Below are positions 1-46,615 of a DNA stretch of 46,615 bases, piece by piece. The notes under the pieces are model-generated. The model worked only from the letters and a program-made list of their open reading frames with translations. It ran no database searches and was not told where the DNA came from. Where the stretch lies: assembly GCA_022601155.1 (NCBI GenBank), contig JAHZJA010000556.1, forward strand, positions 1 to 46,615. Reading direction: 5' to 3'. The position numbers and the translations under genes are program-made. The stretch is from Deltaproteobacteria bacterium. Lineage in GTDB: Bacteria > Myxococcota_A > Polyangia > Nannocystales > Nannocystaceae. The first letter of the stretch is position 1. Each line of letters begins with the position of its first letter.

Positions 1-2
1 AG

Positions 3-827
3 GGTCAGATCGACTGGTCGAAGGACTTCTTCGGCGGCAACACGTTCCTCACCGTCTCGGGCCAGCTCAACGGCGAGGCCTTCGCCCTGGGTATGTCCGA
101 CATCTACACGTTCGGCCCCACCTTCCGCGCCGAGAACTCGCACACCACCCGGCACGCCTCCGAGTTTTGGATGATCGAGCCGGAGATGGCCTTCCACGAC
201 CTCGAGGACAACTGCAACGTCGCCGAGGCGTTCATCAAGCACCTCATCAACACCGTGCTCGAGCGCTGCCCCGGCGACATGGAGTTCTTCGACAAGCGGA
301 TCGACAAGGGCCTCATCGAGCGGCTGCGCGGCGTGGCCGATGCCGACTTCGAGCGAATGACCTACGCCGAGGCGGTCAAGCGCCTCGAAGCCAGCGGCCA
401 GAAGTTCGAGTTCCCCGTGTTCTTCGGCGCCAACCTCCAGGCCGAGCACGAGCGCTACTTGACCGAAGAACTCATCGGCAAGCCGTGCTTCGTCACCGAC
501 TACCCCCGCGAGATCAAGGCGTTCTACATGCGCCGCAACGACGACGACCGCACCGTCGCCGCGATGGATCTGCTGGTGCCCAAGGTCGGAGAGCTCATCG
601 GGGGGTCGCAGCGCGAAGAGCGACACGATGTGCTGAAGGCCGCCATCGAGGAGACCGGGCTGCCCGTGGCGGAGTACCAGTGGTACCTCGATACCCGCCG
701 CTTCGGCACGGTGGAGCACGCCGGGTTTGGGCTCGGGTTCGAGCGGATGGTGATGTACGCGACGGGGATGCAGAACATCCGCGACGTGGTGCCGTTTCCG
801 CGGACGCCCAATAGCTGCACGTTTTGA
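3..827 (+). CDS. asnS: Asparaginyl-tRNA synthetase, C-terminal part (5' end outside window)
   Basis: Class II aaRS motifs: [30 protein letters not shown], and [34 protein letters not shown] at the C-terminus. Frame is open to the window start, so the ORF start at 93 is internal. Confidence 0.97.
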
Positions 828-926
828 GCCGAGGCGCGGGCGCGAAGCCGCGACAGCGCAAAAGTTCTCTCGATCGGGGTGTCACATCCCCGGTCGGGGC
901 GCCTCCGTCTTGGTGGCCCACTGCCC

Positions 927-2258
927 ATGCCGTCCTCGCGCGCGAGCAATCCCATCGAACAACGTTTGGCCGTGCTTCACGACCAGTGGACGGAATTCGC
1001 GCAGGACGACGATGCCCGAGTCCTGCGGTGGTTGGTCGCCCGTGACGAGGTCCGGATGATCGAGACCTTCGTGGAGGTCGAGGGCCATCAGAAGGCCGGC
1101 TCCACGCCCGATGTGTTCCTCCTGTTTCGCAACCCGTTTGAAAACCCACTCGCCCACGGCTACGTGGTGCGAGAGGAATTGGTAGCGGGGTACGAGCCCA
1201 TGCGGGCGTCCCTGATCGAGGATGGCTTCGACGGCAGCTGGCTTCCGCCCGCGGCGGGGCCACGAGCGACCGATGTGGAGGTCTTGCGAGACACGGGCGC
1301 CTCGTTTCGCGAGCACTATGCCGCTCTTCCCATGGCCCACCTCGTGCTCGTGCTGCTGCCCCAGCACGCCGACGACCCCTCGGCGTGGGTCCAGTGGCTG
1401 GACCGCTGGATCGCGAGTGCCCCTCCGAAGCATCTGCGGATGATCGTGCTCGACGATGTGGACGCACCCATCCTCGACACCGTGGCCGAGCATCCTGCGG
1501 TGACCAGTATCAAGGCCGATCTCGACATGCCGCGCGCCATTCGAGCAATCGTGCAAAAGGCCGGGCACCAAGACAAACCCGGCGGGGCGTACCGGCTGGC
1601 CTACGTCGATCTGGCCCAGGCGGCCGGGCGAGGCGATCTGGTCCGAGCCAAGTCGGCCGCCGACAAGGCGACGGCCGTCGCCATGCGCGAGGGCTGGCAC
1701 TACCTGGTGGTCCCGGCCAAGCTCGCGCTCGCGTCGGCCTACCTCCAGGCCCAGCAGCTCCCCGATGCGATCGCGGCGTGCCGCGAGGCCGACCAAGCCG
1801 GCGCCGCGGCCCACGAGGCGGGGGACGACAACGGCCCACGGCTGCGTCTGCACTCCCAGCTGACGCTGGGCGCCACATTGCTCTCCAGTCGGATGTACCC
1901 GCAGGCGGCGACGGTGTACGAGAACGCGGTGCCCCTGGCCCAGGAGGTCGACCCCGAGCTGCTGTACATGGAGTGCTGGCGGATGGCCGCGTATTGCCAC
2001 GAGGCCGATGCGCAATGGCCTCGTGCCTGGAGCTGCGGCCTGGAGGCGCTGGGGATCGGGCAACACATGGAGCCGACCGCTCGCCGCGGGTCCACCCTGG
2101 CCTACGTCGGTGAGGGCCTGCTCCGAATCACCGCGCGGCGTGACTACGCCTCCCAAGCGCGCACCATCGAGCTGAAGATGGTCGAGTTGCTGGGGACCGA
2201 GGACTGGCGGCCCAAGGGTCCGGCACATCCTCCCTACCCCCCGCCACCCATGGCGTGA
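927..2258 (+). CDS. TPR-like protein of unknown function, convergent with the Rhs/VgrG operon
   Basis: ORF 879..2258; likely start MPSSRASNPIEQ at 927. C-terminal half has helical repeats (AAYLQAQQLPDAIAACREADQAG, MYPQAATVYENAVPLAQEV). Confidence 0.75.
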   Translation: MPSSRASNPIEQRLAVLHDQWTEFAQDDDARVLRWLVARDEVRMIETFVEVEGHQKAGSTPDVFLLFRNPFENPLAHGYVVREELVAGYEPMRASLIEDGFDGSWLPPAAGPRATDVEVLRDTGASFREHYAALPMAHLVLVLLPQHADDPSAWVQWLDRWIASAPPKHLRMIVLDDVDAPILDTVAEHPAVTSIKADLDMPRAIRAIVQKAGHQDKPGGAYRLAYVDLAQAAGRGDLVRAKSAADKATAVAMREGWHYLVVPAKLALASAYLQAQQLPDAIAACREADQAGAAAHEAGDDNGPRLRLHSQLTLGATLLSSRMYPQAATVYENAVPLAQEVDPELLYMECWRMAAYCHEADAQWPRAWSCGLEALGIGQHMEPTARRGSTLAYVGEGLLRITARRDYASQARTIELKMVELLGTEDWRPKGPAHPPYPPPPMA

Positions 2259-2270
2259 CCCCTCCGCCGA

Positions 2271-3914
2271 TCACGGCTCGAGCACGGCACGATCCGCATC
2301 CATGAGGCGTGCCTCCACCAGCGCGCGCAGACCCAGATCTTCGTGCAGACGCCTCACCAAGGGTAGGTAGGCGGGCTCCATACGCCGACCGCTTCTGCGG
2401 CGATGGGTCATCCACGGCAACATCACCGCCGCGAGCGGTGAGAGCTCGGGCGGAGGTTCGGCCAGGAATGCCGCAACGTGGTGCTCGAGCACAGGCTCGA
2501 CCCCCTCCGCCTGCTCGAGCACCGCGAGCGCCAGCGGCACGACACCCGAGGGCGTGATGCCCTGGATGTCGTAGTCCCACGTGCTGAGATCGAGCGCCAG
2601 CGCGACCAGTTGCGAGGGCTCGCGGGCCTCGATCAGCGCCCTCACCAGCGCGTCGGGGGCCACGGCCTCTCGCATCGACATCCACCACCACTTCCACACG
2701 GGATGGGTCTTGCTGGCGCCCGCGCCCCCGATCGTCAACGGCTCATCCACAGGCCCCCGTGGTGACACGCCCACATAGCGCGCCGAGAGTCGGCGGACTC
2801 CGCAGCTGTCGAGCATCGGTGGGTGACACCGTCGCTCGAACAACACCCGCAGGACCCTCTGCTGCGCTGCATTCAACTCCTCGAAGACCGTCTCTTCGTC
2901 TCGGTCCCGCAGCTCGGAGAACGCAGCCCTCACCAGCTGTTCGGCAATGTGATCGGGAAGGGGCCAGTCGATCTCGAGGTCTTCGGGGGCCTCGGTCCCC
3001 TCATCGACCTGGGCCACGAAGGCGTCAGTCAAGACATCGCGGACCCGCGTCGGGTCGACACCGTCGACCAGGGTCAGGGCCTCGGCCGCCATCCCCGCCA
3101 GCGCCCCCTGAAACCACGGCAGCTCCCCGGGCGTGGCTCGTGGCCGACGCATTGCCTCCGACAGCACGTCGACCAGCGGCGTGAGTTCGTCGTGGGCCCC
3201 CGTGTATCCGACCGCGATCGCCAGCCCCTCCCGTTCCCAGGCCTCGAGCGTCGAGCCACGCCGCCATGCCTCACGCAACGCCGCCAGCTCGCCCTCGTGA
3301 CCCGTGCGTCGCGCGTGCACACCGATGGCGATCCACGCCGCCGCGCGCACGAAGACGTCCGGAGCCCGGGTACACTCGATCGTCCGCGCCCGAGCGTCGT
3401 CGGTCCACTCGTCGAGGTACGACAGCACGTACAGCGTCGCGGTCGGCCATCGATCGATCCACGGCACGATACGATCGAGTCGCCGCTGGACGGCATCGTG
3501 GGTGGCCTGGGCCAAGGCCACGTAGCGCGAGCGCGAACCATCCTCGCCATGCGGAATCAGCGGCCCAAAGGCGCTGCCCTGAGGCCTCAGCCCCGCCCAG
3601 CCACGTTCGTGGCCCAGCTCCCCCGCGTGCTCGGCCAGGCTGCCCAGCAGGGCGAATGGAACCTCGCCCTGGGCCCCGTCGTCGAGCATGCGCACCAGGA
3701 GCTCGGGGATGTGCTCGGCCACCGGAAACAGCACATCTTGGTGGTAGGACCCCGCACCGATGCTCGCGGCCGCGATGTAGGGATCGTAGTCGTCTTCGTC
3801 GTGGGGAGCCTGCGCCGTCGCCACCAATGTGGAGAGCTCTTCCCTGCTCCCAAACGCCTCCTCGACCAGCGCCTGCGGAAGGGAAGCCACGTACTCGAGT
3901 GGGTGTTTGGACAT
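2271..3914 (-). CDS. HEAT/ARM-like helical repeat protein; candidate immunity or accessory protein for the Rhs effector
   Basis: 547 aa ORF starting 8 bp after the rhs stop; Ala/Leu-rich helical repeats (FVRAAAWIAIGVHARRTGHEGELAALREAWRRGSTLEAWEREGLAIAVGYTGAHDELTPLVDVL). Confidence 0.75.
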   Translation of the reverse strand: MSKHPLEYVASLPQALVEEAFGSREELSTLVATAQAPHDEDDYDPYIAAASIGAGSYHQDVLFPVAEHIPELLVRMLDDGAQGEVPFALLGSLAEHAGELGHERGWAGLRPQGSAFGPLIPHGEDGSRSRYVALAQATHDAVQRRLDRIVPWIDRWPTATLYVLSYLDEWTDDARARTIECTRAPDVFVRAAAWIAIGVHARRTGHEGELAALREAWRRGSTLEAWEREGLAIAVGYTGAHDELTPLVDVLSEAMRRPRATPGELPWFQGALAGMAAEALTLVDGVDPTRVRDVLTDAFVAQVDEGTEAPEDLEIDWPLPDHIAEQLVRAAFSELRDRDEETVFEELNAAQQRVLRVLFERRCHPPMLDSCGVRRLSARYVGVSPRGPVDEPLTIGGAGASKTHPVWKWWWMSMREAVAPDALVRALIEAREPSQLVALALDLSTWDYDIQGITPSGVVPLALAVLEQAEGVEPVLEHHVAAFLAEPPPELSPLAAVMLPWMTHRRRSGRRMEPAYLPLVRRLHEDLGLRALVEARLMDADRAVLEP

Positions 3915-3921
3915 CGTGGCT

Positions 3922-6900
3922 TCACTTGCAAGGGGTGACCTTGCCGTTGACGGTGAGCTTACCTTTGTCCCACTTCCACAGCTTGTCCTTCTTCCAGTAC
4001 TCCACGGTGGAACTGTGCTTCTTGGAGAACTTCTTCATGGCGTTTTGGCAGTCGGGGCAGGGATTGAGGGGCCCACCACCCACGATCTTCCCGTTGGGTG
4101 CCTTGAACACCCCTCCCTCGGACTTCACCTTCAAGGTGGAGCCCTTGAGCTTGCCGTTGGTGGCAGGGTTGGCCTCGAGCTGCTTGATGAGCTTCTGCTC
4201 GCTGTCCCCCGTGCGGCCCGGAATCGTCTTGGCCTTGGGGTCACTGTAAAACGCCTTACCCCCCCGCGGGCCCGTGACCGGCTCGGTGTTACCCGCAGCA
4301 TCGGTCAACGTCGCCGTCACCTTGTGGAGGCCGAGCGGATCGGTGGCGACCAATGGGTTGAAGACGTACCCGTACAGGTGCCCATCGCCCTCCAGCTCGA
4401 GCGGGTCGGCACTGATATAGCCGCCACCATGTGGATCGTAGTAGCGATAGCGATTGTAGTACAGACCCGTCTCCTGGTCGTGATACTGGCCGAAGAATCG
4501 AAACGGGCACCGATGGATCTGCTCGCTGCCATCGAGCCACTGCCCGCGCAGCCCCAGCCGAGCTCGCCACACCTCCACGCCCGCCGCGTCTAGCATCGCC
4601 TCGGGGGTGCCGATGTGATCGGTGATGACGCTCAGCGCCGCGCGCTCTTCCAGCTGCACTAACAACGCCGCACGGTGGGGTTCGTGGACCCACGAGCGCA
4701 GGTTGCCGGGCTCCCCCTTGGGCTCCCCCTCGGCCGCGACCTCCGTCCACTCGTGGATCGGCAGGTCGCCGTCCCACAGCCAGCGCGTGCGTACGTCACC
4801 GCAGGTCTTGCTCACCCGACGCCCACCCGCATCGTACTCGAAGGTGATCTCGGTGCCATCGGGCCGACACACCTGCACGAGTTCGCCGCGGTCGCTCCAC
4901 GTGTAGCGCCAGCGCGCGCCCCCACCGTGCTCACGGGACACGAGGTTGCCGCGCGCGTCGTATTCGTAGCGCCACCCGTCGTAGGCCACCAGCGCTCCGG
5001 CCGGGTCGTGTCGTCGCGGCCCGCCTGGCCCCGACTCGATCAAGTTCCCCACCACATCCACCACGTGCGGCTGGTAGCTTCCGTCGGGTTCGTGGACCCC
5101 ATGGAGACGGTCGACCTCGTCGTAGGCAAACCGACGCTCGCCGTGAGCCCCGTCGGTGAGACTCAGCAAGCGCAACCCCTTGCCCCACGTGTAGCGCTTG
5201 GCGTGCACGGCCTCATCCGCGCAGCGAACCTCGTGGGACAGCGGACGCTGGAACGCGTCGAACGTGCGCACACCGATCACCGAGCCCGGCAGGCGCGCGG
5301 TCTCGGATAGATCCTGGCCATGGGTGAACTCGGCGGCCCACACCGCCTCGCCCTCAAGCTCCACCTTCACGTGGCGCGGCAGGCTCCTGTCGTTCCAAGC
5401 GATCGACTGCTTCAGACCCAGGCTGGTCTCCACCTCGACCCGGCGCCCATCGGCGTCATATCGCGAGCGAACCCAGTGCTCGCCTTGCGATTGCTCCACC
5501 ACCCGGCCGACCAGATCGTATTCGAACGCAGTGCGGCAGGAGCCGCGTGTCGCCGCGACGATGTCGCCGCCGGGCGCGTACTCGAACGACAGTGCAGTCC
5601 CGTCGTCGTAGTCCGCGCGAGTCATCCGCCCGAACGGATCGTAGGCCCACTTCGATCGTCGGCCGTCTTCGTGCTCGATGCTGTCGACCCGTTGCGCCGC
5701 GTCGAACGCATAGCGACGGCGGTTGCCGCGGAAGTCGATGACCTCGTGCGGCAGGTTGTTGTCGTCGAAGCGCCACCGGTGTCGCTGCCCATGCTCGTTG
5801 CGGATCTCGAGAGGATTGCCCTCGGAGTCGTACTCGAACGAGGCACGGCTCCCCGCCTGCTGCCGAGTCCTCATCAGCTGATGGTTCGAGAAACCGAAGT
5901 CGATCGCGGTGTGCGAGTCGTGAGCGCCCACCAAGTTGCCCTCGGCGTCGTAGGTGTACCGTCGCTGCATCCCGGTGTCGTCTTCGGCGGCGGTCATCTG
6001 CCCCAACAGATCGTGTCTGAACCGCTCCACGCTGCCGTGCCTCCCATGGGTGGAGGTGGCCCGGCCCAGCACGTCGAACTGGTGCTCGATTGCGGTCCCG
6101 TCCGAGAACTCCATGACCTCGACCAGTCCAACTGCGCCGTATCGCATCGTCACCTGCACGCCACCGGGAAGCACGACCGCGGCCAGCCCGTGGGGGCCCC
6201 ATACGTTGCGGGAGATGCTGCCGTCGGCGGCGTGGGTCTCGACCAGTCGCCGGTCGTCGTCGTAGCAGAACATCGATCGTGCTCCGCGGTGGTCGACCAC
6301 ACTCACCAGCTGGTCGGCGTCGTTGTACTCGTAGTGATAGGTGGCGCCGTCGGTCAGCCGCACCATCGTCTCTCGACCACGGTCGTCGCGGGTATGGGTC
6401 GCGACGTTCCCCAGCGGATCGACCGTCCGCAGCAACCTCCCGTCGTCATCGTACTCGGTCACGGTGACGTTGCCCCGAGGGTCGGCCTCCTTCTCCACCA
6501 GGCCCAGCTCGTTCCAGTGGTAGCAGCGCGTGTTTCCTCGGGAGTCTTCCACCCATGTCACTCCGGCATCGAGGTCGTAGCGAAGGGTACGGGCCAGGTA
6601 CCCCCCGTCGCCCCACGTTCGCGTGCAGCGTGACTTGGGCCCCCCGGTCCCGTCCCACTCGAAGTGGAAGGAGTAGCCGTTGCGGTCCTGGTCTCGAGTC
6701 ATCAGGTGATCGCGGTACTGAAACCGCGTGCTCCCCCCCAGCGCGTCGGTCACCGCAACGAGGTCACCGGCCTCCGAGTATTGGTAGGAAACCAGGCGCA
6801 CCTGCTCCGCGGGGCGCTCGGGATCGGGCCCGTACACGCCAACGACTCGGCCCTGTGCGTCGTGCCGCAGCCGGATCCGGTGCCCATTGCTCGACTCCAC

Positions 6901-8028
6901 GGCCACCACTCGTCCCCGCTCGGACACGAACTCGAGCCAACGACCCTGGACGTCGCGGATCGTCGTCAGCCGATGGAAGACCACCCCCAGCGGTCCCGAC
7001 GACCCGGCACCAAACACGAACGTGCGCCCGTCACCACCGCGGTCTTCGAGCCGATAGCGACGATCGGCCCCGACCTTCAGCACCAACATCTCGGCGTCGT
7101 TGCGACACGGCTGGCCGGGCGATGGCCGCTCGAACCCCACCAGCCGCCCGTCGTCCATGCGAACCACGAGCAGCTCGCCCGAGTCCATCACCGCCATGTC
7201 GTAGCTATGGTGCCAGCCATGGCCCAGCGGCCCCACGTAGGTCGACGTGCTGTACCAGACCCGCTCGAGGCGAAACGGCAGCGGCCAGTCGACGTGGATG
7301 TCGACGGCGTCGGTGAAGACCTTGCCCGTCGCGATGTCGACCGGGTGTCCGGTCACCGCACAGATCGCGCGCTTCATCTTGTTGCGCGCGTTGTCACCGA
7401 GCTTGAGCGCATCGGCCAGCTTGTCGGCCCCCTTGCGCGCCTTGGCCGAGATCGCCTTGGCGGCGCGACCGATCGCGCCGTCCCCCTTGGCGAGCCCCTT
7501 GAGCTTCTTGAACGCACCACCCAGCCCCGCCATCACGCCCCTCATCGCCAGCGCCGACAGCGAGATCGTGGGGCCCCCTCCCACGTTGACGGGCGGGCCC
7601 ATGGGAACCGCGAGCACGACCGAAGTCGGCAGACACAACGACTTGGGCGGTGATCCCTTGGCTCGCGGCGGAGCCGGGATCCCGATGTCGCTGCAGCTGA
7701 GCGCGGGCAGCCCCAAGCGGCTCTGCGCATCGCCGTCCGCGGCGACGGTGGAGCTGCCCATGAACACCTCGAACTCGTTCGACGGGGGCTTGACGAAGAT
7801 TCCCCCGATCGGGATGTGCGGAGGAATCATCACCCCGGCCGTGCCCGCCTGGGCTCGCGGCACGCCGTTGACGTTGACGGTCGCGCCGATCCACGGCGCG
7901 TAGTCGGCCGGATCGAGCAGCATGCCGATCGCGGGGTGCGGCACGGGGATCGGCGGAACGGGCCCCGGCGGCTGAATCATGTGGATGTCGATGCCGAGGA
8001 CGGGATCGAAGTGCTTGGCGCCGATCAT
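3922..8028 (-). CDS. PAAR-Rhs polymorphic toxin (T6SS cargo) with C-terminal deaminase-like tip
   Basis: N-terminal PAAR-like/DUF4150 region, VTGHPVDIATGKVFTDAVDI (DUF6531-like), many YD repeats, core end FGQYHDQETGLYYNRYRYYDPHGGGYISADPLELEGDGHLYGYVFNPLVATDPLGL, then a 134-aa variable tip. Confidence 0.95.
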   Translation of the reverse strand: MIGAKHFDPVLGIDIHMIQPPGPVPPIPVPHPAIGMLLDPADYAPWIGATVNVNGVPRAQAGTAGVMIPPHIPIGGIFVKPPSNEFEVFMGSSTVAADGDAQSRLGLPALSCSDIGIPAPPRAKGSPPKSLCLPTSVVLAVPMGPPVNVGGGPTISLSALAMRGVMAGLGGAFKKLKGLAKGDGAIGRAAKAISAKARKGADKLADALKLGDNARNKMKRAICAVTGHPVDIATGKVFTDAVDIHVDWPLPFRLERVWYSTSTYVGPLGHGWHHSYDMAVMDSGELLVVRMDDGRLVGFERPSPGQPCRNDAEMLVLKVGADRRYRLEDRGGDGRTFVFGAGSSGPLGVVFHRLTTIRDVQGRWLEFVSERGRVVAVESSNGHRIRLRHDAQGRVVGVYGPDPERPAEQVRLVSYQYSEAGDLVAVTDALGGSTRFQYRDHLMTRDQDRNGYSFHFEWDGTGGPKSRCTRTWGDGGYLARTLRYDLDAGVTWVEDSRGNTRCYHWNELGLVEKEADPRGNVTVTEYDDDGRLLRTVDPLGNVATHTRDDRGRETMVRLTDGATYHYEYNDADQLVSVVDHRGARSMFCYDDDRRLVETHAADGSISRNVWGPHGLAAVVLPGGVQVTMRYGAVGLVEVMEFSDGTAIEHQFDVLGRATSTHGRHGSVERFRHDLLGQMTAAEDDTGMQRRYTYDAEGNLVGAHDSHTAIDFGFSNHQLMRTRQQAGSRASFEYDSEGNPLEIRNEHGQRHRWRFDDNNLPHEVIDFRGNRRRYAFDAAQRVDSIEHEDGRRSKWAYDPFGRMTRADYDDGTALSFEYAPGGDIVAATRGSCRTAFEYDLVGRVVEQSQGEHWVRSRYDADGRRVEVETSLGLKQSIAWNDRSLPRHVKVELEGEAVWAAEFTHGQDLSETARLPGSVIGVRTFDAFQRPLSHEVRCADEAVHAKRYTWGKGLRLLSLTDGAHGERRFAYDEVDRLHGVHEPDGSYQPHVVDVVGNLIESGPGGPRRHDPAGALVAYDGWRYEYDARGNLVSREHGGGARWRYTWSDRGELVQVCRPDGTEITFEYDAGGRRVSKTCGDVRTRWLWDGDLPIHEWTEVAAEGEPKGEPGNLRSWVHEPHRAALLVQLEERAALSVITDHIGTPEAMLDAAGVEVWRARLGLRGQWLDGSEQIHRCPFRFFGQYHDQETGLYYNRYRYYDPHGGGYISADPLELEGDGHLYGYVFNPLVATDPLGLHKVTATLTDAAGNTEPVTGPRGGKAFYSDPKAKTIPGRTGDSEQKLIKQLEANPATNGKLKGSTLKVKSEGGVFKAPNGKIVGGGPLNPCPDCQNAMKKFSKKHSSTVEYWKKDKLWKWDKGKLTVNGKVTPCK

Positions 8029-8034
8029 GGTGCC

Positions 8035-10350
8035 CTAGTTGAGGTTGATGGCCCCGCCCGCCACATTGACCGCTCCCGAGCCCGTGACGTTGACGGTCGG
8101 CGCGACCACTTCGACCGTTCCCTTGCCCATGAGCTTGGCCGTGGCGCCCAGGATCTCGGCGTTGGCGGTCAGCTTGACCGCGCCGCCCGAGCGGGACTGG
8201 CAGGTGGTCGTGGCCCCCGTGATCGTCGCGTTCGCGTCGTAGAACCCCGAGCCCCCGCCGGATGCCTTGACCAGAGCGTTGGCGTCCAGCAACACCTTGC
8301 TTCCCCCGCTCGATTGCGTCAGCGCGTTGCCGTCCAGCAGCACCTTGCTCCCGGCCACGCTCTTCATGCAGGCATTGCCATCCAGCAGCACCGAGCTGCC
8401 CGCGTTGCTCTTCATCAGCGCATTGCCATCGAGGACGATCTTCGCCCCGCCCCCGGCCTGGAGGGTGATCTTGCCCGGCTCGAGCGTGATCGACGATCCC
8501 GGACACGACAGCGTGATCGAGCTGGGTGCACTCATGAACACGGTGCTGCTGGCGGTGACCTTGTAGTCGCCCGTGACGTCGGTGGAGCTGCCCGTGAACC
8601 CACCACCACCACCACCACCACCACCACCACCACCACCAGCCGCCCCCGAGCCGGTCTCCTGGGCGGGCGACCCCTTGACGGTGATGGTCTGGTTGCCGTC
8701 GATGGTGACGGTCTGATTGCCGCCGACGCCGAGGCTCTGGTGCAGGTCGATCGAGGTGTCCTCGTTGTGGAGCACCTTGACGTTGAGGTCCTTCTGCGCG
8801 TGGATGTAGATCTCCTCGGCCCCCGAGGCGTCCTCGAACCGCAGCTCGTTGTAGCCATCACCGCCGGGCGTACTGTTGGACTTGAGCGTGCTCTTGGTCT
8901 TGTCGTCGGGGAGGGCGTAGGGCGGGGGATGGCGCCCGTTGTAGACACAGCCGGTCACCACGGGGCGATCGGGGTTGCCCTCGAGGAACTCCACCAGCAC
9001 CTCCATGTCGATCCGCGGGATGAACATCGAGCCCCAGCCCGGCCCCGCCCACGTCTGCGCCACACGAACCCAGCACGAGCACGTGTCGTCGCGTGAGCCC
9101 AGCCGATCCCAGTGCATGAACACCTTGATCCGGCCCAGGTCGTCGGTGTGGATCTCCTCGCCCGAGGGCCCGGTGACGGTGGCGGTTTGGGGCCCCTCGA
9201 TCTTGGGACGCGCGGTACGACGCGGTGGACGGAAGACGACGTCGTAGGGGACGCACTCGAACGAGTTCTCGTACTGGGCCCCACCTCCGCTCGCGCCCAG
9301 CTCCTCGGAGGGACAGTCGCCCCGATGGATCACGCGGGTGATCAGGTACTGCTGGTTGAAGTCGTCGCGACCGTGGTCGAACAGATCGAGGGTGCAGCCC
9401 GCCAGCAGCCCCGTCACGTTGCTGCGACCGCGCCCGACCCGACCGCCCAGCTGGTGCCGCTGTTGCTCGCGCAGCGCGAGGTCCTCTCCGTCATCGATGA
9501 CGAAGCGCCGCGTGGTGTGCTGATAGCCTTCGCGGTCGAAGCCACGGTCGTCGGCCCCGGCCGCGGCGTGCATGATGGGATCGGCGGGCTGCAGCAGGTC
9601 GAAGTCCATGCGCGCGATCGAGGTGGTGTGGACCCGCCGCCGCCATTCGAACGACTGTATCGACTCCACGTCGGCGTTGTGTGGCTTGTCGACGATGATC
9701 GGGACGTCGGTCACCCCATCGAGGGTCACGATCTCGGGATAGGCGTCGTTGCCATCGACGAGCACCAACACCTCGTGGTCCTCGTCGCCCGCGTTGTCGA
9801 AGCGGTACGCGATCCCTTCTTCTTCCATCAAGCGTGACGCGAACGACAGATCGGACTCGCGGTACTGCACGCAGTAGTCCCGCGGATCGTAGGTCCCCGA
9901 CAGCTCCACGCGAATGGTGCGGCCGTGCTGTGACAGCCGCGGCTCGAGGACCGCCTGCAGGATCTCGGGGACGGACATGTCTTGGAAGATCCGCGAGTCC
10001 ACCGACAGCGAGCACAGCCACAGCGCAGGAACGATCACCACGCGGACGTGCAGGCGGTCGGCGACCACCCCCAACCAGTCCAGCTGACACACCACGCCGT
10101 AGATGCTGCGGTGCAGCGGATCGCGCTCGATGCCCAGTTCACACGAAGCCCCCAGCAGCGCATCGGCATCGACGTCGAGGTCGTCGGTGATGAGCTCGAG
10201 CTCCAGGGTGTAGGGCACCGACAGCTGCTCGGTCAGCTGCACCCGGCGCACGTGCCAGTCGGCATCGGGACCATCGCTGGTCGTGAAGCCGTACCGAACC
10301 TTGGGCATCAAACCGCCGGGCAAACCGCCGGACGTGGTGGCATCGGACAT
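8035..10350 (-). CDS. vgrG: VgrG/Tssi-type T6SS spike protein with repetitive C-terminal extension
   Basis: VgrG hallmarks (YCVQYRESDLSFASRLMEEEGIAYRF; WAGPGWGSMFIPRIDMEVLVEFLEGNPDRPVVTGCVYNGRHPPPYALPDDKTKSTLKSNSTPGGDGYNELRFEDASGAEEIYIHAQKDLNVKV). Likely start MSDATTSG at 10350, not the upstream ORF start at 10515. Confidence 0.95.
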   Translation of the reverse strand: MSDATTSGGLPGGLMPKVRYGFTTSDGPDADWHVRRVQLTEQLSVPYTLELELITDDLDVDADALLGASCELGIERDPLHRSIYGVVCQLDWLGVVADRLHVRVVIVPALWLCSLSVDSRIFQDMSVPEILQAVLEPRLSQHGRTIRVELSGTYDPRDYCVQYRESDLSFASRLMEEEGIAYRFDNAGDEDHEVLVLVDGNDAYPEIVTLDGVTDVPIIVDKPHNADVESIQSFEWRRRVHTTSIARMDFDLLQPADPIMHAAAGADDRGFDREGYQHTTRRFVIDDGEDLALREQQRHQLGGRVGRGRSNVTGLLAGCTLDLFDHGRDDFNQQYLITRVIHRGDCPSEELGASGGGAQYENSFECVPYDVVFRPPRRTARPKIEGPQTATVTGPSGEEIHTDDLGRIKVFMHWDRLGSRDDTCSCWVRVAQTWAGPGWGSMFIPRIDMEVLVEFLEGNPDRPVVTGCVYNGRHPPPYALPDDKTKSTLKSNSTPGGDGYNELRFEDASGAEEIYIHAQKDLNVKVLHNEDTSIDLHQSLGVGGNQTVTIDGNQTITVKGSPAQETGSGAAGGGGGGGGGGGGGFTGSSTDVTGDYKVTASSTVFMSAPSSITLSCPGSSITLEPGKITLQAGGGAKIVLDGNALMKSNAGSSVLLDGNACMKSVAGSKVLLDGNALTQSSGGSKVLLDANALVKASGGGSGFYDANATITGATTTCQSRSGGAVKLTANAEILGATAKLMGKGTVEVVAPTVNVTGSGAVNVAGGAINLN
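8600..8638. repeat. CAC/GGT trinucleotide microsatellite encoding a poly-Gly linker in VgrG
   Basis: Uninterrupted (cac)n tract of about 38 nt; encodes ~13 consecutive Gly. Confidence 0.95.
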
Positions 10351-10591
10351 GACAGGGGGGCAGACCGCGCGAAAAGGAGGAGGGAGAGGGCGTCGCCGGC
10401 GCAGATCTGCATGTTGATGGAGGTAGGCCGCACATGGATGTGACAGGCGCAAATGTCGCGGTTCGCAGTTCCGCGCAGATCGTGCCCGCACAGGCCGATC
10501 AGAGCCCGACCGCAAGCCGACACCACCACGCGGAGTGCGACCGCTGACCCATTGCGCCGCGGCAGCGGCCGCGTGCTAGGTTCCGCGCGCA

Positions 10592-11521
10592 GTGGCGAAC
10601 CACACCCGGTTTCGGCGCTTTTCGTGGGCGTTCCTCGTCTACCTGTTGTTGGTGATCTTGTTCGGCGCGTGGGTTCGCATCACCCACTCGGGGGCGGGCT
10701 GCGGCTCGCATTGGCCCACGTGCCACGGGCAGATCATTCCGCTGGCGCCGTCGATCGAGACCGTCATCGAGTACACCCATCGGCTCACCAGCGGCATGCT
10801 GGGCATCGTCGGCTTGGTGTTGCTGGGCTGGGCCGCGATCCGTTTCGGCCGCCATCGGGTCACCGCGGCGGCAGCGGTCACCCTGGTGTTCATCGTGTTC
10901 GAGGCGGCCATCGGCGCAGGCCTCGTACTCAAGGAGTTGGTGGCCAACGACGACTCGGTCGCGCGTGCGGTGGTGATCGGTGTGCACCTGGTCAACACGC
11001 TGCTGCTGACGGGCGCCGCGTCGCTCGCCGCATGGTGGAGCCGCGAGGAGACCGAGCCGGCCAAGCCCCTACGCGGCGCGGCACCCTGGCTGCTGGCTAC
11101 GGCCCTGCTCGCGCTGATCGCCAGCTGCATGACCGGGGCGGTCACCGCATTGGGCGACACCCTGTTCCCGGTCGACCCCACCGCAGGCGCGGGGCTGTTC
11201 GATCGCGTGCGCGACGATCTGTCGTCGGCCAAGCACTTCCTCGTGCGGCTGCGGATCATTCACCCCGTCGTCGCCGTGGTTGCAGCGGGCGTCGTCTATG
11301 GCGTGGGGGCCTGGGTTCGTGAGCACGCCACCGACGACCGCACGCGTCGACTGGCGCGCGCGATGCAGCACGGCGTACTGGCCCAGGTGGTGCTCGGGAT
11401 CCTCAACATCGGCCTGGCCGCCCCGGGGTGGATGCAGCTGCTGCACCTGCTCCTGGCACAAGTGGTGTGGATCGCGGTGGTGTTGACCGCCGCATCGTGC
11501 CGCGGCTCCACCAGCGCCTGA
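10592..11521 (+). CDS. ctaA: Heme A synthase, COX15/CtaA family
   Basis: Multi-TM protein with GAWVRITHSGAGCGSHWPTCHGQIIP, EYTHRLTSG, GVHLVNTLLLTGA, GAVTALGDTLFP: typical CtaA/COX15 motifs with conserved His. Confidence 0.93.
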   Translation: MANHTRFRRFSWAFLVYLLLVILFGAWVRITHSGAGCGSHWPTCHGQIIPLAPSIETVIEYTHRLTSGMLGIVGLVLLGWAAIRFGRHRVTAAAAVTLVFIVFEAAIGAGLVLKELVANDDSVARAVVIGVHLVNTLLLTGAASLAAWWSREETEPAKPLRGAAPWLLATALLALIASCMTGAVTALGDTLFPVDPTAGAGLFDRVRDDLSSAKHFLVRLRIIHPVVAVVAAGVVYGVGAWVREHATDDRTRRLARAMQHGVLAQVVLGILNIGLAAPGWMQLLHLLLAQVVWIAVVLTAASCRGSTSA

Positions 11522-11713
11522 TCGCACGGCTGCCTCGGGCAGATCGACCTCGAACCGCGTTCGCCTGGTCGCCATCGAAACCCCGTCGGGCAACGAGCCC
11601 GCGGGCCCACGATCGCCGCGTGTACGAAAACCCCTTCCCACGGGCTGCTGGACACCCTCGGAGCGATCTGGCCGGGAACGCTGCCCCGCTCCGCGACTCT
11701 ACCGCGCCGAAGG

Positions 11714-12250
11714 ATGCCCTCCATGCTCCAGACCTATACGTTGAACACCATCGGCCGCATGCTCGGCGCGCTATGTCTCCTCGGCTCATCGAGCCTGTCC
11801 GGCTGTTCGCTCGCAGAACACGATTCAGTGGAGCTGCGTGCGGGTCAGGCCACCACCTTGTCGACCACCCGCGGCGGTGAGGTGGTCATCCGTCCGCTCG
11901 TGGGTGAGATCCCCTGCGAAGACCCCGAGCAAGAGCCAACGCAAGAGGTCGAGACCTGGCCGGTCGCGTTCCAGATCGCGTGGGAGAAGGGCTTGGTCGA
12001 CCTCACGGCCATATGGGAGCTGACGGTCGACAAGATGATCCAAGAAGTCGCGCCGACCTGCGATGACCTGTGCGCCGAGAACGGGCTGATGTTCACCGGC
12101 CTGTTCGAGCTCGAACCCAAGTTCGTGATCCTCGGACCGCCAAAGTTCGACCTGGACTGCAAAGAGGACGAAAAATCTTCGATTACCAAGGCCGAGGTCG
12201 AGGTGGAGCTGGCCACCAACATCGACTGTGAATGTTCCGTGTTTCAATAG
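11714..12250 (+). CDS. Putative lipoprotein of unknown function
   Basis: Signal peptide with lipobox LSGC; Cys-rich C-terminus (CDDLCAENG, CECSVFQ). Confidence 0.7.
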   Translation: MPSMLQTYTLNTIGRMLGALCLLGSSSLSGCSLAEHDSVELRAGQATTLSTTRGGEVVIRPLVGEIPCEDPEQEPTQEVETWPVAFQIAWEKGLVDLTAIWELTVDKMIQEVAPTCDDLCAENGLMFTGLFELEPKFVILGPPKFDLDCKEDEKSSITKAEVEVELATNIDCECSVFQ

Positions 12251-12271
12251 GGGGCGCCCCGTGGGCCCCCG

Positions 12272-15136
12272 ATGAACTCCAAGCACGACGACCTGCCGAC
12301 CCGCGACCTGTCGGCCTTTGCGATCCCCAGGTCCGGGAGCCACGACGACACGGATCGCTCGGGCGTGGATGCGCCCGACATCCAGATGGACGTGGTCTGG
12401 GCCCGGCTCAACGCGTCGATGGGTCAGCAAGAGCCGGACGACATGGCCCGGGTCGGTCGGTTCGTGATCGTCGACACCATCGGCCGAGGCGCCATGGGGG
12501 TGGTCTACCGCGCCTACGATCCGCAGCTCGATCGCCGCGTGGCGCTCAAGTTCGTGGAGCACGGCGGGGGTACGACCGCCGATAGCCGAAGCACGGCGGA
12601 GATCGAGCGCGAGGCCCGAGCGGCGGCCGACCTCGCCCACCCCAACATCGTGACCGTCTACGACGTGGGGATGCACGGCGACCGGATGTTCCTGGCCATG
12701 GAGCTGGTGGAGGGCTCGTCGTTGCGACACTGGTTGCAGCGCCCGGGCCAGACATGGCGCGCGGTGACCACGATGTTCGCGGCGGCAGCCCGGGGCTTGG
12801 CCGCAGCCCACAGCCACGGGATCGTCCACCGTGACTTCAAGCCCGACAACGTGTTGGTGGGCGCAGACGACCGTCCTCGTGTGGCCGACTTTGGTCTGGC
12901 CCGCCCCATCGAGGGCTGGACGGCGCGGGAGATCGCGCGCGAGGGGGCCAGCGACGACCGGGCGCTCACCGACTCCAACGGCTCCACGCCCTCGACGGTT
13001 ACAACGGTGTGCGGAACGCCAGCCTATATGTCACCCGAGCAGTTCGAGGGGGGCCAGGTGGGCCCGGCCGCCGATCAGTTCGCCTTTTGCGTCAGCCTAT
13101 ACGAGGGCCTGTGGGGCCAGCGCCCATTCGCAGGCAAGGGCGTGCAGGCGCTGGCCGCCGCGGTGCTCGACGAGCGACCGCGGCCTCCACCGTCGGGACA
13201 TCGCGTGCCGCGACGGCTGTACGAAGCGGTGCTCCGCGGTCTGTCCCGCGACCCGGAGGCCCGCTTCGACTCCATGGAGACGCTGGCCGACACGCTGGAC
13301 GACATCCTCGCCGCCCGCGGACGTCGGCGGGTCCGCGGCGGCATGGCTGCAGTCGGCATCATCGCGGTGGCAGCCGGCGTGGGCATGTCGTCGCTGGCAG
13401 CCGAGCGCCCCTGCGAGTCGGCCCAGACGTTGCTCGGAGCCACCTGGAACGACACCCGCCGTGCAGACATCGTGGCCGTCCATCCCGGTGCCGCCGCCCT
13501 CACCCAACACCTGGACGACTACGCGCAGCAGTGGATCGACCGCCGCGATGCCACCTGCGAGCGCACGCGGGTGCTCGGCCAGCAATCAGAGCTGGCCATG
13601 CAGCTCCAGGTCGCGTGCCTCGAGCGTGCACAGGTTCGGCTGGAAGGCGTGGTGTCGACCCTCGCCGAGCCCGTCGGACCCAACGCCACTGCGACGGCCC
13701 TCGTGGTGGACGACATCGTGCTCCCGCTTTCGTCGTGCGATGACGTGGAGGCCCTCGAGCGTGCGCCCGATCGACTGACCTCCCGGTCCGCCTTCGACTC
13801 CGAGGCCCAGCGCGCCCTGTTCCTCGAGCTCGACGAGACCCTCGGTCGCGTGCGGGTGCGTCATCGGCTGGGACACGACGTGAACCCGCAGCTCACCGAC
13901 GTGATCGCACGGGCGCGTGAGCACGGGCTGGCCCACGCGCAGGCCGAGGCCGAGCTGGTGCGCGGACGAATCGCCCACGAGCGTGGCGACTTGCCCGTCG
14001 CCGAGGATGCCTACGCCCAAGCCGTGCAGCTGGGGTTGGCGACGCGGTGGGATCGGCTCGCCGAGCTGGCGGTGGCCGAGCGCGTGCAGCTGTTGCTCGA
14101 CACGGGCCGGGTCGCACGTGCGAGCGAGCTGCTGGGAGTGCTGACCGGGATCGCGTCTCGCGAGCACCGCCCGGGGCAAGACCGCGAGCCGCAGTGGTTG
14201 GTCACCAGCCTGCAAGGCAGCGTAGCCCTGGCCCGCGGCGACGCACAGACGGCGGAGACCATGCTGCGCAAGGCACAGGAGCAGGCACGAGCCGAAGGCG
14301 AGTCGTCGACCTCGGAGGTGGGGCTCGAGCTGGCCAACAATCTCGCCAACGCCTACCAAGCCCGCAGCAAGTACGCCGAGGCTGCCGCCGAGTACGAACG
14401 GATCGTCGCGGCACTGGAGGCGCGGGGCGAAGCCGACAGCTACACCGCCGCTGCCGCGCATGCCAACCTCGCCATGGCTGCGACCAACCTTCGCGACTAC
14501 CCGCGGGCTGCCCCTCACTACGCGCGCGCGCTGGAGTTGGTCCGGGCGATCACCGACCAGCCTCACCCCATCGCCCAGTCGGTGCTCGGCAATTGGGGCT
14601 GGATGGAGCGAGAGCAGGGGCAGTACGCCGAGGCGCTGCAGCATCAGCATCAGGCCCTCACGATGGCGCGGTCGCTGTTTGGACCCGAGCACCCCACCCT
14701 CGGCTACGCCCTCGACGAGCTAGGGGAGCTGGCGTTGGCACAACAGCAGTGGAACACCGCCGCCGAACGCTTTGGTCGCGCGCTGTCGCTGCGGGAGCAG
14801 GGCCTGGGCAGCACGCACCCGGGGCTGGCCACGAGCCTCATCGGCTTGGGCGAGATCGCGCTGGCTCGGGGTCGGAACACCGAGGCGATACCGCTGCTGG
14901 AGCGAGCCTCGACCCTGCTGGGCGATCCACCGAGCGATGCGATCACGGCGGCGCGGGCACGACTGGGGCTTGCCCGTGCCCTCGCCCCCACCCGGCCCGA
15001 ACGTGCCCGACAGGCGGCGGCAGCTGCGAGGGCGCTGGTCGACCCAACGCACCCACTGTCCGGTCCCATCGCATCGTTGCTCGAGCGGCTGCCCGGCCCC
15101 GAGACTTCCGCTGCGGGCGGGACCCCTCCGCCGTAG
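12272..15136 (+). CDS. Serine/threonine protein kinase with C-terminal TPR array
   Basis: IGRGAMGVVYRAYDPQLDRRVALKF, HRDFKPDNVLV, DFGLA, GTPAYMSPEQF; TM (GMAAVGIIAVAAGVGMSSLAA) followed by TPRs. Confidence 0.95.
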   Translation: MNSKHDDLPTRDLSAFAIPRSGSHDDTDRSGVDAPDIQMDVVWARLNASMGQQEPDDMARVGRFVIVDTIGRGAMGVVYRAYDPQLDRRVALKFVEHGGGTTADSRSTAEIEREARAAADLAHPNIVTVYDVGMHGDRMFLAMELVEGSSLRHWLQRPGQTWRAVTTMFAAAARGLAAAHSHGIVHRDFKPDNVLVGADDRPRVADFGLARPIEGWTAREIAREGASDDRALTDSNGSTPSTVTTVCGTPAYMSPEQFEGGQVGPAADQFAFCVSLYEGLWGQRPFAGKGVQALAAAVLDERPRPPPSGHRVPRRLYEAVLRGLSRDPEARFDSMETLADTLDDILAARGRRRVRGGMAAVGIIAVAAGVGMSSLAAERPCESAQTLLGATWNDTRRADIVAVHPGAAALTQHLDDYAQQWIDRRDATCERTRVLGQQSELAMQLQVACLERAQVRLEGVVSTLAEPVGPNATATALVVDDIVLPLSSCDDVEALERAPDRLTSRSAFDSEAQRALFLELDETLGRVRVRHRLGHDVNPQLTDVIARAREHGLAHAQAEAELVRGRIAHERGDLPVAEDAYAQAVQLGLATRWDRLAELAVAERVQLLLDTGRVARASELLGVLTGIASREHRPGQDREPQWLVTSLQGSVALARGDAQTAETMLRKAQEQARAEGESSTSEVGLELANNLANAYQARSKYAEAAAEYERIVAALEARGEADSYTAAAAHANLAMAATNLRDYPRAAPHYARALELVRAITDQPHPIAQSVLGNWGWMEREQGQYAEALQHQHQALTMARSLFGPEHPTLGYALDELGELALAQQQWNTAAERFGRALSLREQGLGSTHPGLATSLIGLGEIALARGRNTEAIPLLERASTLLGDPPSDAITAARARLGLARALAPTRPERARQAAAAARALVDPTHPLSGPIASLLERLPGPETSAAGGTPPP

Positions 15137-15259
15137 TTCGGGCACCCGCAGCCCCCCGCCCGGTTCGCGGAATCCGACGCCGAGCCCTCCGGGTTATCGT
15201 CGCCTACGCTCGTGGAAGACGTGGGGCAACAGCGTGACGAGCAGGAGACTCGGACCGCC

Positions 15260-18200
15260 ATGGTCCTCGACACCACGCCGTCGTCGTCGCGGCAGGGGCC
15301 CGGGGGCGAGGCCGCCATCGCAGGCGCCAAGCAGGTCGGGCACTTTCAAGTGCTGCGCCAGGTCGGTGAGGGCGGCATGGGACAGGTCTACGCCGCCTAC
15401 GACCCCAAGCTGGATCGCCGCGTCGCGCTGAAGCTCCTCAACGTACGCGACGACGAGCGCGACGACCTTCGCCTGGTTCGTGAAGCGCAAGCACTCGCCA
15501 AGCTCGCCCACCCCAATGTGGTGTCGGTCCACGACGTGGGTGCCCACGGCAAGCAGCTGTTCGTCGCGATGGAGTTCGTCGACGGCGTCACCCTGCGCCA
15601 GTGGGCCAAGACCCACCCTCCCGACGATCGAAAGCGGCAGGTCGAGGCGCTGGACTTGCTGCTCCAAGCAGGCCAAGGCCTACGCGCTGCGCATGCGGTG
15701 GGCCTGGTGCACCGCGATTTCAAGCCGAGCAACGTGCTGGTCGGCGAGGATGGGCGCGTCCGCGTGGTGGACTTTGGGCTGGCCCGGGCCCAACCCACAC
15801 CCGCAACACGATCCAGGGCGGCCGCCGAGCGAGCCGCACCCGACAAGGTCTCGGCCGCGAGCCACGAGATCGTCGGCGCGGCCGGCCTCGACCTCTCGGG
15901 CAGTGGCTCGGTCACCCAGACGGGTCGACTCACGGGGACGCCCGCCTATATGGCTCCCGAGCGATTCCTCGGCGAAGCCGCCGACGCGGCCAGCGATCAG
16001 TTCGCGTTTTGTGTCACCGCGTGGGAGGTGCTGCTGGGAGTTCGCCCCTTTGCCTTCGAGGGCCCAAACCCCTATCTGCGCCAGATCCGTCGCGGAACCC
16101 TGCGGCGACCACCTCAGCTCGAGGTCTCCCCCGAGCTCGAGGCCGCGCTCCGCAAGGGGCTCGCGTTCAACCCCAGCCGCAGGCACGCCAGCATGGAGGT
16201 CATCCTCCAGCGCCTGAGCGAGATTCGAGACGGGCTCGGTGGAGCAACCGCCGTGCGACCTCGTTCGCGGCGAATCTGGGCCGCGTCGTTGTCCTTGGTC
16301 GCGGTGGCATCGACCGTTGCCTTCGTCGCTGGCCGGGCCGACTCGGCCGCATGCACTGGCGCGCAACAGCAGCTGTCGGGGACATGGGACCCGCAGGCGC
16401 GCGCGCGCCTCGAGCAGGCGTTTGGTGCGGTAGAGGCTGGGTTCGGGGCCGACGCCTGGGCTCGATTCGAACAACGCCTCGACACGCATGCCCGCGAGTG
16501 GGCCGCAGCACACCGCGACGCATGCGAGGCCGCACAGGTTCGAAAGGAGCAGTCGACCGAGCTGATGGATCTGCGGATGGCCTGTCTCGAGTCGCGGCGG
16601 GTGCAGCTGAGCGCGCTCACCGAGATCTACGCCACGCCAGATCTCGAGATGCTGGCACGAACCGAGCAAGCCCTGGACGGGCTGGACTCGATCGACCGCT
16701 GTGCCGACCCCCAGTACGTCCGCAACCGCGGTCGCCAGCCCACCGACCCTGCCGAGATCACCCAAGCCGCCAAGCTCGAGCGCACGCTGGCCACCGCCGC
16801 CGCCCTCCTCGACACGGGGCGAGCGGACGAGGCCCTGCACATCGCCAATGCGGCGGTGGCCGACAGTGCATCACTCGGGCTGATCCGACTGACGGCGAAG
16901 GCCTACCTCATCCGTGGCGCCACCTACCAGTCGATACGCCAGACCGAAGACGCCCGCGACGATCTCGAGCACGCCTACCTGCTGGCCAAGGACGGCGGAG
17001 ACGACGAGGTCGCCCTTGGCAGTGCACGGCGGCTGCTGATGGTCTCCGGCACGATGCGCGGGCAACAAGAGGAAGGCCGCTGGTGGGAACGCGTCGCCCA
17101 GGCCGAGGTGGAGCGCTCGGGCGACCCCCTGGAGGCGATCCGCCTGCTGCTCGATCAGGGCATGTTCGAGGCTCAAGCGTCCAACCAGGCCAAGGCCATC
17201 GACTACTACGAGCGGGCGGTCGCGCGGCTGCTGGAGCTGGGCGACGACGAGTCCACCACCTATGCCCGCGCGACCCGACTGCTGGGAGGCAGGCTCGTCA
17301 ACGGCGGGGACTTCCAGCGGGCGCTCCCGCTGCTGCGCGAAGCCCAGGCCCTGTACGAACGCACGCTGGGCCCCCGGCACCCCGTGCTCATCAACGTGCT
17401 GTCGAGCATCGGTGCCGTGCATCGACTCGCGGGCAAGCCGCAGCTGGCGCGGGCCACGATCGACGAGGCACTGACCCTCGCCACGCAGACGTTCGGCCCC
17501 AACCACGTGTTGTTGACCAACCCTCTGCTGCAGCTGGTGAAGCTGCATGACGACCCCAAGCAGACCGACGAGGCCATCGCGTTGGTGCAGAAGGTCCGGG
17601 CGCTCCACGTCCCCGCGCCGCAGTCCGACCCGGTCGTCATCACGACGTTGGTGATCGAGGCCGAGTTCCAGGCACAGCGCGCGCGGTCCGATGAAGCCGA
17701 GTCAGCCTATCGGCAGGCCCTGGCGTTGAGCATCGCCGCACTTGGCCCGCTTCACCCCAAGACGGGCCAGCTCCGCGTCTCGCTGGGCTCTACGCTCGCC
17801 GCCCTCGGCCGTCGAACCGAGGCCATCGGCCATATCGAAGCCGGCCTGGCCTTGGGCGAAGATGCCCTGGGTCAGGCCGAGTCGCTGGCCACCGTGCTCG
17901 ACTCCGTGGCGCACTCGTTCGAGGAGGCCGGTGATCTTCCGACCGCGCTCGAGTTCGTACGACGCGGGATCACCTTGGCCGAGCGCACGCTGGGCGCCGA
18001 CGACTACCGCGTCGCCGCGCTCCACTACAACTGCTGCAGCATTCTGCGCAAGGCCGGACGGACCGAGGAAGCCTTGGTCCACTGTCGCCGCGCAGACGAG
18101 CTGACCAAGGACCAGCCCGGGTACCAGCGCGAGCGGGTCTACATTCTCAACGGTACCGGCTCGGTACTGATGGAGGCCGGGCGACTGGACGAAGCACTGG

Positions 18201-18667
18201 CGCTGTACCAACGCGCCCGCAAAGCGGCGATCGAGCATCTCGAGCCGGGCAGTCTGTCGTTGGCCTTGATCACGGCCAACATCGCGGAGATCCACGCCCT
18301 GCGCGGTCGGCCGAACGAGGCCTTGTCGCTGTACACGCTGTCGCTCGAGTATCGCGAGCAACGGTTCGATGCGGCCCACCCCATCCTCGCCGTTCCGCTG
18401 CTGGGCATGGCACACGCCCTCATCGATCTGGGACGGGCCGAACGAGCGCTGCCGCTGGCGAAGCGGGCGATGACGCTGACCGATCCTCCCCGTGGCACGC
18501 CGCTGGAGCACGCGCGCGCTCAGGTCGCACACGCGCGCGCCGAGACTGCCCGCCCGGGACGACGCCGATCGACCGCGGCCCTGCTAGCGCAGGCACGCGA
18601 GACCTTCGCGCAGCATCCCGACCAGGCGCGCCTCGACCTCGAGCGGCTCGAGGCCTGGGGCCTGTGA
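15260..18667 (+). CDS. Serine/threonine protein kinase with C-terminal TPR array
   Basis: VGEGGMGQVYAAYDPKLDRRVALKLL, HRDFKPSNVLV, DFGLARA, GTPAYMAPERF; TM then long TPR region. GTG start at 15212 also possible. Confidence 0.95.
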   Translation: MVLDTTPSSSRQGPGGEAAIAGAKQVGHFQVLRQVGEGGMGQVYAAYDPKLDRRVALKLLNVRDDERDDLRLVREAQALAKLAHPNVVSVHDVGAHGKQLFVAMEFVDGVTLRQWAKTHPPDDRKRQVEALDLLLQAGQGLRAAHAVGLVHRDFKPSNVLVGEDGRVRVVDFGLARAQPTPATRSRAAAERAAPDKVSAASHEIVGAAGLDLSGSGSVTQTGRLTGTPAYMAPERFLGEAADAASDQFAFCVTAWEVLLGVRPFAFEGPNPYLRQIRRGTLRRPPQLEVSPELEAALRKGLAFNPSRRHASMEVILQRLSEIRDGLGGATAVRPRSRRIWAASLSLVAVASTVAFVAGRADSAACTGAQQQLSGTWDPQARARLEQAFGAVEAGFGADAWARFEQRLDTHAREWAAAHRDACEAAQVRKEQSTELMDLRMACLESRRVQLSALTEIYATPDLEMLARTEQALDGLDSIDRCADPQYVRNRGRQPTDPAEITQAAKLERTLATAAALLDTGRADEALHIANAAVADSASLGLIRLTAKAYLIRGATYQSIRQTEDARDDLEHAYLLAKDGGDDEVALGSARRLLMVSGTMRGQQEEGRWWERVAQAEVERSGDPLEAIRLLLDQGMFEAQASNQAKAIDYYERAVARLLELGDDESTTYARATRLLGGRLVNGGDFQRALPLLREAQALYERTLGPRHPVLINVLSSIGAVHRLAGKPQLARATIDEALTLATQTFGPNHVLLTNPLLQLVKLHDDPKQTDEAIALVQKVRALHVPAPQSDPVVITTLVIEAEFQAQRARSDEAESAYRQALALSIAALGPLHPKTGQLRVSLGSTLAALGRRTEAIGHIEAGLALGEDALGQAESLATVLDSVAHSFEEAGDLPTALEFVRRGITLAERTLGADDYRVAALHYNCCSILRKAGRTEEALVHCRRADELTKDQPGYQRERVYILNGTGSVLMEAGRLDEALALYQRARKAAIEHLEPGSLSLALITANIAEIHALRGRPNEALSLYTLSLEYREQRFDAAHPILAVPLLGMAHALIDLGRAERALPLAKRAMTLTDPPRGTPLEHARAQVAHARAETARPGRRRSTAALLAQARETFAQHPDQARLDLERLEAWGL

Positions 18668-18686
18668 GCGGGCTCCCCGCGGAACC

Positions 18687-18977
18687 TCAGCGCTTGCCGA
18701 TCTCGGCGTCGAGCTTCTTCTCGATGGCGTCGAGCTCGGCCATGCGGCGTTCGAAATCGTTGTCGGGCGCGATCGCCTTGCGCTCGCCCGCGCCTTCGAT
18801 CGCCTTGTCGGTTCCCATGAACAGCCGATAGCCGACGTAGCCAGCCCCCGCGATCACCCCGAGCACGAGCAACGGCTTCAGCACCGAGATCACGATCCCG
18901 AGCGCGGCCAAGCCACCAAGCCCGATGAGGCCGAGCTTGACCAACGGCCAGGCTGCGCTGGGCTGTTCGTCCGCCAT
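18687..18977 (-). CDS. Small membrane protein of unknown function
   Basis: MADEQPSAAWPLVKLGLIGLGGLAALGIVISVLKPLLVLGVIAGAGYVGYRLFMG...; hydrophobic core plus charged C-terminal helix. Confidence 0.7.
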   Translation of the reverse strand: MADEQPSAAWPLVKLGLIGLGGLAALGIVISVLKPLLVLGVIAGAGYVGYRLFMGTDKAIEGAGERKAIAPDNDFERRMAELDAIEKKLDAEIGKR

Positions 18978-19062
18978 GGCCGACAGCATAGGGTGCGGCG
19001 CCCCCGTGGCCAAGCCAGGCAGTCAGGGCCGTGATGAGGTAGCGCTGGCCCAGTCGCAGTTG

Positions 19063-19162
19063 CCCTGCGCAGTCAGTTGGCTGCGCAGGGAAAAGCAAGG
19101 TCCGTGCCGCAGGCACCGCCATACTCGACGGCGGTCGAGGCAGCACCCGCGACACGGACCTT
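19063..19162. other. Structured intergenic segment: two strong inverted repeats
   Basis: ccctgcgcag (19063-19072)/ctgcgcaggg (19081-19090), 8-nt loop; aaggtccgtg (19097-19106)/cacggacctt (19153-19162) enclosing gtgcc-gca-ggcac and accgcc/ggcggt. Confidence 0.6.
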
Positions 19163-19492
19163 CGACGATGCCTCCACTGGGGTTAGAGCGCCCCGACCCC
19201 AAGGTGTGACGGAAAAAAGTGAACACGGCCTCGCTTCGCCGAAGCCGGGCCCGGATTCGTCGGTCTACGGCGAGCGTCCGCCATCCCACCCGGGTAGGCG
19301 ACGCACCCGAACGGGCATCCGCGGACCCACGGCAGGGCACCCAACCCCACCTGGTCGAATCCTTCCGCCCATGGCAGGCGGCGGCATCGCGGCCCCCATG
19401 GCGACGTTCGCGCAGCGCCAGGGTAGCCCACGTCACAGTGGCGACCACGGCTCGATGATCGTTGGGCGGGGCCGGGGCACTACCCGGACGAG

Positions 19493-20194
19493 ATGGCTTT
19501 GATTGACGTAAATCGGACCCGCCGAGCCCTTCGGACGGGCCTGGCCCTGGGGGCCCTGCTCGGACTGAGCGCCTGCGACTTCACCGACACCGGTCGGACG
19601 GGCGAGCTTGGGCACGGCTACTTCTTCTACGAGTGCGACAACAACCCCGACGACGGGTTTTGCGATCGCGCCGCCCTGGACCGCGAGTTCCCGGCCGCTG
19701 TCGCCGTGGGCTCGATGTTCAAGATCGACTTCGAGGCCGACGACGGGACCGAGCATCTCGACTTGGTCAGCGGCTGCCTCGACTGTCTGCAGCGCACCAC
19801 CGAGGGCTTCACCATGCCCGCGCCCGGCCGTGCGCCCCTGCTGGCCGAGAACGGTGAGGGCGAGATCTTCGACATCCTCCATGTGGAGGCCAAGGACACC
19901 GCCGACATCGTCGTGCGGGTGGACGGCGAGCCGTGGCCCGATGGCCAGCTGGTGCTCCTGCCGACCACCATGCACGACCTCACCGCGACCCCGCAGGCCG
20001 CCGACGGCACCGAGCTGGGCGGCGCGCTCGCCTACAGCTGGGAGATCGCCGACGAGTCGATCGTGCAGTTTTCCTCGTCGAGCGCTCGCAACGACGTGAG
20101 CCTCATCGCCATCACCCCGGGTGAGACCACCATCACCGTCTCGACCGGGGACATCAGCTTCGAGATTCCCGTCGAGGTCAAGGAGATCGGCTGA
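19493..20194 (+). CDS. Lipoprotein with C-terminal Ig-like (BIG2-type) segment
   Basis: Lipobox LSAC; C-terminus SLIAITPGETTITVSTGDISFEIPVEV typical of bacterial Ig-like folds. Confidence 0.7.
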   Translation: MALIDVNRTRRALRTGLALGALLGLSACDFTDTGRTGELGHGYFFYECDNNPDDGFCDRAALDREFPAAVAVGSMFKIDFEADDGTEHLDLVSGCLDCLQRTTEGFTMPAPGRAPLLAENGEGEIFDILHVEAKDTADIVVRVDGEPWPDGQLVLLPTTMHDLTATPQAADGTELGGALAYSWEIADESIVQFSSSSARNDVSLIAITPGETTITVSTGDISFEIPVEVKEIG

Positions 20195-20195
20195 A

Positions 20196-20597
20196 ATGAA
20201 ACGCGCAATCAAGACCACGATGGCCCTGCTCGCGGTAGCGATCGGCGCGACCGCCTGCGCGCCTCGCTACGACGGCTTCGACTGCCGCATGCTCAACGAG
20301 ACGCCCACGGCGGCGCTGTGCACCGACTCTCGAATCGAGGTCGCCCGAGGTGAAGCCCTGGTGGTGCGAATCTCGCCCGTCAGCGAATCCCGCACCGAGT
20401 TCGACGACAACGTCACCGTGGAGCTGCGTACGGGCGACAACCAGCGACTGGACGTACGCCCCGGCGCAGGCGAAGAGTTCGCGCTCATCGGGCTGACGGT
20501 CGGAGAGACGATCACCGAGGTGTGGATCGATGGCGAGCTGGAAGACGAGATCGTCACCCGGATCATCGCCGCCGATCCCAGCGGCCCGAGCGACTGA
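20196..20597 (+). CDS. Lipoprotein of unknown function
   Basis: MKRAIKTTMALLAVAIGATACAP signal/lipobox; start 2 bp after preceding stop. ORF-track start at 20121 is upstream of the likely start. Confidence 0.7.
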   Translation: MKRAIKTTMALLAVAIGATACAPRYDGFDCRMLNETPTAALCTDSRIEVARGEALVVRISPVSESRTEFDDNVTVELRTGDNQRLDVRPGAGEEFALIGLTVGETITEVWIDGELEDEIVTRIIAADPSGPSD

Positions 20598-20886
20598 GAC
20601 ACTCGCGGGCGTTGCCCGACCCCAAGGCCCACCAAGACCTCGACGCCGACGACCGGCGCGAGGTCTTCTTCGTGGGCTGCGGCGAGACCACGACGGGACC
20701 GTACGAGTTCGAGCGCGAGGCTCCGCGCCACCATCGGCGCCATCGGTGGAGATCCGGTCGGCGGGGTATCCACCACCTCTGAGCGCCAACACACGGCCGC
20801 CACGACGCCGGTCGGTCGCCCGGCCCGAGCGCCGCTCCACCTCACCGCGATGAGCCTGGTAATCTCCGGGCCATTCGCGGTTTGTC

Positions 20887-21468
20887 ATGATTACGGTTCG
20901 TCGCTCTGATACCGGTGCCCATGTCCTCATCCACGAGCCGTCACAGACGGTGATGGTGGGCGAAGACCTCGCGGCGACCTACGCCAAGATGGAACAACAC
21001 CTGGGCGAACACCCGACGCTGGCCTCGGCCAGCGACACGGCCGCTCGGGCTCCGCAGACCAACCCGCGCTGGGCGTGGCTGGTGGGGTTGGGGGCCGTCG
21101 CCCTGCTCCCGCTGTTGTGGCTGGCCGTTCTCCACTACACCTTGGGTGGCCTCATCGATGAGTTGCGCGCTGCCCCGCCTGCAGCCACCGACTCGGAGCA
21201 GGTCCAAGACCTCCAGGCTCAGCTGTCGGCCCTCGAACAGAACGTCTCGCGGCTGGAGGATGCTCTCGGCCGCGCCCGGGTCGGTGCAGCCACCGACGCC
21301 GCAGCCACCAAGACCCCACCGCGCCGGCCCGCCGATCGCTCGCGCCCAACCCCGCCCGTCGACAAAGCGCAAGACGCCGAGCGTGCGCGTGACGACAAGG
21401 CTCGCGCCGCCATGATCGACCGTCGCCGACAGGCCGCCGCCGACCAAGACGACGCCGACCAGCCGTAG
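20887..21468 (+). CDS. Single-TM, coiled-coil protein of unknown function
   Basis: TM WAWLVGLGAVALLPLLWLAVLHYTL followed by heptad-rich VQDLQAQLSALEQNVSRLEDAL; ends 2 bp before the next kinase gene. Confidence 0.65.
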   Translation: MITVRRSDTGAHVLIHEPSQTVMVGEDLAATYAKMEQHLGEHPTLASASDTAARAPQTNPRWAWLVGLGAVALLPLLWLAVLHYTLGGLIDELRAAPPAATDSEQVQDLQAQLSALEQNVSRLEDALGRARVGAATDAAATKTPPRRPADRSRPTPPVDKAQDAERARDDKARAAMIDRRRQAAADQDDADQP

Positions 21469-21470
21469 CC

Positions 21471-23888
21471 GTGAGCGACGAACAACCGCTCGACCCTTTG
21501 GCGGGCACGCCCTTGCCGAGCCAACACGCCGAGGTCGGTGTGGAGACCCGGCGATTGCAGCAGGCGATCGCCACGAGCTTGTTCGGCGACGCGGCACCGG
21601 CCGACCCCGTGCAGATCGGCCGCTTCGCCATCACCGAGCGACTGGGCTCTGGCGGCATGGGCGTGGTCTATCTGGCCCACGACCCTCGGCTCGAGCGGCC
21701 GGTTGCGCTCAAGGTGATGCGCAAGGACCTGCAGCACGCCGCGCGCGACCGCATGGTCCGCGAAGGCCGTTCGCTCGCTCGCCTCGATCACCCCAACGTC
21801 GTCCCCGTCTACGACGTCGGCTTCGTCGACGGCCGGGTGTTCGTCGCGATGGGCTATGTGCGCGGGCAGACCCTGCGCGAGTGGATGGCGGCCAACCCTT
21901 GTCGCAGCCGCCGCAACGTCGACGACACGGTGGCCCTGTTTCAGCGCGCCGGAGCGGGCCTGGCCCATGCCCACACCGAGGGCATGGTGCATCGCGACTT
22001 CAAGCCCGACAACGCGCTGGTGGGCGAAGACGATGCCGTGCGCGTGGTCGACTTCGGGCTCGCCGCCCCCGCTCCGGGCCCAAGCGACCCCACCGGGGTG
22101 GGCCTCACGCTCGACAGTCGTCAACAGACCCTGCCCGGCAACGAGTCCGAGCTGTCGGAGTCGCGGCTGACCGGCGACGGCGAGGTGGTCGGCACCCCCG
22201 CGTACATGTCTCCCGAGCAGCTGCTGGCGCAGCCCGCCGATCACCGCAGCGATCAGTACTCCTTTTGCGTGGCGCTGTACGAGGCCCTGCATGGCGAGCG
22301 CCCGTTCGGCGGCAAGACCATGCTCGCGCTTCGCAACCAGGTGCTCATCGGCGACAGGCCCTCCACCCCCAATGCCGTCGTGCCGCGGTGGATCAACGAC
22401 GCCGTGCTGCGCGGCCTGAGCCGGGAGCCGGCCGAGCGCTTCGAGAGCATGGACGCCCTGCTCCAGTGCCTCGCCGACGACCCCGCCGTACGCCAGCGTC
22501 GACGCGTGACCCGGGTCGCCGCCTTCGTGGGCGTGGTTGGTGTTGCCGGGTTCGCCTACGCCCAGGGGCGCCGTGAAGAGGCGATCGAGCCGTGCCCCAT
22601 CGTCGAGGACGCGTCGGTCGGTGGTTGGGACGAGCCGGGGCGCACCGCCGTCCGCGAGACCCTGCTGCAGGGCGACGCCCCCTATCGTGAGCAGACGTGG
22701 GCCACGGTCGAGACCAACCTCGACGAGTACGCGCGCCAGTGGACCGCCATGCAGCACGACAACTGCCTCGCCACCCGCGTCCGGGTCGAGCAGAGCGAGC
22801 AGCTGTTCGACATGCGCCAGGGCTGCCTCGCCGACCGCGAGCGGTCGCTGCGAGCGGTCGTCGAGGTGCTCGGCTCGGGCAATCCCGATGTCGTGCTGCG
22901 GGCCGCCACCGTCTCTCAGGGTCTGCCTTCGCTCTCCGTTTGCGCGTGGTCGCCCGCGTTCGTGAGCCCCGCCCCCATTCCCCAGGACCCGGAGCTCGCC
23001 GAGCAGGTGGAGCAGGTGCGGGAGCGCTTGGCCCGGGCCGAGGCCACCGGTCGAGCCGGGCTCTACACCGCGGGGCTCGAGCAGGCCCGCGCCGTCGCCA
23101 CCGATGCCGCCTCGATCGACTTCGATCCGCTCCGTGTCGAGATCGAAGAGAGGATCGCCACCGCCGAGTACCGTCTTGGTCAGTACGATGCAGCCGAGAG
23201 CCGACTCGACGACGTGTTTTGGCTGGCGCTGTCGGCCAAGCACGACCGTGTGCTCGCAGCGGTCGCCGTGCACCGCGTCGACGTGAGCGTGCAGCGAGCG
23301 GACGGTGACCAGAGCGACGAGTGGGAACGTCGCGCGCGCGCAGCCCTGGCTCGCATCGGTGGGGACACCATGCTCGAGGCCGCCCTCGAAGGTGCACTGG
23401 GCCAGCGCGCCAACGACGAGTCGCGGACGGCCGATGCCATCGAGCACAAGCGCAAGGCCGTGGAGCTGTCACGGCAAGCCGAGAGCCCCGACCCAGGCTT
23501 CACCGCCGACCTGCTGTCGTCCTACGCATCCACGATGATGCGCCAGGGCCAGATCGACGAGTCGATCCCGATCTACCGTGAAGCCATCGACCTGCTCGAC
23601 GGCATCGTCGGCCCCCATCACCCGTCCTTGGCCTCGGTCCACAACAACCTCGGCATTGCCCTGCTGACCAACGGCGACCCCGAGGCCGCGCTCGAGCAGC
23701 TGCTGACCGCGCTCGAAGTCTATCGCGAGGTCTATCCCAAGGGGCACATCGAGCTGGCCAACACCCTCGCCGTGTTGGGCTATATCCACAACGACCGTGG
23801 CCACCTCGACGAGGCCGCCACCTTCCTGCTCGAAGCACTCGCGATGTTCCGCGAGGTCATGGGGCCCGATCATCCAAAGGTCGGCTAG
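21471..23888 (+). CDS. Serine/threonine protein kinase with TPRs, truncated by in-frame TAG
   Basis: LGSGGMGVVYLAHDPRLERPVALKVM, HRDFKPDNALV, DFGLAAP, GTPAYMSPEQL; ends ...GPDHPKVG*, with homologous TPR sequence continuing in the same frame. Confidence 0.92.
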   Translation: MSDEQPLDPLAGTPLPSQHAEVGVETRRLQQAIATSLFGDAAPADPVQIGRFAITERLGSGGMGVVYLAHDPRLERPVALKVMRKDLQHAARDRMVREGRSLARLDHPNVVPVYDVGFVDGRVFVAMGYVRGQTLREWMAANPCRSRRNVDDTVALFQRAGAGLAHAHTEGMVHRDFKPDNALVGEDDAVRVVDFGLAAPAPGPSDPTGVGLTLDSRQQTLPGNESELSESRLTGDGEVVGTPAYMSPEQLLAQPADHRSDQYSFCVALYEALHGERPFGGKTMLALRNQVLIGDRPSTPNAVVPRWINDAVLRGLSREPAERFESMDALLQCLADDPAVRQRRRVTRVAAFVGVVGVAGFAYAQGRREEAIEPCPIVEDASVGGWDEPGRTAVRETLLQGDAPYREQTWATVETNLDEYARQWTAMQHDNCLATRVRVEQSEQLFDMRQGCLADRERSLRAVVEVLGSGNPDVVLRAATVSQGLPSLSVCAWSPAFVSPAPIPQDPELAEQVEQVRERLARAEATGRAGLYTAGLEQARAVATDAASIDFDPLRVEIEERIATAEYRLGQYDAAESRLDDVFWLALSAKHDRVLAAVAVHRVDVSVQRADGDQSDEWERRARAALARIGGDTMLEAALEGALGQRANDESRTADAIEHKRKAVELSRQAESPDPGFTADLLSSYASTMMRQGQIDESIPIYREAIDLLDGIVGPHHPSLASVHNNLGIALLTNGDPEAALEQLLTALEVYREVYPKGHIELANTLAVLGYIHNDRGHLDEAATFLLEALAMFREVMGPDHPKVG

Positions 23889-24548
23889 ACCTTGCACGCA
23901 CTGGGACGGGTGCGCATGGAGCAGCGGCGCTACGACGAGGTGCGCACCCTCGTGGACGAGGCGCGTGCGCTCTACACCCGTCGCTCCGAGCCCGATGGCG
24001 CCAAGACCGGTGACATCGAGAACCTGCTGGGCGAGGCCGAGCTGGGACAGGGCAACCACGCCGCTGCCCTCGAGGCCTTTGGCCGTAGCCTCCAGCACCG
24101 CTCCCGACAGCTCGGCGAAGACAGCCCGTGGCTCGCCAAGGACTACCGGGCGCTGGCCCGAACCCACTCTGCCATCGGCAACCTCCCCCTCGCCTTGGAG
24201 AACCTCGACCGTGCGATCGCGATCCGAGCCAAGGCCTTCGGTCCCGACAACGCCAAGGTCGGCCCACTGTGGCAGGTACGAGGGGACATCCAGCGCGAGC
24301 ATGGGCAGCTGGATGACGCGGTGACGTCGTACTCGCGGTCCATCGAGATCTTGGAGGCGGCTGGTGCCACCAACGCCACCGTCTTGGCCCGGGCTCACCT
24401 GGGGCGGGCACTGGCGAGCGCAGCGAATGAGCCCAATGCGGATGGGCCCAATGCGGATGATCTGGCAGCGGCGCGGAAGTATGCAGCAGGGCTACCGGAC
24501 GACGTGGCGCTGCATGAGGCGCTGGTTGACGCCAATCCCTCGGGTTGA
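23889..24548 (+). pseudogene. C-terminal TPR continuation of the 21471 kinase beyond a premature stop
   Basis: Same reading frame as 21471..23888; TLHALGRVRMEQRRYDEVRTLVDEARALY... is normal TPR sequence. Kinase 1 has Tyr at the equivalent position (HPTLGYALDELGE). Confidence 0.75.
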
Positions 24549-25014
24549 GAGCCACACGCGCTCGATTTTCCGGTATAGGTCCCGCCATGGGTCGGTGACG
24601 CACTGGGCTTGGGCGTAGGTACGCGGACCGATCGAATACGCGGTGGCCGACAGCCAGTATCGATGCGTCAAGCCCACGAGGGTTGGTGTTCTTCAGATCG
24701 AGCGTCGTCGCCGAGAGTGGTCAGCGGGTCCAAGACGTCGCGGTCGCCCGATGAGGTCACGCCTTGACCGCTATCGTCCAGCTCATGGGTACCGTCGTTG
24801 ACGTGGTTGGACTCGTTGACGGACATCAGGGCGTGGTTGACCACCGTGATGCAGGGGCTCTTGAGTGCCTCGATCTCGTCGGCCAGCTCGCCCGTGCCTC
24901 CAACGCACCCGTGAACTCGGTGGTTGTCGGTTCCGCCGAGGAAGCACTACGGTTCCGGGTGGCGGGTGTTCCTGACGGCTGCCCGGGGGCCGAAGCCGAC
25001 ACCCCGCCGCACGA

Positions 25015-25056
25015 GGGGCGAGCCCGAAGGAGGATCTCGTCCTTCGGGCTCGCCCC
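25015..25056. repeat. 17-bp perfect palindrome with 8-nt loop
   Basis: ggggcgagcccgaagga (25015-25031) - ggatctcg - tccttcgggctcgcccc (25040-25056). Confidence 0.9.
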
Positions 25057-25350
25057 GTGGCGGGAAGATCATCAATATCCCGAATGTCACCGGGGTCTAC
25101 CACTTGTTGTTTGGCACGATCCAAAACTTCTCTCGCGGCATCCATCTCACCGTGGGCGATATGAACCTGCCACAGAGTCTTCAGCACGGACCCCTGGGTT
25201 CCATTGGTTGTCGAGCAGTCGCCGCTCCAGCACCTCGAGTGCGTGCGCGCCGAGCCTGGCCGCGCGGCCGTACTCCGCTGCTGCGTAGAGCCCCGACGCC
25301 AAGGGTTTCTCCTGGGCGAGTCCAATGTGGAGGGAACAGGGGTTCACCCC
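25040..25350 (-). pseudogene. Frameshifted TPR-protein relic
   Basis: LASGLYAAAEYGRAARLGAHALEVLERRLLDNQWNPGV in one frame continues as SVLKTLWQVHIAHGEMDAAREVLDRAKQQVVDPGDI in another. Confidence 0.6.
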
Positions 25351-25415
25351 CCGGCGGCATCGGCACCCCCAAGCTCCCGTAGGTCCGACCGGCACGAACT
25401 CTCGGAGGGCCTGAC

Positions 25416-25742
25416 TCAGCTTCCCGAAGGGCCTTCTGTGACAGTGGTCATCGTCAGAGTAATCGCACCAGAGCTACTATTCGATGTATTGAAATAGTAG
25501 GTCGTGTTTGCGTTGGAGAAGATGTATCTGCTGGTCAGTGAGGACGGAAAGGCTGGCTTCGAAGTGGAATGTACACACGTGGACGAATAATTGAATTCGT
25601 GACCGTCGCGCCGTTGCCTGCGGCAATCGAATCTGCAGTTCTTGCCGCCGCATTGCTCCAGGACAGAGCGTTTCCCATAGACGTAGATATTGGCTGCCGT
25701 GTAGACTGGCGGGCTCACTTGCGTATCGATCCGGGCGTTCAT
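25416..25742 (-). CDS. Low-GC orphan protein of unknown function
   Basis: MNARIDTQVSPPVYTAANIYVYGKRSVLEQCGGKNC...; ~108 aa, visibly lower GC than neighbours, Ser/Thr/Asn-rich C-terminus. Confidence 0.4.
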   Translation of the reverse strand: MNARIDTQVSPPVYTAANIYVYGKRSVLEQCGGKNCRFDCRRQRRDGHEFNYSSTCVHSTSKPAFPSSLTSRYIFSNANTTYYFNTSNSSSGAITLTMTTVTEGPSGS

Positions 25743-26161
25743 CTGAGGCTTCCTTTGAAGTTTGGCAGGGGTGGACAAGACAGAGAATCAACAATCCAGC
25801 ATTTAAGAACTCCGAAGCGGGGCGACATCCGACGATGAAACTAGGGGGTCATCGTTTGCTCGAGCACGTCGTCAATTCCCTCGAGTTCAGCAGGGTCCGT
25901 CGTCGGTTGCTTGGCGCGGTCCAGGTACGCTCTTGCAACATCGCTGCGGTCGTGTTCCACGCCAGTCCGCGACGCGACCGCCCGCCGCCCGCACGACCCA
26001 AGGCTCGGGCCGTCGCTCGATCTACGGAATGTCGTGGGGCGTCGAGTTCTGCCTGTACACCGAGGCCCGACATACCCCTCGGGCCCGTGACTCGTGTGCA
26101 GGGTTTCCCTTGTCGTCAGTTCGTTCCTGGACTCGTGTGGCGTGGGCGCGACTTCGGTCGT

Positions 26162-28213
26162 TCAGCAACCTCGGAGCACGGAAGTCAGCAACATCCGACG
26201 GCGACGTTTCAGGACGGCGCTATCGCTGATGTCTGCCCCCGGCCCTTCTCCGGCCCAGTCCGCGGTCGCATCGGCGCGCGGCGTCACGATGGGGAACGCA
26301 GGATCGCTGTCGTCCATGAGACGGAAGAACTCGATCAATTTCCGTGCTTCTCCCTCCACCGCCTCGCTGAGGTCGTCCAGCGAGAGCTCCCCGACGATGA
26401 GGTCGGTGAGCTGAGTCCGGGTGAGGGTGATCGTCACCTGTGGGGTCTCTTCACCGAAGCTACCGTCGGCCACATTGTAGCTCAGCGCGCCATTGCTCAC
26501 CCGCACGAGCCACGGTGTGGTGACGGCGTCTTTGATCACCCACTTCATGACGATGCTGGTCTTGGCCGCCTTTGGACCGATGAGCGAAGCGGCCAGGGCA
26601 TCGAAGACCATGGCCGTCGAAATGGCCTCGACCATGTCCCGGCTGCTGGCCTCGACACTGCTGGACACGATCCCCTCACGTAGCTCCTTGGCTCCCATGA
26701 GATAGAAGCTGCGCCACGGGGCAGACTCGGCCTGGTAGCCGAGCTGCTCGAAGGCGTCCGCCTGCAGGTTCTTGGCCGTCGTATTATCCGGTTCCGCGTA
26801 GACCAGGTGTCCGAGGAGCTGAGCGGCCCAGCGATAGTCACCTTCCTCCGAGGCGAGGTTGGCCGCGGCGATGACCCCTTCGGCGTCGCCCATGAGCTCG
26901 ACGTACTTCGCCGCGCTGTCGGCCGGCGACAGTGCGTGCAGGTGGGTAGGATTTCCGTCGAACCAGCCCATGTACCGATCGTAGACCGCCTTGACATTAT
27001 GACTGATAGTTCCATAGTAGCCCCGACATCCCCACTCCTGGGTCAGTCCGGGCGACATCTCGAACACCTCGGCGACTTCGATCCCGGTGTAGCCCTTGTT
27101 GAGCATGCGCAGCGTCTGATCGTTGAAGTAGCGATACATGTCGCGCTGCTTGCTCAGAAAATCCCGGATGTTGGCATTGCCCCAGGTCGGCCAGTGGTGA
27201 GAGGCGAACATGATCTCTGCATCGCCAAACATCTCGAGTGCCTCGTTGAGATAGTTGGACCAAGCCAGCGGGTCGCGAACCGGGGCGCCGCGCAGGGTCT
27301 GGAGGTTGTGCATGTTCTGGGTGACGTTCTCCGCTGCGCAGAAGATCTTCCGCTCGGGGAAGTAAAAGTCGACCTCGGCGGGGGCCTCGCCGCCCGGAGT
27401 CATGTGGAAGACGATCTCGATGCCCGCCAGCTCGACGGTTTGGCCGGTATGAGTGATGTCGAGTGTCGGACTGAAAACGGAGACTCGCCCCATGGAACTG
27501 GTCTTGCCCAAGCCGCAATCCACCTGGCCCTTGTCATCGGCGGGCAAGAGCGCGCCGTACATGTACATCGCCCGGCGAGCCATTGCCACGCCAGCGTAGA
27601 CGTTCTCGCTCACCGCGTGCTCGAGGAATCCCTCGGGGGCAATGATCTGCACACCGTCCGCGATCTGTTGCTCCGTCACCACCCCACCAACTCCTCCGAA
27701 GTGGTCCACGTGGCTATGAGTGTAGATGACAGCCACAACCGGGGTGTCCGCATTCTGGGGTCGGTTCTCCCGGTAGAGCCGAAGACCGGCGGCGGCGCAT
27801 TCACACGAAATCATCGGATCGATGATGATGAGGCCGCCATCGCCCTCGATGATGGTCATGTTGGACATGTCGAAGGCTCGGACCTGATAGAAGCCCTCGG
27901 CGATCTCGAAAAGGCCATTGAGTGAGTTTAGCCTGGCCTGACGCCAGAGGCTCGGGTTGACGGTGTCCGGTGTGGGGGCGTCTACAGTCTGTTGCTCGTA
28001 GGGCTCTAGGCTCCAGACCACGCGTTGTTCATTCGGATTGTCGGGATCGACATCACCCGGCACTTCACTTCGGATGACGACATGGTCCCAGGTCGCGATG
28101 AAACCACGGCTCGCGTCGACGAACGACTGCTCGTCATCGAACGGCAGAGTATTGGCATGGTTGCAGTTGACGTGCTTGGTGTGTTGGCTCGCGCCTTTTC
28201 GTGTATCGGACAT
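26162..28213 (-). CDS. Alkyl/aryl-sulfatase, metallo-beta-lactamase fold (type III, SdsA-like)
   Basis: THSHVDHFGG metal motif, CECAAAGLRLYRENRP, MTPGGEAPAEVDFYFPERKIFCAAENVTQNMHNLQTLRGAPVRD, SHHWPTWGN; C-terminal SCP2-like region. Likely start MSDTRKG at 28213. Confidence 0.92.
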   Translation of the reverse strand: MSDTRKGASQHTKHVNCNHANTLPFDDEQSFVDASRGFIATWDHVVIRSEVPGDVDPDNPNEQRVVWSLEPYEQQTVDAPTPDTVNPSLWRQARLNSLNGLFEIAEGFYQVRAFDMSNMTIIEGDGGLIIIDPMISCECAAAGLRLYRENRPQNADTPVVAVIYTHSHVDHFGGVGGVVTEQQIADGVQIIAPEGFLEHAVSENVYAGVAMARRAMYMYGALLPADDKGQVDCGLGKTSSMGRVSVFSPTLDITHTGQTVELAGIEIVFHMTPGGEAPAEVDFYFPERKIFCAAENVTQNMHNLQTLRGAPVRDPLAWSNYLNEALEMFGDAEIMFASHHWPTWGNANIRDFLSKQRDMYRYFNDQTLRMLNKGYTGIEVAEVFEMSPGLTQEWGCRGYYGTISHNVKAVYDRYMGWFDGNPTHLHALSPADSAAKYVELMGDAEGVIAAANLASEEGDYRWAAQLLGHLVYAEPDNTTAKNLQADAFEQLGYQAESAPWRSFYLMGAKELREGIVSSSVEASSRDMVEAISTAMVFDALAASLIGPKAAKTSIVMKWVIKDAVTTPWLVRVSNGALSYNVADGSFGEETPQVTITLTRTQLTDLIVGELSLDDLSEAVEGEARKLIEFFRLMDDSDPAFPIVTPRADATADWAGEGPGADISDSAVLKRRRRMLLTSVLRGC

Positions 28214-28821
28214 GGGGGCTCCAAAATCCTCGTGGAGGAGGATGGGTCTGTGAGTAGAGTCGAGTAAGCCAACCCGCCCAACGCAGAGCCGCTCGGATGC
28301 CGTGGTGACGGTCTCGAGCAGACACGGGTCGTCTCCCTCGGCTCGAAGGTACGGCCTGTCGGGCCTGAGATCCGTGGTGACTCCGTTGTGATCCGTTGCG
28401 AGATGTTGCGCGCGCATGGCCAACGTTGGTGGGCTGGGGCTCGCCTCCACCCGCCGGGATCGCGCATCCTGTCCCTTGGCGCCGTGCGCTCGATGCCGTC
28501 GAAGAAGGAGACGATGTCCGTCAGGCTGGCGTCAGCCCGGCTGCTTTGGGCGCGCGCGGCGTGACATCGGCGTCAATCTCACTCGTTGACCCCCTCGAAT
28601 GGGGGCACCTGCCATCCCGACGACGGCGCCGTGCGGGATCGGGCTGGTCTTGGGCGCATGCCAGCCGCTGCCTCCCGTACGCGAGGAGACCGAGTGCCTC
28701 GCGCTCGACACCGACTTCGACGCCCCGGCGTGCGCGGGCACCCTGGCTCAGCGCGAGACCACGGTGGGTCGCACCCGCCCGGTCAGGCGCAGACGAAACG
28801 TGGCCGAGGTGCGCTCGCCCG

Positions 28822-29550
28822 TCAGGCCGGCGCCGGGCGGCGGTAGCCCTCGAACACGGCGATACCGAGGAACAGCACCCCCATGCCGCTGAACGTGTCC
28901 TTGACGATCTCCATCAGCACCAACCACAGCAATGTACCGACCACCTCGAGGGCCGAGGCGTCGCGGGCCAGGCCGAGCTCGTCGTCTGCGGGCGCGTCGG
29001 TGGGGGACGGGACCCCGTCGGCTGCGTCGGCCTCCACCACCACTGGGTCCGGATCGTCGATAGGCCCCGCGTGCTGGAGCTGTGAGAACAACATCCCGAA
29101 CACCACCAGCAGCTGCGCACCGAAGTAGCAGACCGCAGCCGCCACCGCGCCCACGACCTGCGACTGCGGCGTGCGTCCGCCCTTGGCCGCCCCGACCCCC
29201 GCCAGCACCCCCAGCACGATGGCGATGAGCCCGACCTCGTACTCGGTGATGATGGTGAACAACGCCCACACCAGCGCGCCGATGCCCCCGAGCCCGAAGG
29301 CCCACCCAATGGAGCGCCCCGGGCGAAATCGGTCCGGCTCGCGCGGGGGCTGCTCGGTCGCGGTGACCATGGCCTGGACGTCTCGTGGCGGCAGCTCGAC
29401 CCGCGGGCCCGACTGCGATCCAGACGCGTCCGAGTCGTCGGAGATCGAAGGGTCGGCCGACTCGCTTGGCTCGTCGTCGAACGATGCGAACGGGTCGACC
29501 GGCTCGAATGGGTCTTGGACGTCGGCGGGGGACTCGGGCTTCGGCGCCAT
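28822..29550 (-). CDS. Multi-TM membrane protein with acidic N-terminal tail
   Basis: Pro/Asp/Ser-rich N-terminus then four or so TM segments (GWAFGLGGIGALVWALFTII, VGLIAIVLGVLAGVGAA, VVGAVAAAVCYFGAQLLVVFGMLF, LWLVLMEIV). Confidence 0.7.
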   Translation of the reverse strand: MAPKPESPADVQDPFEPVDPFASFDDEPSESADPSISDDSDASGSQSGPRVELPPRDVQAMVTATEQPPREPDRFRPGRSIGWAFGLGGIGALVWALFTIITEYEVGLIAIVLGVLAGVGAAKGGRTPQSQVVGAVAAAVCYFGAQLLVVFGMLFSQLQHAGPIDDPDPVVVEADAADGVPSPTDAPADDELGLARDASALEVVGTLLWLVLMEIVKDTFSGMGVLFLGIAVFEGYRRPAPA

Positions 29551-29657
29551 CGCCTTTGGTTATGTCCGGCGACGGCCAATTCCACGAACCGATCCTCGAC
29601 AAACCACGACGAATGACACCAAGGGGGCAGTGGGTCCGAACCTGCACCGCCGCGCGA

Positions 29658-29686
29658 GGCTCGACCGGGGACCGCCCGGTCGAGCC
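29658..29686. other. 12-bp perfect hairpin between divergent genes
   Basis: ggctcgaccggg (29658-29669) - gaccg - cccggtcgagcc (29675-29686). Confidence 0.65.
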
Positions 29687-29911
29687 CTATCGGAGCCTCT
29701 GGACGACCACACCGGGTCACGGTGGGTGCGGTTGAAGGCCGCGATGCCGATCGAGTTCTTGGGGCCGGGCGATTTAGAGCGCGGAGAAAAAACGTCACGG
29801 GCTGAATACTCGAGACCGACCGTTGTATCTGATGGCATCGCTGATGCTCGTCGTCCCCCGACTACTGTCGGGCCAAACGGCCGAGCATCGACAATGAAGG
29901 GGAGGTGAGCA

Positions 29912-31870
29912 GTGAGCGGGAAGCTGCAGGGTCTTGCAATGGGTTGGGTACTCCTTCAGTGCGCATGTTACGCAGGAGGAGCGGACGTGGAGGTCGAGAT
30001 CGCCTCGACGGGTGCCGATGGAGAGTCCGAGGATGGGGCGACCGCGGATGGGGCGACCGCGGATGAGACGACCAGCGGGGCCGAGCCGAGCTGCGGCAAC
30101 GGAGTCGTCGAAGACGGCGAAGAGTGCGACGGCGACGACTCGCCGGCCGACAGCTGTGACGTGCTGGGCTTGGAGCCAGGCCCGCTGTCGTGCCGTTCGG
30201 ACTGCACCTACGACGTCACGCGGTGCGGCGCAGTGCCGGCTGCGCCGGTGATGCAGTTGAGGTTCGCGAGCATCAAGCGCTTCGAGTTCACATGGGACGC
30301 CGTACGCGGCGCAGACTACTACCGACTCGAGGAGAGTTTCGCTCCCGGAGAGCCGCTGGTGCAGCTGGGCGAGGACATCACCGGGTTGTCGGTCTCGTTC
30401 GAGATGCCGCTCCACGTGCGGTGGGGCGCGCGCTACCGGCTGCTGGCCTGCAACGCAGCCGGATGCACTTCATCGGAGCTGGCCGAGGTGACGGACTCGT
30501 TGGTCAGCGCGGTAGGCTACGTCAAGGCGTCCAACACCGAAGCGGGCGACGGGTTCGGCCACGAGGTCGCCATCAGCGAGGACGGCAATACGCTCGCGGT
30601 GGGTGCAGTCCGTGAGAGCAGCGGTAGCACGGGGTCCAACGGCGCCCAGGACGACAACTCGCTCGAGCACTCGGGGGCGGTCTACGTGTTCGTGCGAGAT
30701 GGCCTCGGCTCCTGGACGCAGCAAGCATACCTCAAGGCTTCGAATCCCGGAGCGTTCGACGAATTCGGCTACAGCGTGACCCTGAGCGACGACGGCAACA
30801 CGCTCGCTGTGGGCGCGAGATTCGACGTGCAAACGAATGGAACGGAGCGGGACGGAGCGGCCTACGTATTCGAGCGAGACGCGCTCGGCGCCTGGTCACA
30901 GAGCGCGTATCTCAAGGGAGAGAACACAGAAATTACCGACGAGTTCGGCGCCAACACGGCACTGAGTGGAGACGGCGATACGCTCATCGTGGCCGCCCAT
31001 CGACAGCTCGACGTCATGACCCTCAGTCGGGGCGTAGTCTACGTATTCGGTCGAGATGGCAACGGCGGCTGGGTACAACAACAGCGGCTCATGACGTCTC
31101 ACCAAGGGTTCTTTGGCTCGAGCGTGGCGGTCAGCGACGACGGCAACACGATTGCGGCAGGTGCGTTCGCCGAGGACAGCGGCGCGACGGGAGTTGGGGG
31201 CGATCAGAACGACACGTCGGCCGAAGCCTCGGGGGCGGCATACATCTACACCCGGGACGACGTAGGGGCGTGGTCCCAGCAGGCGTACATCAAGGCATCC
31301 AATACCGACGCCGGCGACTACTTCGGTTACGCGGTGGCGCTCAGCGGCGATGGTGAGATCCTTGCGGTCAGCGCCTCGCACGAGGGCAGCAATGCGACCG
31401 GAGTCGGGGGCAACCAGGACGACGACTCGGCTTCCGAGTCGGGGGCGGTCTACATCTACTCTCTCGGAGGCGCGTGGTCGCAGCAGGCGTACATCAAGGC
31501 CTCCAACACCGGCGCCGGCGACGAATTCGGCCACAACATCGCGATGAGCGACGACGGCCAGATGCTCGCTGTCGGGGCGCTGCTCGAAGGCGGAGGCGGA
31601 GTGGGCCACGGGGGCGACCAGACCGACGACTCGCTCTCCGCGACAGGAGCGGTCTACGTGTTCGAGAACAACGGACAATGGTCGCAGCGGAGCTACCTCA
31701 AGGCCCCCAACACCGACGAAGGCGACGCCTTCGGATTTACCTTGGCTCTGAGTGGAAGCGGGGAGACGCTCGTCGTCGGCACGCCCTCCGAGGACAGCAA
31801 CGCGACCGGTGTGGGCGGGGACCAGCTCGACAACTCCGTAGCAGGCGCCGGAGCCGTCTATCTGTACTGA
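29912..31870 (+). CDS. Secreted FG-GAP/integrin-like beta-propeller repeat protein with N-terminal Cys-rich module
   Basis: GTG start; repeated blocks of the form (Y)(V/L/I)KA(S/P)NT...(D/E)xFGxxxALSxDGxTLAVGA...GAVYVF; CGNGVVEDGEECDGDD Cys-rich module common in myxobacterial surface proteins. Confidence 0.85.
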   Translation: MSGKLQGLAMGWVLLQCACYAGGADVEVEIASTGADGESEDGATADGATADETTSGAEPSCGNGVVEDGEECDGDDSPADSCDVLGLEPGPLSCRSDCTYDVTRCGAVPAAPVMQLRFASIKRFEFTWDAVRGADYYRLEESFAPGEPLVQLGEDITGLSVSFEMPLHVRWGARYRLLACNAAGCTSSELAEVTDSLVSAVGYVKASNTEAGDGFGHEVAISEDGNTLAVGAVRESSGSTGSNGAQDDNSLEHSGAVYVFVRDGLGSWTQQAYLKASNPGAFDEFGYSVTLSDDGNTLAVGARFDVQTNGTERDGAAYVFERDALGAWSQSAYLKGENTEITDEFGANTALSGDGDTLIVAAHRQLDVMTLSRGVVYVFGRDGNGGWVQQQRLMTSHQGFFGSSVAVSDDGNTIAAGAFAEDSGATGVGGDQNDTSAEASGAAYIYTRDDVGAWSQQAYIKASNTDAGDYFGYAVALSGDGEILAVSASHEGSNATGVGGNQDDDSASESGAVYIYSLGGAWSQQAYIKASNTGAGDEFGHNIAMSDDGQMLAVGALLEGGGGVGHGGDQTDDSLSATGAVYVFENNGQWSQRSYLKAPNTDEGDAFGFTLALSGSGETLVVGTPSEDSNATGVGGDQLDNSVAGAGAVYLY

Positions 31871-32139
31871 TCACCCCTGGGACGCGATGGAGGGCGCGGA
31901 CGATTGCCGACTCATGTCGACGGCCCCGCCGTCCTGTGGAGCAGCAGCCGACGGCCAGCCCTGCGCAAAGACGGATTCGGCCTCGCCGTGGCCGACATCG
32001 ACGCCGCGGTTCCGACGGATGTCGAGGACGACGTAAACCACGTCGCAGCGCAACGACGCGGCTATCGACAGCGTTCGCCCAACCTTCATCGCATGCCGGG
32101 GGGAGGGACCTCGGTCCACGCCACGCCTTCTTCGCAGGC

Positions 32140-32810
32140 GATTCGACGCCCCTTGGGGTAGAGATCGCCGACTCACCATCACAACTTGCTCGTCGGTCGG
32201 TGGGGGCAGCGGAAAAAGCCTACGGAGCCGCCTTCGCGAGTCTCGTATACGCCATCGAGAAGCAGTGCATGCAAGTGGACCTCGAGCAACTCACCCCGGA
32301 GCAGGTCGGGGCGGAACCTCGAAGCGCCGAAGCCCTCGAAGCAAAGGCGGTGTCGTCGACGAGATCGCCTACGGGCGCTACGACATCCCGGGCGACGCGT
32401 TCGGGGCCATTGCCGCGGCCCTGGTCGAAGAGCACGGCACGCCCACCCACGAGGACGAGCGCCATCGCGCCGGGGCGGCCGGTGACCTCGACATCTCCTT
32501 GCGCAGCGAGATGCAGGATGCCGGCTTGCTGACGTCCCTCGTCGTCCGGCGCCGGATCCCGGTCGCGGCCACGAGCCCCAGCGCGCTCGCCGAGGCCCTC
32601 GAAGCAGTCTTCGACGAGCTCGAAGCCGTCGAGTTCAGGCCCAAGAGCGCTGGATTCGAGATCTCCGCGGACGTCGTGGGCTACGAAGACGGCATCTTGC
32701 TGTCGTGGCCGACGAACCCGATGCAAGAGGTGGGCTTCGCGTCGCAGTTCGTCGATGCAGTCCTCGCGGAGCTGCGCGATCTGGAGCAGCTGCGGGACGA
32801 CACCGACTGA
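32140..32810 (+). pseudogene. Frameshifted gene of unknown function
   Basis: Frame 1: VGAAEKAYGAAFASLVYAIEKQCMQVDLEQLTPEQVGAEPRSAEALEAK, continuing in another frame as GGVVDEIAYGRYDIPGDAFGAIAAALVEEHG...LRDLEQLRDDTD*; no good start codon or RBS seen. Confidence 0.5.
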
Positions 32811-32824
32811 AACCAACGAATGGT

Positions 32825-33113
32825 GTTGTCGCTGCCCTGGCCGACGTGCTGCGGCAGGACCGAGCGGTGCGCGAGCTGATGGGGTTGCCCTGGGCGGCGA
32901 CGAGTTCACAGTGGGCGAGCCCGCGCCGCTGCGGTTTCAGTGCTACTGCGGCCCCGAGCGGGCGCGGAGGGTGGCATCTACGCTGGGAGCGGACGACCTG
33001 GTGGCGCGGGCCGACGAATAGGGCGGCACCGAGATCAAGTGCACGTACTGCTCGAAGGTCTACACGCGGAGCTGCGAGCGCTGGCCGAGCAGCTGCGCAC
33101 CCAGCACAGCTGA
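32825..33113 (+). pseudogene. Relic of Hsp33 C-terminal zinc redox-switch domain
   Basis: VVAALADVLRQDRAVRELMG / GGDEFTVGEPAPLRFQCYCGPERARRVASTLGADDLVARADE*GGTEIKCTYCSKVY / LHAELRALAEQLRTQHS*: CxC...CxxC layout of Hsp33, broken by two frameshifts and one TAG (33019-33021). Confidence 0.65.
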
Positions 33114-33144
33114 GCGATCCCGACGCTTGCTATCCTCGGTGCGC

Positions 33145-34185
33145 ATGGGAAACCGACCGGGGATGGAGGGCGTCGCCAAGCCGCAGTGCTTCATCACCGG
33201 GACGGGGCGCTGCGGGTCGACGGTGCTCTCGCGCATGCTCATGCGGCACCCCGACGCGCTCGTGTTGCGCGAGTTCTTCTCGACGCTCGACGCGAGGCGC
33301 TTTGCGGCCGGGCCCGTCGACGCCCCAACCCTGGCGAGCATCCTGAGCGCCGACCGGCACCCCGTGCTCCCGTTCCTGCAGCGGGGCGGCACGATGCCGG
33401 AGATCCTCTACCGTCTCAGCGAGGCCCAGCGGCGCGAGCCCGGGCTGCAGGTCCCCGGCCTGCAGCTGGTCGCGCTGCCGTACCTGACCGACGATCCCGC
33501 GCGCCTGTACGCGGAGACGATCGAGTGGGCGCGGTCGCAGCCTTCCCGGCGACTCGCGGAGCACTACCCCGCGCTGTTCGGCTTCCTACGTGCGCAGACG
33601 GGCCGACGCGTGGCCATCGAGGCGTCGGCGACCAACAACGTCGACCTCGAGGTGTTCCCCTACTGTCGGGTGCTGCACGTGCATCGCTCGGGGCCGGAGG
33701 TCGTGCTCTCGATGGCCCAGCATCCGTTCTTTCGGCTGATGGCGGCGCTGGCCCTCGATCCGCTGACCGCCGAGCAGTGGGCAGTGGTGCGGGCGAGGTT
33801 GGCCCGTGACGAGGACGATCCCCTGGTCGCTCGCATGGCCGTGCGCCCGTCGCCGCGTCTCGATACCTTCCTCGCCCACACGTGGACGACCGCGGTCGCC
33901 CGCAACGTTCGCATGCTGGGTCGGCTACCCCGCGAGCACGTGCTCGAGCTGGCGTTCGAGGATCTGCTGGCCTCTCCGGAGGCGACCCTGCAGCGGGTGG
34001 CGGAGTTCTTCGGACTGTCGCCGGATCCCGTGTGGGCGCGAGACGTCGCGACGATGCTGCGCCCGGTCGAGCTGCGGTTGCCCGGGCTGGAGCCCGACCG
34101 ACAGCGGGAGCTCGCACGGCTGTGTGCAGTGGGGCAGATCCTCACCGGCCGTGAGCAACGCGAGCGCCTCGATCTGCTGGGTTAG
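33145..34185 (+). CDS. Sulfotransferase family protein
   Basis: N-terminal PAPS 5'-phosphosulfate loop-like ITGTGRCGSTVLSRMLMRHPD; VLHVHRSGPEVVLSMAQHP (3'-phosphate-binding-like RSG..VVLS); C-terminal ELAFEDLLASPEATLQRVAEFFGL. Confidence 0.88.
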   Translation: MGNRPGMEGVAKPQCFITGTGRCGSTVLSRMLMRHPDALVLREFFSTLDARRFAAGPVDAPTLASILSADRHPVLPFLQRGGTMPEILYRLSEAQRREPGLQVPGLQLVALPYLTDDPARLYAETIEWARSQPSRRLAEHYPALFGFLRAQTGRRVAIEASATNNVDLEVFPYCRVLHVHRSGPEVVLSMAQHPFFRLMAALALDPLTAEQWAVVRARLARDEDDPLVARMAVRPSPRLDTFLAHTWTTAVARNVRMLGRLPREHVLELAFEDLLASPEATLQRVAEFFGLSPDPVWARDVATMLRPVELRLPGLEPDRQRELARLCAVGQILTGREQRERLDLLG

Positions 34186-34191
34186 ACCCCG

Positions 34192-35385
34192 CTACCAGGG
34201 CTGACGCATCTGTGCCGCACGGTTGCGCTCGCGCAGGGCCTCCTCCCGCTGGGCGGCGCTGACCCACCGGGTGTCGGCGGGCATGTGGTCCCGCAGGGAG
34301 GCGAGGGCGACGACGCGCACGGTGGCCGTCGGGGCGCGCCTGCACCCATGCCAGCGGATGAGCAGCATGCCGTCGCGACGCCCGACGGTGTCCAGCCAGT
34401 GGGCGACGCCCGGATCGGCGGGGCTGACCACGGCCCTGAACTTGCCGTCGGCATCGGGACGCGCGGTGTGGCCGTTGAGGGTGGACTGGTGGTGGGTGTA
34501 GTCGAGGGTGCAGGCCAGGTCGTCGGCGAGGTGAACACACCAGTAGCGGCACCCGTCGGGGACGTCGGTCTCGAGCACCAGCGCGTGACCTTCGTCGAGC
34601 GCGAACAGCCCGCGGGTGTAGTGCAGGTGGGGCACGCGGCCGGGCTCGGTGACCGCCCGGGTGTCGACCCGGTTGATGAACCCCGCCTCGCGCCAGCGCT
34701 CCACGATGGGGTGCGCCAGCGACAGCTGCACGTGACTGTCGAGCCACGCGACGGAGCGGCAGAGGCGTTCGAACAGCTGGGGGGCGGTCGGCAGGGGAGG
34801 CCGAGCGGGACGATCGAGGCGCTCGATGGCGAGGCGAGCACTGATCTCCGTACGCCAGTCGTAGTGCCGCTGTCGCACCAGCACGTGGGTCGCCCCGGGA
34901 TCGAGGGCCCACCACGTGCCCTCGTACCCGGGAGGGCGGACGCGGGACAGGACGACCTCCACGCGACCGTCGCGGGTCGCCGGGAGGGCATCGAGGTCGT
35001 GCTCGGCCAGCCCGGGACCCATCGCGCCCGTCCCCAGGGGAACGAGCTGGCCGGAGCCGATCTCCACGCTGACGAAGTGCACTGTGCCCCGGTCTCCGCT
35101 GATGCGATACACCCCGTGCTCGTCGATCGGGGCGACCTGAATGCTGTCGTCGGCGTTCGGGAACTGGCCCCGGAACAGGCCGCTGAAGCGCACCGGGAGC
35201 TGGGGATACTCGGCGTCGTGATGCACGTGCGACAGGTAGCCGGCTCCGAGGTCGCGCAGCATCAGCTGGCACAGGCGGGCGCGGGCGAGGGCGTCGTCGG
35301 GATCGGGGAGTCGGGCGAGGGCATCGTTGCCGATGCGCTCGAGCTCCGACAGCAGCGCGGACCACTCGGTGCGGGGGCTGGTCAT
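34192..35385 (-). CDS. DUF1214-like protein of unknown function
   Basis: MTSPRTEWSALLSEL...; C-terminal YWCVHLADDLACTLDYTHHQSTLNGHTARPDADGKFRAVVSPADPGVAHWLDTVGRRDGMLLIRWHG. Start overlaps the P450 stop (ATGA-type). Confidence 0.7.
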   Translation of the reverse strand: MTSPRTEWSALLSELERIGNDALARLPDPDDALARARLCQLMLRDLGAGYLSHVHHDAEYPQLPVRFSGLFRGQFPNADDSIQVAPIDEHGVYRISGDRGTVHFVSVEIGSGQLVPLGTGAMGPGLAEHDLDALPATRDGRVEVVLSRVRPPGYEGTWWALDPGATHVLVRQRHYDWRTEISARLAIERLDRPARPPLPTAPQLFERLCRSVAWLDSHVQLSLAHPIVERWREAGFINRVDTRAVTEPGRVPHLHYTRGLFALDEGHALVLETDVPDGCRYWCVHLADDLACTLDYTHHQSTLNGHTARPDADGKFRAVVSPADPGVAHWLDTVGRRDGMLLIRWHGCRRAPTATVRVVALASLRDHMPADTRWVSAAQREEALRERNRAAQMRQPW

Positions 35386-36716
35386 GACGCCCGCACCAGA
35401 TGAGCCTCGGTCTGGGACGGGATCGCCTCGATGGCGGGGCCCAGGACCCGCGTGCCGGGCAGTCGGTCCATCTGTAGGCGTCGTCGGCTGCGGGTCGCAG
35501 CGCGGACGAGCGCCGCGACGAAGGTGCTGGCCTCGAGCCAGGTGAGCTGGTGTCCCGCACAGAAGTGAGCGCCGCCGCCGAAGCCGGCCGAGTCTACCGG
35601 GTCGCGCGGTCGACCCAAGTCGGCCCAGCGCCGGGGATCGAAGCGCATCGGGTCGCGGTAGCGCGAGGGATCGGTGAGCAGCGACGGCAGCGGCACGAGC
35701 AGGGTGGTCCCCGGCACGATGGGTCGTCCTGCCACGTGCAGACCCTCGCCCGCCCGCCGCGTCAGCCCGATCATGATCGGTCGCATGCGCATCGCCTCCC
35801 GCAGCAGCCCCGCGAGCAGGGGAAGCTCGGCGAGCGTGGCCGCGGTGCGGGGCAGCGCGTCCATACCGTCGACCTCCGCCGCGACCTCGTCCCACAGCCG
35901 ACGATCGGTGGCGAGGTAGGCGAGCATCCACGTGATGGCCTGCGCGCTGGTGTGCACGCCCGCGGCCAGCAGGTGGCGAAGGTTGTCGAGCAACTCCTCG
36001 TCGGTGAGGCCCTGCTCGGCATCCTGCTGCTCCTGCACCAGCCGGGACAGCAGATCCGTGGCGCCGGGCCGGGACCGGGCCTGCGCGATCCGAACCTCGA
36101 GCTGCGCGTCGATCCAACGCTTGGCCCGCTGCGCGAACCATCGCGGCGTGCCGATTCGCTCGCTGCTCAGCGGGAAGAAGCCCAGGGTGAAGCGCTGGTA
36201 GACCCGCTGCCATTCGGCTGCGTGCCCCGAGTCGATGCCCAGCAGGCCCAGCGCGACCGACATCGTGTACACCCGCGTCACCTCGCTCAGCCGTCCGCCG
36301 CCTCGGGTGAGCATCTGGTCGACGCCGCGGGCGGCGTGGGCATGGACCATCGGAGCCAGCTCCGCCAGCCGGGACAGGCCGCCGAGGAGCGGCCGACGCA
36401 CGCGTCGGTGCTCCTGGCCGTCGAGGGCGGAGATCACCCGGCGACCCAGCAGGTGGGCGTGCTTGCGCGCGAGCGATCGCTGCGCTCGCCGGTGGTCGGT
36501 GGTCATGATGAGGTCCCGGAAGGCCGCCTCGCCGTGGGCGACCAGCGTCCACGAGCTGAACCCCGGGTCCACCCAGAAGAGGTTGCCGTGGGCCTCGGCC
36601 CCGGCCTGGAAGAACCGCCAGGGGTCGCGGTTGATCGCGGGATAGTGACCGAGCACGGGCCAACGCCCCGTCGCGACGGGGAAGCCCTGGCGCCCGGGAT
36701 GAGGGGACGGGCTCAT
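35382..36716 (-). CDS. Cytochrome P450
   Basis: Heme-Cys motif FGGGAHFCAG, ExxR (EAMR), DPMRFDPRRW; I-helix LLAAGVHTSAQAITW. Confidence 0.95.
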   Translation of the reverse strand: MSPSPHPGRQGFPVATGRWPVLGHYPAINRDPWRFFQAGAEAHGNLFWVDPGFSSWTLVAHGEAAFRDLIMTTDHRRAQRSLARKHAHLLGRRVISALDGQEHRRVRRPLLGGLSRLAELAPMVHAHAARGVDQMLTRGGGRLSEVTRVYTMSVALGLLGIDSGHAAEWQRVYQRFTLGFFPLSSERIGTPRWFAQRAKRWIDAQLEVRIAQARSRPGATDLLSRLVQEQQDAEQGLTDEELLDNLRHLLAAGVHTSAQAITWMLAYLATDRRLWDEVAAEVDGMDALPRTAATLAELPLLAGLLREAMRMRPIMIGLTRRAGEGLHVAGRPIVPGTTLLVPLPSLLTDPSRYRDPMRFDPRRWADLGRPRDPVDSAGFGGGAHFCAGHQLTWLEASTFVAALVRAATRSRRRLQMDRLPGTRVLGPAIEAIPSQTEAHLVRAS

Positions 36717-37090
36717 CCTTCACCTCCGGTCAGGCCCAGGCCGAACACCACGAGCCCGAGGTGGAGGAACGTCATCCAGAACGAGACGGGCAGGCGGGCG
36801 ACCACGCGCTCCCGGTCGGCGACGATGTCGACCCCGGGGGCGAAGCTGGACCCGAGCAGGGCCAGGTCCATGAGCAACAGCAGAGATCCCGCGAACCAGG
36901 GGCGCCCCAGCGCGAGCAAGGCCAGGCCCATCAGGCCGAGGGCGCAGTTGAGCAGGCCGAAGCGGGCGCAGGTGTGGCGGGCGGCCGTCGGCCAGTACGA
37001 GCAGTAGACGTGGGTGCGGGTGAACTCGGCGGCGAGGCTGCCGAAGCTGGCGGCCAAGGCACAGACGGCGAGGATGATGAAGGCGGTCAT
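36713..37090 (-). CDS. Small multi-TM protein (paralogue of 39439..39831)
   Basis: MTAFIILAVCALAASFGSLAAEF...YWPTAARHTCARFGLLNC...; hydrophobic segments; overlaps P450 start. Confidence 0.75.
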   Translation of the reverse strand: MTAFIILAVCALAASFGSLAAEFTRTHVYCSYWPTAARHTCARFGLLNCALGLMGLALLALGRPWFAGSLLLLMDLALLGSSFAPGVDIVADRERVVARLPVSFWMTFLHLGLVVFGLGLTGGEG

Positions 37091-37108
37091 GCTCTCGGAC
37101 TCCTGACG

Positions 37109-38080
37109 TCAGTAGCCGGCCTCGACGTCGACGCGACCGGGGGGCAGCTCGTGGTGTGCGAGCCGGTGCAGGGCTGCCCGCAGCTCGGCCTCGCGGGTGG
37201 CGGCGCTGCTGCGCACCAGGCCCGCGCGGTGGGGGCTCAGCACGACGTTGTCGAGCTGCCAAAAGGGGCGGTGTGCGGGCCAGGTGAGCGCGCGGTCCGT
37301 CGCCTCGTGCGGGAAGTCGTACCAGACGTCGAGCCCCGCGCCGCCGAGGCGGTGACGGAGCAGGGCGTCGTATAGCGCGTCTTCGTCGACGATCTGCGCC
37401 CGCGCGACGTTGACGAGCACGGCCCCTGGAGGTAGCCGGGCGAGGCGGTCGGCGTCGAGCAGCCCCGTGGTCTGCGGGGTCAGGGGCGCGCACACGAACA
37501 GGAGATCCGCGGCGGGCAGCAGATCGTCGAGCGCCCCCGCGGGGTGCAGCTCGATGCCTTCGACCACCTGCGGACGGTCGAGTCGGCGCTGCGTACCCCG
37601 AACCGTGACGCCCAGCGCCTGCAAGGCGGCACCGAGCCGCCGACCGACGTGTCCGCAGCCGACGATCAGGGCCGTGCGTTCGCCGAGCGTGGAGGCACAC
37701 GGCGTACCGAACCGCGGCCGCCAGTCGCCGCCCCGCAGCGCACGGTCCAGCGGGACCACGCGCCGGAGCACGCACAGCGCCAGAGTCAGCGCGAGCTCTG
37801 CGACCGCGGTGGCGTGGTGATGCACGTTGAACACCGGGAGCTCCGGGCGCGCGGCGAGGAGATGGCGGCGGGTGGGAGGCAGCAGTCCGGCGTAGGGCAG
37901 CAGCAAGGCGCGTAGACCCGGAGCGCCGAGCTGAGCCCGGGTCGGCTGTCCGGCGACCAGCACCTGGGTGTGCTGGTCCAGCGGACCGAGAGCCGCCCAC
38001 GGCGAGAGCTTCGCCGCCAGGCTCTCACGCGCCGACGCATCCAGGGTGTCGGCCACGTGGACGCGCAGTGGCGCGCTCAT
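37109..38080 (-). CDS. D-isomer specific 2-hydroxyacid dehydrogenase
   Basis: NAD-binding ALIVGCGHVGRRLGAALQALGVTV, LLFVCAPLTPQTTGLLDADRLARLPPGAVLVNVARAQIVDEDALYDAL, LDVW, SPHRAG. Start 38080 (MSAPLRVHVADTLD). Confidence 0.93.
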   Translation of the reverse strand: MSAPLRVHVADTLDASARESLAAKLSPWAALGPLDQHTQVLVAGQPTRAQLGAPGLRALLLPYAGLLPPTRRHLLAARPELPVFNVHHHATAVAELALTLALCVLRRVVPLDRALRGGDWRPRFGTPCASTLGERTALIVGCGHVGRRLGAALQALGVTVRGTQRRLDRPQVVEGIELHPAGALDDLLPAADLLFVCAPLTPQTTGLLDADRLARLPPGAVLVNVARAQIVDEDALYDALLRHRLGGAGLDVWYDFPHEATDRALTWPAHRPFWQLDNVVLSPHRAGLVRSSAATREAELRAALHRLAHHELPPGRVDVEAGY

Positions 38081-38754
38081 GCGATGCCTCCCGGGCACAC
38101 GGGGTTGTGCAGCTGGGTGGGGCAATCGTGACCGTAGTAGGCGTAGCGCAGACGGGCGATGCGCTCGAGCGCGGGACCTCCGGCGATGTAGCGGTGATTC
38201 CACTTGCGGGCGTGCTCCACGTGGGCCTGGCGGGCCGACTCGTGACGCCACGCGTGCGCGACGACCCACGCATCGCGATCGTGCGGACCGTCGGCGGCGA
38301 ACAACAGCCCGTTGCCGGACTCCCCGGCCAGCACGCCGCGCGTCTGCTCGATCGCCTCGCGGTACTGCGCCAGGGAGATCTTCGGCCACATGAACAGAGC
38401 CACGGTGGCCTCGCCGTCGAGCTCGATCCAGCGTCCGCGCGGGTGGGCGTGGACCAGCCCCGGGTAGGTCGCGGTGACCCCACAGCGGAACGCGAAGCTG
38501 GGCCCCTGCAGGTCGTAGCTGCGGGCGAGGTGTTGCCGCACTGCGGCACGACCCATGGCCCGATCGCGGTAGCGACGAAAGTGCACCACGTCCGACCACA
38601 GCTCGAACACCACGAGCTCGCCCTCGCGATGCCCCAGGCTGCGAAACCACAGCCCTGCGGGCTCGGTGTCACCGAAGCGCTCGATGGTGGCGGGGGCATC
38701 GTCGGGATCGATGCCCGGCCAGGAGGTGTAGATGAGCTGGGGCATGGGTCGCAA
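38077..38754 (-). CDS. Uncharacterised protein, paralogue of 38761..39432
   Basis: Shares GLWFRSLG, ELWSDVVHFR, GRWIELDG, AADGPHDRDAW with its neighbour. Confidence 0.8.
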   Translation of the reverse strand: MRPMPQLIYTSWPGIDPDDAPATIERFGDTEPAGLWFRSLGHREGELVVFELWSDVVHFRRYRDRAMGRAAVRQHLARSYDLQGPSFAFRCGVTATYPGLVHAHPRGRWIELDGEATVALFMWPKISLAQYREAIEQTRGVLAGESGNGLLFAADGPHDRDAWVVAHAWRHESARQAHVEHARKWNHRYIAGGPALERIARLRYAYYGHDCPTQLHNPVCPGGIA

Positions 38755-38760
38755 CGAGGG

Positions 38761-39432
38761 CTAGAGGAATCGACCGGCCCCGAACGGGTTTTCGCTCCCC
38801 GCGGGGCAACCGGGCACGAAGTAGGCGTGGTCGAGCCGCGACTCGAGCAGCAGGCTGGCCTTGTCGGGCTTGCGCAGGTCACCGAGCTGCCGGGCCACGG
38901 CCTCGCGCTCGTCCTCGCGGTCGGCCCAGCACCGCATCAGCAGCCACGCGCCCTCGTCGTAGGGCCCATCGGCGGCACACAGCACGCCCCGGCCTCCGGG
39001 TGCGTCGCCATGCAGGCCGTGCTTGTCGAGCCCCGACTCGTACTTGCTCACGCTGATCCCGGGATAGGCGGCGACGAGCACCCCGCCGCGGCCGTCGAGG
39101 GAAAGCCAGCGTCCCCGCCCGTCCTCGTCAGCCTCCCGCAGGTAGTGGCTGGTGGTCTCGTGGCGGACGCTGTGCCCCGGGCGTGCGACGCCGTGTTGGG
39201 CCTTGGCCTGCTTCACCGAGGCCCGGCTGCGCTCGGCCTCGTGTTGCTCGCGCCAGTGCAGATGATCGGACCACAGCTCGATCACCAGGGTGCCGCCGCC
39301 CGCCTCGGGACGCACGGCCCCGAGCGCGCGAAACCACAGTCCGGGGGCCTCGCTCATACCCAGTCGCTCGTACTGGGTGCGGAACCGACCGGGGGCCAGC
39401 GTGGGCCAGTGCTTGATGTTGACGAAGCTCAT
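38761..39432 (-). CDS. Uncharacterised protein, paralogue of 38077..38754
   Basis: GLWFRALG, ELWSDHLHWR, GRWLSLDG, AADGPYDEGAW. Confidence 0.8.
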   Translation of the reverse strand: MSFVNIKHWPTLAPGRFRTQYERLGMSEAPGLWFRALGAVRPEAGGGTLVIELWSDHLHWREQHEAERSRASVKQAKAQHGVARPGHSVRHETTSHYLREADEDGRGRWLSLDGRGGVLVAAYPGISVSKYESGLDKHGLHGDAPGGRGVLCAADGPYDEGAWLLMRCWADREDEREAVARQLGDLRKPDKASLLLESRLDHAYFVPGCPAGSENPFGAGRFL

Positions 39433-39438
39433 CGCGGG

Positions 39439-39831
39439 TCAGGGCTCCAGGGTGAGGGTGAGGCTGATGGCGACCAGGACGATCCCCAGGTGGGCGAGCA
39501 TCGGCCCTCGCACGGGGTCCGGCCCTCGCAGGTCGCGAATGCGGGGGACGACGTCGGCGCCGAGCTCGACGAGATCCACGACCGCGAGCACGGCCAGGGC
39601 GAACAGCAGGGTGGCGCGCTCGGGGGTCGGCAGCTGGGCGACGCACATGCCCGCCACGAGCACGCCCGCGCCGACGTGCGTGAGCCCGAGGGTGGTGGCA
39701 TGGAACCGGGCGTGGGCGGGCCACGTCGGATTGCCGGCCGCGTCCGCACCCAGCGGGGAGCGCAGGCCACCCACGACCAGGGCGACCGTGGCCAGCAGGG
39801 TGGTGACGACGACGATGGTGAGGATGGGCAT
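39439..39831 (-). CDS. Small multi-TM protein (paralogue of 36713..37090)
   Basis: MPILTIVVVTTLLATVALVVGGL...TWPAHARFHATTLGLTHVGAG...; hydrophobicity layout and WPxxAR(F/H) motif like the 36713 protein. Confidence 0.75.
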   Translation of the reverse strand: MPILTIVVVTTLLATVALVVGGLRSPLGADAAGNPTWPAHARFHATTLGLTHVGAGVLVAGMCVAQLPTPERATLLFALAVLAVVDLVELGADVVPRIRDLRGPDPVRGPMLAHLGIVLVAISLTLTLEP

Positions 39832-39851
39832 GGTGGGTCCCGGGAAGACGA

Positions 39852-41261
39852 TCAGCCCATCGCGCGAAACGGCTGCGCGCGCCGGCCGAAGATGTGATCG
39901 AGGATGACCTGCTTGACCGCGGTGGCCTCGAGCTCGTCCACGTCGGGAACGAGCTCGGGGGTGTTGCTGACGAACAGTGGCCCCGCCTCGGGGCGGTCGG
40001 TTACCCGGCCGTGGGAGCCGCGAACCATGGACGCGTCCATCGGGATCAGGTCCATCAGCACGCGCTGGCGCAGGACCTTGGACCGGAACAGCTTCCCCAG
40101 GACCCGGAGCATCGGCGCCCGGATCTTCGGGTCGATGAACAGCTCGGCGGGGTCGTAGCCGGGCTTGCGATGGATGTCGACGGTGCGCGCGAAGTCGGGG
40201 GCACGCGCGTCGTCGAGCCACCAGTAGTAGCTGAACCACCGGTCGGCGCGGCTTAGCGCCACCAGCTCGCCCGCGCGGGGATGGTCCAGGCCCATCGCAC
40301 GCTTGCCCTCGGCATCGAGCACCTGCTCCACGCCGTCGAGCCCCTGGAGCAGCGCGCGGACCTCGGGAACCCGCTGCGGGTCTTGGACGTAGACGTGGGC
40401 GATCTGGTGGTCGGCGAGGGCGAAGGCCGACGACGCGCCGGGATCGAAGTGCTCCTCGCCCAGTTCCTCGCGGATCGCGATGTGACCCGCCCGTCGCAAG
40501 GCCCGGTTGATGTGAACGGGGCCGTCCACCTTGGTGATCCCGTACTCCGACAGCACGATGACGCGCAGACCCGCGCGCTCGGCCTCGTCGAACACCCGTC
40601 CGCATACCGCATCGATCTCCTGCAGTGCGGTCGCGGCCTGGGGGCTGTCGGGTCCGTGGCGCTGCAGGTCGTAGTCGAGGTGGGGGAGGTAGACCAGGTT
40701 CAGCGTGGGGCGATGGCGTCGCTCGATCAGCAGTGCCGCCTCGGCGATCCATCGCGACGACTTGATGTCGGCCTTGGGACCCCAGAAGTTGAACAGCGGG
40801 AACGGCCCCAGCTCGTTCGTGAGCTCGGTGCGCAGCGGCCCCGGGCTGGTGTGGACGTCGGGGAGCTTGCGACCGTCGGCGCGGTAGATCGGACGAGGCG
40901 TCACCGCCCAGTCGACGTTCGCGTACATGTTGTACCACCAGAACACCTTGGCGCAGGTGAACCGCTCGTCGCGGGCGCGCGCGGTGTCCCACAGCTTCTC
41001 GCCCTGCACCAGCGCGTTGGACTGTCGCCACAGCCAAACCTGCGCCAGGTCGCGGAAGTACCAGCCGTTGCCGACGCAGCCGTGCTCGCGAGGCAGGGCG
41101 CCGGTCACGAAGGTCGCCTGCGCCGAGCAGGTCACGGCCGGGGTCACGGTGCGCAGCGGCAGCCCTCGGCCCTGCTGCACGAACTGCAGCAGGCGCGGGG
41201 TGTGCTCGCCGAGCAACTCCGTCGTCAGGCCGACGACGTTCAGGACGATCGTGCGTTGCAT
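39852..41261 (-). CDS. eboF: EboF-like type I phosphodiesterase/nucleotide pyrophosphatase family protein
   Basis: Alkaline-phosphatase superfamily: VLNVVGLT, TPAVTCSAQATFVTGALPREHGCVGNGWYFRD, YLPHLDYDLQRHGPDS, VLSEYGIT; position in ebo cluster. Confidence 0.85.
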   Translation of the reverse strand: MQRTIVLNVVGLTTELLGEHTPRLLQFVQQGRGLPLRTVTPAVTCSAQATFVTGALPREHGCVGNGWYFRDLAQVWLWRQSNALVQGEKLWDTARARDERFTCAKVFWWYNMYANVDWAVTPRPIYRADGRKLPDVHTSPGPLRTELTNELGPFPLFNFWGPKADIKSSRWIAEAALLIERRHRPTLNLVYLPHLDYDLQRHGPDSPQAATALQEIDAVCGRVFDEAERAGLRVIVLSEYGITKVDGPVHINRALRRAGHIAIREELGEEHFDPGASSAFALADHQIAHVYVQDPQRVPEVRALLQGLDGVEQVLDAEGKRAMGLDHPRAGELVALSRADRWFSYYWWLDDARAPDFARTVDIHRKPGYDPAELFIDPKIRAPMLRVLGKLFRSKVLRQRVLMDLIPMDASMVRGSHGRVTDRPEAGPLFVSNTPELVPDVDELEATAVKQVILDHIFGRRAQPFRAMG

Positions 41262-41264
41262 CGC

Positions 41265-42167
41265 TCAGGCCTCGGGCGCGCGGTCGAGGTCGACCCGCGG
41301 GGTCTGGCCGCGGAGGACCGAGTTGCCCTCCCACAGGTCGCGCTGGTCGATGCGGGGCAGCGCCTGCACCTCCTGCAGATCGAGGCGGCCGCTCTGCGCG
41401 AAGAACCGCACCGGGTTGTTCCAGAACACCTCGGTGAGGGCGGCCTCGTCCAGGCCGTCACGCTGCATCTGGGCCACGGTCTTGGGCACACCGAGGGGAT
41501 CGCTGACCCCCCAGTCTGCCGCGCTGTTGACGAGGATGCGGTCGGTCCCGTGCTTGCGGACGATCTCGGACATCCGCGCGGGGCTCATCTTGGTCTCGGG
41601 ATAGATGGTGTGACCCGCCCAGGCTCCGGCGTCGAGCACCATGCCCACCGTCTGCTCGGTGTTGTGGTCGATGAGGGCCAGCTCCATGGGAAAGTCGAGC
41701 TCGCGGAGCAGAGCCAGGGTCTGCTCGGTGCCCGTGACCTTGTCGCGATGGGGGGTGTGGATCAGCGCGGGCAGCCCCAGCTCCTTGGCCAGCCGCAGCT
41801 GGGCTCCGAAGTAGTGGATCTCGTTCTCCGTCATGTCGTCGAAGCCGATCTCGCCCACGCCGAGCACCCCGTCCTTCTCGAGGTAGACAGGCAGCAGGTC
41901 CATGACCTCGTCCGCGAGCCGTCGGTCGTTGGACTCCTTGGGGTTGAGGCCCAGGGTGCAAAAGTGGTGGATCCCGAATTGGCTGGCTCGGAACCGCTCC
42001 CAGCCGAGCAGCGACAGGTAGTAGTCCTCGAACGACCCGGCGTGGGTACGGGGTTGGCCGAGCCAGAACGCAGGCTCGATGATCGCGGCGACGCCCGCCT
42101 CGGCCATGGCCTGATAGTCGTCCGTGGTGCGGGAGGTCATGTGGATGTGGGGATCGAAGAGCTTCAT
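41265..42167 (-). CDS. eboB: EboB-like TatD-family metal-dependent hydrolase
   Basis: MKLFDPHIHMTSRTTDDYQAMAEAG, GVGEIGFDDMTENE, ALIHTPHRDK, LIDHNTEQT, NSAADWG: TatD/amidohydrolase metal motifs. Confidence 0.88.
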   Translation of the reverse strand: MKLFDPHIHMTSRTTDDYQAMAEAGVAAIIEPAFWLGQPRTHAGSFEDYYLSLLGWERFRASQFGIHHFCTLGLNPKESNDRRLADEVMDLLPVYLEKDGVLGVGEIGFDDMTENEIHYFGAQLRLAKELGLPALIHTPHRDKVTGTEQTLALLRELDFPMELALIDHNTEQTVGMVLDAGAWAGHTIYPETKMSPARMSEIVRKHGTDRILVNSAADWGVSDPLGVPKTVAQMQRDGLDEAALTEVFWNNPVRFFAQSGRLDLQEVQALPRIDQRDLWEGNSVLRGQTPRVDLDRAPEA

Positions 42168-42907
42168 CGGGCTGCCGTCTGCGGAGGGTTTTCGGATTGG
42201 TTGGCCAGGGCAACGATGTGCTGCACCCCGGCCGGGATGCTGCGGCCCGCCGCCTCACGCTCGCTGGCGTAGCCGAGCACCATGCGGGCGAGCTCATCGC
42301 TGGCGCGGCCGGGGAGGCCCTCGACGTGGTCGACGGGCAGACCCATGAACATGGCCTTGAGCACCAGCTGGTTGAAGTTGAGGTCGGGGAACCATTGCGC
42401 GGGGTAAGGGTTGTGCAGAGCGATCGCGGCGAACACGGGCAGCGCGTTGGTGCGGCCGGCCTCCACCGCGCCGTCGAGCAGCGTGCGACCGTGGGGCAAC
42501 AGGGGCAGCATTCGCAGCAGGCTCTCTTGCTCGCTGAGCTCGCCGCGGCGCAGTAGGTCGCCGAACAGCTCGGCCCCGTCCGCGGGCGGCAGGGTCTCCA
42601 GCGCCGTGAGCACCAGCGCGGCCCGGCCCACGTCGAGCAGTCGCCAGCCGGGCGTCGACAGGCGGGCCTCGACCGACGGCGGCATCGCATCGCGCTCGGC
42701 GGCCGTGGGGTGGAGCGGATCGAGGCCGAGGAGCCGACGGGAGCGAGCGAGCGCCAGTCGCAGAGGTCGGGTGCTTCCGCCGACGGTGGTCCGAATGGAG
42801 GCCAGCGCGTCGCGAAGCCACGCGGAAGCGGCCGCGTCGCGGCGGGTGGTGGCCAGGCGGATCGCGAGCGGAGCCAGGTGGACGGGCTGGGTATCGGGGA
42901 CGTGCAT
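42164..42907 (-). CDS. eboA: EboA-like protein
   Basis: 247 aa helical protein with LHNPYPAQWFPDLNFNQLVLKAMFMGLPVDHVEGL, which I recognise as EboA-family; overlaps eboB start. Confidence 0.82.
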   Translation of the reverse strand: MHVPDTQPVHLAPLAIRLATTRRDAAASAWLRDALASIRTTVGGSTRPLRLALARSRRLLGLDPLHPTAAERDAMPPSVEARLSTPGWRLLDVGRAALVLTALETLPPADGAELFGDLLRRGELSEQESLLRMLPLLPHGRTLLDGAVEAGRTNALPVFAAIALHNPYPAQWFPDLNFNQLVLKAMFMGLPVDHVEGLPGRASDELARMVLGYASEREAAGRSIPAGVQHIVALANQSENPPQTAAR

Positions 42908-42929
42908 CGGGGAGTCCTTCGGATCCGGG

Positions 42930-43778
42930 TCAGGTTCCAGCGACGAGGCGCTGCAGCGCGAGGGTGGTCAGGAAGGCCGCGAAGGCGACGACGACGGGGC
43001 CGAAGCCGACCGCGGTGGCGATGAGCAGGGCATCGACCAGCGCGATGCCGGCGATGAGGGAGATGACCCCCCGCCGGATCGACGCGGGCCGACGGCTCCG
43101 CACCAGACGCAGGGCACAGGTCACCCAGCCCGCGAAGCCGAGCAGCAGCCCGGCGCCGCTTGGGCCGGCGCCCAGCAGCGGGAGCGCGACGACGGCGGGT
43201 GCCCAGATGCCGAGCAGCGGGCCCACGCGGACGAGGCGACTGGAGCTCTCGTGCGCGGCCGCGTAGGTCAGGCCCAGCACGTACGCCACGAGGATCGCGG
43301 CGCCCAGCAGCACCGGGCCGCCCAGTCCCGGGGCGACCGCGAGCGCACCGCACAGGTACAGCCCGGCGCGGCACATCCCCATGAGCACGGGGGCGGCGGC
43401 GTTGCCCTTGTGGTGGCGGTCGTAGGCGATGATGCACGCGACCAGGCCCACGGCGGCCAGGCCCGGTCGCCATCCCATCGACCACGCGATGGCGAGGGCG
43501 GCCAGCACCATCACGACCGCCCAGCGGATCACCTCGCCCCGCTCGACCTCCCCCGAAGGGATCGGACGCTCGGGCCGCTCGCGGGCGTCGATCGAGGCGT
43601 CGAACACGTCGTTGAGAAACATCCCGGCCACGTACAGCAGCGAGCCCATCAGACCCAGCGGCACGATGACCCCCACCGTCGGGGTCCCGCCGGCCAGGAT
43701 GGCGCCGGCCAGGACGTTGCTCCACACCGTGGGCAGGTTGGAGATCCGGCCGAGCTTCATGGCGGTGGACATGTTCAT
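42930..43778 (-). CDS. eboC: EboC-like UbiA-family prenyltransferase
   Basis: KLGRISNLPTVWSNVLAGAIL, NDVFDASIDARERPERPIPSGEV (UbiA NDxxDxxxD), YDRHHKGN; multi-TM. Start MNMSTAMKL at 43778. Confidence 0.9.
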   Translation of the reverse strand: MNMSTAMKLGRISNLPTVWSNVLAGAILAGGTPTVGVIVPLGLMGSLLYVAGMFLNDVFDASIDARERPERPIPSGEVERGEVIRWAVVMVLAALAIAWSMGWRPGLAAVGLVACIIAYDRHHKGNAAAPVLMGMCRAGLYLCGALAVAPGLGGPVLLGAAILVAYVLGLTYAAAHESSSRLVRVGPLLGIWAPAVVALPLLGAGPSGAGLLLGFAGWVTCALRLVRSRRPASIRRGVISLIAGIALVDALLIATAVGFGPVVVAFAAFLTTLALQRLVAGT

Positions 43779-45010
43779 GCGACGCACTCCCGGGAGGCTC
43801 CGTGGGTGTGCCGCAGCAGGGCCGCGGCGGTGGTCAGCTCGCGCGCGATGGCGTCGGCCAAAGGCAGGGTGCGATGGCTCGGCGGCAGGACGCCCCAGGT
43901 GTAGGTCTCGACCTCGAAGTGTGGCGACAGGCCGCGCGCGTGCACCTGGGCCAGCAGCGGTGCCAGCGAGTCGGCGGTGGTCGACAGGGGGCCGGGCTCG
44001 TCGTGGAAGATCGGGACGTGGAAGTGGACCCGCCACGCGACCGGGCGGTGGTGCCCCTGCGCCCGCGAGCGGATCGCGTCGTCGAGGTCGAGGAAGCGGT
44101 GGAGGCGGCCGTGGTCGTCGCGGGCGACCACCTGGTGTAGGTACTGCCCGTCGTCGAACGGCTGCAGCCGGGCGACGGCCTCGTCGGTGACGGGGTCGAG
44201 CACCAACGCCGCCGTGATCTGGACCTTGGCCAGGCGTAGCCCCGCGGCTGCGATGCGATCGACGCAGGTCCGCGGGTCCTCGAACTCCACCGCGGCGTGG
44301 CAGGTGTCGAGGCACAGGCCCAGGTGTCGGCGGATGGCCGCCTCCGCGGTGACTCGGGTCGCACCGATGAGCGCCGCCATCCGCTCGAGCGCCTCCGGAC
44401 CGAGCAGCGTGCTCTCGAAGAACGCGACCGCCTCCTCGGTGGTCTCCAGCATGCAGTGGGGCTCGGGCTCGAGCGCCAGGGTGATCGCGCGGCCCGTGTC
44501 CTGCTCGCGTCGCCACAGATCGGCGGCGCAGCGCAGCAGCTGCTCACGCATCCGTAGCCGAGCCGCCGGGCGATCGATGTCGGGGCGGAACCCGCCCGGC
44601 ACCGTGCTCACCGAGCCGGCCATGGCGTCCGGGAGCAGGGCCCCGAGGATCTCGAACAGGTCTGCGCTGTAGGCCGCGCGGGCGGGCTCGCACCAGTCGG
44701 GGCGGTACACCGCCTGCTTGATGGCGTGCCCATGGAACGGTCCGTACGGAAAACCGTTGAGGGTGAAGACGTACAGGCCCCGCGCGTCCAGGGCGGAGCG
44801 CAGAGCGGGCAGCGCAGTGGGGCGCCCCAGCAGCTCGCGCGCGGCACGGGCCGACAGCCGCAGACCCACGCCCATGGGGGCGTCGGGGCTCACGCGAGCC
44901 TTGACCTGCGGGACCTGACGCTCGAGGGTCTGCAGCACCTCCGGCCAGGACTCGCCGGGGTGGATGTTGCTGCAGTAGGTCAGGTGGATGGGGTGTGGAT
45001 CGACGCGCAC
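43775..45010 (-). CDS. eboE: EboE-like sugar phosphate isomerase/epimerase (TIM barrel)
   Basis: HLTYCSNIHPGESWPEVLQTL, ARVSPDAPMGVGLRLSARAARELL, YVFTLNGFPYGPFHG, LALEPEPHCMLET, GLCLDTCHAAVEFEDP. Probable GTG start at 45010. Confidence 0.88.
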   Translation of the reverse strand: MRVDPHPIHLTYCSNIHPGESWPEVLQTLERQVPQVKARVSPDAPMGVGLRLSARAARELLGRPTALPALRSALDARGLYVFTLNGFPYGPFHGHAIKQAVYRPDWCEPARAAYSADLFEILGALLPDAMAGSVSTVPGGFRPDIDRPAARLRMREQLLRCAADLWRREQDTGRAITLALEPEPHCMLETTEEAVAFFESTLLGPEALERMAALIGATRVTAEAAIRRHLGLCLDTCHAAVEFEDPRTCVDRIAAAGLRLAKVQITAALVLDPVTDEAVARLQPFDDGQYLHQVVARDDHGRLHRFLDLDDAIRSRAQGHHRPVAWRVHFHVPIFHDEPGPLSTTADSLAPLLAQVHARGLSPHFEVETYTWGVLPPSHRTLPLADAIARELTTAAALLRHTHGASRECVA

Positions 45011-45015
45011 GGGCC

Positions 45016-46230
45016 CTACCTCCGTCGGCGCTCTCCGAGCGCGGTGATCACTGCGCTCACCGTGTCGCGATCGAGCTCGTGCACCTCGATACCCTTGCCG
45101 AGCGTCTCGAGCATGGTGACGGTGAGCGGGCCGCCCAGGTGCTCGCGAAACTCCTCGATCCCCGCCAGCACCGAGCGATCGCCCCGAGCGTCCTCGAGGT
45201 CGAGGGCCTCGTGCCACAGCGGCAGCCCGAGCTCGGCGAGCAGCGCTTCCACCCGGGTCGCGTCGACGGTAGGCAGGCCGGTGCGCAGGGCCGAGTACCC
45301 GCAGTCGATGGCGATCCCGATCCCGACCGCCTCGCCGTGCCGCAAGCTGTGCCCGCTGAGCACCTCGAGTCGGTGGGCAGCCCAGTGCCCGAAGTCGAGG
45401 GGACGGGCGCTCCCCGACTCGAACGGATCGCCGCCGTTGCGAATGTGGGCGAGGTGCAGCGCGGCGCCGCGCCGGATCATCGATTGCATGGCCTCGCGCT
45501 CGCCCTCGCGTAGGGCGGCTGCGTTGGCCTCCAGCTCCCCGAAGAACGCGTGATCACGGATGAGCGCCACCTTGACCGCCTCGGCGATCCCGGCGATCCG
45601 CTCGCGTCGGGACAGCGTGGAGATGAATTCGAGGTCGTTGATCACCGCGAACGGGGGCGAAAAGCAGCCCAGGGCGTTCTTGGTGCCGAACCGGTTGACC
45701 CCGTTCTTGACCCCGATGCCCGCGTCGTTCTGCGCGAGCACGGTGGTGGGGACCCGCACGATGCGGAGCCCGCGGTGGGTCACCGCCGCCGCGTACCCGA
45801 CCGCGTCGAGCACCGCACCGCCCCCGATGACGACGATGGTGGAGTGCCGGTCGAGTCGGGCCTCGAAGAACTCGCGCTGCAGCGCCGTGATCAGCCCCGG
45901 CTCGTTCTTGGCCGCCTCGCCGCCGGGGACGATCCGCAGGGGGCCGCCCCAGTCGAGGTGATGATGGTGGGCGGCACAGTAGCGGGCGACGCGATCCTCG
46001 AGGTCCGGCCAGGCCCGAGCGACGCCCGCGTCTACCACCACCCACAGTCGGTGCCGACGCTGGGGCTCCTGGCGGGCAATGGCCGAGACGAGGGTCTGGT
46101 CGTGGACCGCGAACATGTCGCGGGTGAAGGCGACCGGGTAGTCGAAGGCAACGCTGAAGCGCTGCTCGATCGCGGAGGGGGACTCGATCCTCGCGGGATC
46201 ACGGCTGACCAGCGCGGTGGCGTGCTGCAT
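45016..46230 (-). CDS. eboD: EboD-like 3-dehydroquinate synthase family sugar phosphate cyclase
   Basis: VVIGGGAVLDAVGYAAAVTHRGLRIVRVPTTVLAQNDAGIGVKNGVNRFGTKNALGCFSPPFAVINDLEFI; IAEAVKVALI; LDFGHWAAHRLEVLSGHSLRHGEAVGIGI. Start could instead be 46350. Confidence 0.9.
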   Translation of the reverse strand: MQHATALVSRDPARIESPSAIEQRFSVAFDYPVAFTRDMFAVHDQTLVSAIARQEPQRRHRLWVVVDAGVARAWPDLEDRVARYCAAHHHHLDWGGPLRIVPGGEAAKNEPGLITALQREFFEARLDRHSTIVVIGGGAVLDAVGYAAAVTHRGLRIVRVPTTVLAQNDAGIGVKNGVNRFGTKNALGCFSPPFAVINDLEFISTLSRRERIAGIAEAVKVALIRDHAFFGELEANAAALREGEREAMQSMIRRGAALHLAHIRNGGDPFESGSARPLDFGHWAAHRLEVLSGHSLRHGEAVGIGIAIDCGYSALRTGLPTVDATRVEALLAELGLPLWHEALDLEDARGDRSVLAGIEEFREHLGGPLTVTMLETLGKGIEVHELDRDTVSAVITALGERRRR

Positions 46231-46419
46231 GAGGGGCCTCGGGTCGATGGGGCGGACGGCTCCTCGTCGGCCGGGGCGGGCGACGAGAAGCTCGGTTCTG
46301 TTCCGGAGTGCCGACGTCGAGGGATTCCATTCACTCCTCGGTGACATCATCCGCGGTGTCGGGTGAAGCCGGACCGCGTCTGGGGTCTCGGGAGGTCGAC
46401 GTCGTGCTGGCTACTTGGT

Positions 46420-46614
46420 TCATCCGCGAGTGATTTCGGGCGATTGCGGGCCGTGTTGACGACGCCACGACCAACCGTTCCGTCTTCGCGGCGGGCTGTC
46501 CGGGGTCTTTCGGTAGACCTCGTGTCCGTCGACGAGCACCACCGCGAAACTGGACGCGTCGTTGCCCCATTCGGAGACCATCTCGCGGGCGGTGTCGAGA
46601 TCGGGCGAGCGGAA
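46420..46614 (-). CDS. C-terminal fragment of a protein of unknown function (5' end outside window)
   Basis: Minus frame open from the window edge: FRSPDLDTAREMVSEWGNDASSFAVVLVDGHEVYRKTPDSPPRRRNGWSWRRQHGPQSPEITRG*; not in the ORF track because no start lies in the window. Confidence 0.45.
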   Translation of the reverse strand, partial: FRSPDLDTAREMVSEWGNDASSFAVVLVDGHEVYRKTPDSPPRRRNGWSWRRQHGPQSPEITRG

Positions 46615-46615
46615 G

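Follow-up and report, generated by a model that had tools for sequence, protein, structure and literature searches.

A BaDTF3/DddB-related deaminase-like Rhs toxin tip with aspartate in its first motif, and its large HEAT-like downstream partner, in a Nannocystaceae bacterium

Organization of the vgrG-rhs locus

The window, that is, the whole 46,615-nucleotide stretch of DNA analyzed here, carries on its minus strand a head-to-tail array of vgrG, rhs and a 547-aa ORF, separated by gaps of 6 bp and 7 bp. Its features are given below in the order of transcription, with the basis of each call in parentheses; residue numbers are those of the 137-aa construct P0001 (LGL plus tip).

8035-10515, minus strand: vgrG, encoding a T6SS spike protein, upstream of rhs (Pfam Phage_GPD 229 bits, Gp5_trimer_C 85, Phage_base_V 56, Gp5_C 22)
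3922-8028, minus strand: rhs, 1368 aa, with N-terminal region, Rhs/YD shell, DPLGL and toxin tip (Pfam and NCBIfam)
4327-4341, minus strand: DPLGL, core/tip boundary and expected autocleavage site (sequence)
3925-4326, minus strand: predicted deaminase toxin tip, 134 aa, after DPLGL, with the stop codon beyond (AF2 models, Foldseek, PDB profile search)
4198-4206, minus strand: DSE, predicted first active-site motif, residues 44-46 (E invariant in 17/17 aligned tips)
4078-4125, minus strand: 16-residue insertion between the third strand and PCxxC (alignment; present only in the window tip among 17)
4048-4062, minus strand: PCPDC, predicted second active-site motif, residues 92-96, its two Cys being predicted zinc ligands (P, C and C invariant in 17/17)
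2271-3914, minus strand: acidic HEAT-like protein, 547 aa, probable immunity protein, 7-bp gap to rhs (partner profile, conserved position)

The rhs product matches Pfam RHS_repeat (191 bits) and DUF6531 (68 bits) and NCBIfam Rhs_assc_core (69 bits), and its core ends in NPLVATDPLGL. Autocleavage at DPLGL-type sites is established for T6SS Rhs proteins. The locus has what is expected of a T6SS Rhs polymorphic toxin: an Rhs shell, a VgrG in the same operon, the DPLGL boundary, a downstream partner gene and a T6SS in the genome (three TssC/VipB genes). A first-pass annotation of this DNA had read the coordinates, the 134-aa tip after DPLGL, DSE, PCPDC, their approximate spacing and the xxMxxF downstream correctly from the sequence; it had missed the conserved large partner gene downstream.

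A gene for a COX15/CtaA cytochrome oxidase assembly protein (10592-11518, plus strand) is divergent from the vgrG operon. Also on the plus strand are genes for three large proteins combining a Ser/Thr protein kinase with tetratricopeptide repeats (12272-15133, 15212-18664 and 21471-23885) and for a 652-aa protein with five FG-GAP_2 repeats (29912-31867).

Sequence and composition of the tip

The tip reads HKVTATLTD...GRTGDSEQKLIKQLE...GPLNPCPDCQNAMKKFSKKHSSTVEYW... The D of DSE is the predicted zinc ligand, in the place of His, and the E the predicted proton shuttle; the first C comes 47 residues after this E, and AMKKF follows PCPDC. The strict pattern [HCD]xE-x(15-60)-PCxxC occurs only in the tip among the six-frame ORFs of >=60 aa in the window, and arose in 51 of 200,000 shuffles of the tip.

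The tip is basic (pI 9.9) and rich in lysine, with 24 Lys among the 137 residues of P0001 (17.5%) versus none in the three DTE tips described below. Its GC content is 0.609 versus 0.676 for the core. The first-pass annotation had taken the high lysine and low GC, both of which are real, as signs of a swapped cassette. That last step fails because third-position GC equals that of the core (0.869 versus 0.853) and codon usage does not look foreign; the low GC therefore reflects amino-acid content, namely the 24 lysines, and is no evidence of a recent swap.

Predicted fold and family

Pfam searches with the tip gave three sub-threshold matches, all to deaminase families and all at the PCxxC helix: Pput2613-deam (PF14427; 18 bits, cut-off 25), Toxin-deaminase (PF14424, the BURPS668_1122 family; 14.9 bits, cut-off 29.6) and APOBEC4 (11.9 bits). 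A single-sequence AF2 model (pLDDT 63) showed the strand and helix order expected for the C-terminal-hairpin division. In a Foldseek search of the PDB its top match was 9k3e, the DddB/BaDTF3 dsDNA deaminase (E 1.7e-4, probability 1.00), which was the sole match with E < 0.001; DYW, APOBEC1, APOBEC3H and SsdA were among the lower ones. A model built from the 17-sequence alignment (pLDDT 83.6, pTM 0.77) again gave DddB as the top match (E 3e-5, probability 1.00, TM 0.62 on target length). In this second model DSE opens a helix at 45-55 and PCPDC a helix at 94-107, the strands and the C-terminal hairpin are present, and the 16-residue insertion forms extra short strands. The [HCD]xE and CxxC motifs thus lie at the N-termini of two helices, as in the deaminase superfamily.

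Profile searches led to the same family. A 15-row profile of myxobacterial tips, from which canonical BaDTF3 was left out, matched four BaDTF3 chains (E 1e-10 to 2e-11) and nothing else in the whole set of PDB sequences. The first residues of the BaDTF3 chain 9pw1, MHKATVTVTDKNG, align to the start of the tip, LHKVTATLTDAAG, in a block that is colinear with, and separate from, the PCxxC block. The window tip scored 33.5 bits when compared with a profile built from its 14 relatives; 2000 shuffles, half of which preserved the PCPDC block, reached 20.2 at most.

Further likenesses to BaDTF3/DddB/Pput_2613-like proteins (PF14427; PDB 9k3e, 9pw0-9pw2) are the location at the tip of an Rhs/YD-repeat protein, the N-terminal HKxTxTxTD strand, xxE followed by GxxxPCPxCxxAM, the predicted fold, and a TD-to-motif-1 distance of 32 residues in the tip versus 33 in BaDTF3. 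BaDTF3 differs in having H rather than D in motif 1, a distance of 24 rather than 47 residues from E to Cys, and Imm10 rather than a HEAT-like partner; the window tip, taken alone, also falls below the Pfam cut-off.

Since both the fold match and the PDB profile matches point to BaDTF3, we assign the tip to the Pput_2613-like/BaDTF3 family (PF14427). The deaminase fold proposed in the first-pass annotation is upheld by the AF2 topology, the top PDB match to DddB/BaDTF3 and the profile match at E ~2e-11; its suggestion of a DddA (SCP1.201)- or BURPS668_1122-like family is not. That the tip is a zinc-dependent nucleic-acid deaminase is supported by structure prediction, by fold and profile searches and by relatives with invariant E and CxxC, and it is very probably a DNA cytosine-deaminase toxin of the DddB/BaDTF3 kind, in an unusual sub-branch.

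Relatives of the tip and the DxE clade

Direct searches with the tip alone yielded nothing convincing in genome contigs, viral contigs, plasmids and phages; weak tblastn matches in other Myxococcota (L002-L005) were antisense or low-complexity. PF14427 had no match over 284 genomes at E 0.001, an uninformative negative, since the controls were silent too and later profiles found members in the class. Combining the tip with a BaDTF3 chain sequence in a two-row profile brought up L015 (144 bits against PF14427) and L016, both canonical BaDTF3 Rhs tips of other Polyangia, and a profile of the tip with these two found further Rhs ORFs in the class, mostly of ~1300 aa. A fragment at a contig end (L017/L030) and two apparent chance matches (L018 and L032) were discarded. 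Because these relatives were first reached by a profile containing a BaDTF3 chain, their similarity to BaDTF3 is partly search-dependent; the single-sequence fold search does not depend on that profile.

The 17-row alignment has E46, G88, P92, C93, C96 and Y113 invariant. At the first ligand position, 12 rows have H, four have D and one (L023) has C. PF14427 matches 17/17 of the aligned tips at E 0.01 or better and PF14424 matches 3/17. Most of the close relatives score above the PF14427 cut-off, among them L029 (35.2 bits), L035 (29.9), L022 (38.5) and L034 (38.7); L036 (24.7) and L033 (18.2) stay below 25 bits.

In place of the HxE of BaDTF3/Pput_2613-like proteins, the four D rows have DSE (window tip) or DTE (L029, L035 and L036); all are Rhs tips from Polyangia. 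The first-pass annotation was thus right that DSE replaces HxE, but the change is not private to this tip. In the tree the four DxE tips form one group (93/93), which is kept when the ligand column is masked (91/92); this is moderate evidence because the tree has 60 columns and the window tip sits on a long branch. They have three stretches in common as well: H-x-x-x-A-T at the start, R-[TF]-[GS]-D-[TS]-E, and, behind the PCxxC helix, [CS]-T-[VI]-x-Y. When one genome per species was scanned with two DTE tips, only the loci of those two came up, in a Polyangiaceae MAG and in Sorangium cellulosum So0008-312, which suggests, given the strict peptide patterns used, that such tips are rare.

Asp at the first ligand position of toxin deaminases was already noted in 2012 by Zhang et al., who describe the first motif as [HCD]xE in toxin deaminases and as 'H, occasionally D' in the sce3516-like clade of Sorangium (PMC3482391). 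What is new here is the DxE clade, along with its linkage to a large HEAT-like downstream gene. We found no DxE toxin deaminase with measured activity in the literature searched.

The HEAT-like downstream partner

Of 14 related loci, eight have a 517-633-aa ORF whose start lies -3 to +65 bp from the rhs end; two of the eight (L038 and L043) are 92% identical. Against a profile of these eight partners, built without it, the 547-aa ORF of the window scored 37 bits, and the best of 1000 shuffles ~6. The second partner profile excluded a 405-aa ORF behind L042 that seemed to be antisense noise. The partners have in common the blocks LPWF, R-[YW]-[VI]-G-[VL]-x-P-x-G-P and P-[VL]-W, and seven of the nine aligned members match HEAT_2. 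The window partner is acidic (pI 4.9, charge about -33).

Among the partner loci of 18 genomes, the nine strongest all adjoin these deaminase tips; the weaker homologues examined elsewhere have no Rhs gene directly upstream. Homologues away from Rhs genes were seen at L081 and L082 (G585) and at other loci; these could be orphan immunity genes or serve some other function. The HEAT-like partner is present for 3/4 DxE tips, and it is missing or different at the related loci L039, L042, L046 and L050. The canonical L015 and L016, from the same phylum, have Imm10 (69-71 bits) adjoining the tip downstream, the place taken in the window by the HEAT-like gene.

Immunity is the likeliest role of the partner because of its position at tip ends, its acidity against a basic tip, and the HEAT-type immunity proteins described for other toxins (PMC3482391, PMC13392607). 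Imm-HEAT proteins and Tdi5a share with it all-helical HEAT-like repeats and a place adjoining polymorphic toxins; they differ in that the toxins they are listed with are Tox-REase-7, Ntox34 and a nuclease toxin rather than deaminases (PMC3482391, PMC13392607), and the 517-633-aa length sets the present partners apart from them. A loading chaperone or adaptor, or an unrelated neighbor, is a possible but unlikely identity. It would accord with a size unusually large for an immunity protein, with the homologues away from Rhs genes and with the several related tips that lack the gene, but not so readily with a gene that lies directly behind the toxin end in nine loci, as immunity genes do, and that occupies the position of Imm10 in same-phylum canonical BaDTF3 loci. 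The 547-aa partner is probably an immunity protein, and the family a probable immunity family. Such partners would add a large type of deaminase immunity protein, none of this type being listed for deaminases in the literature surveyed.

Discussion

The architecture, operon order, predicted fold, BaDTF3 homology, DxE clade and conserved partner are best explained by a T6SS-delivered Rhs toxin with a BaDTF3/DddB-related deaminase tip, likely acting on DNA cytosine, and a HEAT-like immunity protein; we consider this reading likely. The Rhs shell would bring the tip to the T6SS spike, and such delivery is plausible because vgrG is in the operon and the genome has three TssC/VipB genes. Cleavage at DPLGL would, by analogy with other Rhs effectors, release the 134-aa tip. 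Judging from the alignment and the predicted fold, zinc would be held by D44, C93 and C96, and E46 would shuttle the proton. Most likely, cytosine in the recipient's DNA would then be deaminated, resulting in killing or mutation; we infer this substrate because the closest relatives act so, a BaDTF3 member being toxic in E. coli and introducing C-to-T changes in E. coli DNA (PMC7901873). The 547-aa acidic protein would serve as cytosolic immunity protein for the tip. Counting against this explanation are the sub-cut-off PF14427 score, the Asp ligand, the 16-aa insertion, the loci where the partner is absent or different and the partner homologues away from Rhs genes.

A deaminase-fold toxin might instead act on RNA, a free nucleotide or adenine. 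The second-best fold matches, DYW RNA editors and APOBECs, would fit such a substrate, as would the highly basic character of the tip, its changed ligand and the insertion near the active site; with DddB, a dsDNA cytosine deaminase, as the closest solved homologue by both profile and fold, we think it unlikely.

Membership of the tip in a different toxin-deaminase family, either BURPS668_1122 (PF14424) or sce3516-like, is similarly unlikely. Besides the weak match of the tip itself to PF14424 at the PCxxC helix, there are weak PF14424 matches for its DxE relatives L029 (21.1 bits) and L036 (19.8 bits; cut-off 29.6), but all tips tested are below the cut-off and 14/17 have no match at E 0.01, whereas every aligned tip matches PF14427, the top-scoring family for each of the tips listed. 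The sce3516-like Tox-Deaminase clade, prototyped in Sorangium, resembles the tip in its C-terminal-hairpin division, its first motif (H, occasionally D, xE), CxxC and an association with Rhs and T6SS, and differs in its listed immunity, SUKH rather than a HEAT-like partner (Zhang et al. 2012, PMC3482391). The PDB profile matches are to BaDTF3 structures only; the DxE clade, likened to the sce3516-like clade by description only, may overlap with it.

A bolder and rather doubtful proposal is that the DxE clade is a functionally distinct lineage in which an Asp-ligated zinc alters chemistry or substrate (the base, the sequence context or the strand form attacked might differ, for example), countered by an undescribed family of large HEAT-repeat immunity proteins. 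A degenerate, catalytically dead tip, in which D is unable to replace the usual His at the zinc site, would suit the long branch and the insertion, but is very improbable given the intact ORF, an Asp common to four clade members of different genera, all with E and both Cys retained, the HEAT-like partner in three of those four, and the documented [HCD]xE of toxin deaminases (PMC3482391).

The window tip is thus best regarded as a DxE variant of known BaDTF3/DddB-like toxins, and what makes it interesting is its DxE clade together with the large HEAT-like partner. Enzymes for DNA editing and footprinting are drawn from BaDTF3/DddB and related toxin deaminases. With Glu and Cys kept and His replaced by Asp, the clade raises the questions of whether Asp supports the zinc chemistry of toxin deaminases and whether it shifts substrate preference.

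Other genes at related loci

Different genes were seen behind some related tips. At L035/L046 (G585), the gene overlapping the rhs end of a DTE tip (-3 bp) encodes 195 aa, much shorter than the HEAT-like partner. At L023 and L039 (G577), where the Rhs tip has CGE as its first motif, the product of the gene that overlaps the tip end by 3 bp is leucine-rich-repeat-like (225 aa) and is a candidate immunity protein of the LRR type. At L048, a second Rhs ORF (1190 aa, same strand) lies beyond the HEAT-like partner, ~2350 bp behind the first rhs end.

What the first reader, a model, noticed from the sequence alone, without database searches (positions are those of the whole stretch)
38077..39432. 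Tandem pair of uncharacterised paralogues with shared GLWFR.LG / ELWSD..H / GRW..LDG / AADGP.D..AW motifs
Adjacent proteins of about 220 aa share at least four collinear motifs and sit between the ebo core and the redox genes. I recognise no family for either. Retention of both copies suggests a heterodimer or two sequential reactions. Conserved Trp/His/Asp positions are compatible with an enzyme, possibly of dimeric alpha-beta barrel type.
Basis: partly seen in the sequence, partly recalled or inferred. Interest (0 to 1): 0.7.

Follow-up and report, generated by a model that had tools for sequence, protein, structure and literature searches.

The report
Paralogue pair beside the ebo genes
Two neighbouring, clearly related soluble proteins of unknown function lie in the same gene run as a widespread metabolite gene cluster (ebo); each looks like a double copy of a small barrel-forming domain found in antibiotic-tailoring and heme-degrading enzymes, and no other copy of the pair was found, so they are probably accessory enzymes special to this lineage.

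Summary
ORF A (38761-39432, minus, 223 aa) and ORF B (38077-38754, minus, 225 aa) are real tandem paralogues: 32% identity over full length, E 4e-31. They sit in a tightly packed run of genes from eboD (46350) to a DUF1214 gene (34192). The order D-E-C-A-B-F is a known ebo arrangement.

Each protein appears to be two ABM-like (antibiotic biosynthesis monooxygenase, PF03992) repeats fused in tandem, which would make one ferredoxin alpha+beta barrel per chain. Evidence: a sub-threshold Pfam ABM hit for B (E 1.8e-4); a home-made ABM profile that finds both halves of both proteins in register; N-half/C-half similarity beyond shuffles. A poor model of B (pLDDT 40) still ranks ABM structures first; the model of A (pLDDT 39) gives only unspecific ferredoxin-like matches.

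No relative of A or B was found in 29 order genomes, 317 class genomes, phylum samples, or about 60 loci around other eboF genes. Most likely they are lineage-specific accessory enzymes of the ebo-linked pathway. Heterodimer, heme and reaction remain untested; the IsdG heme triad and the SnoaB/ActVA-Orf6 Asn are not conserved.

The parts
38761..39432 (-). ORF A, 223 aa, soluble, first of the tandem paralogues
38077..38754 (-). ORF B, 225 aa (TTG start, or ATG at 38745), soluble, second paralogue; 6-nt gap after A, stop overlaps the next gene's ATG (ATGA)
39115..39432 (-). A, repeat 1 (ABM-like half with GLWFRALG and ELWSDHLH)
38764..39114 (-). A, repeat 2 (GRWLSLDG, AADGPYDEGAW); no Pfam hit of its own
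38440..38754 (-). B, repeat 1 (GLWFRSLG; ELWSD at 38590-38604)
38080..38439 (-). B, repeat 2 (GRWIELDG, AADGPHDRDAW, W169); Pfam ABM match at residues 128-181
45016..46350 (-). eboD (sugar phosphate cyclase / 3-dehydroquinate-synthase-like), first gene of the run
43775..45010 (-). eboE (TIM barrel); start approximate
   Evidence: NF035939, 446 bits
42930..43778 (-). eboC (UbiA prenyltransferase)
   Evidence: PF01040
42164..42907 (-). eboA
   Evidence: NF035938, 138 bits
41265..42167 (-). eboB (TatD-like hydrolase)
   Evidence: PF01026
39852..41261 (-). eboF (type I phosphodiesterase)
   Evidence: PF01663
39439..39831 (-). small membrane protein (about 130 aa) between eboF and A
   Evidence: no family over cut-off; hydropathy
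37109..38080 (-). D-2-hydroxyacid dehydrogenase (NAD-binding), downstream of B
   Evidence: PF02826, 1.2e-42
36713..37090 (-). second small membrane protein (weak DUF6640)
35382..36716 (-). cytochrome P450
   Evidence: PF00067, 5.5e-42
34192..35385 (-). DUF1214 protein, last gene of the run
   Evidence: PF06742, 2.5e-6, over cut-off

Best explanation
A and B are products of a gene duplication. Each chain is itself an older fusion of two ABM-like ferredoxin domains, which would fold into one dimeric-type alpha+beta barrel per chain. They are soluble cytoplasmic enzymes, or substrate-binding partners, of an accessory cassette (membrane protein, A, B, hydroxyacid dehydrogenase, membrane protein, P450, DUF1214) added downstream of a DECABF ebo cluster. 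They probably act on the small, likely prenylated or cyclitol-derived, metabolite that the ebo genes make or move. The most likely chemistry is what this superfamily does without a bound cofactor: oxygenation, isomerisation or cyclisation in the barrel cavity. Shown: paralogy, gene run, weak but repeated ABM similarity, N-half/C-half similarity, absence from other eboF loci. Inferred: the fold of A, enzymatic activity, substrate, and any A-B complex.
For: Paralogy E 4e-31. Pfam ABM in B at E 1.8e-4 (22.0 bits, cut-off 23.1). A profile built from 30 ABM sequences of order genomes finds both halves of both proteins, with their Trp-containing strand (ELWSD, HAWRH, RCWAD) on the ABM 'evWrd' strand. 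Profile-profile: C-half against ABM beats 400 of 400 column shuffles, N-half 397 of 400; none of 276 unrelated fragments from these genomes reaches either score; N-half against C-half beats 400 of 400. Foldseek of the B model: the first 16 PDB rows are ABM-superfamily entries, including the two-domain 3mcs and LsrG, MhuD and IsdG-type proteins. Tight gene packing implies co-expression: overlaps or gaps of at most about 20 nt from eboF to DUF1214. Tandem-fused and hetero-paired barrels are known in this superfamily (PMC4835899). No TM segment or hydrophobic leader in A or B.
Against: Both models are poor (pLDDT 40 and 39). The Foldseek hits for A are CutA/PII-type ferredoxin-like proteins at E 0.5 or worse, not ABM. 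VIA-align scores for B are at most 5.7, and ABM entries mix with other ferredoxin-like folds. No family reaches its curated cut-off. Profiles of A+B find nothing in PDB sequences. None of the known catalytic residue sets of the superfamily is conserved apart from the Trp. There is no direct evidence of activity, or of a link to the ebo product beyond position.
Confidence: 0.6

Rival explanations
1. A and B bind heme or a related tetrapyrrole, as Cld/HemQ, OxdA or the IsdG family do, and act as heme-dependent enzymes.
For: The superfamily includes tandem-fused heme barrels (HmoB, Cld, OxdA; PMC4835899); MhuD, IsdG and HmoB appear among the Foldseek rows for B; an invariant His follows ELWSD in repeat 1 of both proteins.
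Against: The IsdG triad Asn/Trp/His (Trp-His spacing 9-10; PMC6018153) is not kept: only the Trp is invariant. A has no His in the second helix of repeat 2, where B has one. The invariant His lies 5 residues after the Trp.
Confidence: 0.15
2. A and B are non-catalytic: a paired metabolite-binding or scaffold module serving the traffic role proposed for ebo genes in Nostoc.
For: Ebo genes are implicated in export of a scytonemin precursor (PMC6282210); A and B lack known catalytic sets; two small membrane proteins lie in the same run.
Against: Neighbours in the run are oxidoreductases (P450, dehydrogenase), which suggests tailoring chemistry; conserved acidic, His and Arg residues sit around the predicted strands.
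Confidence: 0.2
3. A and B have another ferredoxin-like fold (CutA/PII type or other), and the ABM similarity is only topological.
For: Foldseek of the A model gives CutA/PII entries; VIA-align rows for B mix several ferredoxin-like families.
Against: Sequence evidence is specific to ABM: Pfam E 1.8e-4 and in-register matches of both halves. Those models have pLDDT under 41.
Confidence: 0.2
4. The pair is an orphan, decaying or neutral duplication in one lineage, with no role in the pathway.
For: No relative found anywhere searched.
Against: Two intact full-length frames at 32% identity with coding-type GC3 and shared motifs imply long selection; tight packing inside an operon-like run.
Confidence: 0.07

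Closest known systems
ABM family (PF03992), cofactor-free monooxygenases such as SnoaB, ActVA-Orf6 and RslO4
   Same: Order of strands and helices as far as predicted; G at the start of strand 2 and Trp at the end of strand 3 in each repeat; natural-product gene context
   Different: These members have one domain per chain; A and B have two. The Asn four residues before the Trp (Asn62/Trp66 in ActVA-Orf6, Asn63/Trp67 in SnoaB; PMC8093152) is Val or another non-Asn residue in A and B. Below Pfam's cut-off
Tandem-fused ferredoxin alpha+beta barrels (HmoB, Cld/HemQ, OxdA; also PDB 3mcs, annotated only as putative monooxygenase)
   Same: Two fused ferredoxin-like domains on one chain (about 218 aa in 3mcs) that can close a barrel
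   Different: No detectable sequence similarity in PDB searches; heme ligands not conserved
Ebo cluster of DECABF type (PMC5133447)
   Same: All six ebo genes in the published order D-E-C-A-B-F directly upstream
   Different: The downstream cassette with A and B is not in any of about 60 other eboF loci examined

Membership tests
ABM (PF03992) | Score over the curated Pfam cut-off | tested here: not met
   B 22.0 bits against 23.1; A no hit
ABM (PF03992) | Ferredoxin-like domain with ABM signature strand ending in Trp | tested here: inconclusive
   In-register profile matches in both halves of both proteins, significant against shuffles for the two-sequence profiles; models too poor to confirm
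Ferredoxin (dimeric) alpha+beta barrel superfamily, tandem-fused type | Two ferredoxin-like domains per chain packed into one barrel | tested here: inconclusive
   N-half/C-half similarity beats 400/400 shuffles; predicted beta-alpha-beta-beta-alpha-beta in the second half of B; barrel packing not resolved at pLDDT 40
IsdG-type heme oxygenases | Asn/Trp/His catalytic triad | tested here: not met
   Only the Trp is shared by A and B (triad from PMC6018153)
Cofactor-free anthrone oxygenases (ActVA-Orf6/SnoaB) | Asn four residues before the conserved Trp | tested here: not met
   No Asn at this position in any of the four repeats (residues from PMC8093152); depends on placing their Trp on the same strand
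Heme-binding barrels in general | Bound heme | not testable with these tools
   Needs purified protein
Ebo cluster core genes (eboA-F) | Conserved with ebo genes across taxa | tested here: not met
   No A/B relative in five loci of the same family and 56 further eboF loci of the phylum

The most novel reading that the evidence does not exclude
A and B form an obligate heteromeric enzyme of four ABM-like domains, a so far undescribed family, that carries out a new tailoring step on an ebo-pathway product. It would give a chemical handle on what the ebo genes make in this lineage.
Probability: 0.2. Interest if true: 0.6.

Novelty: new member of a known kind. Interest (0 to 1): 0.35.

Why it matters
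The product of ebo genes outside cyanobacteria is unknown. An accessory cassette with recognisable redox enzymes and two barrel-type proteins fused to an intact DECABF cluster is a place where the product might be identified by deletion and metabolomics. The pair itself adds a divergent branch, with tandem-fused and then duplicated domains, to a superfamily whose catalytic residues vary widely.

Tried and rejected
Relatives by peptide patterns in genome contigs (84,980 species): none confirmed; patterns are exact 8-mers, so divergent relatives can be missed. Viral contigs and plasmids: none. Weak hits in G026, G228, G302 and G533 (E 6e-4 to 6e-3) cover short fragments, in frames far longer than A or B or with a stop inside; rejected as chance. 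PDB sequence searches with single proteins gave only chance hits (cathepsin S, TSG101); with profiles nothing. PHROGs: nothing. NIPSNAP: B scores 10.4 bits, E 0.75; the genome search for NIPSNAP rang nowhere, not even in controls, so it says nothing. The dehydrogenase has 46-47% relatives in five genomes of the phylum outside the class, but no A/B-like gene lies near them. The 609-aa + strand ORF was rejected as a shadow. The idea that identities cluster in motifs more than chance is only weakly supported (p 0.09), so it is not used. In VIA-align families not listed are not excluded.

Full report
What is there. The window is a whole contig (C1179) of a 10.8 Mb, 72% complete genome. On the minus strand runs a tight series of genes: eboD (46350-45016), eboE, eboC, eboA, eboB, eboF, a small membrane protein, A, B, a D-2-hydroxyacid dehydrogenase, a second small membrane protein, a P450 and a DUF1214 protein. 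From eboF on, neighbours overlap by a few bases or lie at most about 20 bases apart; B's stop codon overlaps the dehydrogenase start (ATGA). The order D-E-C-A-B-F is one of the published ebo arrangements (PMC5133447).

Checking the observation. A and B match at 32% identity over 215 columns, E 4e-31; the shuffled control puts the score 39 standard deviations out. The four named motifs are real and collinear. Coding evidence: third-position GC of 0.87-0.89, and the highest paralogue similarity of all six frames lies in the annotated frame. Both proteins are soluble by hydropathy.

What fold. Pfam's ABM model hits B at residues 128-181 with E 1.8e-4, just under its cut-off; A has no hit. I built an ABM profile from 30 sequences found in the genomes of the same order. 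In HMMER's most sensitive mode it matches both halves of B and both halves of A, each time laying the Trp-bearing strand (ELWSD in repeat 1, HAWRH/RCWAD in repeat 2) on the ABM 'evWrd' strand; the scores are individually weak (E 0.004 for B and 0.03 for A, in a search of two sequences). In profile-profile comparison the C-half of the pair scores 23.2 against ABM (best of 400 shuffles 21.2), the N-half 18.0 (3 of 400 shuffles reach it), and none of 276 unrelated gene fragments reaches 18.0; the two halves score 24.6 against each other (best of 400 shuffles 19.5). Single sequences of A alone are within the noise (12.7 and 13.3), so the claim for A leans on its homology to B. Five residues are invariant in all four repeats, among them a Gly at the start of strand 2 and the Trp at the end of strand 3.

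Structure prediction was limited to two-sequence alignments. The model of B has pLDDT 40, yet its first 16 Foldseek rows in PDB are all ABM-superfamily entries (best E 0.03), two of them from 3mcs, a chain of about 218 residues that I take to be two-domain from its length. VIA-align on the same model puts the C-half on ferredoxin-like folds with Z up to 5.7, ABM entries mixed with others. The model of A (pLDDT 39) gives CutA/PII-type matches at E 0.5 or worse, so it supports at most a ferredoxin-like topology. Low-confidence models can mislead; I count them as minor support.

Distribution. The A+B profile finds nothing convincing but A and B in 29 genomes of the order, including a 94%-complete genome of the same genus, in 317 of the class and in 329 sampled from the phylum; in the two larger sets only the best eight or nine candidates per genome were scored. 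Six of 29 order genomes carry eboE. I fetched five ebo loci of the same family and 56 further loci around eboF in the class and phylum; neither A, B nor any other gene of the downstream cassette was found in them, although several of these loci are cut short by contig ends. The pair is therefore an accessory of this lineage's cluster, not part of the ebo core. Public collections searched by peptide patterns gave nothing either, with limited sensitivity.

How it may work. In this superfamily the barrel is made by two ferredoxin-like domains, either from two chains (identical or paralogous) or fused in one (PMC4835899). A and B would be of the fused kind, so a heterodimer is possible but not required to close a barrel. 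The conserved Trp corresponds to the Trp that ruffles heme in IsdG (PMC6018153), judged by its distance from the His of the ABM consensus; if, as I assume, the ActVA-Orf6/SnoaB/RslO4 Trp lies on the same strand, it also corresponds to the Trp that orients aromatic substrates there (PMC8093152). The other catalytic residues of those enzymes are missing, so the reaction cannot be read from sequence. The genomic setting (prenyltransferase eboC, P450, hydroxyacid dehydrogenase) favours tailoring of a small molecule. UbiA-like prenyltransferases of a conserved operon in marine Flavobacteria farnesylate quinoline acids (PMC9235831), and ebo genes in Nostoc are implicated in moving a precursor to the periplasm (PMC6282210). 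Whether either applies here is unknown.

Verdict. Observation confirmed; the fold guess probably right and refined to two domains per chain; heterodimer and activity open. Ordinary in kind (a divergent branch of a known superfamily), moderately interesting for its place.

Noticed in passing
L015, L016, L019 (related genomes): In three genomes of the same family the ebo cluster is split into D-E-C and A-B-F halves in opposite orientation, with a gap of about 5 kb in L015 and L016 and almost none in L019; the window and L017 keep one contiguous D-E-C-A-B-F.
   Followed up: partly
G298 (same genus): The 94%-complete genome of the same genus has no eboE or eboF match, so the cluster is patchy within the genus.
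   Followed up: partly
window 29912-31870 (+): A 652-aa protein with repeats of the type 'YLKASNTDAGDEFGHxVALSxDGxTLAVGA', FG-GAP-like by eye.
   Followed up: no
window 33127-34185 (+): A sulfotransferase gene (PF13469, 7.8e-16) converges with the end of the ebo-linked run; it could belong to the same pathway.
   Followed up: no
window 36713-37090 and 39439-39831 (-): Two small multi-pass membrane proteins without an assigned family flank the A/B and dehydrogenase genes; they show no significant similarity to each other.
   Followed up: partly
L166-L170: Relatives (46-47%) of the window's hydroxyacid dehydrogenase occur in five genomes of the phylum outside the class without the cassette; in L169 and L170 the gene lies next to what looks by eye like a Sir2-type gene.
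   Followed up: partly
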